The notes under the pieces are model-generated. The model worked only from the letters and a program-made list of their open reading frames with translations. It was not told where the DNA came from and did no database searches. Both the position numbers and the translations under genes were made by a program. From Nymphaea colorata (taxonomy: Eukaryota; Streptophyta; Magnoliopsida; Nymphaeales; Nymphaeaceae): a stretch of 64,000 bases of DNA. This document shows, one piece after another, positions 1 to 64,000 of this stretch (positions are counted from its first letter, which is position 1; every line of letters starts with the position of its first letter). Location of the stretch: positions 310,001-374,000 of the forward strand of contig NC_045150.1 of assembly GCF_008831285.2 (NCBI RefSeq), given 5' to 3'.

Positions 1-480
1 AAGTCACATTATTATTGTGAGCAGAGATAGCTTGTCATGTCATCTTTGTCGACTCCATGTCCTTTCTTCATCCCAAGGGAATTTTGTCATTACCATTGCA
101 TTATGGTCTTTATCAGCCGATACACATTTGACCCACATGAAGTCAATTCAACACAGAAAAGGCTAAATCCATCTATGTCAGCCGATATAATCATAAAATA
201 GTAAAAATCATTTTTAAAATAAATTATTTTAAATTACTCTTCATGTTCCCCGTATACACCTACACATATATATTAGCCTGCATATCAGCCGAAGCAGCAT
301 ACCACTTAATTAGATTTTCAATACAAGATGAAAACTGATAGTCACAACATCGACCCCAGAGAATTGGCTCTTAGAATCTTGTGTTATGGATTTTTTTACC
401 ATAACTAAATTGTAAGTAAAAACAAGTGCAAATCGGGGCCGTGGCATTTATAGTTCACGGCAATAAAAATATATTTTGGC
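1..480. other. AT-rich intergenic sequence
   Basis: No reading frame, RNA gene or recognisable element is supported here. Confidence 0.5.
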
Positions 481-700
481 CAATATCTAGGAAGCCACAT
501 TGGATCCCAAACAAGAACTGAGCCAAAAAATTTCCATGAGATGGGGTGAATTAAAGTTTCTAAAATTTGACAGGGGACGAAATATCATTTTTCAAAATTA
601 TGTAGGACAAGTGAAATTTTGTAAAATTTTAAAAAAAATGAAGGGGGTCAGGGCTCCTGGCGCCACCACCCACCCACCCCCTCTGCCCCAAATTCCTTTA
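480..700. repeat. fragment of a dispersed repeat family
   Basis: The stretch reading 'gacgaaatatcatttttcaaa' minus its last base, followed by a purine-rich run and 'cagggctcctgg', resembles 58,235-58,402. Both translate in one frame to a KFL-x-F-x2-GRNIIFQ string. Related ends (GGTGGAGCCAG and its complement) occur at 51,060, 59,410 and 61,965. I read it as a decayed copy of a small non-coding TIR-type repeat; the open frame across it is incidental. Confidence 0.45.
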
Positions 701-1169
701 TTGGGTCAAAGACAATCCAAATACAATTTTAGCCACCAAAGTCATATTGAGAGAAACAAACATAAATATTGATAGGTACCGCAAACAAACTCTCATCAAT
801 GCTTTATAATACGTTAGAAACATACATCATTTTCTTTTTTTAAATTTGAAGACTTGGAAGAAAAAAATCATTGTACCTGATTTCACATAGAGTTTTCATG
901 TAATTGATTTGCTCTTTCTTTTGTTTGATGCCTTTAATAGTTTGTTATTATTGTTTCATGATATGTTCATCCGTGGAAGTGATAGTTGAAATTGATTTAC
1001 TCTTTTGGGATGCTTCTTGCAGATACAAAGTGTCCATTGAACTTTTGCAAAATTTAGATAGAAGAGAAGCCTTCTATTCTATACCTTTGAGTTTCTCACT
1101 AACAAGTAGTAAAGAGCTAATTGACACTCATGCTTCATATTCATGTGGATTAAGATTGAAGATACAAAG

Positions 1170-2440
1170 TAAAGGATGATTAATCTTCATGAAAGAAATT
1201 GGCAAGTATGAAAGGCTAAAATGGATAACAATTTTTATATTAAAAAATTGTATGACCATGCCTATTGAAAGAGATAAACTTGCACATACTCTAAACAAAG
1301 ATCACAAGAGGTCTGATGAGAAAAGCTACTGCAACCATTAGGTAATGGTTACACGGTAATGTTCATCATATATGAACTTAATCTATGACATACTCTCTAG
1401 ACATAAAATTGCATGATTTGTATGATATGAAAGAAAAGATTAATGAAGTTTTTCTCATTCGGCAATTAATGAATATGAAGTTTAATAGAAGCTCCGAGGT
1501 GGTTGAACATTTAAATGAGATGCAAAATATGGTAAACTAATTTATACCAAAAAGAATGTCAATGAGCAATGACTTGCAGGTACTTTGTTGTTTTCTTTTC
1601 TAAATAAGGTCATGAAACTTTGATAGTTTTCTTCAATAATTGGGCTATAGATGAAGTGTTGACCGTAAGTCATGTGACTAATAGTTTGATGAATAAAGAA
1701 ATTGGAAGGGTGATTGCTAACTGCTCTAGCTTACTTATTTGTCCATCAATGAAGAACGTAGACGCTTTCAATAACAAGGAAGAAGCAAGTATAAGCTTAT
1801 ACCAAAATCTAAATTAATTGTTAACATGGTGGCATCAGTCATTTCAAAAAGCAGCATAGAAAATTTTTGAAAAAATAACATATAAGGGAAACTAAGAAAA
1901 TAAACCTTCAACATTCTTAGTAAATCATGACCCTCTTACTGTAATGGGAGAGACAAATGATCGTTACCAAGAGGAGAATGTCAACACTAATTGGATTGTT
2001 GGTTTAGGCATTCTTTTATCAAGCCAACCACATATAAAGTTTTTTGCATCTTATAAGTTGGGAAACCTTTTATGAGCAACCAAGATACTCTAAACATCAC
2101 AAATATTGACAATTTATGTATTGAAACAAGGGTGAAATGATGTTTGTGTCAAAGTGTGGGTTACATACAGGTCCAAATAGGAACATATACTTGACATGTA
2201 GAGGTAAGCATGTGTGCATTTTTACTTCTATTCCAAATAACAGCTAAAAAACCAAAATTTTCGTTTTGGAATTAACGGATATTATGTTTCTATCCCCCTC
2301 AAAGAAAATTTTGTCCCTAAAATTAAAATATAGTTTTCCTTTAAAATTAATGGGGGCAATTCTTTCTCATGTCTTATTCCAGCTCCCATGTGCATTCCTT
2401 GAGATCATGGTGTTTCTATTCTTTTTCCATTAGTGGGGAT
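1170..2440 (+). pseudogene. decayed Copia-type gag/protease relic
   Basis: Translations in shifting frames give gag-like text at about 1,430-1,540 (EKINEVFLIRQLMNMKFN, then VVEHLNEMQNM). A protease-like NTNWIVGLG follows near 1,990, where an active element would have WIVDSG, so the catalytic Asp-Ser is lost. Stops and frameshifts are frequent and no ORF exceeds about 90 codons. The order gag then protease fits a Ty1/Copia polyprotein on the plus strand. Neither LTR can be recognised. It is a dead and very old insertion, clearly different in sequence from the Copia element at 13.5 kb. Confidence 0.55.
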
Positions 2441-2604
2441 TTGTTTGGTTTGAAACACCTTTTCACATTTGTTTGCTAGTCGAATGGGTTTTTCTTTCAT
2501 TGTCAAATGACTTAGATCTTCTTTTATCTAGATATCCTTCAAGTCTATTACATGTTTACAATTATAAATGAAAGACTATATATCTAGATACCTCATATTG
2601 AAAG

Positions 2605-3060
2605 AGTCAAACTTGACCTGTGTAGAACATATAGGATGACATACAAAGAAATATAGTTCATATATCCAAATTTCAATTGTCTAAACAGAGACAAACTCAA
2701 AGTTATTCTATTGGTTTTTTAAGGGTATTTCTTCTAAAACACAAATGTTTGAGGGCACCTTTTATGATGCTAGACATCCTTTCGTGATGAAAATACGAGA
2801 ACAAATTTTAAGTGGTCTATTTCTAACTCTTAAGATAATGAAGGATGTGCTTCAAATGAAAAAGGTGAAGGCCCTTGGTGATCAGAACAGTTTTACAAGT
2901 TATCTTCTAATTGGGACTGGTAAGGTAGATATTTGCATTGCAACTGAAAACATCTTTGTTAGTGGAAAACCTTTAAAGCATATATACAAGCTCATCATTG
3001 CCAATGTGAAGTGAGCCAAACATAGGGTATTTGTTAGAGACTTATATCTTAAAGCCAAAG
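2605..3060. repeat. first copy of a ~450-bp degenerate direct duplication
   Basis: The block beginning with 'aaacagagacaaactcaaag' and including 'aaggatgtgcttcaaatgaa' and 'gacttatatcttaaa' recurs in the same order and orientation at about 4,118-4,565. The text just upstream (a 'tgtgtagaa...ataggatgacata' string) recurs near 3,850. An 89-codon frame crosses this copy (2,745-3,014), but the other copy does not keep it, so I do not call a gene. It probably derives from the same decayed retroelement as the gag relic upstream. Confidence 0.5.
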
Positions 3061-3837
3061 CACATCTTTTAACTGGTGATCCATCAAAGTATTATATGCT
3101 TTATATGAGGTTGTCAATCCAATAATTTGTATGAAACAGATTCCAATAAAGAGGAAACCATCTAACTTAGGAAGATGTGGTTATGTTTAACACTAACTAA
3201 TGAATCTAGAGTTGACAATTTATGAACCATTATCTTCTATGAATCTTTGGGATATTTTGGGGCAATTAATAAAACTATAGACAACATATGATACTAACAT
3301 ATGAACAAATTGATTTTTCAATAGAAGAAAAGTAAGTAAAGTAAGCTTAACTGTAATGAAGCATTAGAGGTTTGTCAGCACTGAACTTAGTACTATCAAT
3401 GAAATTGCTTTTCTGATGTTGATGAGCTTGGTGTAGAAGCCATGGATGTTATATCCAAAACGCTAAAACAAGCCATATAGAAAAGTGTTGACAATGGGGA
3501 GAATGCACCAAGGTGGCTAAGGTTAAAAAACTATCCTTGATGAAATAATCTCGACTATCATGTTAAAGGAAATAAATCAACAAACAAATGTATACGTTAG
3601 ATAAAAAAGTCACCTATGTCTTCTTGCTTTCTCACTCACCTATGTCTTCTTGTTTTCTCACACTTACTGCTCAAGCAAATGAAGAGGTTACTTTTTAAAT
3701 AAAATAAGATTACATTTCCCATCAATGATGTTGTTGCCCTTATTGGGTTGATTTATAGTTACTACCATCAATTTCTAGAGTTCTTTCAGTGATAACATCA
3801 ACATCATGATCATCTATGAAAAAACAACAATTGGATG

Positions 3838-4570
3838 AGTCAAATTTGACTTGTGTAGAAGTTATAGGATGACATAAGAAGCGTGTTGCAAATGAAATAT
3901 AGTTTGCATGTCCAAATTCAACATATGAAGGTGACTTATTTCTTGAACAACATATTAGATCTCCAAATTTAACCTGCAATATCATATAAAGATGGAATAG
4001 TTTTTGGTAGCAAAAATATTTTGTTCTTAATTAATGGAGAGAATATAATGTTCATTTTTACAAATAAAGGTTTAAATTGACATTGCTAGCAAATGATTGA
4101 TGATGAGAGGTCACATTGTTTAAACAGAGACAACTCAAAGTTATTTTATTTGTTTTTTTAAGGGTCTTTCTTCTAAAACACAAATGTTTGTGGATCTTTC
4201 CATGATGAGAAAAAAAGAACAAATTTTTATATTGGACATTTATTAATGATAAGACTAATGATAAGATAATGAAGGATGTGCTTCAAATGAAAAAGGAGTA
4301 GGCCCTTGGTGATCTGGACAGCTTTATATGTTCTCTTGTCTAAATTTAATTGAAACTAGCAAGATAGATATTTATCTTATATTTGCTAGTGGAAAACTTT
4401 TAAAGCACATAAATGTCACTTGCATCATCCTCATTTGAAAATGGAGCACTCCAATACTTTTAAACTCTTTTGACCTATTATAAGTGATGTTGTATATAAG
4501 CTCATAATTACCAATGTAGGGTGAGCCAAATATATGGTATTTGCTAAAGACTTATATCTTAAAACCGAAA
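3838..4570. repeat. second copy of the degenerate direct duplication
   Basis: Contains the same landmarks as 2,605-3,060 ('aaggatgtgcttcaaatgaa', 'gtggaaaac', 'gacttatatcttaaa') with an extra insertion near 4,410-4,490 and many indels. No coding potential is retained. The 26-bp tandem pair at about 3,607-3,660 ('cacctatgtcttcttg' twice) lies just before it. Confidence 0.5.
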
Positions 4571-4812
4571 ACATATCTTTTAAGTGAAAAACATATCCAA
4601 GAAAGTGATTTGTTTGCACACAAGAAGGTACGCACTCTCTTAGAATAACTAAAAGTACATTCTTTATTTGATATAAGCTTGTTAAAGCTCAAAATGCTAT
4701 TGATTGGGAGACTTTTTTTCATACATTGTTTACATTTTTCATGTTTATTGAATGGATCATGGAATGTGAAAAAACATATATCCGAGAGAACCAGACATTT
4801 TTTTTTGGATAG

Positions 4813-5050
4813 TTCTTGAGGTGTTCAATGAGAAGATAAAACACTGTCTTATTAGTTCCTACCAATGGTATGGTAGCATTTGAAAGATATGATATTTGAA
4901 ATTTCAAGAACATAGATTTTGTCTACAATTTTTTCAGGGAGCTCTCAGAGCATTCAACAAGAAGATCCAATACCCTTCTTATTGCTTCCTATCATTGTTA
5001 AAATAACATTCAAGAGATACGAGATTTGAAGTTTTCAAGATAGAGTTTAG
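4813..5050. repeat. degenerate tandem duplication, ~120-bp unit
   Basis: Two successive blocks share 'ttcaa(t/c)(g/a)agaagat', 'tatt(a/g)(g/c)ttccta', 'acattcaagagata' / 'gcatttgaaagata' and 'gatttgaa(a/g)tttt(t/c)aaga'. The second copy starts about 125 bp after the first. Noncoding; no link to a known element is visible. Confidence 0.4.
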
Positions 5051-5967
5051 TAATTTCGCTTCCATCCTGAAAATTTGATGGCAAGCATCATGATAATTTT
5101 ATGCTGAAGATGCGTTATTGTTTGTACAAAATGAGAAGCACTTGATTCAAAATTTCACGAATCCCTTAAAGCAGTTTGAGGATATTTTGGGTCCTTTGAT
5201 AATGTAAATTGTACAATTGTCCCCTTAAAGCTCTATTCTGATTATCAAATATGAAAAAGTGTTCAAATCATGATATTTTCTATCAGTTCTACTGCGACAT
5301 CTTACTTTCCATTAGAATCCAATCACAAACTTTTTTCCGGACTTGCTTATGCTTGGACCTAGAACTCTCCTACATATGAGTGTTTTTCCTGCTTACAGCT
5401 CCCATCTTGGTATAGGTCTAGCACAATGAACAAAATTACAAAATTCCCACATATTACATTAATATCAAAAGTGTTACGATTTTCATGAACCACAGGGACA
5501 AATTCAGATGGCTAGAACCTTATGTTGTTTTGACACATAGGTTAGCATAATCGGTATATAGTCGCTCCTTTATATAAGTATCCATGTCCAAGAGTCATAA
5601 CCTTGGCTCAGGCCAGTTGCTTGTAGGCTGCTGGTTACTAGTTCGACAAGGATGGACCATCATCCCCTTGCATCAATTAGGCAGGAACAGTTTATTATTA
5701 ATTGACGTATGGCTTAGGCCCACAGCAGCATTGATTTTTTTTTTCTGGGAGAAGGCTTTCCTTCGGGCAATTGGATGTACCTTTCACTAATCCAAAAATA
5801 AATGTTGTGACGCATTTGCAACCAACCCAGTAAATCAATATTCGACAGAGAAATCTAACAAGTGCATTTAGACCAAAACCATTGGAGTCACTTCTAATTT
5901 CCATTGCATATTAGGTGTCAGTTCAAACTAACAATCCTTCCAGCAAGTCTAATTTCTCACAAATTAA
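5051..5967. other. intergenic, nothing identified
   Basis: Short frames on both strands around 5,584-5,904 overlap each other and show no family signature. No element ends or RNA gene seen. Confidence 0.4.
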
Positions 5968-5991
5968 CTCTCTCTCTCTCTCTCTCTCTCT
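5968..5991. repeat. (CT)12 microsatellite
   Basis: Uninterrupted CT dinucleotide run directly bordering the GC-rich element that starts at 5,995. Confidence 0.9.
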
Positions 5992-5994
5992 TTT

Positions 5995-6642
5995 AAGGTT
6001 GGGCACCAAGCCTAGCCACCAACAGGTATCCGATGCCTGGTCCGACTCAGGCTTGGGCCCGGGCCCAGGCGCTGTAGCTGGCCCTATCAGACCTAACTTT
6101 TCAGGCCTGACCCAACCCAATAATCTAATGGGCTGGGCTCAGCCAATACAATTGGCCTGTCGGTGGCCCGGTAATCCCAATAAACATTTTACACACTTTA
6201 AAAAAAAATGTTTGCAAACTGAAATTATAGCATACAGCCTACAAGGTGCAAGTTGTTGCTTACCAGTCGGGGTGGTCTCCGGCGTCTGTCTAGCACCAGC
6301 TGTTGAAGTGTAAAAGATGAGGGACGGATGGTGGCACCGTGTAAGTCTCTTCTCCCTTTGCTACTGCAAGCAATGGATTTTTTAGAACAATTTGATCCAG
6401 ATTTTATCTTCATCAGGACAAATGCTCGTGAGGTTTCACAGAGAGAAGATGACCTGAACGAAATTGTTTAGGTAAATCATATGTTTGGTTAAGGCCCAGC
6501 CAGGTTAAGCCCTGACCGACTCGTTATATAATCCGTCCAGGCTGGGCCTCGGGCAAATGATTCGGTCCCAAGGCCTGATAATCCATCGGCCCGGCCTGAT
6601 TACTAACGGGTCGAGTCTCGAGCCGGCCCAATGAAAACCTTT
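5995..6642. mobile_element. non-autonomous TIR element, hAT-like, GC-rich ends
   Basis: The two edges are inverted and similar: left AAGGTTGGGC, right (complement) AAGGTTTTCATTGGGC. Both subterminal zones are strikingly rich in GGCCCGGGCCC-, GGCTGGGC- and CCGACTC-type words, a pattern common in plant hAT-like miniature elements, while the middle (about 6,190-6,480) has ordinary composition. No transposase frame exists inside; the 132-codon frame at 5,915-6,313 reads through low-complexity Pro/Gly codons. A clear target-site duplication is not visible, partly because the left flank is a CT microsatellite, so the exact borders are uncertain. Confidence 0.45.
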
Positions 6643-6649
6643 TAACTCT

Positions 6650-8414
6650 TGCAGGGTAGTGTTTCAGACTCTCTAATTTTTTGTTCTTTCAAAAGAAAAT
6701 TATGGGATTATGTGAAATTGTGGCACAGACCTTATATCATTTCATATTGAACAAGATTAACAATTAGTGGCACACTTTTTTATTGCATGAGAAGCAAATA
6801 TATATATATATATATATATATTCTTTTAAAAGAGTGATTGGGTGTATGATTGCACTTTACTCTTATATAAGAGGAAGATAGGGAACGTAAAAAAAAAGTC
6901 TCCTGTTTATGTTTATGCTCCTTGAACTAGTTCTACATGCAAGTTGAAGGTCCTATCGATCTTAATGTTGATACCATTACAGCCTTGAACCCTGAGGGCA
7001 AGAGAAAGGAGGGGGAAGCAGGCTTCGGCTCTCACCCGGATGATGGGATAACTCTCTCACTCCCCCATAAAATATTATTATAATTAACTGTGGCTAAACA
7101 GCTCTGACCTCAAACAAATGGATTGATTTACAAGAGTTCAATTTAGGGTTGTTATAATATTAACAACAATAATATGAAATTCCATTTTGTTAAAGACCCA
7201 ATACTGAAATGGAATATTTCAGGCTTAAGGCTCTCAAGCTCAAGGCAGGCTTCCTTCATAAAAACGTGGCTGGTAATTGGTGCTTTGATTTGGAAATATT
7301 ACATTACATGACACCTTGTGAACCATCAACCAAGTTGATCGGGTAGTTTTTCCTTACCGCAAATCGTTTGCAAGTAAATTTATATTCAATACATACATAC
7401 ACACATATACATTTATATATATTATTTTTATTTATTTATTTATTTATTTTTTGTAACTCTCTCTCTCTCTCTCTCTCTCTTAAATCCACTGATCCCAAAT
7501 CTTAAGGATCTTAGGTTAAAGTAGATTAAAAGCAATTAAGGACCCACTTCAGGTGTTTATTTTTCATTCTCCAAATTTCCTTGGAGGACTTGTTCCACTG
7601 GACCAATGGCAGATCAATAGGCAATCCCTGGTTTCAATGGCATACTTCTTGGTGTTGCCTACGTGTGTTATGACCCTGCGGTGAGGGGAGAAACCACTGA
7701 GTCTTATGCTACTAGTTAGGCAGCAACTGACAAAATCTCTCGACCTAGGTGCCGTGTTGTTGAACCTGGTTACAAGCGCCATATTGGTACAGGAATTTCA
7801 TGAGTCAATATGGTTAATGACTAAAATACTCTTAGTTCATATAAAAAAAAAAAAATTTTGTAAAAACAAAATGAAAAATATAAAAAAGTAAAAAAAAATT
7901 AATGAAAAATATTTATTTTTAATAAATTATCAAAATGCCCTTCCATCTTTTACTCCGCACACTGTGCCCGACACAACTTTTTCTCCAGTTTTCTAGGGTG
8001 AAAAAAAATTAAGTTAAAAAATGTTGTTGGAGAAGTCCTTGGGGCGCCCTTCTTTTTCTTTTTCCGTTTTTTCCGGCCATGTCTGTCTAGAGTTGCATAA
8101 AATTAGATCTACCTTTTATGAAAATAATCAAGAGACTTAATTTTCAGCATCGCGCATCCTTTGTGATTTCGTGCTTTGATTTGGAAATCAATGCGTCATC
8201 ATACGTCTCCTGCATGATATGAAAAGAAGAACGGAGGAGAATTTCTTTATTGAAGACTGAAGGGTTCTGTACTAAGTTATTGGGGACAATAATTCGACTT
8301 GGAGAACGTAGTGCTCCATTACATGGTGTGAACCTATTTGATCCTAGCTAGTGCTAAATGTGAAAGATAGACCCAAATGAATAATAACAAAAATGGAATA
8401 ATTCCAAAGGATAA

Positions 8415-8470
<56 letters not shown>

Positions 8471-8700
8471 ACAAAAAGAGTATAAGCTTATCTTACGCAA
8501 AGAAATCAAATTGTAAATCCAACAGGAGTTGTCCGGCCACTTAGCCATTTTCAGGTCTTTTTATAGATTCACGATGCAGAATGTCTAAAATCAAAAAATG
8601 GAGCAGTAAAGCATGCCAAAAAATATACAAAATTGCTTTACAGATGATCTCCCAAGTTGATGTGTACATCAAATTGTATAACATTAATGGTCTTAGATTT
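6650..8700. other. intergenic with microsatellites
   Basis: Holds (TA)n at about 6,799-6,821, TTTA repeats then (CT)n at about 7,430-7,481, and the long (TA)n at 8,419-8,468. Short frames at 7,564-7,782 and 8,541-8,828 have no recognisable family. No gene is supported. Confidence 0.5.
8419..8468. repeat. (TA)n microsatellite, ~50 bp
   Basis: Uninterrupted alternating AT. The minus-strand frame crossing it consists largely of Ile-Tyr repeats and is an artefact. Confidence 0.95.
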
Positions 8701-8707
8701 CTTTTGG

Positions 8708-8987
8708 CCCATAATATATAATATGTTTCTTTGATTGTACATGTCTCCACAAGTATGCCTCCAATGAGTGTTTCCAAATGTTTTAAACTACTTTTCACAA
8801 ATTCAAACAACCATATTAGTAGATACAAAATATATCAAAATAAGCAACCCATAATATATAATATGTTTCTTTGATTGTATACGTCTCCACAAATATGCCT
8901 CCCTTGAGTGCTTCCTAATGTTGTAAACTATTTTTCACAAACGTAAGCAACCATATTAGTATATACAAAATATGTCAGAATGTGCAA
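8708..8987. repeat. tandem duplication, 140-bp unit, two copies
   Basis: Unit 1 (8,708-8,847) and unit 2 (8,848-8,987) both begin 'cccataatatataatatg' and continue through 'tttctttgattgta', 'cgtctccacaa'-type and 'accatattagta' landmarks. The copies differ at roughly one base in eight, so the duplication is not recent. Noncoding. Confidence 0.85.
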
Positions 8988-10830
8988 ATTAAAAAAATCT
9001 TAATTTGGAAATTATTTGAGAAAAGCTAAATCGCTAATTCAGAAAGACCTTACAAAATTTAACTTAAACATCTAATTTGCATGTTTGAACTCTTTAAAGT
9101 TTCACATCCATTGTATGGTTAGATCTCAGGAAAGTAACAACCGGACTGCTTGACATATAACTAAAAGCCACTAGATTCGCAAGACAAATTAAGACGCATG
9201 ATCGACTGTCATTATTGTGATGTTTTCGGATTCCAGCCCTGTTACTCGTGGAAAAGCAACTCAGGTGACTGCATTTCATTGTGGTTTGAGCATGACAAGG
9301 TCGCCGCCCCGAAGAAGGTGGAAGCCTTCTAGTGTCCAGGGCTGCTTTGGCACTTAGAAACCCATGGTATAGCATTTTCGTCAACTAAATATCATATTAC
9401 CATCATTTGCAGTCTAGATAAGTAGCACCGAGCTATTATTATATAATGTTTTACCTTTTTCCCAAAATATCTCAAGATTTTTTTTTTCCACAGATATTTC
9501 TTCCAATCCCTGGGTAAAGCTAATTAGGTCTATCTTAAAGGTGGCACCGCCTCATTTGCGATTACGACTCACTGGCAGTAATGAAAGTGGGAAAAGTGTG
9601 GAAGGAACATCTTGGCATGGAATGAGACTCTCACTATGACCTAAATTCATAGTGGGCCACTGTTTGTGTGTTTGTGTCATGAAGACATCATCAACCATTT
9701 TCTGGACCTGAAATTACTTGAATGCCCATAAAAGAAAGAGATTATGCCCTACTTATGATGACAAAATGAGAAAACAAAAAGTTGTTCTTATTGAGAGGGC
9801 AAGCTGGTGCATTGGGGCCGGGTCGCAAGCATGCACTAGGCACAGGTGATCATGTCGGCTCTTATTGTAATGAAAGCGTTAAGTATATCTGGTCGGATTG
9901 GCATAACAGTGAAAAGTCAGTTGTCAGTTCGATTCCCATGAATGCTACTCTCCTATATTGTAAACTTTGAATGCACTACACATAACACATAGTAGTTAAA
10001 TTAGTCCTTTTAAAAAAATAATAATAAATTGTTTACAAAGCTTAAAAAAGAAAAATATATGTGAGCGTTTGTGAAAAAGTTTCTACTTCGTTCATCTTAT
10101 GGATGGACGGTCCCACAACTCTGGATACGTTGGATCCCGTTCATACATGGGCCGGCACATCGTCGAAGCCTCCCATCTCTCCGGCGCCGTCCATCTCCAT
10201 AAGGTCAAGAAAAGGTGCTCCCCTTCATCATAAAAAGCGAAAAAGGTAAAGGACATTGAGGTGCAGTGCAGAAAAGAGGACTCATGAACACCGATTTTTC
10301 CACCGACAGCTCGGGACTTGTTTACCTGTAAAAGCAAAAAGGCGGAGATGAAGAGGAAGGAAATCCATTAAAGTTTTGCAAAACGAAGCATCCAACGGAC
10401 CGTTTACTTCTCTAGCAATCAAGCTTATTGACATCTATCCACCCACCAGGTTGATCTAGTGGGGGGACTCCTTTATCTTACTTGACTGACCTCACCATTG
10501 TCGTCAAAATCAGCTAGAATTTAGAATCCCCGAATTAGTTGATTCAGATCAGTTTTTATTTTTATTTTTTATTTTTAAATTTGTTTTCCATATTTGCGCA
10601 TTTTGTTTTTTTAAATGGTAGATATTATTTCTCTCCGAGCCATAACCAATTCACCTGAACTGCTGAATTGGCAACCTGGCGGATTCCATTCATTTAGGAT
10701 ATTAGAGACACAGCTTAACTTATGCTGTAGTACTAATTAGCTTATAAGAAGAATTCACTTCAAATCATCACGTGATAACAGATAAAGCGGATTCATTATC
10801 TGCCATAAACAATTACTTGATATCACCATG

Positions 10831-10879
<49 letters not shown>
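10831..10879. repeat. (TA)n microsatellite
   Basis: About 49 bp of alternating TA. Confidence 0.95.
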
Positions 10880-10882
<3 letters not shown>

Positions 10883-11506
10883 ATAAAGATAAAGGTCGGT
10901 AGATACCAGACTTGATAAGAACTGTGTGGATCATTGATTTTAAAATAATGATCATACAATGGAGATTAAGTTGAAAAAATAGAAACTTAGCTATATTTTC
11001 AAAAGACTGAAATATCCATAAAAGATAAAAAATTAATAAAGTTCTTTTGTTACCTCTATTGAGGGATATTTCAATCTCTTGAATGACAACTGGACTTTTT
11101 AATTAATATTTATTATTAGTTTTCCTTAAAATCAATGGCTCTAACAATCCCAATCAAGTCTACCATTCAAGGATCGAGTAATATATATGTGTGTGTGTGT
11201 GTGAAAAATCATCCTGATACTTATCAGGTAAGTAGAGCTGACCAACTTCGCCCGAGGCTCTGGAAAGCATGGCTCAAGCATAATTGAAGACCTTGCTGGC
11301 AGGCCAAGCCCAGCGTCTCAGGTCTATCTACCAGTTCGTGTTTGAAATCTTTAACATTTTCTTTTCTAATATGTCATAAATCTTCAGTGACGCAACTACA
11401 GTTTCTAATGGAGAAGCACTCAGCAACTCATCAAGAGTTTTTAAAGGAGTCATCGGCAATACGTTAAGAGTTTTCAAGGGAGTTAGCTACCAGCAACATG
11501 ATGAAA

Positions 11507-11509
<3 letters not shown>

Positions 11510-11585
<76 letters not shown>
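11510..11585. repeat. compound (TA)n-(GA)n microsatellite
   Basis: About 50 bp of TA followed directly by about 25 bp of GA. The same TA/CT pairing occurs in the MITE copies at 19.8 and 37.9 kb. Confidence 0.95.
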
Positions 11586-11592
<7 letters not shown>

Positions 11593-12341
11593 TAAAAAGC
11601 AAAATAAAAAATGTAAAGAGGTGGGGTTTAAATGTATATATCATGCCGTATATATCAGGCCGAGTCAGACCCTCAATATATACCTATATATACCTGACTT
11701 TAACCAACTTGGCCCAGCCCATGACAAATCTAATACCCGACTATCCATCGGGAAAAAGGGGACGCAGGTGGGCTTCTTTAGTTACCATTTTAAAGCCCAA
11801 TAATGTGTGGTTAACTAGTGGCATGCGTTTCCTTGATCCAAAAATATTAGATCCTAAACTCACGAAATGTGAAGCTACGACTTTCTAATAAATACCTGGA
11901 TGTATAAAGCGGTAACAGCAATTGGAAACTATTAGCAATCATAGAAGCACGGAACAGGCTGTTAAAATCTATGCTGTAAAAAGAAAAAACAAAATCAAAA
12001 TACATATGTCTACAAAAACACGCTTCTTCTTTTAATCTAACAAGAATATTCAGTGTTCACATTATAACTTGCGACACATTGCATAATTCTTGCTGTTTCT
12101 CAACACCAAGTTTCTTTATTGAATTTTAGGGGCATGAAAGAAGCGTGTCGTCTTATGCTTCTGTTGCAAGACATCATAAAGATCAAAAGAAAGTGCCCGA
12201 TCAGGTGGCCACTATCAATGGGAAGATGCAGAACAGGAAGCGCATATTTTGCCACCATCTGAAGAAAGTGCAACCCAAGACGACAAGGTTCATCCATCGA
12301 AAAATAACAACGAAAAAGTTGCCTACCCAAAACATTTCTCA

Positions 12342-12350
12342 CTATAAATA
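12342..12350 (+). promoter_or_regulatory. TATA box of the DUF4228 gene
   Basis: CTATAAATA lies 79 bp before the start codon at 12,429. This implies transcription start near 12,375 and a short leader of about 55 nt ending in 'acaattgctttg'. Confidence 0.6.
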
Positions 12351-12428
12351 TTCATCTGTACTGCCTCTTTCTCTGGCATTCATTTCATACAGAATAGAGG
12401 ACACTGCGTAAACCTAACAATTGCTTTG

Positions 12429-12947
12429 ATGGGTAATTGCTTAGCTATTGAAGGAAAAGTCATCAAAATCATCAAGAAAGATGGTGAAGTACTCCAGTAC
12501 AGTGCGCCATTACAGGTTCAGCATGTTCTTTCTGTTTTCGAAGGCCATGTTATTGCCGAATCACCGGCTGCTTCTCATCATCTTCAACCGGGAGCTCATC
12601 TGCGAGGAGGCAGGCTCTACCACCTTCTCCCAGTCTCTTCACCTGAACCTGCAGAAACACAGCAGAGCCCTGTTTTTACATCGACTGCATTAAAAGATCG
12701 TGCAGGTACTTGCTATGGCAGATCCGCCTGTGGCGGTGGAAGGCTGATAAGAGTCAAGCTCGTTGTGACAAAGCAGCAGTTGGCGGATATGCTGAACAAG
12801 GGAGTGTCCATGGACGACATGATCTCAGGCCAATGGAAAGGAACGTGTGACTATGATCAGAGCTTTGATTCTCCAAATTCTAGGGGGTGGACGCCTTCAC
12901 TGAGAAGCATACCGGAAGCATCTGATGAGCTGCTAGAACTGTCATGA
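12429..12947 (+). CDS. PADRE/DUF4228 domain protein
   Basis: Single-exon 172-residue protein starting MGNCLAIEGKVIKII. The codon before the ATG is TTG, so 12,429 is the first usable start. The family signature runs through the whole length. It has an N-terminal beta-rich segment with GEVLQYSAPLQVQHVL, then GGRLYHLLPV near residues 60-70. A disordered Pro/Ser stretch follows, then RVKLVVTKQQLADML near residues 105-120, and finally the typical C-terminal GWTPSLRSIPE. The MGNC start is a plausible N-myristoylation/S-acylation signal (Gly2, Cys4), as in other members, suggesting membrane attachment (inference). Members of this family in plants are often induced by pathogens and abiotic stress; no biochemical activity is established. 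Length and absence of introns are usual for the family. No neighbour shares its function. A dead Copia element sits 555 bp downstream, possibly close to the 3' end of the transcript. Confidence 0.88.
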   Translation: MGNCLAIEGKVIKIIKKDGEVLQYSAPLQVQHVLSVFEGHVIAESPAASHHLQPGAHLRGGRLYHLLPVSSPEPAETQQSPVFTSTALKDRAGTCYGRSACGGGRLIRVKLVVTKQQLADMLNKGVSMDDMISGQWKGTCDYDQSFDSPNSRGWTPSLRSIPEASDELLELS

Positions 12948-13501
12948 TATCTAGATATTCAGAAACATACTCGCTAGCTTCTCAGAGAAACACAAGACAG
13001 TAGAATGCCCAAGTAGAATGAACCTGTAATTGTTGAAATTACTTGATCACAAGCTATAGTTAATGAAATTGTCTTCAAATTTCATGAAGTGAACTGTGGA
13101 ACTCCATTAATTCCATATACTGAAGTTAGCACCAAATCTATGTGGTGGTGAATTGGTCAAGAGGCTGTTTGGTAGTAGAGACAATTTGTAGGTATCACAT
13201 GAACCTGTGAAGATTGAGAAAGGTTTGTGAAACATTAAAACTGTTGTTTCGTTAGCTGCTCCAAGCTTTGGGGCAGATTTATACGGCAGTCACAACGTGT
13301 CTCTACTTTCAAACTACTTTTTAACCTTGTTAAGCCTCTAGTTTCCATGTTGAAACAGAACTCCATGAATGTATAATGTCAAAACGCCTCATAGGATATG
13401 GTTTTACTTTTACCTGTATCCATAAATACTTATAGAATCTATTCAACATTTTATGAAAATGAAAATTAAAAAGAAAGAAAAAATTGTTGCACAAAAGGGC
13501 C

Positions 13502-13741
13502 TGTTGGAATGATTTATCAGATAAGTTTTCCATAAAAGATTTTGGAATCATATCTAACAGATAAAGCAACAGTTTCTGATCTGATCCCTACATTATCTCT
13601 GTTGTCTTATTTAAGGACTTACCCAAAACTGTGTAACGCCCATCATAAATATGTAGATCTGTAAAGAACAATACAAGCAAAAGTTTTCTTCCTCTCCTCC
13701 ATGTTATTTCGTTTTGTCATTTTCCATTACACACTTCATCA
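13502..13741 (+). repeat. 5' LTR of the Copia element
   Basis: 240 bp, begins TGTTGG and ends CATCA. About 90% identical by eye to 17,920-18,161. Confidence 0.92.
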
Positions 13742-13754
13742 CGGTATGAAAGCA
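13742..13754 (+). other. primer binding site of the Copia element
   Basis: CGGTATGAAAGCA immediately follows the 5' LTR. It resembles TGGTATCAGAGCA, the site complementary to initiator tRNA-Met used by most plant Copia elements, with three changes. Confidence 0.75.
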
Positions 13755-13773
13755 ACTTTAATCAAAGGAAAGA

Positions 13774-16700
13774 ATGGCAGAAGGAAGCGGTGGAACAGGA
13801 AAGGAATTGTGTGCTTCTCATAATGTAGCCAGCGAGTTCAATACGTCAAGTCCATATTACCATTCGGATGGACCAGGTACAGATCTTGTATCTCATCACT
13901 AGAGAAAATTACAATATGTGTCACAAGGCCATGACAATGGCCCTTAGTGCAAAAAACAAGCTTGGCTTTGTGAGTGGGTCAAACTCCAAGCCCGAGAGCC
14001 CTGCACCTCTCAAATTCACATGGGAGCGATGTAACAATCTCGTCTAGTCATGGATCTTGAACTCAATCCACAAAGACTTGACTGTTAGTGTGATCCATGC
14101 CAAGTCCACAGCAGAAGTTTGGAAAGACATTGAGGCCAGATTCACCCAAACGAATGGACCTTGCATATACAAGATACAACAACAACAAATTGTAAATTGC
14201 AGACAACATCAATCATCCATTGCAGTTTACTACACTAAGATGAATGGCTTGTGGGATGAACTAGCGTTATTATATATCGATGTTCTTGACTGTTCTTGCG
14301 GATCCATAAAAGCTGCTACAGATCTTCGTCAACATGACCATCTTATGCAATTTCTAATGGAACACAACGCTAGCTATGCAACTGTTAGAAGTCAACTCTT
14401 ACTAATGGTTTCTTTTTCAACCGTAGCGTACTCTTTTCTCATCCAAGAAGAAAAACAAAGCGACCTCAATATTATACAAAATGAAAAAATACTTCTATTG
14501 TTGCTATTCAATCCCATGATGGAGACAAACATAATCTAATCAAGGACAAGGGAAGACTTCGACTAAAATGTGAGCATTGCGAGAAACTCGGTCACATCAA
14601 GGTAAAGTATTATGTCCTTGTCGATTTTCCTAACAAGTATGGCTCTTCCAATGCACCAACAAGGCCGAAGGTGAACGCCACTGGGTCTCTTGCTATTGAC
14701 TAGCCTCAAACTCAGCTATTTCAAAAGGTTCTTAAGTTCATGGAAAACTCAAGCCGAGTTACCAATGACCCCAAAATAAATCTTTTAGGTAAGCTCTCAT
14801 CATTCATTTCTTGTGCCACTACCAAACAATTATGGATCCTTAACACCTGTGCAATGCACCACATCACCAATGTCATATCAAACTTTGACCAACCCATAGC
14901 CATGAACCATCCACCAATCAGCCTACCCAATGGCTCTAAAACTTCTGTCTCATATCAAGGAGACATGATTATTTCCTCCGCCATTACTCTCAAAAATGTT
15001 TTATATGTCCCAACATTTAGCTTCAATCTCATTTTCATCCCTAAGCTTTGTAGTGACTCAAAATGTGATACAAGTTTAATGAAAACTTTTGTTTCTTGTA
15101 GGATCATCACTCGACGACTATGATTGGAATAGGTAGACTTAAAAATGGTTTGTATGTTCTCAATAAAGAAAGAGTTGCATAACCCCAACCAAACCAATAC
15201 ATTGGCATCTCAGACTTGGGCATGCTTCTAATCCAAAACTTTTTAAATTGTCTCACTTGAAACTCATTGAATCCTATATGATGTTTGATAATTGTGATAT
15301 TTGCTTTGTTGCTAAAAGTACTACTCATGCACCTTTTGTGACATGTGGCGAGATTACTAGACACCTTCGTTAAGTGGCGCACATTATTTCTTAACCATAA
15401 TAGATCATTTTTCTAGGTCTACGTGGATCTATCTTATGAGACAGAAATCTGAAGTCTTTAGCATGATTAAAAATTTTGCCATTCTTATAGAAAATCAATT
15501 TCAAACAATAATTAAAATTATTAGAAGTGACAATGGGACTGAATTTTTTTCTCAAATGCAAAATTTTCTTCAAGAAAAAGGGATCGATCATCAACATAGT
15601 TGTGTTGCTACACCACAACAAAATGGTGTAGTTGAATGCAAACATAGAGATCTTTTAAACATGGCTTGATCATTACTTTTCCAAGCAAATTTTGCTATCA
15701 AATTTTCAGGGGAATGCATTACCACAGCAGCTTATCTACTAAATAGGTTGCCCACAGATAAACATCACAATAAAATGGCCTACAAAGTCTTGTACCAACA
15801 AACCCCCAATTACAAACACCTACGCATGTTTGGATATCTATGTTATGCTCGTAATATTTATAAAAGTCATAAATTTGATATGGGTGCAAGAAGATGTACC
15901 TTTCTTGGATATTCATATGGCCAAGCGGCATATCAAGTTTATGATTTTGAAAACAATGTTTTGTACACCAGTAGAGATGTTCGTTTTTGTGAAAACTATT
16001 TTCCTTACAAAAGTGAGAATGTTACTAATGGAGATGAAATAGTAATCCTTCCCTAACCCTTTAGTGATCAAATCTTAGGTGAGCATGAGATCTTCTCAAA
16101 TCTGATCCAACACCAAGATCTTTCTATTCCTTATCATAACCACCACAATATTCAATCTAGTGATCAACGAGACAACTAAACCCAAGACACTAGTAATGTC
16201 AACCCAGACACCACTAGTGATTCTATCCATCTCGCCTAAGACACAGGCCCAATCACCTTAAGGACTACAAGTATTTTTCTGCCCTACCCGTTTCCAACAA
16301 GTGGTTGACAAGTGATGGTTCGCACACACTAAAAGGTACACATTATCCAATTGCATTATATATTGATGATTCGAATTTCACCTCCAATTATAAATGTTTC
16401 ATGACTACCTTACTTGAGCAACATGGGTCTTTATCTTTTCCCAAGCTATGCACAACCCAAAGCCATGTGCACTGAAATTGATGCATTACAAGACAACCAG
16501 AATTAGATCATCACCAAGCTCCTTCCCGGCAAAACCCCAATTGGTTGCAAATTGATGTTTAAGATCAAATACCAATTTGATGGATCTATTGAAAGATACA
16601 AGGCATGCCTTGTTGCCAAATGATACATTCAAACCGAAGGTGTTGATTACAATGAAACTGTCACCCTTGTTGCCAAAGTTTCTACCATCCGCTGTTTACT

Positions 16701-17912
16701 CGCCATTGCAGCCATTAAAAGGTGGCATCTATTTCAGGTTGATGTTAATAACACATTTCTTCATGGCAACTTGGCAGAAGAGGTATATATACCAGGGTTC
16801 ACTTGACAGGAGGAGAAAGATATGGTATGTCGATTGAACAAATCCATTTATGGGATTAAACAATCGTCACGAAATCGGTCCTCTAAATTGACAACATTTC
16901 TCAAAAGTTTGTGTTTCTCCCAATCAAATGCAAATTATTCCTTACTTTCCAAGACCACGACTCGAGTAAGCATATTTCTAGTGATCTATATAGACGATAT
17001 AATTAATTCAGGCAACGACTTAGTGGGAATCAAGAATCTCAAATTAGTGATGAATGAGAAATTCAAGTTAAATGACTTGGGAAAGCTTAGATATATGCTC
17101 GGCATTGAAGTCGCAATATCTGAAATGGGGATATTTTTATCTCAAGAAAAATATTTTCTCATTATTCTACATGAAACAGGCTATATTGGAGCAAAGCCAT
17201 ATAACTCCTATGAAACAACACTTGAAGTTTGATAATGAAGCAGGAGAGGTCCTCAAAGATACCAGTCACTACAGAAAAATCATTGGTAAGCTCAGTATTG
17301 TACATGCGATACAGATATTAAGTCCATTTATGAGCAAACCTCACATCCCGCATAGAAAAGTCATGAATCATCTTCTAAAGTACATAAAGGAAACGGCGGG
17401 CCATTGAGTATTATTGTCTTCAGAATGTCCTATTTGACTTAAGGCACATTGTGATTCAGACTGGGCATCATGTCCCATGACTCGAACAAGTGGATAATGC
17501 ACTATGATCGGCAACAGTCCCATTACATAGAAAACTAAAAAACAAACAATGGTTTATAGATCTTCCACTGAAGCTTAATACCGATCCAGGGCACTTGTGA
17601 CACGTGAACTTATATGGCTTAAAGCTCTTCTACAACAATATTTTGGGATACCTCACATACAACCAATCACTTTATTTTGCAATAATCAAGTCGTAATGCA
17701 CATAGCAGCCAATCATGTATTTCATGAGCACCAAACATATTGAAATTGACTGCCATATTGTTGAAGATAAAATTTTAAGTGGAGAGATTCAAACTCACTT
17801 TGTATCCTCATCTCAACAAATTGTAAACTTATTCATAAAGTCATTAGGGCGAGAAGTGTTCCAAACATTAAGAAGCAAGTTGGCACTATTTAATCCACGA
17901 AAGCCAACTTGA
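13774..17912 (+). pseudogene. Copia gag-pol polyprotein, degenerate
   Basis: An ATG at 13,774 opens MAEGSGGTGK, but stops interrupt it within about 45 codons. Gag (UBN2-type) continues as SWILNSIHKDLTVSVIHAKS and VWKDIEARF. The zinc knuckle near 14,570 reads CEHCEKLGHIKVKYY, its last Cys lost. Protease near 14,835 reads WILNTCAMHH, with the catalytic Asp replaced by Asn. Integrase keeps GH-x-CDIC zinc ligands (about 15,220-15,310), YFLTIIDHFSRSTWIYL, RSDNGTEF (15,520-15,545) and NGVVECKHR. Reverse transcriptase has [14 protein letters not shown] and the active-site YIDD at 16,987-16,998. RNase H and the C-terminus end near 17,912 with FNPRKPT. Multiple stops and frameshifts mean no functional polyprotein; the element could be mobilised only in trans, if at all. 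Confidence 0.93.
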
Positions 17913-17919
17913 AAGGGAG
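17911..17919 (+). other. polypurine tract of the Copia element
   Basis: GAAAGGGAG directly precedes the 3' LTR, the usual plus-strand primer position. Confidence 0.8.
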
Positions 17920-18161
17920 TGTTGGGAAGGTTTATCAAATAAGTTTTCCATAACAGATTTTAATATCATATTTAACAGATAAAGCAACAGTTTTTTATCT
18001 GATCCCTACATTATCTCTGTTGTCTTATTTAGGGACTTACCCAAAACTGTGTAATGCTCATCATAAATATGTAGATATGTAAAAAATAATACAAGCAAAA
18101 GTTTCCTTTCTCTCCTCCACGTTATTTTGTTTTGTCATTTTGCCATTGGCAAACTTCATCA
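17920..18161 (+). repeat. 3' LTR of the Copia element
   Basis: 242 bp starting TGTTGGG and ending TTCATCA; direct repeat of 13,502-13,741. Confidence 0.92.
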
Positions 18162-18804
18162 GGCCCACAATAACAACTCCCCAGCAATTTGTTAGCGCGC
18201 AAAACGTTTGAGTGCAATTAATGTAGAATGTCGTTCTTTTTCGCTGGCTCCCTATGAGCGTTTTTCTTTTTCTTTATTAATGATCACCTCCCAAATCTAG
18301 GAAAATTTTCAAAAACACACCTAAAAAATTCCGGTCAACCGAAGTAACTATCTTTTGGATATTTTTAAAGATGCCTAAATTTTGCATCACTAATAAAAAA
18401 TAACATCTTTTCAACTAAGCATACGTTATTACAATGCATGGTGATCAATGTGATAACATGACCAAGACAACCTCCTTAACGGCAAGATTTAAGTTTATAA
18501 ATTTGCACTATTAACTATATATAACTTAATTAATTTTGTATTGATAACTAAAATAACAATGTGGTGTTTTTTCTTGGTTAATGTTGGAGACTTATTCAAA
18601 TCAAAAAAGAAAAAAAAAAGTATACTATTTACACTGTCCCTTAGACGGTAAAGTGATCATTTCAATAATTAATTCAATAACTTTTTGACAAATGATGGCC
18701 ATGAGGAAACTTAGTGGTCCCCATATCAAAAGGTTGGGCATGTTTTCAAGTTTGTAAGTCCTAAGTGTGTCAAGGCAATTGTCACATGGAATCTTTTACG
18801 GCTC

Positions 18805-18842
<38 letters not shown>

Positions 18843-19009
18843 ATGATGTTGCCAAACCATTAAATATAAAAAAAAAGAAAATCGCCCTTAAAGACGATCA
18901 CTATATTATTAACCATGGTTGATACTGCAGTGATAGTTTATGTTGCTATGATGACGATTGATGATTCTTTTAGCATTGAATTTTTTAATTTATCCAAAAC
19001 ACACACACA

Positions 19010-19046
<37 letters not shown>

Positions 19047-19586
19047 AGTGAGCCGCTACATATTATCCTTTTCCTTCCCTTTAACATTTTAGTTTGTAAC
19101 AAATAAATAATAAGATTTTTTCATTCATTCATATTGTCCATTTAAAACTTCCAGGTGAACAGTTGTAATAAATAATCATTCTTTCACTTGTTGATATATA
19201 TTATTATTTGTACACTAATAAAAACTGACAATGAGTGTTGGGGGCATTATTGTAAACAAAGGTAAATCTTTTTCTTTTCTTTCCTTTACAAACATGATTT
19301 TTGACATTTGGTTTAATTTCATTTCCTTCCTATCCAAACAAGGTTCAATAACAGTTTTTTTCCTTTCACTTATTTACCTTTATTCATCAATTTTTCTCCC
19401 TTTCCTTTTTTTTTTTTTTTTCCTTTCCATTCATTAAAATTATTTCATTTGCATCCATCCGAACACAACCTAAATTTCAAGGTCCTGCTCGAGCTTTGCT
19501 CAAGATCGAGTTGAGCTCAATAACTTATGCATGATCTGAAGTCGATGGGTATATAGAGGAGTTCAACTCAGCAACCAAGGCTTGCT
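18162..19586. other. intergenic, microsatellites only
   Basis: Holds (TA)n-(TG)n at about 18,804-18,841, (TA)n at 19,013-19,042 and a T-rich run at 19,400-19,425. The frame at 19,231-19,437 is Phe-rich low complexity. No gene supported. Confidence 0.5.
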
Positions 19587-19594
19587 AACACCAC

Positions 19595-19835
19595 AGTTGG
19601 CAAACCCGGCAATTCGAGTCAGATCAGGATAGTCCTGGGTCACGGGTTAGGACCCAAGCGATCCACACCAAGACTTGACCAAGACTCGAATGAGTTGGCC
19701 GAGAATCGATTGACTCGGTTGACTAGACCAAGACTAGCTTGACTCGATCGAGTCGGCACAATATAAGTTTTGGCTATACAAAGCTAAATTAATGATAAAA
19801 ATTGATTTTTATTCATTTTTTTCTGAATTGGTTGG

Positions 19836-19873
<38 letters not shown>

Positions 19874-19875
19874 TT

Positions 19876-19906
<31 letters not shown>

Positions 19907-20316
19907 TTTTTATTTATATTTATATTTATATTTATATTTATATTTAATGGGAGTTGAACCATTTGTTGGGGGTTTTTGCCTTTCCAACAACACCCCAAGG
20001 TCAAAACCCCAAACAAGCTTCGTCCTTGATCTCTCTTTTTTTTTTTATGCCTCGAAGGTGGTCGGTCGGCTCATGGTGATCTCCCAACACCGGAGAGAAC
20101 ATACTTTTATTTTTTTTTACATTTTATTGATTTTACCAAGTCTTTTAATATTAAGTAGTTAATTAGATCATTTGGAGAAAAATAGAAAACAAAAGAGAGC
20201 TAGAGTCAAGTAGTCTGATTCTTAGTACTTGACCCAGCTGAGTCACCAAGTCAACCAATTGACCTGTGACCTTGTTGGCTGCCGACGGGAGTCCAATTCC
20301 CGAGTTTGCCACCTAA
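19595..20316. mobile_element. hAT-like MITE, copy 1 (~720 bp)
   Basis: The ends form imperfect inverted repeats: left AGTTGGCAAACCCGG, right (complement) AGGTGGCAAACTCGG, extending through AATT(C/G)GA(G/C)TC. The direct repeat AACACCAC flanks it (19,587-19,594 and 20,317-20,324), fitting the 8-bp target duplication of hAT elements, with a two-base ambiguity at the right border. The body matches the copy at 37,647-38,382 across its length: subterminal TCGGATCAGGA and CGGGTTA words, a CACAATAT(A/G)AGTTTTGG string, a CT/TA microsatellite, and a GGTGGTCGGTCGG string. No transposase coding. Confidence 0.75.
19837..19945. repeat. compound (CT)n-(TA)n-(TTTA)n microsatellite inside the MITE
   Basis: CT, then TA, then TTTA and TTTATA-type repeats in series. 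The homologous position in the other MITE copy (37,899-37,955) also has (CT)n-(TA)n, so the microsatellite travelled with, or grew from a seed in, the element. Confidence 0.9.
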
Positions 20317-20324
20317 AACACCAC

Positions 20325-21300
20325 TAATGCCTCCCAGCTACCAAGTTTCTATTTATAGGAACCTTTCTCATTAGTAAGAAAGGGTGACCCACCATAAGAT
20401 ATGATGGGATTATAAGAGTGAGGAGAATAACCTTATCTTACAATTACTGGTGGGAAGTCTTCAAGGCAAATTTGGCCGCGCAAGTGTGAAAGATCATCGT
20501 CGTATATCAAGAGGGGGATAGAAGCGGCTGAAAAGAAATCGCAGGCCTGTAATATCTGGTGACTTGGGAAGCATGAAAAAAAATAAAGTTAAATAAAAAC
20601 TGGCAAGATTAAGGCAGGAAGACTACTCGAACTTTACAAGTTTACTTGAGTTTATGAATTGAGTTGGTTGAATTTTACAAATTGACTTTGAGTTCAATAA
20701 TTGAGTTGGTTGAACTTGAGCTGAGCTCGACCCAGTTACAAAAATGAGTCATTCTATTGAATTGGTTCAACTCGAACTCGCTACAAACTTGTGTTTGCCT
20801 TATTTGTTGACAGAGTTGGCTTGAATTTAGGCTCGAGACTATCTTTACCTAGTCAGGTCCATTGTTCACCCTATTTGGAAGACGCAAACTATGCATGTAA
20901 CAGGATTTTTTAGCCAGACAAAGTTCTCTGAACCTCTTGGACTCAACAAGTTCCCTCAGGGGGGGATGAAGTCGGACGCCAGCAAGGTTAACATGGTCAA
21001 GTGCAAATGGAAATTTCTAGACATTTCGCTTCCTCCTAGTGAGGCTAGATTAGAGTTGCAATCACAAGGCAGGAGGAGAGATCAACATTTATCATCAGGA
21101 ACCCTGACGGCTGCTTTTTTCTGAAAGTAATGAAAGTTGAAACTAGAAGGCAGGCAATGATGGAAAGACTGGAAACAGAGAATTCAGCCTCCGTCGCGCC
21201 ACCTTAAATTTTTTCATAAACAAGTAGACCATGGTAGAGGGTGTTTACATGTGAATAGTAAATTGCTTCCGATTTTAATAACGTTCTAATTTGCAGAGAT
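20325..21300. other. intergenic; GAGTT/GAGCTC-rich stretch at 20,600-20,860
   Basis: The 20,600-20,860 part repeats words such as 'gaattgagttggttgaa' twice, together with GAGCTCGACC, as in ends of plant hAT-like repeats. The 77-codon frame at 20,891-21,124 has no recognised family. The right part is probably beyond the TAF7 3' end. Confidence 0.4.
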
Positions 21301-21306
21301 AGAATT

Positions 21307-21312
21307 TTATTC
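21307..21312 (-). terminator. candidate poly(A) signal of TAF7
   Basis: AATAAA on the minus strand, about 500 nt downstream of the TAF7 stop. Position is reasonable for a plant 3' UTR, but other sites are possible. Confidence 0.35.
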
Positions 21313-21810
21313 GTACAAAAACATGAAATGCATATAATGGAAATCCTTACAAAGAGGCCATAGATGCGTGAGAATAGCAGGCTACGAATGCTAGAGGAAA
21401 TTGGCAACATGTGAGAACCAGCACACTATATGTTTTAAATACAAGTGCATGTGAAATGTAAAAGTGGTGAGTATGAAATCTATTTCAAGACCCAGTACAG
21501 TCATACAGCACAGTATTATCACCGAATTACTTTTCCGCTCCTACCAACCGCCATCTCCCTGTGCTGCAGTATCATCGATCAACGTCAACACATTAGTCAA
21601 AAATAATTCATATGATACCTTATTTAGCAACAACAAATTACATTTACAAAAACAAGTTATTGCACATCAAATCTCATAGACGATGATTATAGCTGGCATT
21701 CTAAGGTAAGTTTCTATATACATCTAAAAATGCAGCAGAAGCTTGTACAAGTTCTTTTGTTGCTTCCATGGTTAATCCACCAAGCCATACTTCGCTGACT
21801 ATGGACCACA

Positions 21811-24800
21811 TTAATCATCAGAATCGTCACTTTCACTTCTATCAGGATCATCATCAGCCCCTCTTGTACCAGTATTCTCTGGCTTCTCAGATGGTGCATG
21901 TCTGTTTTTAGTGCCAACACCATTGGCATCTTCATGCTCCGTAGCTTCAGTGCGTGAACTGCAATTTGTCAAGGTCTAACAAGAAATTTAAGTGAAGTAA
22001 ACTACCAGGAGAAAGTCCAAAGAACCAACAATACAGAAATCAAGACGAATCTGAACCCCAGGAAGAACACATTTTTTTATATTGGCGTAGCTCCTGATTC
22101 TGAGGCACACAATCACAGAACCAGCAGAGATGCTCAAAAAGAAAGAAAGAAATATTGTATATATCGTATCACAGAAAAAAAAAAAAGGATGGCAGGAAAA
22201 AGGATATCTACATTCTCTGTGGTACCACGATATGTGAGAATGTTGACAATGTCTCTCTCAACCTTGTCAACAAATTCTGGCTGCATTAAAATAATCAACA
22301 TGAACTCCACATGACATGCAAAAAGAACAAAGAGAGAACAAAACAAAAGCAGCCAGCACTTTTCAGATAAAGCATACATTTATGTCAGGCTCTCTACGAA
22401 ATCGTCTTCTACGGGCATCCCTCATTGGAGGAGTGAGACCATGCCTGTATTCAACATTGTCTGGAGCAGGATCACCTTCTTCCCTCACAGTGATTATCTA
22501 CCACTAGCACACATTTAGTAACCGTAGAGATGACAGAATTTTCAAGTGGAAGCTTGCAGAACAATTGAGACCTACCTGACCAATATCGGCAGTTTTAATC
22601 AGCACATTATCATCATAGGTCTTGTATGACTCAACGATGCATGGAAGATCCAGTAGGGAGACAGGGAAACGATCATTACCAATAACGAATGTTCCATTTC
22701 GTCCATCTTCTGTCATATTTATAGAAACAAAAAATTTAGACTTGCTGATGCTTATCAATCCAAGAAAACAAATAGCAAGATGAAACAAAATCTACATAAA
22801 CACCCCCAAAATCTGAGGCCCATGCCTCTTGACAGAAGTCTGACAAGAATATTTTGAACTTTCAAGTGTCCAACACTTAGATATGCAGGACATGGCATGT
22901 CTAAGTTGGGATTTGGGAAGACCAAAGATAAATCAACGTTTGTCAGCTTATTGTACTAGCCTTTGGAAAAGAAGAACAGCCACGTCAGATATGAGCTCCA
23001 TTCCCTTGTTCATGCTTCATACATACTCCACTTGAAGCTCCACAAGTATTATATTATTATATAGATAGTTCTAGAATAAAATGTTTATACACTACCCTTT
23101 CTTTAACTAATATTGGTTATACAGCGAAGACTCTCGAAATACAGTTTTTATTTTTATTTTCAGAAACAGCATAATAACTTTCATGTTGCACCTTGCCATC
23201 TCTCCCTCTCTCTCTCACATACACCGACCGCTTTTTATTTTCTGAAACAGCATAATAACTTTCATGCTGCACCTTGTCATCTCTCCCTCTCTCTCTCACA
23301 TACACTGACCGCGCCTGCCCACTAACTCATTAGAACTTTCTTTACTTTGCCTGCCTCATATCTCACTAATCCTTTATTTGTACAACCAGCAAAACCAAAG
23401 CATAAGCCCTAAGTACTATTGCATTGTTTTCTTTCTGATAAGCTCTTTATGCATGAGAAGATCCAAACAATTATCAGAGATAGAAGAAAAGATATGTTAA
23501 GCTTCACTGACCGACATTTACTCAATGTCCAAGACAATGCATTCCTGACCATCTTCAACTTCAGGCCACTTAAAATAAATAATAATAGGCATCCTGTGAC
23601 TGTGACTGGGTTGCAACCATTTAATAATTAATTCATTAATCTTTCAATTTTACTCCCAACAACTTTTTCTCGACAAAGAACCAAGATAATAACATTCCAT
23701 GTAACACAATTAAAGTACTTAAAATTGAAAAAGGCAATCCAATGTGCCACTTCCACAAAATATAAGACATGTTGAAGGAACAGCTTATTATGCAATAACA
23801 CATGGAAGAAACTTCAAATGAAGAAAAAAAACATGATGAAAACAACAGGAGGCTTCTGGTTGGAAGGGTTTTAAAGGAGCTGTACGACAACCTGGACCAA
23901 GGTCACTCGAATTGCTCTGAAACCTACTAGAATGAGCTTTGCATCTAAAAAGTGAATTTAATTGACATAATTGATCAAATGATGACATATTGGTTTATGT
24001 CCCTGCAATATGGATACCAGTTTGCATGGGGAGACTCATTTCTCGGAATAAGGAAATTATGTTTTCCATGACGGTGGAAACATGATTCCCAACATGAATG
24101 AAAAAACATCACCTCCTCTTACATTCTCAATTACTTACGCATTGCAGCCAATGTCTCAAAAAGTTGTTTTGACCAAAATTTACTTCCCATGCTTGGTAGA
24201 ATTTCATGTATGGAAGTATTTTTCCAAAAATCCAGCTCCCATGATGGAGAAATTTCTGAAGGACTCACCCTTTCCTTGATCTCACAAAGGACATATAAAC
24301 TTTCAATAATAGAGATATTTTTTACCAGAGATTTTTTACCATCACAGGCAACCGTGTACGTCACTCTTGTTCCCAAAGGAAAGGGAACACATTCACCGCT
24401 ATAACAGAGTTAGAGCAGTCTTCTCAGTTAAAAACTAGTTTAAAAATCAAAAGCCTGCTAATTTCCTGAACCTCATGCATTGCACACACATTAATATGCA
24501 CACACGAATGCTCAACATAATAACTGAATGCAGAGGGGGAGGCGGCACACCATTTTGCATTCCATGTTACTACCAACTTGGATATGCTGAACTGAAGTAG
24601 CCAGCTCACTACAGAGTCCTTAAGCACAGTGCAACTAAATTACAAAAGACAAATCACGGAAATTAACTAGATCATACTCCAAGGAATAGGAAAAAGTACC
24701 AGAAAAAGACAAATCAAGTGAATTGTCCTCAGAAGTTCCCTTCTCACTTAAAAGACGATCTATTCGCTCAGAAACAGAAGGAGGAACTCTTAGAATAAAT

Positions 24801-24811
24801 TGCTCTTCCAT
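21811..24811 (-). CDS. TAF7: TAF7, TFIID subunit 7
   Basis: TAF7 is a TBP-associated factor of TFIID that contacts TAF1 at RNA polymerase II core promoters in the nucleus. Coding exons, in transcription order: 24,811-24,700 (MEEQFILRVPPSVSERIDRL, the diagnostic N-terminus), 22,709-22,576 (EDGRNGTFVIGN, LLDLPCIVESYKTYDD, TADIGQ), 22,497-22,378 (VEYRHGLTPPMRDARRRRFR), 22,280-22,212 (PEFVDKVERDIVNIL) and 21,958-21,811 (acidic tail ending DDDPDRSESDDSDD, stop TAA). All borders are GT-AG and the first four join in frame. The fourth exon ends in phase 0, but the tail exon needs phase 2. A micro-exon at 22,093-22,071 (ELRQYKK) with AG/GT borders restores frame, giving about 200 residues, close to the plant family length. 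The acceptor at 24,854 shows a leader intron. I judge the gene intact. Confidence 0.93.
22071..22093 (-). other. TAF7: predicted micro-exon of TAF7
   Basis: 23 nt between an AG acceptor (22,095-22,094) and a GT donor (22,070-22,069). It encodes ELRQYKK plus two bases, exactly the phase needed to join exon PEFVDKV...TEN to the SRTEATEHEDANG tail. An in-frame alternative acceptor six bases upstream would add Asn-Gln. Without it, the tail exon reads into a stop after three codons. Confidence 0.5.
23161..23322. repeat. 81-bp tandem duplication in TAF7 intron 1
   Basis: Two units (23,161 and 23,242) share 'gaaacagcataataacttt', 'gcaccttg(c/t)catctctccc' and 'cacatacac(c/t)gaccg'. Only a few differences, so fairly young. 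It lies within the 1,990-bp first coding intron. Confidence 0.9.
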
Positions 24812-24853
24812 CTTAAGGTGCTAAAAAACCACCAAGCTCTTTAATGGAACAAT
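24812..24853 (-). other. TAF7: TAF7 5' UTR segment with leader-intron acceptor
   Basis: On the minus strand a pyrimidine-rich tract ends TTGTTTGCAG at 24,854, followed by 42 nt of leader and the ATG. This is a strong acceptor, so the transcript probably begins further upstream (higher coordinates). Confidence 0.55.
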
Positions 24854-26121
24854 CTGCAAACAACATATAAGATATTACGTTGCTAACTGACTTTCAAGAA
24901 ACCCAAATTTTCAGGATGCACAGCCATACAATGCAAGAAACCAATTAAAATCTGTTGGGAATATGTGGAATAATTTATCCTTACTAACTAAATTGAACAG
25001 TAAACAGGAAGAATTTGAGATACCCACATTGACAAGTTTCCGGCTCCCACTTATGTCAACATAAATATTTGATACATGTAGAAATATCCTTATTTTAGGA
25101 TATCAAAAAGAAAAAAAGAGAAAAAGTGCCAACATAATAGAAAATGAACAGTGAACATGATGAAACTTTTTCTCGTTAAGCTCGAGGAATAGTTCACAAT
25201 GGGAATCGGACCTGGCTGTCTTGACTAATAGAACTATCTATCACATCAAACCAAAAATAGCAGAATTAATTTTCAAGAGTGAGCAAAAAAAAAAAAGCAA
25301 AGACCTGATTTAGAAATTTACATGCATGACATGATATGCTAGAGGATAATTTTATTAGTGCCATAAGCCCATAATATGACACATGAATGAGCTGGAACAA
25401 TTAGGGTACGTTTGGGCAAATGGCACAGCCAAACATTTCTGGGTGAGGAGTACTGATACAAAGAAAACAAAAGATACTTGTAACTATGCAATAACACAAG
25501 CAAGCATTTAGTGCATGATCAAAACACTAGTTTGCATAATATATATGTGAAGGCAGCTAGTCTCACCATTTCTATAACCCTTAACCTCAAGCATTTGAAT
25601 GGTCCCACTTACAATGGCAAAATGAATATAAAAGAGAACAAGCGTTCTAAAATCTAAAACACTACCATGTCAAAGTTTTCAACTACAAGTGAAAAATTAA
25701 AATTTTGATACTGAAAAACCATAATAGTTTTATGTTTTTAGTGATAAACTAAACAACAAATCCAGAACCTATAGTTTTGTGTTTAAGTGGCATTGTGCAG
25801 GATAGAGTATAGACAGTAAGGGCATCCCTGATAGACAAGTAAACATGCCCTGAATGACATTAGCAACCAAGAAGTGGATCCTATTTCTCTCTATATCAAA
25901 GTACTGCAGTAAGCAATTTGCTTCTGTAATTTGATCCTTTCATCATTCATGACTAGCGAAGGTGAAAAAGAAAAGAAGGTTAACATTTTTTCTCGAGAGA
26001 AGAGGGGAACAGAAAAGCTTGATGTCAAATGGCTGATATCTATGACTACCATTTGAGCAGCAATGTTCTGTAATGAGGTACACGCATCACTCCTGTTCAG
26101 GGAGACCAGCGAGGGTTGTGA
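24854..26121. other. AT-rich stretch, probably TAF7 leader intron
   Basis: No ORF, RNA gene or element ends seen. If the leader exon lies near 30.75 kb, all of this is intronic. Confidence 0.35.
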
Positions 26122-26345
26122 TCAATGTTGTTAAGTGCGTTGATGTGAAGCGATGCATTGACCCTGTGAAGCGATATGATGCATAATAATGCGAAGTGAT
26201 GCGTAAGCATCATGACTAAAATTTTGAAATATATAATCTCCTTAACATAATGTAAAAAAGAAAAAATCACAATTAAAATAACAGGTATTTGAATAAAAGA
26301 TAATGTGAAGAAGCAATTAAACACAATATTCAAATAAATGTTTAA
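26122..26345. repeat. hAT-type element end, related to 39,719
   Basis: Begins TCAATGTTGTTAAGTGCG, followed by GCGATGCATTGA-type words, 'aagcatcatgactaaaa' and an AT-rich tail with 'caggtatttgaataaa' and 'attcaaataaatg'. The same order occurs at 39,719-39,750 plus 40,130-40,345. A candidate opposite end with GTGAGGCGTACGC words and (complement) GTCAATAACTTAGTG lies near 27,600-27,655, suggesting a ~1.5-kb non-autonomous copy. That right border is uncertain. Confidence 0.5.
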
Positions 26346-27210
26346 ATACTATTTAACTGGATTAATGCAAATAGTCATAGTTGGACTTCCAGTTAGTCAC
26401 CCTGTAATAAACTCTAAATGGATCAGCCTAGTTGGACTTCTAAATGTTGATTTCATACCGATCAAAAAATATTGTGGCCACTATTACAAGAACATGGATC
26501 AAACCGACTGTTTTTTATCAAAACCAAACTGAATTCTCAAGTGCCAATTTGACGTGATTTAAAAGCGATAAAAAAACTCTCCTTCAAAAGTTTGGTTTAC
26601 TGATTTTTGCTGTTTTGTTCTGCATCGGTATTATACCTGATTTTTTTTGTTTCTGCAGCAACTTGTTTACAGCAAATTACCTACAACCATTAGACTGATA
26701 ATGCCACAATCTTTTTCCCTATTTCATGGATAATAAGATCTTTTACCCTTTCAATGTTCATCCAATCCAATATGTTCAATCTCATAGTTGACAATTTTCC
26801 TACCAATTCAACATTTACCGACCTTGATTTCCTACTCTGTTTGTATTTTGCATGGCTGATCATTGCAGCCTGACCAATCAATAGAATGAAGTTCAGAAAA
26901 TAGTAATAGGGAAGGTTACATTCAAACCAGTTGGATGGATAAAGAATTTTTCCAACCTGCTACTACATTTCAGATGTGATTACTTGCAAAAAACAAGATG
27001 GGTTCAAATGCTACGAACTTCTACCATTAACTAGAAAGCGGAAAAAAAAAAGAGTGAAACTGAATGAAAATTGTGGGGGTTCAAGGAAAACAAAGCAAAT
27101 TTCATAGATAAAATAATCTTAAGCTAAATATGATCATTCTCAAGATAATTTTCTAGCAAGAAAAAACCAATTCATTGAAGGGAAGGGTGAATGCCAGCAT
27201 TTTCTGAATC

Positions 27211-27420
27211 TCTGGTGTGAGTTTCTGAAATTGAGCAGCTTGAGCTGCAATGTGAAAAGAATACCACCGCCGCAGAGAAAGAGCTGTCACCATTGGAGAG
27301 AGAGCTGACGCCAGTGGAGATACTACTGTCGCCGCCGGACTGTTCACTGAAGGGAGGGGCGGGCACCAAGTCTTCTGGTGTGAGTTTGAAGTTGAGCAGC
27401 ATGAGCTGCAACATGAAGAG
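27211..27420. repeat. internal duplication, 162-bp offset
   Basis: 'tctggtgtgagttt' followed by 'ttgagcagc(t/a)tgagctgcaa' occurs at 27,211-27,258 and again at 27,373-27,418. Between them are two related GAGAGCTG-x-C-CCA-x-TGGAG phrases. The minus-strand frames here are Ser-rich and not recognisable. Confidence 0.6.
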
Positions 27421-27753
27421 GCAAAAGGGTTTCAATTGATCGAAACCTTTTCCCCAATTTTCATTAAAACCAAAGTTAAAATGCTTTTAACTTTACTTTA
27501 ACCAAAAAATGTTATTTTAAACAAAAATAAACACAGCGCATAATGCATGAGCATCAGACACTTCGTACGCACAGGACTGATGTGCACGCATCAGTCCAAT
27601 GAGGCACACGCATCAGGTCAGCGTACGCCTCACACTAAGTTATTGACACGTTCAAAGGTCAGTGCGCACACATTAACAAGCGTCCTGCCTGCCAGTCGAG
27701 GCCATCCATTTTGATCTCAACCGCACTGCTTGGCAAAACAGACTAGTTAAGAG

Positions 27754-27939
27754 ATGCAGGCATCTTGTGTTTGCTCCCAATTATTTTAAATTGTTGTTCA
27801 AGTTAATAACACTTACACAAGCATGTGAAAAATAATATGTTTTACCATGCAGGCATCTTGTGTTTGCTCCAAATTATTTTAAATTGTTGTTCAAGTTAAT
27901 AACACTTACACAAGCATGTGAAAAATAATATGTTTTACC
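27754..27939. repeat. 93-bp tandem duplication, near-identical
   Basis: Units 27,754-27,846 and 27,847-27,939 differ at one base (ctcCca versus ctcAaa). Noncoding and clearly recent. Confidence 0.95.
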
Positions 27940-27979
27940 ATGTCTGTGGCACTCATGCAAAGATGGTTAGTACAAAAAA

Positions 27980-28160
27980 TACATACATATATATATATAT
28001 GTACGTATATGCATGCATGTATGTATATACATATATATATATATGTATGTCTATGCATGCATGTACATACATATATATATATGTAGCATGTACATACATA
28101 TATATATATGTATATGTATGCATGTATGTATCTATATATATATACATATATATACATAAT
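27980..28160. repeat. TA/ATGCAT-rich palindromic low-complexity tract
   Basis: Alternating TATATA runs separated by ATGCATGCATG and GTACATAC words. Nearly every part is self-complementary, so the tract can form hairpins or cruciforms. The Tyr-Ile frames on both strands are artefacts. Confidence 0.9.
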
Positions 28161-28169
28161 CAGCAGCAA

Positions 28170-30545
28170 ACAGATAATTATATATGATAGGTCAGGACAT
28201 TCACGACAGAGGAAATTGTAAATCATAGGCATTGGTGCGAAATGTAAATAGCATAAGGGTCAAACCACCATTAGATCAAATTCTCCATGTTTGATGAAAA
28301 ACAATGCATCAATTAAAGCATATGAAATTATTATGGCCCACAATCATAAAAAATGTTGCTTTAACCATAATGACTAGGTAAATTCAATACCGAAAAGTGC
28401 CTGTAAAATGCATTAAAAAATTGGCACATGCAGCTAAATTACAATGTGAGACAAAAAAGCAAGAACCAGGAAGCAAAACCACCAAAAATCCCCAAATGAC
28501 CCTAAAATGGCTGAACGACAAAATAAAAAATCCCCAACCCAAGAAGAATAAGCTAGTAAGCAAGCAAGAAAGAGAGAGAGAGATTATACGAAGGTGAGGG
28601 AAAAAGTTTACACAAATAAGAGATTTTGTGCCTATTTTTATGAAATTTCATTATTCCATTTTCCACAAGCAGATTGAATGACTATCAAAGGGATTATGCG
28701 ACCATTTTCAAAATATAGAAAGATGGAGACTCACAGAAGCAGACCAGAAGGTTGAGAAAGAGAGAGGGAGAGACAGAGAGAACCACACAGTGGGAGGCCC
28801 GTGGCTGTTGGGCGATGGCAGGACTATGGTTGGACAATGGCAGGAAAGAAAAAGAGAGAGAGACTCACGTTGCTGCCTACCAGTAGGCGATGGCAGGACT
28901 CCAGTCTCCAGTTTCTCTTAGGTGGTAGAGAGGCTTCTCAAGCACGTTGGAACAAATGATTCATGCTATTACTTGTTGCAGAACGAAGCTACGATACATT
29001 GAGACTCGAAGAAGCAGATTCGACCAGGACTCAGCCCTTAGGGGCACCAACCTAGGTCGAGTGGGGGAACCCCTACAACTGGAACTGGCCCTATTTCAAT
29101 CCCTCATTTTGCTAGGCATGTTAATGAATTTTGGTCTCCCATTGAACCACTTTAAATCGTTCCATACAAGAAGAAAGACAAAAAAAACAAATTCCAATAT
29201 GAAATTGAATCATATTTGGTTTTGGATAACAATATCTAGTTCATTAAAAATCTGATTTGGTTCCACACAAATATTCGACCCAATAATATATAACACCTTT
29301 TTATGAAATTAACTTTTTTGCATATCCATGTATAATTCGAACTTTGAAATCCAATCTTAATCTCATTGTCAAAAGTGAGACCAACTTCGAATCTGTTAAA
29401 TCTACCACCAAGAAATAACAGCCATCCTGGGGGAGAGTAAGTGGAGATGGAAGCTCCTGCTATAGATTTTTCACATTGGCTAGTGTTTTAAGGAGTGGAA
29501 ATGTCTTGGCTTTCTTGACAAAAGGAGGTGAGAGGAGATGCCCACTATGATGGTTTGAGCAAACAAACAGGTTTGTGTGTAGAAGAAGCCACGAAGGTGA
29601 AAAAGGCAAGGAGAGGATGGCTGTGGATTTTAGGGAATCACGAAGAGATAATGTCCAACTGAAAAGGGGGAATAAAGAAGAAGAGGTTGCACAATATCAA
29701 ATGGGGGGAGTCTGGCCCAACTTGGAACAAAATCTTGCACGGACATAGTTGGAGGGAAGTAGCAGGAAGGAAGAAGGAGGCCCAACATCGGTAGTGAACC
29801 ACACCCATTGAATGGGAACAAAAGGCTAGTGATTCCACAAGATTCCTACAAGGAGATGGCTAAGCGATTTGACTTTCTAACCATTACGGCCCCTTAGCGG
29901 AGGCATTGGGAAAGGAAGGCTGGACAAGGGATAATATTTCAGACAATGAGTAGCCTTCACAAGATTAGGTTTTATTGTATTCAAAGTCCATCATCGGAAC
30001 AGAAAAGAATGCTCCAAATGCTACATGCCGATGGGACCAAGTCCTTAGATGAAGCAGTGTAAACATTCCACAAAAACAGATGCACAGGCTCATGTATTGA
30101 TCCAGAAAACATACACAATCTAGCATTTGAAGAGAACAAGTTCATGTCCACTCAACAAACAGTTCTTCACAGACTTCTCCTTAACTGTGAAATGCAGCAA
30201 CCATCAATTAAAGATGCAAAAACATGTTCAATTAATTAATTAGACACAACATCAAAGAAATCAAACGAGAAACAAAAAATCTAATTGACGCCAAAATAAT
30301 AAGAGATCCTAAATCCATACCAAAATCTAACGACACTCAAGTTTCATCCAGTTAACATCATACTAATCTAAGAACCAAATCGAAACAAACTGGTCATATT
30401 AAAAACAGAAATAAAACAGTAGCTAATTTGGTCATTCATTAGAAATCTAATAAAACTAGGCTAAAACCAAGCAATCACAATCAACAGTCAAAGACATCTA
30501 GATTAACGACCAAAAGCAACGCAAGAAGAACATGATGCAAAACTC
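28170..30545. other. no gene found; GA-rich and donor-like segments
   Basis: Short frames at 28,397-28,597, 28,947-29,255 and 29,630-29,838 have no recognisable domain. On the minus strand a leader-like stretch ends CAGCAAC then GTGAGTCTCTC at about 28,880-28,866, a good splice donor that could belong to an alternative TAF7 leader exon. Confidence 0.4.
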
Positions 30546-30549
30546 AAAG

Positions 30550-31080
30550 AAACGAAACAGAAAGTAAGGCGAGGGGTTCCCCGCCGGCAGTCCATGTTGC
30601 AGCAGAGATAGACGGAGGGAAGGACTGCTGCCAGCCGGCGGCCCACCATTTTCAATATAAAAAAGGGACTGAGAGAGGCGATGGCTGCCGGCCCGGTTGA
30701 CGTTGCTGCCGGAGCCTTAACCGAGAGAGAGAGATAAACTCACGTGAGCGCGTCTTTATCTGGGCTCGCCGGAAAGAGAGACAGGCACACCGGAGACAGA
30801 GAGGTGGTAGCCGGTGTCTGGTGGAGAGAGAGGAGAGGGCTTCTGCCTTCTGATTCTTGGAGCGAAAAAACAGGACGACGGATCGCCGGTGTTTGCGATC
30901 GAGGAGCCCTGTTTTTGTTAACGAGGTGAAAAACGAAAGAACGCAAATCTCGTTCAAAAAGAATAAAGTGTTTTTTACATGGTTTTTTAAAGAGAAAAAA
31001 ATTTCGGACAGGGGGGGGCATCCGGCTAGTTTGCGCCTCATGCAAGTGCATCGAGGCGTTCTGTCCTGATGACGCCTCAG
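30550..31080 (-). promoter_or_regulatory. GC-rich leader/promoter-like region, candidate TAF7 first exon
   Basis: Base composition rises sharply (CCGGCGGC, GCCGGCC, CGCCGG words) within AT-rich surroundings. Read on the minus strand, a pyrimidine-rich leader with TCTCTCTCC and CTCCGG words runs to GCGCTCAC, then the donor GTGAGTTTATCTCTC near 30,742. This looks like the 5' UTR exon 1 of a minus-strand gene, and the only such gene nearby is TAF7, whose leader acceptor is at 24,854. That would make a 5.9-kb leader intron. The outer edge (31,020-31,090) has GAGGCG-type words seen in hAT ends, so part may be transposon. Confidence 0.35.
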
Positions 31081-31238
31081 AGCGCACTAAAGCTCTCAAA
31101 ACTGGATCTCAAGGTAATCTCTTAGGTAATTGAATAGAAAAATGGCCACTAAATTTTGATGTAAATGTGGGTCAGTTAAACCATAGAGCCAATGTTTGGT
31201 TGATCATCATATCATATTTTGCATGCATTGGTCCAAAG

Positions 31239-31570
31239 CATTGTCACAAAAAACGGGGATGGGTATTAAACGGCGAGGAAAAAAACAGGTATAATACGGC
31301 AAAGTTTTATATATCGGGAATAAAACGGGAAAAGTTCGGCAAATTTTTTTTAAAAATTAAACATTTAATACATCTTAAAAATTATAAAAAATAATAATTA
31401 ATAAAAAAACAGCAAAAAATAGGAAAATAACATATAATACGGGTATTATACGCGTTTTTTTTTACTTTTTTTTTTTAAAAACAGGAATAGTACGGGTATT
31501 ATACGGCAGAACTATTTTTGGCATTAAATACGCGTATTTTTTTTTTTAAATGGGGTTTTTTGTGACAATG
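31239..31570. mobile_element. MITE with 16-bp perfect terminal inverted repeats
   Basis: Left end CATTGTCACAAAAAAC and right end (complement) the identical 16 bases, 332 bp overall. The flanks share TCCAAAG: immediately left of the element, and on the right after four extra bases. The interior is noncoding and contains several copies of GGGTATTATACG / CGGGTATTAAACGG words, themselves partly palindromic. It has no coding capacity; an autonomous partner is not in the window. The superfamily (Mutator-like or hAT-like) is not decided by the flanks. Confidence 0.8.
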
Positions 31571-34500
31571 GGACTCCAAAGGATTACATCGGACGATTGC
31601 ACTGTAGTGCGCTTAATCAATACTAACAATGATTTTCTGCCAATTTAAGTTAAAACTTGTGTTATATCCTATCAATGAACCATGAAGTTGCTAATTCAAG
31701 CACTGTTCCTTTCCTCAAGCTAAGGTTAAGCCTAAGATTAAGATATGAATCTTCATACCTTTTGAAGAAATCTAATAGTCATCATTTTGAGGTTTGTGAG
31801 CAAGGGTTTTATAAATATGGATGGATGAGCATTTACAACTTAACAAAAAACCTACCCTGAGTACATGACCTGCTATATATTCATATATTCGATTTGAATT
31901 TTAAGGCCAATGAAAAGATTATTTTTGAGCCACATCTGACTTCTAAATTTGAAATCAGGATCCGATCTAAAGCGGACTTGTAGATTCAAAATCCAAATCT
32001 TAACTGAGTCTGACATCTAAGTTTCCGGTTTTTAAATTTGAGAACTGAATAGGATCTGAACCTGACTCTCCAAACCGAATAAAACATGGATAGACAACTA
32101 AAAAAATCACCCATGTCCCAAGAATCCAATCAAAACCAACAAAATCAAGGATGTGCCTAATGTCACATAGCTTGAATCATAAAAGCAAACCCAACAAAAT
32201 CCTATTTTAACTAAAGCAAGGTCTAATTGTGACCGCACTGTCCCATGGAAGAACACATCCAGAATAGACAAACATCAAACTCAAGATAAAAAAAAATGAC
32301 AAACCTAAAACCCAATAATAACTTTAACAATTTTCTTTTCTTCCGAGTCCTTAAATGTGTTGCTCGACCTTTCCAATTAAACAAGCAAGTTATTTTAGAA
32401 AAGTTACTTACTTGATCTGGTTAGATAAAATGGTTTTTTTTTATTACATAAAATTATTAAATTGAACAAGATATTATTAATTGTTTAAATAAATAACTTT
32501 CTATTAACTAAAAATTCTTCTTATTCCCCATTAGAGAAATTAACACATTTATTGAAAATTTTGATACTCCAATAATGTCAACATGTTTTATTAATTGATT
32601 GAATTAACAAAGTGCTTTCTTTTATAATAAGTAAAAACAGTCATAAAGATTTTCTATGTCAAATAAGGTTTTCGACAAATAAGCAGTTGCCAGGACTATT
32701 ATCGAGTTTATTTCTACAATGTCTACCATGCAACCTGCTTTTGAAGGGTTTTGAGATTATTTGCTTAGATTTTTAACCAAATAGATTTTGATCTCAATAC
32801 TAAAGTACTTGTATTTTTTATTATGTGTTTCTTTTAATTATTTATGTATGTAGAAGATTGGTTTTTTCATATTAAAGATATTATTTATGATATTAAACTC
32901 AATTATAAATAATTTTAAATTTTAGCCTTCCTTCATTGAGATTCTTTATATTATTTCAATTATTTTTGTATACAATTATTTTCATTTTGATTAATTGATG
33001 TATTTAATTAATATTTGTCATTTATTTGATCTAATAGTCCAATTAATTATTGGAGTATGTTTGGTCAATTAGTTAATAGGCTAACTAAGAAGTTCATGTG
33101 GATAACAAAACATCTTATTTGAAATATCACTTTTAAGCTTCAAATCGTAATCAATAACCTATTATTTTGTATCAAGATTGTTTCGAAACTAGTGGTTTTT
33201 TTTATTCTCATTAAGCTTGTTTATACAATATGATTATTATTATTTTGTATACATGCAAGGTATTGAGGTTTCTTATGATTAAAACAACATCATTTATTAT
33301 ATCATTTATTGGACAGCCTATATTTAATACAATTTATTCACTTCTGCTATATGTAAAAATTTTCTATAGAGCACAAAAGAATTGTGCAAATTTTTGCCAT
33401 CGGTCAAACAATATGCTATCTTTTCTGTTAAATGTTGATTTGTTTAACTATATAACTATTTTTGTTGAGGATATAACTTAATTTGATTTGATCCAACTTG
33501 ATATGGTGGAATTGAAGTAGGTGTTGCCAGATCACTACATATTTCAAAACTGTCATTTAAGTTCCATACTGTGGTAGAATTAGCAGTAGTTCATAGTGTA
33601 ATGATGGTTTTTGTAATGTTTTTATAAGTTTTTTTATGCTTTTAGAAGTGGGTTTTAAACATTTAACCATTTGGCAGCAATTAGTAGACAGCTGATCTTA
33701 AATTTTCACTTGATATGAAACAATAGCAATGCATGAATTGTATAACATTTGCTTTTTAAATGAATAATTTTTGAAGATATAATAAACTTTTTAACATCTT
33801 AGGGAAGCAAGCAAGTCAAAAGTTATGGAATATTATGACATGCAAAAAACACATAATGTCGATCATCCAAGGATGGAACAGCCAACAAATTTTGCAACTT
33901 TGGGAGAATAACAAGTATGATCAAATCAAAATTAGCAATCTTATCATGCATCGTTGCAAAATAAGTTAATTTATGACTGAGAATAGATTTGGATGTGTAA
34001 ACTATGAGTTACATAAATAAGGAAGAAAAATTAAATCAAGGTTGACATTCATTTTTTAACTTTAAAATTCACACATCTACCTACAATATAGACATTATTA
34101 ATGTTCCATTTCTATGTACATGATTCTTGTTGAGAAGGCCAAATCATGGAAGATTAATTACTTGATGAAACAATTGAAATGAAAACTACCATTACATTTG
34201 ACAAAACTCATGTAGATGTCATGCTTATTGTAACAATTTTATTTGTGTGTTTCTATTTTTTTTCCTACTTAATTGCTTCCTATAACATTTTATGTATCAC
34301 ATTTACATATAATAAAAAACCATGCAAGTTGCAGGTTTCATTGACAGCCATTGCAAATAATTGAGTTTGTTTATTCATGCTTAACAAGAAGAAGGATATA
34401 TTGCACTGGGAGGTTATGATAAAAAACAAGTTCATTACCAAATATATAAATCAACATGGAAGGTTGAGACAAAGTTGATTATGAATAGAACAAATATTTA

Positions 34501-34880
34501 AAAGAAACTTTAGCTATAAATAACACGTTTTATTTTGTTTTTCATATTTTATACAAATACAAACTTTAAATGTCAAAATTTATATATAACAAGTTGTCTT
34601 TTAATATACAATAAAACTAAATTTAATTTGTCTCATATATATATATATATATGTATATCATTAAAGAAATTCAAAAGTCATGTTAAAAGCTTTGAGAAAC
34701 AATTCATAGAGTGATTTTACAAAACAATGATTATAAAAATGCAAGAATTAAAAAAAAAGGGAAAGAATTAATGGTGCCAAGTCCATAAGTCCACTAAACA
34801 AAAAGTTTTGTTTTCGATTGAAGCCTGATGCTCGAGACCACAACCAACATGGTAACATACGAGACAGTGAGAGAGGAGGA
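31571..34880. other. AT-rich intergenic, no gene found
   Basis: 31,880-32,060 has 'atccgatc'/'gaacctgact' words like hAT-type repeats. 32,300-34,700 is very AT-rich with short Phe/Ile-rich frames (33,230-33,481; 34,179-34,364) that I consider chance. A short (TA)n is at 34,633-34,652. Confidence 0.5.
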
Positions 34881-34882
34881 GA

Positions 34883-34888
34883 GGCCCA
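34883..34888 (-). promoter_or_regulatory. site II-type motif upstream of RPS10
   Basis: GGCCCA (complement TGGGCC), about 220 bp before the RPS10 ATG. Plant ribosomal protein and growth genes commonly carry TGGGCY (site II) near a telo-box. Confidence 0.5.
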
Positions 34889-34965
34889 CAGGGAGGGAGA
34901 GAGAGAAAGTTCGGAGCAATTATGATATGATCCGTGACCCGTCGGCCGCATGTACTTATGAGGTC

Positions 34966-34973
34966 TAGGGTTT
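34966..34973 (-). promoter_or_regulatory. telo-box upstream of RPS10
   Basis: TAGGGTTT (complement AAACCCTA) about 133 bp before the ATG. The telo-box plus site II pair is the standard promoter signature of plant translation-apparatus genes. Confidence 0.6.
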
Positions 34974-35105
34974 CGCCGTCACCCCTTGGTCTTTTTGTCA
35001 TCTGGAGCGGCCGGAGGCACGTCGTCCGCTCGCTGCTGTAAGGGTTTTGGTTCATCCTGATATCTCCTCTTCTTCCCTCCGGGAAGAGAACACTCCGGCC
35101 GAATA

Positions 35106-37896
35106 ATGGTAAGCGTCTTTTTCTACCCATCCTTCTCTTTCCTCTTTTTCTTGGCTTTCCTTGGTGTGACTTCTCTCGCCTTTTCTTCTTTTGCTTCTTC
35201 AGTTGATCCCTAAGAAGAACAGGAACGAGGTCTACAAGTACCTCTTCCAAGGTAGCTTTTTGTCACTAGTATTTCTTCTTCTCCTTCTCGATTATCTGTT
35301 GCCGAATTCCGGCTTCGTTCGAGCGGTTGCATTTTGATTTGTTTGGAATTTCTGGATCCTTGTTTGGGGATTCTACTCAGAGGGCGTTCTCTACGCGAAG
35401 AAGGATTTCAATCTGCAGAAGCACCCAGAGATCGATGTTCCGAACCTTCAGGTCATCAAGTTGATGCAGAGCTTCAAGTCGAAGGAGTACGTGAGAGAGA
35501 CCTTCTCGTGGATGTACTACTATTGGTACCTCACTAACGATGGCATCGAGTATTTGAGATCCTACTTGAATCTGCCGTCGGAGATTGTCCCCGCGACGTT
35601 GAAGAAATCTGTGAAACCTATGGGAAGGCCCATGGGTGGCCCCGGTGGTGATAGGCCCAGGTCCCTTGATTTGAGTTTCGCGCGTTTTGGTTTTTTCCGG
35701 TTGCTGCGGCAAGGTTTACGGTTTGGTTATGATTCTTTATTTGCTTATTTTGATTGATTACAGAGGCCCTCCACGTTTTGAAGGAGACAGGCCAAGATTT
35801 GGTGATCGGGACGGGTACCGCGGCGGCCCTCGTGGTGGCGAATTTGGCGACAAGGGTGGAGCGCCGCCTGAATTCCAGCCATCCTTCAGGGTAATTACGT
35901 TAACTGATCTTTGAAAACATCGTTCTGTCAGATTCGAAGTTTTATGTTTCGTGGCCATCTTGAAAATGGGTTAGCAATTTGTCTGTTGCATATGAAGCTA
36001 TAATTTATACTTGGAGGAGTCAATTGAATTGGGGGGAATTCCAGTGTCACGAAAGTGGGGCTAAGTGCATTTTATTCTTCGTAGAGGCACGAAATTAATG
36101 TAGTAAAATTAGTTTCCATGAAAATAAATTAGAAGAAATGGGCAATGATTCATATAGTTTGTTTCCTTATTCACGTGTGGTTTTATACATTATTAACCCT
36201 AGGATACACATAATTTTTGAATTAAAAAACCAAACAATGTCTTTTCGGTTAGTGAGATTGTCTTGTTCGAATTTATGACAGAAAATATACGTGAACCACA
36301 AACTAGTTTTGACGGATTTTTTTTCGTAATATACATTTCGAGTACATCTTCAATTCTTTAGCTGGCTTTGCCCTGTCGACCTTTTAATATGCTACTTTTT
36401 TTTTTTAAGATCTTGAATACATAGGCAGTTGCTTCCTCTTATTGCAGGTTCTTGTGGTTTATCTAGTTAATTGTGTTTTCTGCTTGTGTATGTTATTTCT
36501 ATTATCGAGCAGTTATTTGATTGTTTGACCATCTTCACAATGTTTAGCTTCCTAAAAGCTTGATGGGAAATTCAGTTTGTTCGTTTTGTTCCACGTGATT
36601 TAGTTTCTGGAAAATCTTGAAGTTGTTTCACTTGATATGCATAGATCGGAAAAACTATGAGAGTTTGGACCTTTGGTTTTTGTTCTTTCTATTTTAGCTA
36701 TGTTATTTTACGATTTTTTGTTGAGACTGGAGGGTTTTGAATCTACTAGATTAGTATATTGCATTTACTGGCATTGCATAAATATCATTCTCGGGTTTTA
36801 ACCATTTAAGTTTTTCTTGGGTATGGTCTGGCAAAGTTGTTTTTCGTAGGAAAGTTTGCAATTTTCTTTAAAAGGAAAAATGTTAAAAATTAGTTACAAA
36901 TTGAGAAACTAATAAGGAAACATAGAAAATTCACTAGATAAATTACAGAAATGATGTCTTAGGAAGGACAGAAAACGAGTATGAGTAATTCAACTTAACT
37001 TTTAAACTTGAAGCAAAAAATAACGTGAAAAAACACATTAAATTGGTTTTGACAATTTTTTTTTAAAAAGCGTCTGTCTACTTTTTTTCATTTTAATTAA
37101 TTGGAACATAAATAAGGGGTCTTTTTTAAAAAATATGTTCTACTTGTGATAATGATTACTGGTTATTGTGTACTTTTGATGACTATCAGTGCCCCAAGAG
37201 TCGGAAGTCCTTAAACTTGAATATAAGCTGGCCTTGTCTTTCTTAACCATTTGTTTTTGAAGAAAACCTCAAAAGACAGTTCAATGTTTTTGCTGACATG
37301 TATAACCATTAACCAACTATACTTCAAAGAGTAAGACAATGCGAAGGTGTCAACAGGGGCAAGTCATCTTAGCCAACTTGCTGTGTTTTTCCCGCATGCC
37401 TAATTCTAATATTTTGAGCATATTCCAGTAAATGTTTAAATAGAGGGGGTAATTTTAGTACTTAAGAAAGATTTTAGCAAAAACTGGTTTGTAATTTTAA
37501 GATATCAAAAGGAGAAGTTATCATTTGATTGGAAGTTTATGAAAGCTAAGTCATTGTCTTCTACCCTCTGAAAAATTTCAAGTGACAAGTTGAAACCCCT
37601 GGCACACGCCCCTACACCCACCCTTTTTTCTTGATATGGATTCCACACTTGGCAAACCCCACAATCCCTCGAGTCGGATCAGGACCGTTCACTTATTGAG
37701 TCTCACGGGTTAAGATATAATCAATCCACACCAAGACACCGCTGGCTGGTTGAGAATCGGCTGACTTGTGAGGCACAATATGAGTTTTGGTGATATAAAA
37801 CTAAATTAATGATAAAAATTGATTTTGATTCAGTTTTCTTTTTCTTGAATCTGAATGGAAAGACCAAACAAAGGGAGGAGAGGCTGAATTGATTGG

Positions 37897-37958
<62 letters not shown>

Positions 37959-38043
37959 CTTTATGATGGAGGTTGGACCATTTGGTGAAGGTTTTTACCT
38001 TTCGGGCAACCTCCCTCCAAGCCCAAAACCTTAAACCAGCGAT

Positions 38044-38093
<50 letters not shown>

Positions 38094-38749
38094 ATGCCCT
38101 GAAGGTGGTCGGTCGGCCATCGGTGGCTACCAACACTGGAGAGAGCATACCCTTTTTTTTTTTTTACATTTTACTGATTTTACCAATTTTTTAATCATTG
38201 AGTAGTTAATTAGATCGTTTGGGGAAAGATTAAAAAGAAAGAGAGAGCTACAGTTTGGTAACTCGGTTGCATGTTCATAGTTCAGTTCTTAGTACTTGAC
38301 CCGGTTGAGTCACCAAGTCTCCCCACTGATCCGCTGATCCAGTTGGCTGCCAATCCGAGTCCGAGTTTGTAGCTTGCCAACTATGATGCATTCTACTGTT
38401 TGGGGACACTCGCAGGTGTGCCAGCAGACGTATTTGCATGTTTGACTAACATTCTTCAACTTCAAGTTTCCAACCTTCTGCCATGTGGGCATCTCCAGCC
38501 ACTTGGTCTCCCTGACGTGTGAAGCTGCTTTCACCTTTTGTCGAAAACATGTTCTTTTAAACTGAGTCTCTTTCTGTGCTTGTGGAGTGACGATCTAGTT
38601 ATGATGTGGTAATGTATGGGATCTAGGAAATCCATTTGAGCTTGATCTAATTTTGCTTTGATTTGCTGCAGGGTGCAGGTGGACGACCTGGGTTTGGAAG
38701 AGGGGGTGGTGGCTATTCTGGAGGCCCTCCGTCGAGTTCCCTTTCTTAA
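35106..38749 (+). CDS. RPS10: 40S ribosomal protein S10 (eS10)
   Basis: Cytosolic small-subunit protein eS10, located at the 40S head/beak. Five coding exons: 35,106-35,108 (the ATG alone), 35,203-35,251 ([16 protein letters not shown]), 35,381-35,660 ([63 protein letters not shown]), 35,764-35,890 ([20 protein letters not shown]) and 38,672-38,749 ([18 protein letters not shown], ending PPSSSLS and TAA). The exons total 537 nt and give 178 residues, the usual plant length. Every border is GT-AG and frame is kept throughout. The N-terminal winged-helix-like domain is complete and the Gly/Arg-rich tail is typical of the plant protein. The last intron (2,781 bp) holds a hAT-like MITE. Telo-box and site II motifs upstream agree with coordinated ribosomal-protein expression. 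Nothing suggests a pseudogene. Confidence 0.97.
35891..38671 (+). other. last intron of RPS10 (2.78 kb)
   Basis: Donor AGG|GTAATT and acceptor TTGCTGCAG|GGT. It is about 20-30 times longer than the other three introns (94, 129 and 103 bp). The MITE at 37,647-38,382 accounts for 736 bp; the rest (35,891-37,640) is AT-rich with no recognised content. Confidence 0.9.
37647..38382. mobile_element. hAT-like MITE, copy 2, inside RPS10 intron 4
   Basis: Homologous over its length to 19,595-20,316. The left end is ACTTGGCAAACCCC, the right end (complement) AGTTGGCAAGC, and the interior is shared including 'ctaaattaatgataaaaatt' and 'ggtggtcggtcgg'. It carries (CT)n-(TA)n at 37,899-37,955 and an extra (CT)n of about 45 bp at 38,047-38,091. 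A clean target duplication is not visible. It is intronic and leaves splice sites intact. Confidence 0.75.
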
Positions 38750-39718
38750 GATAATTTCATGCCATTTATCTGGTCTTGCAAGTACTTCCAAATGTCTCTC
38801 AAAATTTTGTAGGGATTTATTTGCCTTTGGAGGAACCTTATGTCTCTGTGTGTGGTATTTGAAAAATTTGGTCTATGATGACCTTTTGCTTTACTTGAAT
38901 AGAAGAGATACCTGTCAACTTGATGCAGTCATTTTTAACTTTTTTTTCCCCTTGTCATCACTGTTTTGCTACTTGCTTCTTTACGTTTTTCTTAGCCTTG
39001 AGGAAGCGGTGCTGTTTCTGTTTTCCTTAGCCATGGGGAGTGGTGCAAGGTTCGTCTGTTGCCCTGTTCTTGATGGTTGTTCTTTGTCAAAGGACCTGTC
39101 TCTGAGCGGCTGCGCCCGACCTTTCCCCCACTTTCTTCATTCAATTTGAATGTAACTCAAACTTGAATCCCCTTTGCTAAAATCGAATTTGTGTTTGTCT
39201 AACATAAGGTCTGACATGTATAATTAATCGGGTTAGATCTTTATCTGATCGAATTCAGATATTGAATTTGAATTCAATTTCAGTTAAACTTTATGCAAAT
39301 TTTGAATTTGATTAGCGATTGAATCCAAATTTCCTTGTCAGATTCGACTAATAGATTCAAGTTCGGGTAGGTAAACGGATAGAATCGATGCGTTTGCATC
39401 GTTGGCTGGACTGTCATGGCGACATGGTCAGGCATCGTCGTCCATTTGGCTTATTCCGGAGTCATTGAGTGTGGGATTGGTGATCCTCTTGGTAGTAATT
39501 TTGATGGCACTTGCATTGGGGTGGTTTGGCGGGGGACGTATTCCTATGTCTCTCTAGTTTAACTGCAGTGCAAAAAAGTGTCTCTGAAAAGATCAACCAA
39601 CCATATGGTTATAGTTCTTGACGCAGCAATAGACGGGATTATGTGGTGTATAATTTTATTAATATCATTTAATTTTTCTTACTTAAGATGTTACACATTT
39701 ATTTGAGTATGCAACTAG
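38750..39718. other. RPS10 3' UTR and downstream flank
   Basis: The 3' UTR occupies an unknown first part; no clear AATAAA is near. 39,200-39,370 is an A/T-rich run of GAATTC/GAATTTGA words resembling an old repeat. The 163-codon frame at 38,658-39,149 is another frame of the last RPS10 exon running into the 3' UTR and is not a gene. Confidence 0.5.
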
Positions 39719-39748
39719 GCAATGTTGTTAAGTGTATTGATGAAAAAG

Positions 39749-40124
39749 TAAACTTGAGACAAGCTCCATATAACAAGCTCGACTCGACTCGTTTAACCCA
39801 TTTAACCCGTTTAGTTGTTAACTTGTGTAAGTATTAACTCGATTAACTAGTATAAACATTAATTTGTTTAGTTCGTTCAACTCGTATAACTTATGAAAAT
39901 TTGTTTTTATTTTAAAAGTTAAAACCAATGACTCGGTGGACTAGAATTTAACAATATTATATGAAGTGCTGGTTTGCGAATCCAGTCGAACTCGACTCGT
40001 CTATCATTTCAAGTATATTTGTAAGCTCGAACTCGGCTTGTTTACAAATGAGTTGAGCATGAACAGAGATTTTTTGAGTGAGTTTGAGTCGAACCCGAGT
40101 TGACTCGGCTCGTTGTGCAGCCTT
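39749..40124. mobile_element. small TIR element nested in the hAT tail
   Basis: The right end (complement) is AAGGCTGCACAACGAGCCG, the style of plant hAT-like ends rich in CGAGCC/GAGTCG. The left end carries ACAAGCTCGACTCGACTCG. It is flanked by ATGAAAAAG (39,740-39,748) and ATGAGAAAG (40,125-40,133), a 9-bp duplication with one change. Excising it restores continuity with the related sequence at 26,122. Noncoding. Confidence 0.65.
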
Positions 40125-40999
40125 ATGAGAAAGCGATGCATTGAGCTTGTAAGGCGATGCAATGCACAATAATGCTTAATGCACAACACTGTGAAGCAAA
40201 ACGTAGGCATCACAACTAAAAAACATTCTTAAGATAATGTAAAATAAAAAGCAACAATCAAAATAACAAGTATTTGAATAAAGAACAAAGTGAAAAAGGA
40301 ATATGCATGATTTTAAGTACAACATTCGGAAGTATTCAAATAAATGGAATAATACAAATAGTTAAATAATAATAAGTTTTTAAGGCAAGTCAGATGTTTT
40401 CAATATTTTTTCTCCATCTGAACTTGACAAAGGACCTTCATTTGAATCATCCACATAATGGATAAATTCTTCTTTTGCTTCATAATCATTTGAAATTTCA
40501 CGTTCTTCATCTCTTACTTTCTTTTTCTTCATTGAAAAACAACAATAAAATTAGCAGAACTTAATAAACATGAAAGACGATTATACTTATCTAAATTTCA
40601 AATATTATTTTCGTTTAGATACTTTTGTCATCTACATACTTGTAGAAGATAATCATGCTTACCTTTTTTCTAAAGACCTGATGAAATTGTCAAAACAAGA
40701 TAAATTGAAATCTAGGTCTAAACAAGAATCATTTAATGCAGAAATGGTAAAACAAGATCTTCCTTTTCTACAATCTATTTATCATATAAATCAATATTAT
40801 CATTAAATAAGGGATCGTCAACACTTTTTTTTTTAAGTCTGTCACTCAACTTTATATTGTATATGATAACACCAAATTGTTGAGTTTTTTTTTTTGCCGA
40901 TGACAATTTCTCATTTTTATATGTATCTCTTATCTCCGCAACAACCTTGCGGGGAAAGCCCCCCTGACCTTTTATTCCAACAGCAAAATATATATACAA

Positions 41000-43900
41000 A
41001 AAAAAATGGCAGTCACTCTACCCTAAGGGCTAGAGTGAGCCATGAAAGGAAAACAAACCAAGAGGACACCAAAAGCTTAAGGAACCAAATTTACAGTGTT
41101 TGGGTTAAAAAAGACAAAATATCATGAGCATGTTGTTGTTGCAGAATTTGCACTCTATGAAATAAGTTGCTGTAGTTGTTATGCCGACTCTCGAAGGACC
41201 GACGACCTTCAAACATGGCCCGAAGTCTTCTAATCCAAGGCTTGTTGTTACAAATCAGTAATATATTCTGAAATCTCTCACCACGCTACACCTTGGTCAA
41301 GATGCAAACCATTCGAATCTTTTAACAGAAAAGCAACTACCTATCTACCATTAGAAGCAACAAAGACAACTTGCAGACAAGCTTGACCAGTCAAAATATG
41401 TGGGCACTTATCAGGAACAATCCCCGTAGTCAACCTGTAGGTCTCTCCTGTCCTCAACAGAATTGCTCATGATAGTATAGAAGCCATCAACACAGTCCTG
41501 CCAGATGGCATGAGAGTTTTGTTGAGGAGATTATGTATCTTCTCTATGGATTGCCGAATTGTGCCTACACCATATTCTCCAAAGTATGATGTGAAAACAG
41601 ATTTTCCAGCACTTCATAAGCCAACATCTTTTGAAGCTACAATAGAACCAATGTTTTAACTCCAAGACAATAGTGCGTGGGGTTTGTAACTTCTCTTGAA
41701 TTTAAAAGTAGTGAACCCCAAATTTTTGAAGAATGCGGACAAGAAAACAAAACATGATGAGCAGACTCTTCATCTTTGAGACAAAGAGCACATCAGTTGG
41801 CTAAAGAAATATCACTTTTCTTTTGTCGATCGAAGGTAGGGAGACGATCATTGCAAGCCAGCCAAACATACCACTGCGCTCTAGGTTGAGCCTGAGGAGA
41901 CCAAATCAACTTCCTCCAAGGTTCCTTGTCAAATTTCTGTCTCACCACCTCCCACACGTCAGACATTTTGATGTTAGAGGCAGGAGAGTTATGCCAAAGA
42001 AGGAGGTCTTGCTACGATTTTAAGTTAGGCCTCTCCATACCCACTAGGAAAAGAAAATCCTTGAAGTTGTCAAGAATAGGCATGTCATAGTAAGGACCTG
42101 CTTAATGAATGAGAACTTAAAGGCAGATCTTTCCAAAGAATTCAATTGAGCAATAAGGGGAGCACCACGAATTGAGCCGATGCCAGCAGACCACCTGACT
42201 TGATCTTTGTGATCTTAGATTTGAATCCAGCTTTTCCTAACACCTTTGAAGAACCAAGACTCATTTTTAGGCGCTTTAAGGTCCATAGGCTATGAAAAAA
42301 AAGATATTTCTTCCTCATAAAATTCACCCAAAGGGCATCATCCTAGCAGATGCGCAGCGTGATGCGACCAATACAAGCTTTGTTCCAATCATCAAGCTGC
42401 TTCAACCCAACACCCCCCTCTAACACCGGGCGGCAGAGAGTCTTCCAGGCAACCAAATGTACACCTTTCTTAGTTTCTTGGCTGCCCCAAAAGAAGTTAG
42501 CCATAGTAATTTCAAGTTTATGCTGAATAGACTTATGGAACATAAAGACAGAATACCAGTAGCCAATGAAGCTTAAGAGGTCGTACATTATCAAACAAAG
42601 ATGCTTGCTTAAGAGAGAAGCTTAGAAGACCAAAGTGAAAGTTTCTTTCTACCTTCAGAACTAGAGAGACATAGAAGCTATCCTGCATATTACCTACAAA
42701 AAGGGGAACACCCAAATAATGAAGAGGCAGACAACCTTGCATCCAATCTGATTTGCTGAGGAAAGAGAGAGGAGTTCTTTGTTCCCCAAAGGAATTCACA
42801 TGAGATTTTTGTGGGTTAACACATAACCCATAAGAAAGCTTAAGGGCCTTAAGAGCATGCATAGCCTCATTGTAAGAACGATAGTCACCTCTAGAAAAAA
42901 TAATGTCATCGGCAAAGGTGAGAAGAGAAGGGCAAGCCCCTATCTGAGGGATATAGGGAGGGGTGAAGGAACCATTCTAACGTCTGTACTCTAAATTTCT
43001 AGAGAGTTCTTCCATAACAACAAGGAATAGATATAGAGACATGGGGTCTCCCTGCTTCAGACCTCTACGCATAAAGTGAAAATCTCCTGGAATCCCATCA
43101 ATGAGGACAACAAAAGAAGTAGAGGATACACATGTCATAACTCTGTCAACCCAAGCTATGCTGAAACTCAAGTCGATAAGAGCATTCTTAAGAAAGGCCT
43201 AGCTAACCCTGTCGTAAGCTTTGGAAAAATCAATTTTAAAGCAAATATTACTCTAATGCAGGCCCTCAAACGAGTGAATACATTAATGAGCAAAGATAAT
43301 ATTCCATGTGATTCATCGCCCTGGAAAGAACACACCTTGGTCTTTGCTAATGACTTTCTGCAGGTGATTTTTCATGCGAAAAAAGAGGAACTTAGATATA
43401 ATCTTATACAAGACATTGCATAAGGCAATAGGTTTGAGATCATCAACTTTACAAAGACCTTCTTTTTTGAAAATAAGGGCAATATAATTATGATTAATTT
43501 TTCAATTTCTCCAGTAGAGAGGAAACTATTAATAACCTACAGTAAATAATGACCAACAATGCCCCAATGGTGCTGATTGAAGGAAGCTGGAAAACCATTC
43601 AGGTCCAGAGCACTATTCCATTCCATCGAGAAACCACACGCTTCACTTCGTCAAGAGTGGTCAGGGGAAGTAAGACAACATTATCTTCTAACAACAATAT
43701 AGGGCCATCAGCCGTCTTACTCAGGCAGCAGCCTGAGCCCTCCTCGAAACCAAGAAGAGCACAAAAATTTATTACAGATAGATCTAATGTGGTTCATATC
43801 GTTGATTCTCGTCCCCTCATACTCCAAGGTAGATAAGGAATTCTTCGTTCTACGGCCTTTGACTATTGCTTGGTAGTAAGCCGTATTACGGTTGCCCTCA

Positions 43901-44969
43901 GCGATCCACCTGACATGAGCTCTTTGCCTCCATAAGCTACCTTTATCTTCAACGAATGCTTGCAATATCTTTCAGATTAGAATCTCATGATTCTGGTCAC
44001 TAACAGTAAAAGCTAGTTCAAGAGATTGGACCTTGTCATGTTCATCCCATAAAAGCTTTGGTACGAAGCGAAATGTCGCCCACACAACTCCTAGCCCAAC
44101 TAAGAAGACTAAATCGAGTGAGTTTCAATTTCTTGATCACCCTCACCAGGGGGCAGCTAAAAGCTCAGGAACTCCAAGCCTCTTGAACAAGGTAATTACA
44201 CTGAGGTCTTCTGGCACAGAATTGAAAAATATCTGAACTGAAAAAACAGATTAGCAGAGTTTGGAGTGAAACAAGTAGACACTTTGAGAACGGAGTGATC
44301 ATAAGTCAATCTAGGAAGGATCTGCAAATTAATAGAGCTTCCCCATTGAGCCTTCCATACATTAAAACCCCAATCTAACCTGCACAAAATTTCACTCGCA
44401 CTTTGTCTGTTGTTGCTCCAAGTAAACCTGTGATCAGGGTTAGACAACGGAAACAAATGGCAGTTCGAAACAAACCTATTAAAAGAAGAGCAGGAGTTCA
44501 GGTTTGTTGGGCGGCCGGTTTTGTCTGAGCTATCCAGCATAGCATTGAAATCCCCAGTCAAAAGAGTTGGGCCTTGGAAATCAGATAAGATGTTCTACAA
44601 AACTGTAAGCTCCCAAGCTCTTTCACTATAACGCGGAGGAGGGTAGGTACCCCCAGCTAGGAACTTGACATGAGACTGTTTGTCAGTGACCTCTAGAAGG
44701 ATCTAATACCTATTCATATTAAAGACCAAAACAAAGAATTTTTGTGGTTTCCAACCACAGAAGATACGTACAATACTATCACACAAATCAGCATTGGACA
44801 AGGTAGCATAAGAACCAAGTAGACCAAAGTTAATGTGAAGCCGATCAACATGAATGAGAGTATCAAAAATAAAAAAACTATCAATAGCCTCATGCTGGAC
44901 AGTGAGAAGCAAGTCGTGCCTAGCAAAGTTTCTAGCTAAGCCACGAATATTCCATGCTAAACACTTCAT
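41000..44969 (-). pseudogene. LINE ORF2: endonuclease and reverse transcriptase
   Basis: Starts MKCLAWNIRGLARNFARHD at 44,969, the apurinic endonuclease (EEP) N-terminus. It continues with LTGDFNAMLDSSDKTGRP near 44,560 and FTWSNNRQSASEILCRLD, both EEP motifs. The linker includes WIAEGNRNTAYYQ (43,900). Reverse transcriptase motifs are RRGLKQGDPMSLYLF near 43,060 and the active-site TFADDIIFSRGD at 42,917-42,885. Then come GLCVNPQKSHV and the thumb/connection WKTLCRPVLEGGVGL. A zf-RVT segment, CSLCLKDEESAHHV, lies near 41,790-41,755. The C-terminus near 41,250 has WIRRLRAMFEGR. No RNase H domain is recognisable. The frame is broken many times, so this copy cannot make active enzyme. Confidence 0.9.
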
Positions 44970-45109
44970 TGGAGAGGGGAGGAAACAGATACCTGGTCGG
45001 AAGGATTACCTTCACCGCCACTCGTAGGAAAGTCATTGGTGTGAGATGGTGGGGCGGTGTCTGAGGGGGCCTCTACCAGGCAATAGCTCACGTGCTTACT
45101 TACGCTTTT

Positions 45110-46453
45110 CTACTGGCGCCGCTGGTTCCGGATCGTCAAAACTGTGATTTGCAGTATCCTGAGCAAATTTTCTATGGCCAGACAGTCTGCTGCCCCTCCC
45201 GCGACTATGAGTGACACCGTTGCTGCAAACAAAAGTTGAAAATTACCAGCTTGTGGATCAACATTATGGACATCCTCTTGGCCATCACGGGGAGCGTTAA
45301 CAATGAGCTGAGAATTGAGCTTAGAGGATGATTTGAATGAAAAGCCCGTGGGTATTTCAGTAGGCAAACTTTCGATCTGATCGAAGGGGGTTAACCATGT
45401 TGGCCCGGTTCTTAGTTGCATCCCTGATAATGTCTTTGCCCTTAACTCTCCTTGTAGTGATATCGTTACTAGGTTCATGGTGGGATTGATGCAGACGAAC
45501 TCTATCAGTATGATCCTTCTGTAGGTAATCCCTTTTGTCCTTCCACATTAGGCCCTTTGCTGGAGTTGGAAGCCTTCGTTGAGTCTTTGCCTTTGGCCGC
45601 CTCATGAAGATAAGTCCCTTGATTGCAGGATTCACGCTTGGGGCATTTATCGGGTGTATGATAGTTGACACTGCAAAACCTGAAAAAACGTAATCTCCCG
45701 TCATAGACTAAGGGTTGGGTGATGGTGTGACTATCATTTAACACAAACTGAAATTAAGGGGGAAGTGGGGCACCCAGAGGAAGTTCAACTATGATTCTGG
45801 CAAAACCCCCTTGATTAATGTCTCTGATTTGAGTGTCTGTTTCCAAAAGATCACCCTGAAGACCTTTGGCTATGCTGTTGAAGATTTACGTAGTCCACAT
45901 ATTCGGAGGCAGATTTGGGAGTCGAATCCAAAGAGGGGCAGAGAGCTTAGGCAGCATGGTGAGTGGTTTTCCTAGCTGCCAATAGTGGGTAACAAGAGAC
46001 CTACGTAGTTGTTGTTCATCCTCAACCTGAATGAAAAATGTGCCACTAGTGAGAATGGTGAACTTCAGGTAGGCTTTCCCTACCTATAGACTGGTGAGTT
46101 CAAAAAATACAAAGGAGAAATTGGTGCACCAATTAGAGGAAGAACCTTTTGGCCGAGCCAAAGCTGGCCATTGGAACGACCAGTCCATCTCTTCATATGC
46201 TTCTTTAGGGATGTTGATTTTTAATATGGTATCCTGAATCTCCACCTCCAAAGGATGCTCTGGTAGGCTGTCAGCAGTAACCAAAGAAGCCCATGAGTGT
46301 TGTCCCTTCCATATGACAGCCAAGGGCCATACGACAGCCAAGGGAAGATGGTGAGGGGGGGGCAGGAGGTGGAAGATCCCCTTTATCAAATGGAGAGGAT
46401 TCAGATCCTTGCAGAGGAGGGAGGTCCTCGTTCGATGCCATAGGCATCTTCAT
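45110..46453 (-). pseudogene. LINE ORF1: DUF4283/CCHC nucleic-acid-binding protein
   Basis: The first ATG at 46,453 gives MKMPMASNEDLPPLQG, then a Pro-rich head. The DUF4283-like domain continues in changed frames with LRRSLVTHYWQLGKPL, APLWIRLPNM and FARIIVELPLG. A reduced zinc knuckle follows near 45,660 (RFCSVNYHTPDKCPKR), where one Cys and the central His are displaced relative to the plant L1 CCHC. In plant L1 elements this protein coats the element RNA. Stops and frameshifts throughout. Confidence 0.8.
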
Positions 46454-47170
46454 GGCCCACGGTCCCTCCCCCACCTAACGCGAGGGGGAAGAAGCGCTCA
46501 ACACGCCTAATCCTCTCGATCAGCCAAAACCCTAGCAGAGCCTCTCTCTTCTCCTAGTTGGAGAATATGCTATGTATCTATTATCTAATTTCATGAGTTA
46601 TAAATACTAAACAATAAACATTTAAAACAAAAAGAACAAAATCAATCATGTCAAATTATTGTTATTTACCCAATTGTGATCACATCTTGATGCACTGCCA
46701 AGTTTGGCTGAGAATTTGTACTGCACTATTCCCTAGTTCTTTTGTTTTCATAAAAAAGGAATTTTACCAATCAACTAACAAAAGAAAAAAGTAACAAATA
46801 TATTGCATGATGACTTTATCTATTCTTTCATGAAACAACTACGAATGTGAAAACAAAACTTGTCCAATACCATGAGATTGTCTCTTCTTTGTTTCAATTG
46901 CTTCAAGTTTTCGAAAAAAACAATCTTCTTTTTCATATCTATAATAGTCTTGCATCATTATTCTATATCGAGCGCCATTACATCCAAACACTGTAGAAAT
47001 CTAACTTTCACCACATCATTTTTATCTGCACTTTCATCAACATAAATTGCGGGTTCAAAAAATATTGTGCAATACCCTTCTGATGCAATTATATAGAAAC
47101 TCCATAGTTGGGGTCTCATCTGAATGAATTGCTCTGAAGACCTTCACTAAGGGTAATATGACTTTAATAA

Positions 47171-48239
47171 TATAAAAAATGATATTCTAAAAACATTTGT
47201 CATCAGTGACAATATATGCTACTAAGCCTTGTTATGCACAAGAGTAGACAAAAACATGTCTAAGCATAGTCTTAAAATTTCTTTAATAACCCCTTTCATT
47301 GAGCTATTGCGACCTTCTACTCTTATAGACTTTGTATTATTTATTGAGAAACTAAAGTGGAAATTTAGCTAACTAGGCTGTCTGTTATAGTGATTACTCA
47401 AAACATAAGAATATCATCAGAAAAGCAAGAACCCCAAGGCATATGACTACTCCAGGGATCCATGGTACTTTTAGACTCTGTTGCTCAATCTTTCGCTTGA
47501 AAAATCTCAATCTAATCTCTATGATGAGTGAAAAGGATGTGTGGAGATCTCCCTAACAAAGTCTCATTCTCATTTCAAAATAGTCTCCTTATTGACCACT
47601 TATGCCAATAATGACTGAGTGCCATGGACACACACACACACACACTATTTCTCCCATTACTCACTAAATCCAAGAAAAGGCTTAGAGTTATGGAAGAATC
47701 ACCAATCCAATCTGTTATAGGCTTTTCATATTGCCATTGAGGGATCTACCTAAAAGGAAACCTGACTGGTTTAAACCAATAACCCTATTTAGAATAAACT
47801 TCATCTTGTAGTAAGAATTTTTAGTAACAATTTGAACACGGAAGCTATATGCCTTAGATTTATGACATATATAACACATTCTCATTGAAGAATCAATATT
47901 TAGCTTCCTAACAAGCTTACTAGTCTAAAAGAAATTTCTCACTACTACGAAGATGTTGCCCACAGTTGCCTAATTGTCATAGTAGAAGCTAGTCGGAAAG
48001 TCATCCGAGCATGGGCCACTTATGTGGTCCACGCTGAGAACAACTTTTTAGACCAAGGAGAATGCCCTTTATAGAGCCTAGCAACTGTTTGAAGTATTGA
48101 TTGCACAATTATAGAACGTGAGGACCGCTTGAATTTGTTTTGGAACTATAGGTGATAGATGAGACCGAGTTGCTTTACTTCATATCTTTTACAATTGCTT
48201 GAAAATAACTAGTGTTTCCATCTTCTTCCACAACCTAAC
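47171..48239. other. no gene; probably the upstream half of the hAT relic
   Basis: Position implies the hAT transposase N-terminal half should be here on the minus strand, but I could not recognise its motifs. A short (AC)n lies at about 47,629-47,645. Confidence 0.35.
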
Positions 48240-48575
48240 TATTAAAAGACAAAAATAAAATAAAATAAGAAAGTTTAAAGTGGAGTATTTTTATTCATCT
48301 ACGGAAGGCTATCGGCTATCGACCGGAGAATGTGCCAATCTCTTGTATATAGGCCATTATAGTTGGGATAACTCCTTATTTTAAGGAGTTGTTACATGAT
48401 ATTCATTATCAGCATTAACGACACAACGGTTCCTTGATTTGTGCTTGTTATTAATCATTTGTATAATCCTTTGCCTTGACCTTTGCTGTCACATTTACTA
48501 AAGATTCTTTCCATAATGTTGGCACCCTTATCATATGTGTTGCCATAATTGTCACGGTCAACCATAATTCTTTTC
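48240..48575 (-). repeat. TRIM LTR (3' in element orientation)
   Basis: Shares with 48,805-49,149 the ordered words 'gacaaaaataaa', 'ttccttgatttgtgcttgtt', 'cataatgttggca' and 'atatgtgttgcca'. Confidence 0.8.
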
Positions 48576-48790
48576 ATCCTCCCTCAAATAGAGTGGTGTT
48601 TCAAAATTTCCAAATTTTTCATGGAGATTTTGTAAAGGTAGGTCATACTTTGGCAGCGACTTAGAAAGCTCAAGTTTGATTCCCAAAATCTTTGTTCAAC
48701 AGGATCAAATCCTCACCTTAGTGAAGAAGGAAGTGATGTTTTGGTTGTCTGCAGGCCATATATGGGTTTCGTTCTTCTGCATCAAGCATC

Positions 48791-48804
48791 CTGCTCTTAT
48801 ACCA
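48791..48804 (-). other. primer binding site of the TRIM
   Basis: CTGCTCTTATACCA on the given strand; complement TGGTATAAGAGCAG, directly adjacent to the LTR border. Confidence 0.7.
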
Positions 48805-49149
48805 TGTTAAAGGACAAAAATAAAGATAAAGATAAAATAAATTAGCCTAAAGTAATTTTATTTATCTAGAGAAGGCAGTCGGCCTTGGAATTGGTAGAGT
48901 GTGTCAATCTCATGTATATAAGCCATTGTAGCGGGGATAACTCTTTAGGTTAAGGAGTTACAGGATATTCATTGAATGCTCATTATCAGAAGTTACAATG
49001 ATTCCTTGATTTGTGCTTGTTATTTACCATTCGGTAATCCATCTTCTTGATCTTTGCCATCATAATTTGCTAAAGATCATTTTCATAATGTTGGCATCCT
49101 TAAGATATGTGTTGCCATGATTGCCACTGTTAACCATCATTCTAGCTCA
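48805..49149 (-). repeat. TRIM LTR (5' in element orientation)
   Basis: 345 bp, begins TGTTAAAGGACAAAA on the given strand and ends near TCTAGCTCA; direct repeat of 48,240-48,575. Confidence 0.8.
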
Positions 49150-51059
49150 GTCTAGCTTTTTGCCTTCATATAGCCTCTACCTCATGCAATGCTTGGATTA
49201 ATTCTCACCCAAACATCTTTTCCAACCCAAAGAAGTTTGAGTCCCTTGCCGCCAGGGAATTTTAGATTTTGTTCAATCCTCCTTGACATGCTTGACTTGT
49301 GTATCATTGCTTGTAATTACCGTAAAATTTCCAAAAAACACTTGCCCTATGTTTTCAAGCACTTTCTTAAGGATTTCCAATAATTTTTCAACATTTCCAA
49401 CCGTGGAGTTCCAAATTCTTACCCCTTAACCCAAATTCACATCTCAACTTATTTTTGACTCGAAATCCAAATCCCAATCTCAATTCTATGTATTTCGAAT
49501 CCTTATTTTATATTCGAACCCATTCTAGACCCAAACTTTATTTTCAATTCTATCTTTAGATGCATTTTCCATCCAAACTATGTCTTCAGATCAATTCTAG
49601 ATTTGCATTCTACCTTTAGATGTATTTTCAGTTCCATATCATGCATTCAGACTCATTTGGGAGCCAGGTCATGCTCCATTTTATTTTGGATCCATATCAT
49701 GTTTTCAGATTCATTTTTTATCCAAAACTTGTTTTCAAGTTTGATTCTAGCACCTGTATCTGGTCCATATTAGGGCTCAACCCCTCCTTCGTTCCATTCC
49801 TAACCTAAATCCAGCTTCTTAGACGTATATCTAGCTTTGATTCCCTCTTTGGATTCAAAACTAAGCCCTAGATCCAAAATATGGGCATTAGATCCAAAAT
49901 TGAACCATATATCCAAAATTCTGATACAAAATCCAAACCAGAGTCAAGTTCCAAAGCCAAGTTTCATGTTTCCATCTCATTCTCGATTCAAATCCAAGAT
50001 TCTGTTTCAAATCCATAATTTTAGAGCCAATTCAAGATTTTGGTCTATATCTGTGCCCTGGATCGATATTTAGAATCAAGTCTAGATCCATACCATATCT
50101 AAATCCACATTCAAGATATATAGACAAAATCTATACTCGTTTTGTGTTCCAAATCGATAATCTTTACCCGTGTGAGTGTTTGGATCCAAATCCGGTTTCA
50201 GATCCTAGTTTTAGACTCTTGCCATTCCCAATTTTGAGTCACCTCAGTGTTTGAATCTAAAAATGTTTTTCTTTGAAAAAACTTAATAAAAACTCCATAT
50301 TTTGACTTGAAGAAAATACAGAATCTCAACGAGATTATAAAATTTTCAAACAAGTTTTAAAAGGTTCCATATTATTTAAAAATAATTTCATGAAAATAGC
50401 ATGATGTACACGAGCCTACTTTAGATTTTTTTCAGTTTTTACAGATTGGGTAGTAAGTCAAAAGAGCTTATAGAAAATTTAATAGATTTTGGAAACTTAA
50501 CGTAACAATAGAATGTTTTAGTAAGATGTGCCCTAATCCATCAACCTTGACACCTTCAAAATCTATATAAACTCATATTTCTCCTCTCTAAAACACATTC
50601 TAAGTGTTGAAGCTTTCTCTCTCCCACTTCAACCTTTCTCTCTTATCTTTCCCTCACTTTGTCTTTTATTTTGATGATCTTCATCTTCAATATTAAACAT
50701 TCATTTCCAATGTGAGAGGACCTTAGAGGAGCACGTGATGGACTTGTGAAGCTCAACCCAACCAGTCGGAGCAGCTCTCAAGGAGTCCCATCTCTTGGGA
50801 GAGCATTAGAGCCACTTTTTTTTTTTTTTCTTCAAATCCGGATGTCAACGGATCGGAGCTCAAGTTCATTTTCAGGCTATATCAATAATGAAGTTGGAAG
50901 ATTTTTTTAGAAAAAAGAACAGAGTTAAAATCTCTCTAAAAAACCTAGCCTCTTTCCTAAAACAAGTCAGTCTCTCTCTAAGGTTATATTTCCAAGCTCA
51001 TGTTCTTTAGTTTAAAACTTTCTAACTTCTTCAAGCCAGAAATCACAAGTTGCTACGCT
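49150..51059. other. intergenic; pyrimidine-rich irregular repeat at 49,480-50,230
   Basis: 49,480-50,230 is made of irregularly repeated short phrases such as 'gatccat', 'tccaaatcc', 'tttcagattcat' and 'ccatatcatg', strongly strand-biased, without a fixed period. 50,560-50,640 has CTATATAAACTCAT followed by a CT-rich leader-like run, as in some LTRs or promoters, but no partner repeat or gene was found. No coding sequence supported. Confidence 0.45.
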
Positions 51060-51225
51060 CACAAAGGCGGAGCTAGGAGCCGGCAGGGGCCCTGGCCCAC
51101 TTCAAAAAAATATTTCTAACAATCCTATATAAAAATTTTGGAAAACTATTTTCAAACTTTGTCAAAATTTTGAAACTATAATCCACCACCTTTGTGAAAA
51201 ATTCCTGGCTCCACCCTTGTTTGTA
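51060..51225. mobile_element. short TIR repeat, GGTGGAGCCAG family
   Basis: The left end AAAGGCGGAGCTAGGAGC and right end (complement) AAGGGTGGAGCCAGGA are inverted and similar. The interior is A/T-rich with 'aaaattttg' repeats. About 165 bp, noncoding. Related ends appear at 58.4, 59.4-59.6 and 62.0-62.2 kb. Confidence 0.55.
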
Positions 51226-51707
51226 TGCTTATGAAATTATGATGTCTATCATTAAGCCTATACTTAATGACAAGCAAACCCAATAGTTTTTTTTTTCTAA
51301 AAATTTTTCTTTATGTCCTTTTTTGTCGTAGATGTATGTCATGATAGGAATGCCACGTAGCACTGCTAAAACATGTCGATGAAAGGAAGTGGGCAGAAGA
51401 GAAACTGATATAAGTTCAACTAGTCGACCAGATCCTCCCTCCCTCTAGAGAGAATAGAATTGGCACAAGGTAAGGAGGGCATGCAGTTTGAGGATATTGA
51501 AATGCTGTCTAACATGGGCAGCTATGACATAAAGTGAAGGGCAGAAGCTAGAACCTCAAGTTTTGAATGTCAAGCTTTTCAAAAGTCCTCTTAGTAGAGG
51601 CAGAGGCAGAAAGGTAAAGAACTGCAGAGGGTCGGTCTTACATAATATGACTAGATAAAATGCAAGAGAGTGTGCAAGTGTCTTCTTGTATAAGACTACG
51701 AGGAAGG

Positions 51708-52480
51708 ATGAGAATCATCTCTTGGAACATTAGAGGCCTCATACGAAAAGAGGTGCAACTTGAGCTCAGGGAACTACTTAAAATCTTGAATATTGGATGT
51801 ATTTTCCTCTTGAATGCTATGGTTTTCTTGAGGGAAATAGAGAAAGTTAAGTTCAAATTTCATAGCAATGCATGAGACTTAAATGTGGACCATTGTGGGA
51901 GAGAGCTGCGTATCTTAATGAAACTTAATACATTAGAATCCTTCTATGATCTAGGTAAACTTGAACATTAGAATCCTTCTATGATCTAGGTTTGTCTGCT
52001 TGCTATTGACTCCTGGTGGGTGTTCCAAAAATGTGTTGTTAAAGGTCTTAATGAAACTTTTATATTGGGTGGAGTTTATTTAACCCTAGGCAGCTTAAAG
52101 CAGACTAGAGAGAAGAAAAAGCTAAGAGGACTGATACTCAGCTTTTGCAAGTCATGTTTACTCATAGGAGACGTTAACCTCATGAAGAGCCAACAAGATA
52201 GAACTGGTCTCCCCATCGACTATATCGTCTTATTGCACATGTAATTGCTTGTTGTAGGACTGAAGTTTTTCCATAGTCAATAACCTAGATAAAACTTTTA
52301 TCTAGAGAAATAATAGATTGGGATCATAAAATATTATGTGTGTACTAGACCAGTGCATAGTAAATCAGCACTGGCTTAATAATTAGAGCTCCAAAAGTTC
52401 TCTTCCAACTATGAGCATGTTCGTATCATATCTAATATCTTAGTATTTAAGGCTTGTTTTGAGAGGCAAGATTATACTCA
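51708..52480 (+). pseudogene. LINE endonuclease fragment
   Basis: An ATG at 51,708 gives MRIISWNIRGLIRKEVQLEL, the conserved start of a plant L1 ORF2 endonuclease. It runs open for about 55 codons and then breaks. Further EEP motifs follow in other frames: GGVYLTLG, then LLIGDVNLMKSQQDRTGLP near 52,155-52,215, then FIWRNNR near 52,300. A 35-bp tandem duplication (starting 51,931 and 51,966) disrupts the middle. Reverse transcriptase is absent, so it is a 5' piece of an old LINE, on the opposite strand from the LINE at 41-46 kb. Confidence 0.8.
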
Positions 52481-53265
52481 TTGTGTAAGGTATCAGTTTA
52501 AGTATCTCAGCTGCTGAGATAATAGAGAGCAGTGCCCATTTGTTGTGAGAGGCACGAGAGATTTGGTGTTATGGTTGCCCAATGATTAAAGAAACTAGAG
52601 AGAGTAAGACTAAAGCTATTTAGATGGAGCAAAACGAAGATGTGCAGTAATGATACTATTTTCATCTCTTTTGGTTGGCCAATAAGAATTTGTTTTGAAA
52701 GTTGAAAAAGGGACCAGTGCATTAGTACGACGCTTACGGCACCTTCACTAGGGATAACTAAGCCAAGGGCTATGTTCATCCTCAGTGTATTTCCATATTC
52801 ACTTAAACATTATATTCAACCTATATGCAATGTAGTGCATGATAAGGACTTTAATTAAGTGTTTTAGAAATTTAAAGTTTTATAAAACAAATCAAAAGAG
52901 TAAGTCCTTAAAACAAGAAAGTGTTTGGTAAGTCATTGAAAAAAGAGTTCCAGAATCATTTTGAGAAAATGATTGGAGAGATATTTTAAATGAAATAATC
53001 TTTGTTAAGGGATCACTATGATTGGAAAAGTCCTTTAAAAGAGGAGAACTAGGCCAGTTTTTTTTTTTTTTTTTAAAAAGGTTTAATGAAAACTTACCAA
53101 AGCACCTTAATGATTGGAAATGATTATTTGTAATATAAAGAAAGAAAAGTTAGCTAGTGTATCTTTTGAAACTCAAGTTGATCTCAAGATTTTGCCCTAA
53201 TTCAGTTATCACCTTATTAAGGTTTGATCTTCTTTTAATAATCAACTTTAGGGCATGCTTTTGGT
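52481..53265. other. no gene found
   Basis: AT-rich, probably more LINE debris on the left and unrelated sequence on the right. A T-run is at about 53,058-53,074. Nothing else seen. Confidence 0.35.
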
Positions 53266-53269
53266 GGTG

Positions 53270-53640
53270 GAAATTCACTCCATAACATCTGTCAAAACTG
53301 TATATGCCTTTAGATTACCAAATGAATCAAGGATTTGCCTCCAACTATCAATTCTACCCTCTGGCTTGAGGTGGGTTTTCAAGAGGAGGTCTAAGCAAAC
53401 TCTAGCAAATCTGTCTCTATGAGGAAAACCACATTGAGTATGCTCCCTTTTGAAACTCTTGCCTACAACATTGAAGATTTTTATGTTCTATAAAATGGGG
53501 TGCAGGCTTGGAAGCCATACCCATAGAGGCGTTTTCATCTTCACATTCATGCACAAGGAAGACCCTGTGCTCCATCGAGAGGTAACTAAAGTTCTACCTC
53601 CCACTATCCAAGCACAATATTCAGTTTGAATTCATTTGAG
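53270..53640 (-). pseudogene. DUF4283-type retroelement ORF1 fragment
   Basis: Minus-strand translation gives RTLVTSRWSTGSS, then KTPLWVWLPSLHPI (about 53,536-53,500), a stop, IKIFNVVGKS, and RFARVCLDLLLKTHLKPEGR (about 53,415-53,355). The order PLWVxLPxLP then ARVCxxLDL...PL is that of the DUF4283 domain found in plant LINE ORF1 and related retroelement proteins. No zinc knuckle is seen. It is broken by at least one stop and is a separate insertion from the complete LINE, since the residues differ. Confidence 0.65.
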
Positions 53641-53815
53641 AACCTGATTAGAAAATTCTCCTCCCAAGGTAGTAAATTTAGGAATAACTTTGTCTTCTCA
53701 TAACCTATGCAACTCATTGAAAGCATATACGCGATCCGCGCTAACCTCAGTTAGTTGTTGGGCTAATTCAGTTTTTATGCCAAATGCGGTTTTCCATAAG
53801 TAAACATTAAACAAT

Positions 53816-53828
53816 GAAAGCGCCGATC
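53816..53828. repeat. left target-site duplication of the SINE
   Basis: GAAAGCGCCGATC, identical to 54,060-54,072. Confidence 0.9.
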
Positions 53829-54059
53829 GGGCATAGCGTAGCTGGTTGAGCTAGGGGCCTGTACTAATGCAGGTCTCTAGTTCGATTCCCGTGGGCGTTA
53901 TGTTCCTGTGTCTTAAGGCGGTAGGGCGCGGCATCTAAGTTGAAGGGTGCACCGTTGCTATCGCTGACACCGACGCAGCTCAAGACCCCGGAGGCAGGGG
54001 GAATGGGGGGGCCTTCGGGCCTTTTTCGAGCGGTGGGATTAATACCCCTTGCTCACCCG
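53829..54059 (+). mobile_element. tRNA-derived SINE
   Basis: A 231-bp GC-rich insert in AT-rich DNA, flanked by a perfect 13-bp duplication. The head resembles a tRNA. An A-box-like TAGCGTAGCTGG lies about 5 nt from the start, and a B box AGTTCGATTCC about 50 nt in (53,879-53,889), the spacing of internal RNA polymerase III promoters. The body has TAGGGCGCGGCATCTAAG and a 'gggccttcgggccttttt' hairpin-plus-T stretch (54,009-54,026), and it ends CTTGCTCACCCG without a long A or T tail. General style is that of plant Au-like SINEs, but I cannot assign the family. It depends on LINE enzymes for movement. Confidence 0.85.
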
Positions 54060-54072
54060 GAAAGCGCCGATC
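54060..54072. repeat. right target-site duplication of the SINE
   Basis: GAAAGCGCCGATC, 13/13 identical to the left copy. Confidence 0.9.
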
Positions 54073-54699
54073 TCATCTTTAATTGAACGACAATTTGTCA
54101 CAGCCAAATGATAGTTAACCATCTTTTATCGTCTTAATTTTAGGTTTCATCTTTCACTTTATTGTGAAGGAGGGTTTGTGATGCTCCTCCAAAATTTTCA
54201 TATGCTCGGTATTATAGACACCAATATCTAAGTAGCATAAGGTTTCGTATTAAGGTCCGGATCCCTACTAACAAGCCAAAACCCAATTAGCTATGCCAAG
54301 ATGAGTCTGGTTGCCTAAACTGGAATTTTGTCCGACCCTATCTATGTTCGTTCTCATTCTTTTTAATTCAACCTTCAATCCAGTCCAGATAAACGGTTTG
54401 GATATGGATCTACTAACATAGGATGACATTCTATATTTTTTGGTTTTGTTTTGAATCCAAATGCTTGGTAGATGATTAGGATTTTCCCATATCAAGTTCT
54501 TCTTGATTGATTCGTCCATGTTTTGAATTGACTCAGGACTTGGTCTAACACAAGCCCCATTAAATGAAATGAAAATCTGTGACTATGATCCAAAGGTTGA
54601 AATGAATTGATTAAATTAAGTCCCATTACATCTAGACAACATTGCTTTTTTTAACCATGAGAAATCGTTGCAATTGCTGGAAATAATAGGTCTACTAAC
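54073..54699. other. intergenic between SINE and the tandem array
   Basis: No gene or element recognised. The frame at 54,268-54,519 has no family signature. Confidence 0.4.
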
Positions 54700-55273
54700 A
54701 GCACAAAAATAAAGGGTAAGTTGAGATCTGTCATAGAATTGGTGCTTCGGTGTATTTAATTGATACTTTTCTTTTTTTTCATAAATATCTATTACAATTA
54801 ACTATAAGTACATAATATTCTAGGTTATTAGAATATGAGTGCCAAGAATGTCAATTTAAACTAACTAAAAATTAGTGTGCCCACATCTTCCTTTCATGGG
54901 AAATATATGTATGAGAATCTTCATATTCTTGTCCATCCCTTACTTTTAAACCAATTTCTTCTCAATGATTTTCACATGCTGTTTGACTATTTGTCATGAT
55001 TGTTAGAAAAAGTTCAATATGGGCAAGATCCAGACCGTAATAATCTGTACCAAGTCTGCCATGGACTGGACTGGCTTTCACTATTGGTCATACTTGTTCA
55101 TAAAGTTTCAATACCGGTTCAATAATGCTTTAGACCAATTCATAACATTATCCCAAGCGGGTCCATAAAGTTCATATCAGTTTAGGGTCTCTATGCATCA
55201 GTTCACAGACTGATTTAATGGCCTTTTGAAATTATTGCAGAGTACTTTTTAACCAGATTGTTTCTTTTACAAG

Positions 55274-55504
55274 AATTTTCCATGTGCCGGTCAGTGGAAA
55301 TTGTCTCATGATGCACCCAAAGGCCATAATGTATCTGGTCGGAGGCTGCTGCTAGATGAAGTCATCTTTTGTCGGTTCGATTTCTATGGGTTTTATGTCT
55401 CTATGCCAAATGGAATGGGAGCGAGCGTTGTTCTATCTTACATAAATTGGGTCTACACCAGGTACCGCCACAGCCCTAAACCCTATGCTTCAGCTCTCAT
55501 TTAA
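55274..55504 (+). pseudogene. exon-like block 1, unit A; unknown family
   Basis: An open stretch of 76 codons beginning just after a pyrimidine tract and AG (tttcttttacaag). It reads NFPCAGQWKLSHDAPKGHNV, then a DEVIF-x2-FDFYGFYVSMPNGM segment, then INWVYTRYRHSPKPYA, to a TAA at 55,502. Unit B matches it protein-wise at GHNV, EVI, FDF, FY, PNGM, I-W-YT-x-RH-x-PK. The conservation of these residues across diverged copies suggests former coding sequence. I do not recognise the family. It could be an exon of a live gene or a pseudogene; with no complete gene model, I list it as probably broken. Confidence 0.4.
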
Positions 55505-56744
55505 TGTGGAAAGTATCGATGTCAGACAAAGATCTTAATCAATGCAATCCATGGGTTCATTTGGAGCATATACATAAATGTGCCAAACAGGTCATACATG
55601 AAAGCTAAAAAAGTTTGTAAATCTTAGGAAAAAAAGAGCTGGAAGCAGATATTTATTAATTCAAAACTTCATAAGCAACTTCGGATCTGATCCCTTATTC
55701 AATGAGCAGCTGCTATATATATTAGAAAAATATTGTCTGTCTAACACAGCAGCATATTATAATGTATGTTAAAAAGCAACTAAAGCTTCTTGTTTTTCTC
55801 AATAGTTTTAGATTCTCGTGATGAATATACAGTTTCACCCTGCATTTTCATGTTTTCCGTCTGTTTTTTTTTTTTTTAATGTTTTGTTCAACCATTCTAA
55901 CTTGCATTGCTTTTCAATCACAGAATTGTCCTTTGATCAACACGTCTCCTTCCCTGCGAGTATCATCTGTCTCGGTTTCCATACCGTTTCGGTTTGTTGG
56001 CAGCATCGGTTTATTATTATTTTCCTTTTTTTTTTCAAAATTAATTAACAAATAATAAAAAATATTATCGGCTTGAGTTGATTCAGTTTGCAGCAGATCC
56101 TATGTGTATCAGCAAATGATAAACTGATATTGACAACACCATCCCTATTCCCTGCCTTTTCACAAATGAGGCGAAACAACATGAAAAAAAAAGGACACTC
56201 GCTTCAAGATTGTTGTTATTCCTGCTTTTACTTCTTGTACCGTCCTTTTCACATCGCTCTACCTTATGCCAATTATTGGTGGATGAGTGTCTCTTACTTC
56301 TTTTTTTTTTGGTTTTTGTTTCACAAGATCTTCATGGCCACAAAGGTGCGTGTATATGCTGCAATTTTAGATGCATAAGCGAGAACAAATTAGGAGTAGT
56401 CAATTCATGGAAAATTAGTAAAAAAAACCCAACAAACCAATTGGGTAAGGGAAAAAAACTAGCCCATTAAAATTAATTCTAAAAGTACTATTTTTATAGT
56501 CTAACCTTATAGGTATGATCTTAGAGTGATTGGTTGTGAAACATATATTAAGTTGGTTTTTTTTTTATATTTTTTTAGTAATCTAAAAATGAACGTATCT
56601 TGTAGCATCAAAATTTTGATGATAAAAAAAGATGAATTTTTTTCATTGAAATAACTTGAACTAGGACATGATTTATATAAAATTAGTGTTCGTAAGAACA
56701 TTAGACAGTTCACATTTTGTCTAAGAAACTATTTAACATAAATT

Positions 56745-56784
<40 letters not shown>

Positions 56785-56791
56785 GAAGACA

Positions 56792-56958
56792 AGATCAGCA
56801 CAAAGCATCCGAGGCGGATCTGTCAGTGCACCTTAAGGAACTTGAAAGAAAAACTAGGGTTTTAAAGGCTGGTCTGCTTCTTAATAGTAGTCCCTTAGGA
56901 GTGTCCGGTGGGTCCATTAATGGATCTTACTTTGTGAGCAGTAGATCGATGGAGTGAG
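56792..56958 (+). pseudogene. exon-like block 2, unit A; unknown family
   Basis: Frame DQHKASEADLSVHLKELER then KTRVL and SSPLGVSGGSING, ending at a TGA near 56,958. The charged stretch has a coiled-coil look. The same frame is open in unit C and broken by a 2-bp insertion in unit B. It starts right after a (TA)n and an AG. In units B and C the coding-like text is followed by GTGGGT or GTGAGT, possible donors. Family unknown. Confidence 0.4.
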
Positions 56959-57330
56959 ATTCAAGTTCAATTGGCCCTTGGGGCCCAGGGTTCAGGGTAG
57001 TCAAGCCGCGCTTTGTTCGGGTTTTATGGGTGTCAGAGTCCCTGCACAAGTGAAGACAAACCTAAACGCCAAGGGGCGTTTGATAACTACTGGTTTTTAG
57101 GTTGATTCATAGACAGGATACAACATGCTTCTGTCGATAAGACAAAATATCTACGTAAAATCTTTGGTTAGACTTAGGAACCATACTGTAGAATTCTCAT
57201 TTTACTTTTTGCTTTAGGAAATGTCTGATCTAAAACTAGAGAAAAAAAGATTTAATTTCAGATTCATAAGGAGGAAGTAGAAGGAGCCCTTTGAGTGTGC
57301 CTTACAGCATTTGATAGAATTATAAAGCAC

Positions 57331-58234
57331 ATTATTTTAAAGTACTTGAAGTATTGAGCAAAAATCAACTCAATATTTCAAAATTAAATTATCTGAACCG
57401 CTTATTATAACAAAGTAGCTGATGGGACAAGTCTACCTGTCTCAAACATGACTGAGATTTAGCTATTTGAGTTTGTTCAGCTCATTTCTCAGCCCTAAGT
57501 ACCACTCAACATGCAATATAGTGCAAATTGTCTGTACACATTAAAAGGACATCTAATAGTTTCGGACTCTCAGCTCAGTCTCCAGTCAAACAGTTGAGTT
57601 GGTAGAAAAGATTTCCAACTTATAAAAGAAAAAGATTAACTGTGAAATAGTTTCATATGTAAAACATGGACCTAACAGATATGTGAGTGCATCCTATGTT
57701 ATGCGGCTAATATGAGAAGGCATGTTCCTACTCTTATAATTTTCATAATATTATAAGTGAATTTTATGTTACCTTGGAATTGAATTGATCAATCTCCCAA
57801 CTCGACGAATTGGATGATTCAGCTGAGTTGGTCGTGTGTCAGCAAAAATATTAAAATAGAAATTGTTTGACTTTTTTTTAAAATAAAATAAGAATGGCAT
57901 ATGGCATTCTTGAATCAGCAACCTAATCAAATCGGTTTTACCACTAACTGGTTTAGGCTGATTATGATAATATTGCTTTTAGACTGTGTATTGTGTCCCC
58001 CATTGTTTTTATTTCTTTTTTGTGAAAATTGTTTGAATTTTCAAGGGAGCCCTAAGGTCCAATTTGAAATTCAGAAAACGATACATATTATGAACCGATT
58101 GAGGAAAAATATTATGTATGAATGGTTAATTCTAGTTAAAAACTTTCTCAATTTTAATGCTTTAATGTTTTATTTATTTTCAGGTAAGGCAGAGGTTTAT
58201 GATACACTACCCATTTCCCCTTCCCCATGGCTCA
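57331..58234. other. spacer between array units A and B
   Basis: No gene found. The frame 57,901-58,356 runs into a dispersed repeat and is Phe/Leu-rich; not supported. Confidence 0.4.
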
Positions 58235-58402
58235 TGGGTCCAAGATTGTTTTTAAAATTTTTAAATTTTGGCATTGGGAGAAATATCATTTTTCAAATTT
58301 TTTATATAAGACAAGTAAATTTTTTTAAAAATTTACATGTATTTTTTTTTTTTTGAGGTCGAGCCATGGCCCTTGCAGGCTCTACCCTGGCTTCGCCCCT
58401 GG
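58235..58402. repeat. dispersed repeat, GGTGGAGCCAG family fragment
   Basis: Resembles 480-700 (GRNIIFQ-coding string) and ends CTGGCTTCGCCCCTGG, the complement-type end of the family described at 51,060. Confidence 0.5.
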
Positions 58403-59216
58403 TCACCATGTACCTTCCTTCAACTCTTTGATCAGATATCCGAAAAAGCATATGTAGTTAAGAGTATATTCGATTTGAATCCATTTCATTGACAGCCCTA
58501 CTCATATTAGCTGCTTTTTTAGGAGGAGGGTCACATTGACTAAGTGCTGATACAATGTGAATGGGCTGGTGCAGGCCAATATGCATTCGGTTATTGTAAA
58601 CATTCGCCTCAAGATCAAAAGAGGACTTCCCATTTGAAAAATGCTTGAAAAACAGTCTAAAAATAAAGGTAAGTTGAAATCTGTCATAGAATTGGTGCCT
58701 TGGTGCATTTAATTGATACTTCTTTTTTATCATAAAGATATCTATTATAATTATATATTATAATTATACATATATTGACATAATATTCTAAGTTATTCAA
58801 ATATGAATGCAAAGAATGTTGGTTTAAACTAAATGAAAGTTAGTTTACCCATCCATCCTTTTCTGAGGAATATACGTATGAGAATCTTCATATTCTTATT
58901 TCTCCCTTATTTTTTAAACGAATTTATTCTCAATGTTTTTCACACGCTGTTTGACTATTTGTCATACTTGTTTGAAAAGTTCAATATTGACAAGGTCCAG
59001 ACCGTAATATCTGAGCTAAGTCTGCCATGGATTGGACTGGCTTTCACTATATTGTTCATACTTGTTCATAAAGTTTCAATACCGGTTCAATGATGTTTGA
59101 GAGCGTTCTCCCAAGTGGGTCCATAAAGTTCATATCAGTTCCCAAACTGATTATGGTCTTTTGAAATTACTGCGGAGTACTTTTTAACTAGATTGCTTCT
59201 TTTACATGAATTTTTC

Positions 59217-59416
59217 AATTGTCGCCTAGTGGAAATTATCTCATGACAAAGTATACGTATACCAAAGGCCATAATGTATTTAGTTGGACTGGTGAAGTCA
59301 TCCGTCGTCCGTTCGACTTCGATAGCTTCTATGCTTTTGTGCCAAATGGAATGAATGTTGTATTATTTGATATACATTGGATCTACACCAAACACCGCCA
59401 CGACCCTAAACACTAG
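59217..59416 (+). pseudogene. exon-like block 1, unit B
   Basis: Reads KGHNVFSWTGEVIRRPFDFD, SFYAFVPNGM and IHWIYTKHRHDPKH, then TAG. Relative to unit A, the AG before the block is TG, CAG has become TAG near the start, and an extra tract shifts the frame, so this copy looks damaged at its 5' side. Confidence 0.4.
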
Positions 59417-59447
59417 GGCTAAAGGAGGGGGAGGGGCCCCTTTCAAA

Positions 59448-59494
<47 letters not shown>

Positions 59495-59626
59495 ATTTTT
59501 TTTTTAATTTTTACTTAGTCTATATACAAATTTTTGAGAAATTTATTTTTTGGGCTCCGAAACTATACTTGGGTCTCCCTAGTGAAAAAGTCTTGGCTCC
59601 ACCCCTAAGGCCTCCACATAAATTTC
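59410..59626. repeat. TIR repeat with internal (TA)n inserted in unit B
   Basis: Left GGGCTAAAGGAGGGGGAGGG, a (TA)n of about 44 bp at 59,448-59,491, and right end TTGGCTCCACCCCTAAGG. Absent from the same place in unit A, so it entered after the unit duplicated. Same family as 51,060. Confidence 0.55.
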
Positions 59627-60841
59627 AATCTTACATATCAGATGTCTTGATCAATGAATTCCATGCATGGGTACATGAGGAAAATATACATACAAGCCAA
59701 ACCAGGTCATACATGAAAGCTAAAGGTTTGTAAATCTTAGTGGCAAGAGCTGGAAGAAACCAAGCAGATATTTCTTATTTTGAAACTTCATAAGCTGCTT
59801 TTTATCTGTTTACTAATCCAATATTATACTTCACATCTGCTCCCCTATTCATAGAGCAGCAACATAATATAATGTATGTTATATGCAACTAAAGCTTGTT
59901 ATTTCTGGAACAAGGTGATGTGGGTAAGCTTGTCCAAACCAAACTGAGTCAAGCAATTAGAAGTGTCCTATTTGATGACTAATTTGTTTTTTCCAGTTTT
60001 AGTTGATCTTTCCATTTCTCCCTTTGACCAACACTGTCTTGGTTTCCGTATCGTCTCATTTTGTTGGCAGTATCGGTTTATTATTATTTTCTTTTTTTTT
60101 TAAAAAAATCAATTAATTAAAAATATTTGATAAATAAAAAGTGCTTAATATTGTCAAATACATATGGGGCTAGGGCTGATTCAGCTTGCAGCAGATCCAA
60201 TGTGAATCTGCTAATAAGAAACTGACGTTGACAACACCATCCCCTGCTTTATAATATATAAGGGGAAACAACGAGAAAGAACAAACGACTGGTTTCTAGA
60301 TTCTTGTTCTTCCTGCTTTTACTTCTTGTGCCGTCCATTTCAGAGCCCTTACTCATTTATTGATGGATGAGTGTCTCTCATTTCTCTCTCTCTCTCTCTC
60401 TCTTACGAGATCTACATGGCCACAAGTATACGCTGTAATTTTACATGCATAAGTGAGAACAAAGTTGGAGTCATTCACCGATAATTGGTAAAAGACAGAC
60501 CACTTGAGGAAGGGACAAAAACCAGTCCCACTAAAATGAATTATGAAAGTACTTTTTTGACAATCTAGCCTGATATTTGATGAATATGATCTCAAGAGTG
60601 ATGTGGTGAGAAACATATGTTAAGTTCATTTTTTTTTACAATTGAAAAATGAACTACTCTTGTTACATCAAAATCTTTAACTTGAACTAAAACATGATTT
60701 ATGTAAAACTGGTGTTTATAAACACATTAGGAGGTCAACATTTTGTTTAAAACACTTTTTTAACACAAATTTAAGAGGCCTGGTTTTTATCTTTTACCTA
60801 AGTGTTGTGGCATTTACGGATATATCTATATATATATAGAC

Positions 60842-60975
60842 AAGATCAGCAGAAAGCATCCGAGGCCGATCTGTCGGTGTGTACCTTAAGGAGCTTGAAA
60901 GGAAAACTAGGGTTCTAGAGGCAGATCAGGTTCTAGGTAGTAGTCCCTTAGGAGTGTCTGGTGGGTCCATTTTAA
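60842..60975 (+). pseudogene. exon-like block 2, unit B, frameshifted
   Basis: Same sequence as the unit A and C blocks, but a 2-bp GT insertion (CTGTCGGTGTGTACC) shifts the frame after KASEADLSV. Beyond it, the old frame resumes as LKELERKTRVLEADQVLG and SSPLGVSGG. Confidence 0.45.
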
Positions 60976-61340
60976 GTTATCCCCTGGCTTGAGTAATGAA
61001 TCTTGCTTTCTGAACAGTTCTTTGATGGAGTGAGGTTCAAGATCAATTGGCTCTTGGGGCCCAGGGTTCAGGGTAGTCGAGGCGCCTTTTGTTTGGCTTT
61101 TGTGGGTGGCAGAGTCCTTTTATCGGTGGTTTCTGTACAAGTGAATACAAATATAAACACCGAGGGGGTGTTTGATAACTTCAGATTTTAGATTCATAGA
61201 CAGAATACGACATACTTTGGTCGATATGACAAAATATCTATGCAAAAACTTTGGTTAAATGAATTAATGTAAGGTCCTCATGTAAAACTCTCATTTTACT
61301 TTTTGCACTAAGTTAAAGTTTGATCTAAAACTAGAGAAAA

Positions 61341-62507
61341 AAGTTAATCTCAAATTCATTGCGTGGTAGAAGGCCGAAGCCCCTACCCAATCTCTCATCT
61401 GATAGGATACAAAGTTTGTTGTCGTTACCTCATGATGTCGCGCCCCTACCACCTTTAACTTGATTGTCAGTGACCCTCCTTTTTGCAGCATAGAAAGTTG
61501 GTGCCTCAAGGATTCATAATGAAAACTGACCGCCTACCAATTTCCAGCTCGTCGATTGCTCCAAGCCACTTGGAAGTCATTTATACGAGTACTTGAAGCA
61601 CCATTTGTATTGGTGAATGTAAGGCCCATGTCAGAAATATCAGGAATATGTGGCTCTAGAATTATAAGAGAAAAAAAGGTCATGTATAGAAAATTTCCTT
61701 ATTCTTATGCTAATTTTGTTTTGTTAATTGAAGACATAATCTCCAATATAAATTTTAGGTAACAAACTTCACTGCCCTACTCTTTTACAAGGAAAATTCT
61801 CCTTGGGCCCTCTGCTTCAATCTTTAATCCCTAAGAAAGAAATCTAATGTCTTCGAATATGTTGGTTAGGGACCTATTTTTCTTACTATTGCGAAATAAG
61901 AGTTTGGGCTTATTATATTTAAATTAGATGACCCCAACTAATGAAATGACAGCTAGTAGAAGCAATGGTGGAGCTACAAATTTTATTTGGAGGTGCACTA
62001 ATTTAAATGCTCTCTTGTCTTTAGGGGCCCTAATTAGTAGCGAAAACTGGAAAATTCACTAGAGGGACACTTGTTTAAAAATATTCAATTCTAGTGAGAC
62101 ATTTAAAATAAATATTTAAGATTCCCATTTAAAAATAAAGAACTTTTAAGAGATTGGTGTAGGCTACCGTCCACACCAGTCACAATGTGGCTATGCCCCT
62201 AGCCCTAATGCATGTAAATATGCAAACTAAGGCATTATCATTAAAATAACAAATTTACGGGGATGGTGTGGCCAACAGACCACATCCACCTATATGTGGC
62301 TTCATCACTGAAATACAAGCGATATTTCTCTTCTGATTTTTGCCTTGTATTCTTTGCCTCATGTTATTTCTCCCTTTTGAATAAAGTACTATTCCTTTGC
62401 CTAAATAGTTTTAGAGACTCTCACCTGCACAGCTTGAGTTGCGTGTGCCGTATGTAGTTAGAGTAGGGAGACTTTTTGGTAATTTTTTTCTTAAAAGGTC
62501 CTTTCTA

Positions 62508-62547
<40 letters not shown>

Positions 62548-62593
62548 TTCTTTTTATTTTTGTCTTCACACAAAGTTTTCCTTTTTTTCTTTT
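61341..62593. other. spacer between array units B and C
   Basis: 61,965-62,213 carries 'ggtggagctac' and 'gtggctatgcccctag' ends, another GGTGGAGCCAG-family fragment. A T-run of 31 bp is at 62,510-62,540. Short frames (61,556-61,762; 62,263-62,457) are not recognised. Confidence 0.4.
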
Positions 62594-62639
62594 TTGTGTG
62601 AACTAGGGGTATATTTTGTTATAACCATATTGCTGAATG

Positions 62640-62823
62640 AAAATTTCGTGCACCAGTATGACACATATAACAAAGTTCTCACCTTGTATCCTGATCATGT
62701 TTGGTATGCGAAGCGCCGTAGTGTATCTATCTGGTTGAATGAATTGATGCTCGATGAAGACATTCAATTCTATTTCCTTGGTTTCTGTGCCTTCATGCCA
62801 AATGAAATTAGTGTGCTGTATTA
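62640..62823 (+). pseudogene. exon-like block 1, unit C
   Basis: Reads HQYDTYNKVLTLYPDHVWYA, ISIWLNELMLDEDIQ-like text and FCAFMPNEI, then a TAA. Only the FYAFVPNGM-like core clearly matches A and B, so the upstream part has diverged or is different. Confidence 0.35.
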
Positions 62824-63797
62824 ACTGACATACATTGGATGTATACCAGTGCTCGCATTTCAAGCAGAAAGTGCCAGTATCAAACAAGGATCTCAATCGT
62901 ATATAGCAGATCCCTTAAAAGATGAATGCCATTGGAGGGTTCATTAGGAAAATATACATACAAGCCAAACCAGGTCATACATGAAAGCTAAGAGTTTGTA
63001 AATCTTAGTAGAAAAAGCAAGAAACAGCGAAGCATATATTTATTAATTCGAAACATCATAAGCTGCTTCTTATCGGTTTACTAATTCATAGAGCAGCTCC
63101 TACGTTAGAAAAATATTGTATGTCAGAACACAACATAATATAATGTATGTTATATGCATCTAAAGCTTGTTATCTCTGTAACAAGATGATGTGGGAAATC
63201 TTGTTCAAACCAAACTGAGTCCAGCAATTAAACTTGTTTTCCGGTTTTAGTTGATCTTTCCATTTCTTCCCTTTGTTTCATTCAGTTACATAATTGTCCT
63301 CCGCGAGTATTATCTGTCTCGGTTTCCACAACATTTCAATTTGTTGGCAGTATCGGGTTATTCTTATTTTCCTTTTTTTTTTCAAAATTAATTAATGAAT
63401 AATAAGAAATATTTGATAAATAAAAAGTGCTTAATATTGTGAGATACATATGGGCTAGAGCTGACTCAGTTGGCAGCAGATCCGATGCGTATCAGCTAAA
63501 TAAGAAACTGATATTGACAACGCCATCCCCTGCTTTCTGACAGATACAACGAGAGAGAAAAGAAGACTGGTCTCCAGATTCTTGTTCGCTTACTTCTTCT
63601 ACTGTCCATTTCATATCATGGTAACCATGGCTCTTCCTGCTTTTACTTCTTGTACTGTCTAATTTCATCAACCAGTGGGTCTACCTTATGCCAATTATTG
63701 GTGGATGAGTGTCACTTTTTTTTTCCCTTCATGAGACCTTCATAGCCACAAAGGGGCAAGTACATGCTGTAATTTTTAAGTGCATGAGAATTTGGAG

Positions 63798-63837
<40 letters not shown>

Positions 63838-63840
63838 GAA

Positions 63841-63971
63841 AAGATCAACACAAAGCATCGGAGGCCGATATGCCGGTAAACTTTAAGGAGCTTGAAAGGA
63901 AAACTAGGGTATTGGAGGGAGATCAGATTCTCAGTAGTAGCCCCTTGGGAGTGTGTGGTGAGTCCATTTGA
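63841..63971 (+). pseudogene. exon-like block 2, unit C
   Basis: Open frame KDQHKASEADMPVNFKELER, KTRVLEGDQILSSSPLGVCG, then GTGAGTCC, which is a consensus splice donor at the end of the conserved text. The (TA)n sits immediately upstream. Confidence 0.4.
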
Positions 63972-64000
63972 ACTTGCCCCCTGGCTTAAGTTATGGATCT

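What the first reader, a model, noticed from the sequence alone, without database searches (positions are those of the whole stretch)
54700..64000. Three diverged tandem copies of an unrecognised 3-4 kb unit with two conserved exon-like blocks
Units A (54.7 kb), B (58.65 kb) and C (62.6 kb, leaving the window) are collinear. Each has two blocks whose translations are related: a PNGM/WIYT-x-RH-x-PK block and a KASEADLSV/LKELERKTRVLE block. I recognise neither as a known domain. The copies could be a local gene family, decaying duplicates of one gene, or an unnamed large tandem repeat.
Basis: partly seen in the sequence, partly recalled or inferred. Interest (0 to 1): 0.7.

Follow-up and report, generated by a model that had tools for sequence, protein, structure and literature searches.

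The report
Decayed triplicate of plastid-and-transposon-derived DNA
Three tandem copies really are there in this water-lily-like plant chromosome, but they look like an old, decaying duplication of a patchwork of stray chloroplast DNA and mobile elements rather than a new gene family, so the finding is ordinary.

Summary
The three collinear copies are real: A 54697-57270, B 58651-61360, C 62725-64191, running 191 bases past the window. Pairs differ by about 0.28-0.30 substitutions per site over 1262 shared columns. No fourth copy was found in the next 30 kb. The gene reading fails. The unit is a patchwork. Its left edge lies inside a piece of plastid DNA. A and B carry a dispersed MITE beside a TA microsatellite. 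Block 1 (PNGM/WIYT) of A resembles the head of a tRNA-derived SINE, outscoring all 400 shuffles against a SINE 1.5 kb away; B and C do so only weakly. Block 1 does not diverge more slowly than the dead plastid piece (K2P 0.33 against 0.21). Block 2 (KASEADLSV/LKELERKTRVLE) was found only in these three copies of a 408-Mb genome. It shows a weak synonymous excess between A and C, but B is frameshifted, the 3' ends differ and no relative was found. Best reading: a local tandem triplication of intergenic DNA, decaying without visible coding constraint. A small private exon in block 2 is not excluded (about 8%).

The parts
54697..57270 (+). copy A (part shared with B); A-C homology goes on at 57292-57533
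58651..61360 (+). copy B
62725..64000 (+). copy C, 5'-truncated, continuing to 64191 beyond the window
54556..54970 (-). nuclear plastid DNA (accD-psaI-ycf4 region) in A, reaching 141 bases left of the unit edge; strand is that of the plastid genes
   Evidence: weak PSI_8 match at 54669-54719
58659..58933 (-). same plastid piece in B, 85% identical to plastid
56406..56746 (+). dispersed MITE in A, right end lost into (TA)n (ends read by eye)
60484..60823 (+). same MITE in B, inverted-repeat arms 60488-60535 and 60770-60817 (outer ends read by eye)
63798..63835 (+). (AT)n in C at the place where A and B carry the MITE
58252..58401 (.). dispersed repeat of about 150 bp in the A-B spacer

Best explanation
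A stretch of intergenic DNA that already held a plastid insertion and an old SINE-like sequence was tandemly triplicated. The three copies then decayed independently without visible coding constraint. Further mobile elements and deletions opened the spacers and made them look unlike each other. Shown: the copies, the plastid piece, the MITE, one duplication edge inside the plastid piece, indels off the triplet. Supported but weaker: block 1 as a SINE head (strong in A only). Inferred: unequal exchange or replication slippage as the copying step, and absence of function.
For: Plastid piece: A 54556-54970 and B 58659-58933 match plastome-sized contig C783 at 79.6% and 84.8%. Plastid homology in A starts 141 bases left of the unit edge, so the edge cuts the insertion. 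It gives a neutral yardstick: A-B K2P 0.206 there (0.148-0.265) against 0.253 (0.230-0.275) for the whole unit; of 271 columns 209 are the same in plastid, A and B, 14 shared by A and B against plastid, 21 changed in A only, 24 in B only, 3 all different. MITE: the 1718-base query that holds it had 1157 first-look candidates, 40 of them scored; 39 listed places outside the three copies match its MITE part. Block 1: A against the SINE at 53823 scores 54 against a shuffle maximum of 41, 0 of 400; that SINE has 589 first-look candidates, 40 scored: itself and 39 others at 95-98%. Pfam at E up to 1 on the six frames of 54.6-64 kb: only one family, PSI_8 at E 0.33, which lies in the plastid piece. 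PDB at E up to 10: none for block 2, one match for block 1 (E 0.16).
Against: Block 2: A-C differences are 14 synonymous and 13 non-synonymous (7-8 synonymous expected, simulated P 0.0008 or 0.0048 by starting copy), with the frame open in both. A-B divergence is not uniform (0.13 to 0.33 by segment). B and C block 1 resemble SINE heads only weakly (best 2 of 400 and 1 of 400 shuffles; B against L042 264 of 400). No family of close block 1 copies was found in the genome.
Confidence: 0.87

Rival explanations
1. Tandem pseudogenes of one small lineage-specific gene, of which block 2 is the last recognisable exon; the rest is intron and flank.
For: Block 2 open in A and C, synonymous excess A-C 14 of 27, P 0.0008 or 0.0048; KELERKTRVL identical in all three copies.
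Against: That excess is one of the two highest of 120 frame-by-block comparisons (20 gap-free blocks of at least 60 bases and 65% identity, six frames each; the other is the reverse strand of the same block); the 3' half alone is weaker (P 0.06-0.13); B is frameshifted; only three copies in the genome and no parent gene (3 of 3 candidates scored, 3 of 3); no relative in genome contigs or viral contigs, which are not plant collections.
Confidence: 0.08
2. An unnamed transposable element family whose copies happen to lie in tandem.
For: A and B share both edges within a few bases; the unit contains dispersed repeats.
Against: Outside the plastid and MITE parts the answered searches listed no clear copies elsewhere; but one search also missed copy C, so copies as diverged as C would escape it, and one search scored only 40 of 1157 candidates. 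The left edge lies inside plastid DNA. No terminal repeats or target-site duplications were seen by eye at the edges printed.
Confidence: 0.03
3. A conserved non-coding RNA or regulatory tandem array.
For: Stretch 54986-55328 has A-B K2P of only 0.136. One minus-strand fold in B (60151-60270) beats its shuffles, z -2.68, 0 of 200.
Against: The homologous folds in C and A do not (z -1.30, 19 of 200; z +1.45, 191 of 200); the other five of the eight folds tested have z between -0.83 and +0.68. No Rfam match at gathering thresholds in the window; three hits to bacterial families at E up to 1, all below their gathering scores. Stretch 54986-55328 has no BLAST match in C.
Confidence: 0.02

Closest known systems
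Nuclear plastid DNA (NUPT)
   Same: An 18.0-Mb contig carries a decayed piece of the accD-psaI-ycf4 plastid region (gene names recalled); tandemly duplicated NUPTs are reported as occasional (PMC7037861, passages seen).
   Different: Only about 270-415 bp of a unit of 2.6 kb or more is plastid-derived.
tRNA-derived plant SINE
   Same: Block 1 of A aligns with the SINE at 53823 from the A-box-like through the B-box-like site (box names recalled).
   Different: Much more decayed; not found among the 40 scored members of the young family at 53823; B and C barely recognisable.
Microsatellite-associated MITEs (MuTAnT in Medicago, PMC4486113; pineapple, PMC8449440; TE arrays in guayule and rice, PMC5907723; search listing with starts of abstracts only)
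   Same: Inverted-repeat ends, many copies; all four copies read have (AT)n, (GA)n or (CA)n beside them.
   Different: Superfamily and target duplication not determined.

Membership tests
NUPT | DNA homologous to the plastome, located in a nuclear chromosome | tested here: met
   79.6% and 84.8% to a 159,842-base contig with an inverted repeat; the window lies in an 18.0-Mb contig (47,500 of the 159,842 letters were withheld as N).
tRNA-derived SINE (block 1) | Pol III A box and B box about 30-45 bases apart | tested here: inconclusive
   Both sites visible in copy A, but the motif was written after seeing the alignment, B and C do not match it, and ARAGORN found no tRNA-like gene in the window.
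tRNA-derived SINE (block 1) | High copy number of the same family | tested here: not met
   no other genome match to the block 1 part of A by DNA (copy C was missed too); 6 of 6 candidates scored, A, two pieces of B and three weak matches elsewhere with stops (E 0.005, 0.014, 0.086). So it is called SINE-like, not a member of a named family.
tRNA-derived SINE (block 1) | 3' tail and target-site duplication | not tested
   Too decayed to define the ends.
MITE (56406-56746, 60484-60823) | Short element with terminal inverted repeats and many copies | tested here: met
   arms 48 nt, 71% complementary in B; 39 listed places outside the three copies.
MITE (56406-56746, 60484-60823) | Target-site duplication | tested here: inconclusive
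   Flanks are microsatellites, which would hide a short duplication.
Protein-coding gene family | Open frames kept in all copies with purifying selection | tested here: not met
   block 1 shows no synonymous excess (two short A-B pieces of 42 and 45 bases, P 0.14 and 0.93) and has a stop in B; block 2 is frameshifted in B.
Protein-coding gene family | Transcripts | not testable with these tools
   No RNA data.

The most novel reading that the evidence does not exclude
Block 2 was, until recently, an exon of a small gene born only in this water-lily lineage and triplicated with its introns, now dying in B and perhaps alive in A or C.
Probability: 0.08. Interest if true: 0.35.

Novelty: new member of a known kind. 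Interest (0 to 1): 0.1.

Why it matters
Little biological weight. It is a clean example of how translated SINE-like and intergenic DNA can look like exons, and of how a plastid insertion can act as a neutral clock inside a duplicated segment.

Tried and rejected
Protein reading of block 1: Pfam, PDB (one match E 0.16) and the own-genome protein search gave no gene. The three weak genome matches (L041-L043) led to the SINE reading. They were chosen because they matched block 1, so only the comparison with the SINE at 53823 is free of that bias. L042 and L043 are 82% alike over 1.9 kb and are not independent. All 12 copy-by-SINE comparisons, number of 400 shuffles reaching the observed score: A 0, 0, 0, 7 (against W53823, L042, L043, L041); B 35, 264, 2, 12; C 65, 148, 1, 2.

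Parent gene of block 2: none in the own genome (3 of 3 candidates are A, C, B), none in genome contigs or viral contigs, none in PDB.

RNA reading: Rfam gave nothing. In the folding scan some of the best folds lie at homologous places in two copies; eight such stretches tested against shuffles gave one of note, in B only.

LTR, Helitron or inverted-repeat ends of the whole unit: not seen by eye at the edges printed. Order of the duplications: unresolved; bootstrap closest pair AC 290, BC 184, AB 26 of 500, although A and B alone share the MITE, so either C lost it or the copies arose almost together. An earlier alignment with the MITE left in and C cut at the window edge gave AB 0.295, AC 0.306, BC 0.258 over 1031 columns.

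Plasmid search for the unit: no match.
Full report
What was checked. Self-comparison of 50-64 kb against the whole window gave three collinear copies in one orientation. A and B share 54697-57270 and 58651-61360; 2341 aligned columns give K2P 0.253. C starts at 62725 by BLAST, lacks the first 630 bases or so of A, and ends at window coordinate 64191 once the adjacent chromosome is added; no fourth copy was found in C13:374001-404000 at E 1e-5. Spacers look unrelated at first, but 57292-57533 recurs after C at 64622-64862 with 87% identity, and 57568-57730 at 66294-66451 with 75%. So the original unit was probably longer than the A-B overlap, and copies lost different parts. Three short B-spacer matches near 65.7-66.2 kb are in mixed orientation and may be dispersed repeats.

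Where it is. The own genome has 407,766,735 bases in 783 contigs, and the window is C13:310001-374000. Size and contig number fit Nymphaea colorata (409 Mb, 804 scaffolds, 14 pseudo-chromosomes; PMC7015852, passages seen). This species name is an inference.

Plastid DNA in the unit. The first 789 bases of A matched 24 places, 24 of 24 candidates scored: A, B and 22 others that match only within the first 274 bases. This search missed copy C, so it does not reach copies as diverged as C. Six of the 22 were fetched and compared; they are 99% alike over 3.3 kb, and the one translated (L003) carries long frames that I recognise from memory as ycf4 and accD. One of the six lies in C783, 159,842 bases with an inverted repeat (7,342 bases of it visible), taken as the plastome (47,500 letters withheld). 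The window and the next 30 kb match it only at 54556-54970 and 58659-58933 (E 1e-4). A sub-threshold Pfam hit to photosystem I subunit VIII (PSI_8, E 0.33) falls at 54669-54719 by my conversion and agrees with psaI. Since plastid homology in A starts 141 bases before the unit does, the duplication edge lies inside the insertion: the plastid DNA came first. Of 271 three-way columns, 209 are the same, 14 changes are shared by A and B, 21 are private to A, 24 private to B, and 3 differ in all.

Mobile elements in the unit. 56406-56746 in A and 60484-60823 in B are copies of a short element with terminal inverted repeats. The query holding it had 1157 first-look candidates, 40 scored, and 39 listed places outside the three copies match its MITE part at 71-78%. 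The four copies read have microsatellites beside them. C has only (AT)n there. The spacer holds a second dispersed repeat at 58252-58401 (query with 1290 candidates, 40 scored; 40 of the 42 matches are to this repeat).

Block 1. Its translation misleads. In A the DNA runs from an A-box-like to a B-box-like site and aligns with the SINE at 53823-54090: score 54, against at most 41 in 400 shuffles. That SINE has 589 first-look candidates, 40 scored; the 39 others are 95-98% identical. Copies B and C are weaker: B stands out only against L043 (2 of 400), C against L043 and L041 (1 and 2 of 400); all 12 comparisons are in Tried and rejected. Block 1 diverges at 0.33 (0.21-0.47) between A and B, not slower than the plastid piece at 0.206 (0.148-0.265). 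Codon tests on two short pieces show no constraint (P 0.14 and 0.93), and B has a stop. ARAGORN found no tRNA in the window, as expected if the head is decayed.

Block 2. It was found only in A, B and C in the own genome, by protein (3 of 3 candidates) and by DNA (3 of 3). Between A and C, 14 of 27 differences are synonymous; random placement gives 7-8 (P 0.0048 with A as start, 0.0008 with C). This is the one result that favours coding.

RNA. Eight 120-base stretches with strong folds or their homologues were folded against 200 shuffles each: one, in B on the minus strand, stands out (z -2.68), while the same place in C (z -1.30) and A (z +1.45) does not. Rfam gave no match at gathering thresholds.

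Conclusion. A local triplication of intergenic DNA with a plastid insertion, an old SINE-like sequence and a MITE, decaying without visible coding constraint. The copying step (unequal exchange or replication slippage) is inferred from the tandem same-strand layout. Pairwise distances over 1262 shared columns are nearly equal (AB 0.303, AC 0.280, BC 0.285), so the copies probably arose close together in time.

Noticed in passing
window 53829-54063 (+): A young tRNA-derived SINE; 589 first-look candidates in the genome, 40 scored, the 39 others at 95-98% identity. No paper in the library held all three terms short interspersed nuclear element, tRNA-derived and water lily.
   Followed up: partly
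L032-L035 and window 60484-60823: High-copy MITE family; the four copies read lie beside (AT)n, (GA)n or (CA)n microsatellites, reminiscent of microsatellite-associated MITEs of other plants.
   Followed up: partly
window 14048-17229 (+): Broken Copia-type retrotransposon with gag, SH3-like and RVT_2 pieces.
   Followed up: no
window 42536-45987 (-): Probable broken LINE: reverse transcriptase and endonuclease pieces below the curated cut-offs and a DUF4283 piece above it.
   Followed up: no
window 12348-12944 and 35338-35754 (+): Frames with a PADRE domain and an S10_plectin domain (ribosomal protein eS10), both above the curated cut-offs: probably exons of ordinary genes.
   Followed up: no
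G000:C1:7091825-7099914: Two stretches 8 kb apart, 82% alike over 1.9 kb, with a SINE-like head: perhaps another local duplication.
   Followed up: no
window 60151-60270 (-): A fold in copy B that beats all 200 shuffles (z -2.68), not kept in A.
   Followed up: partly
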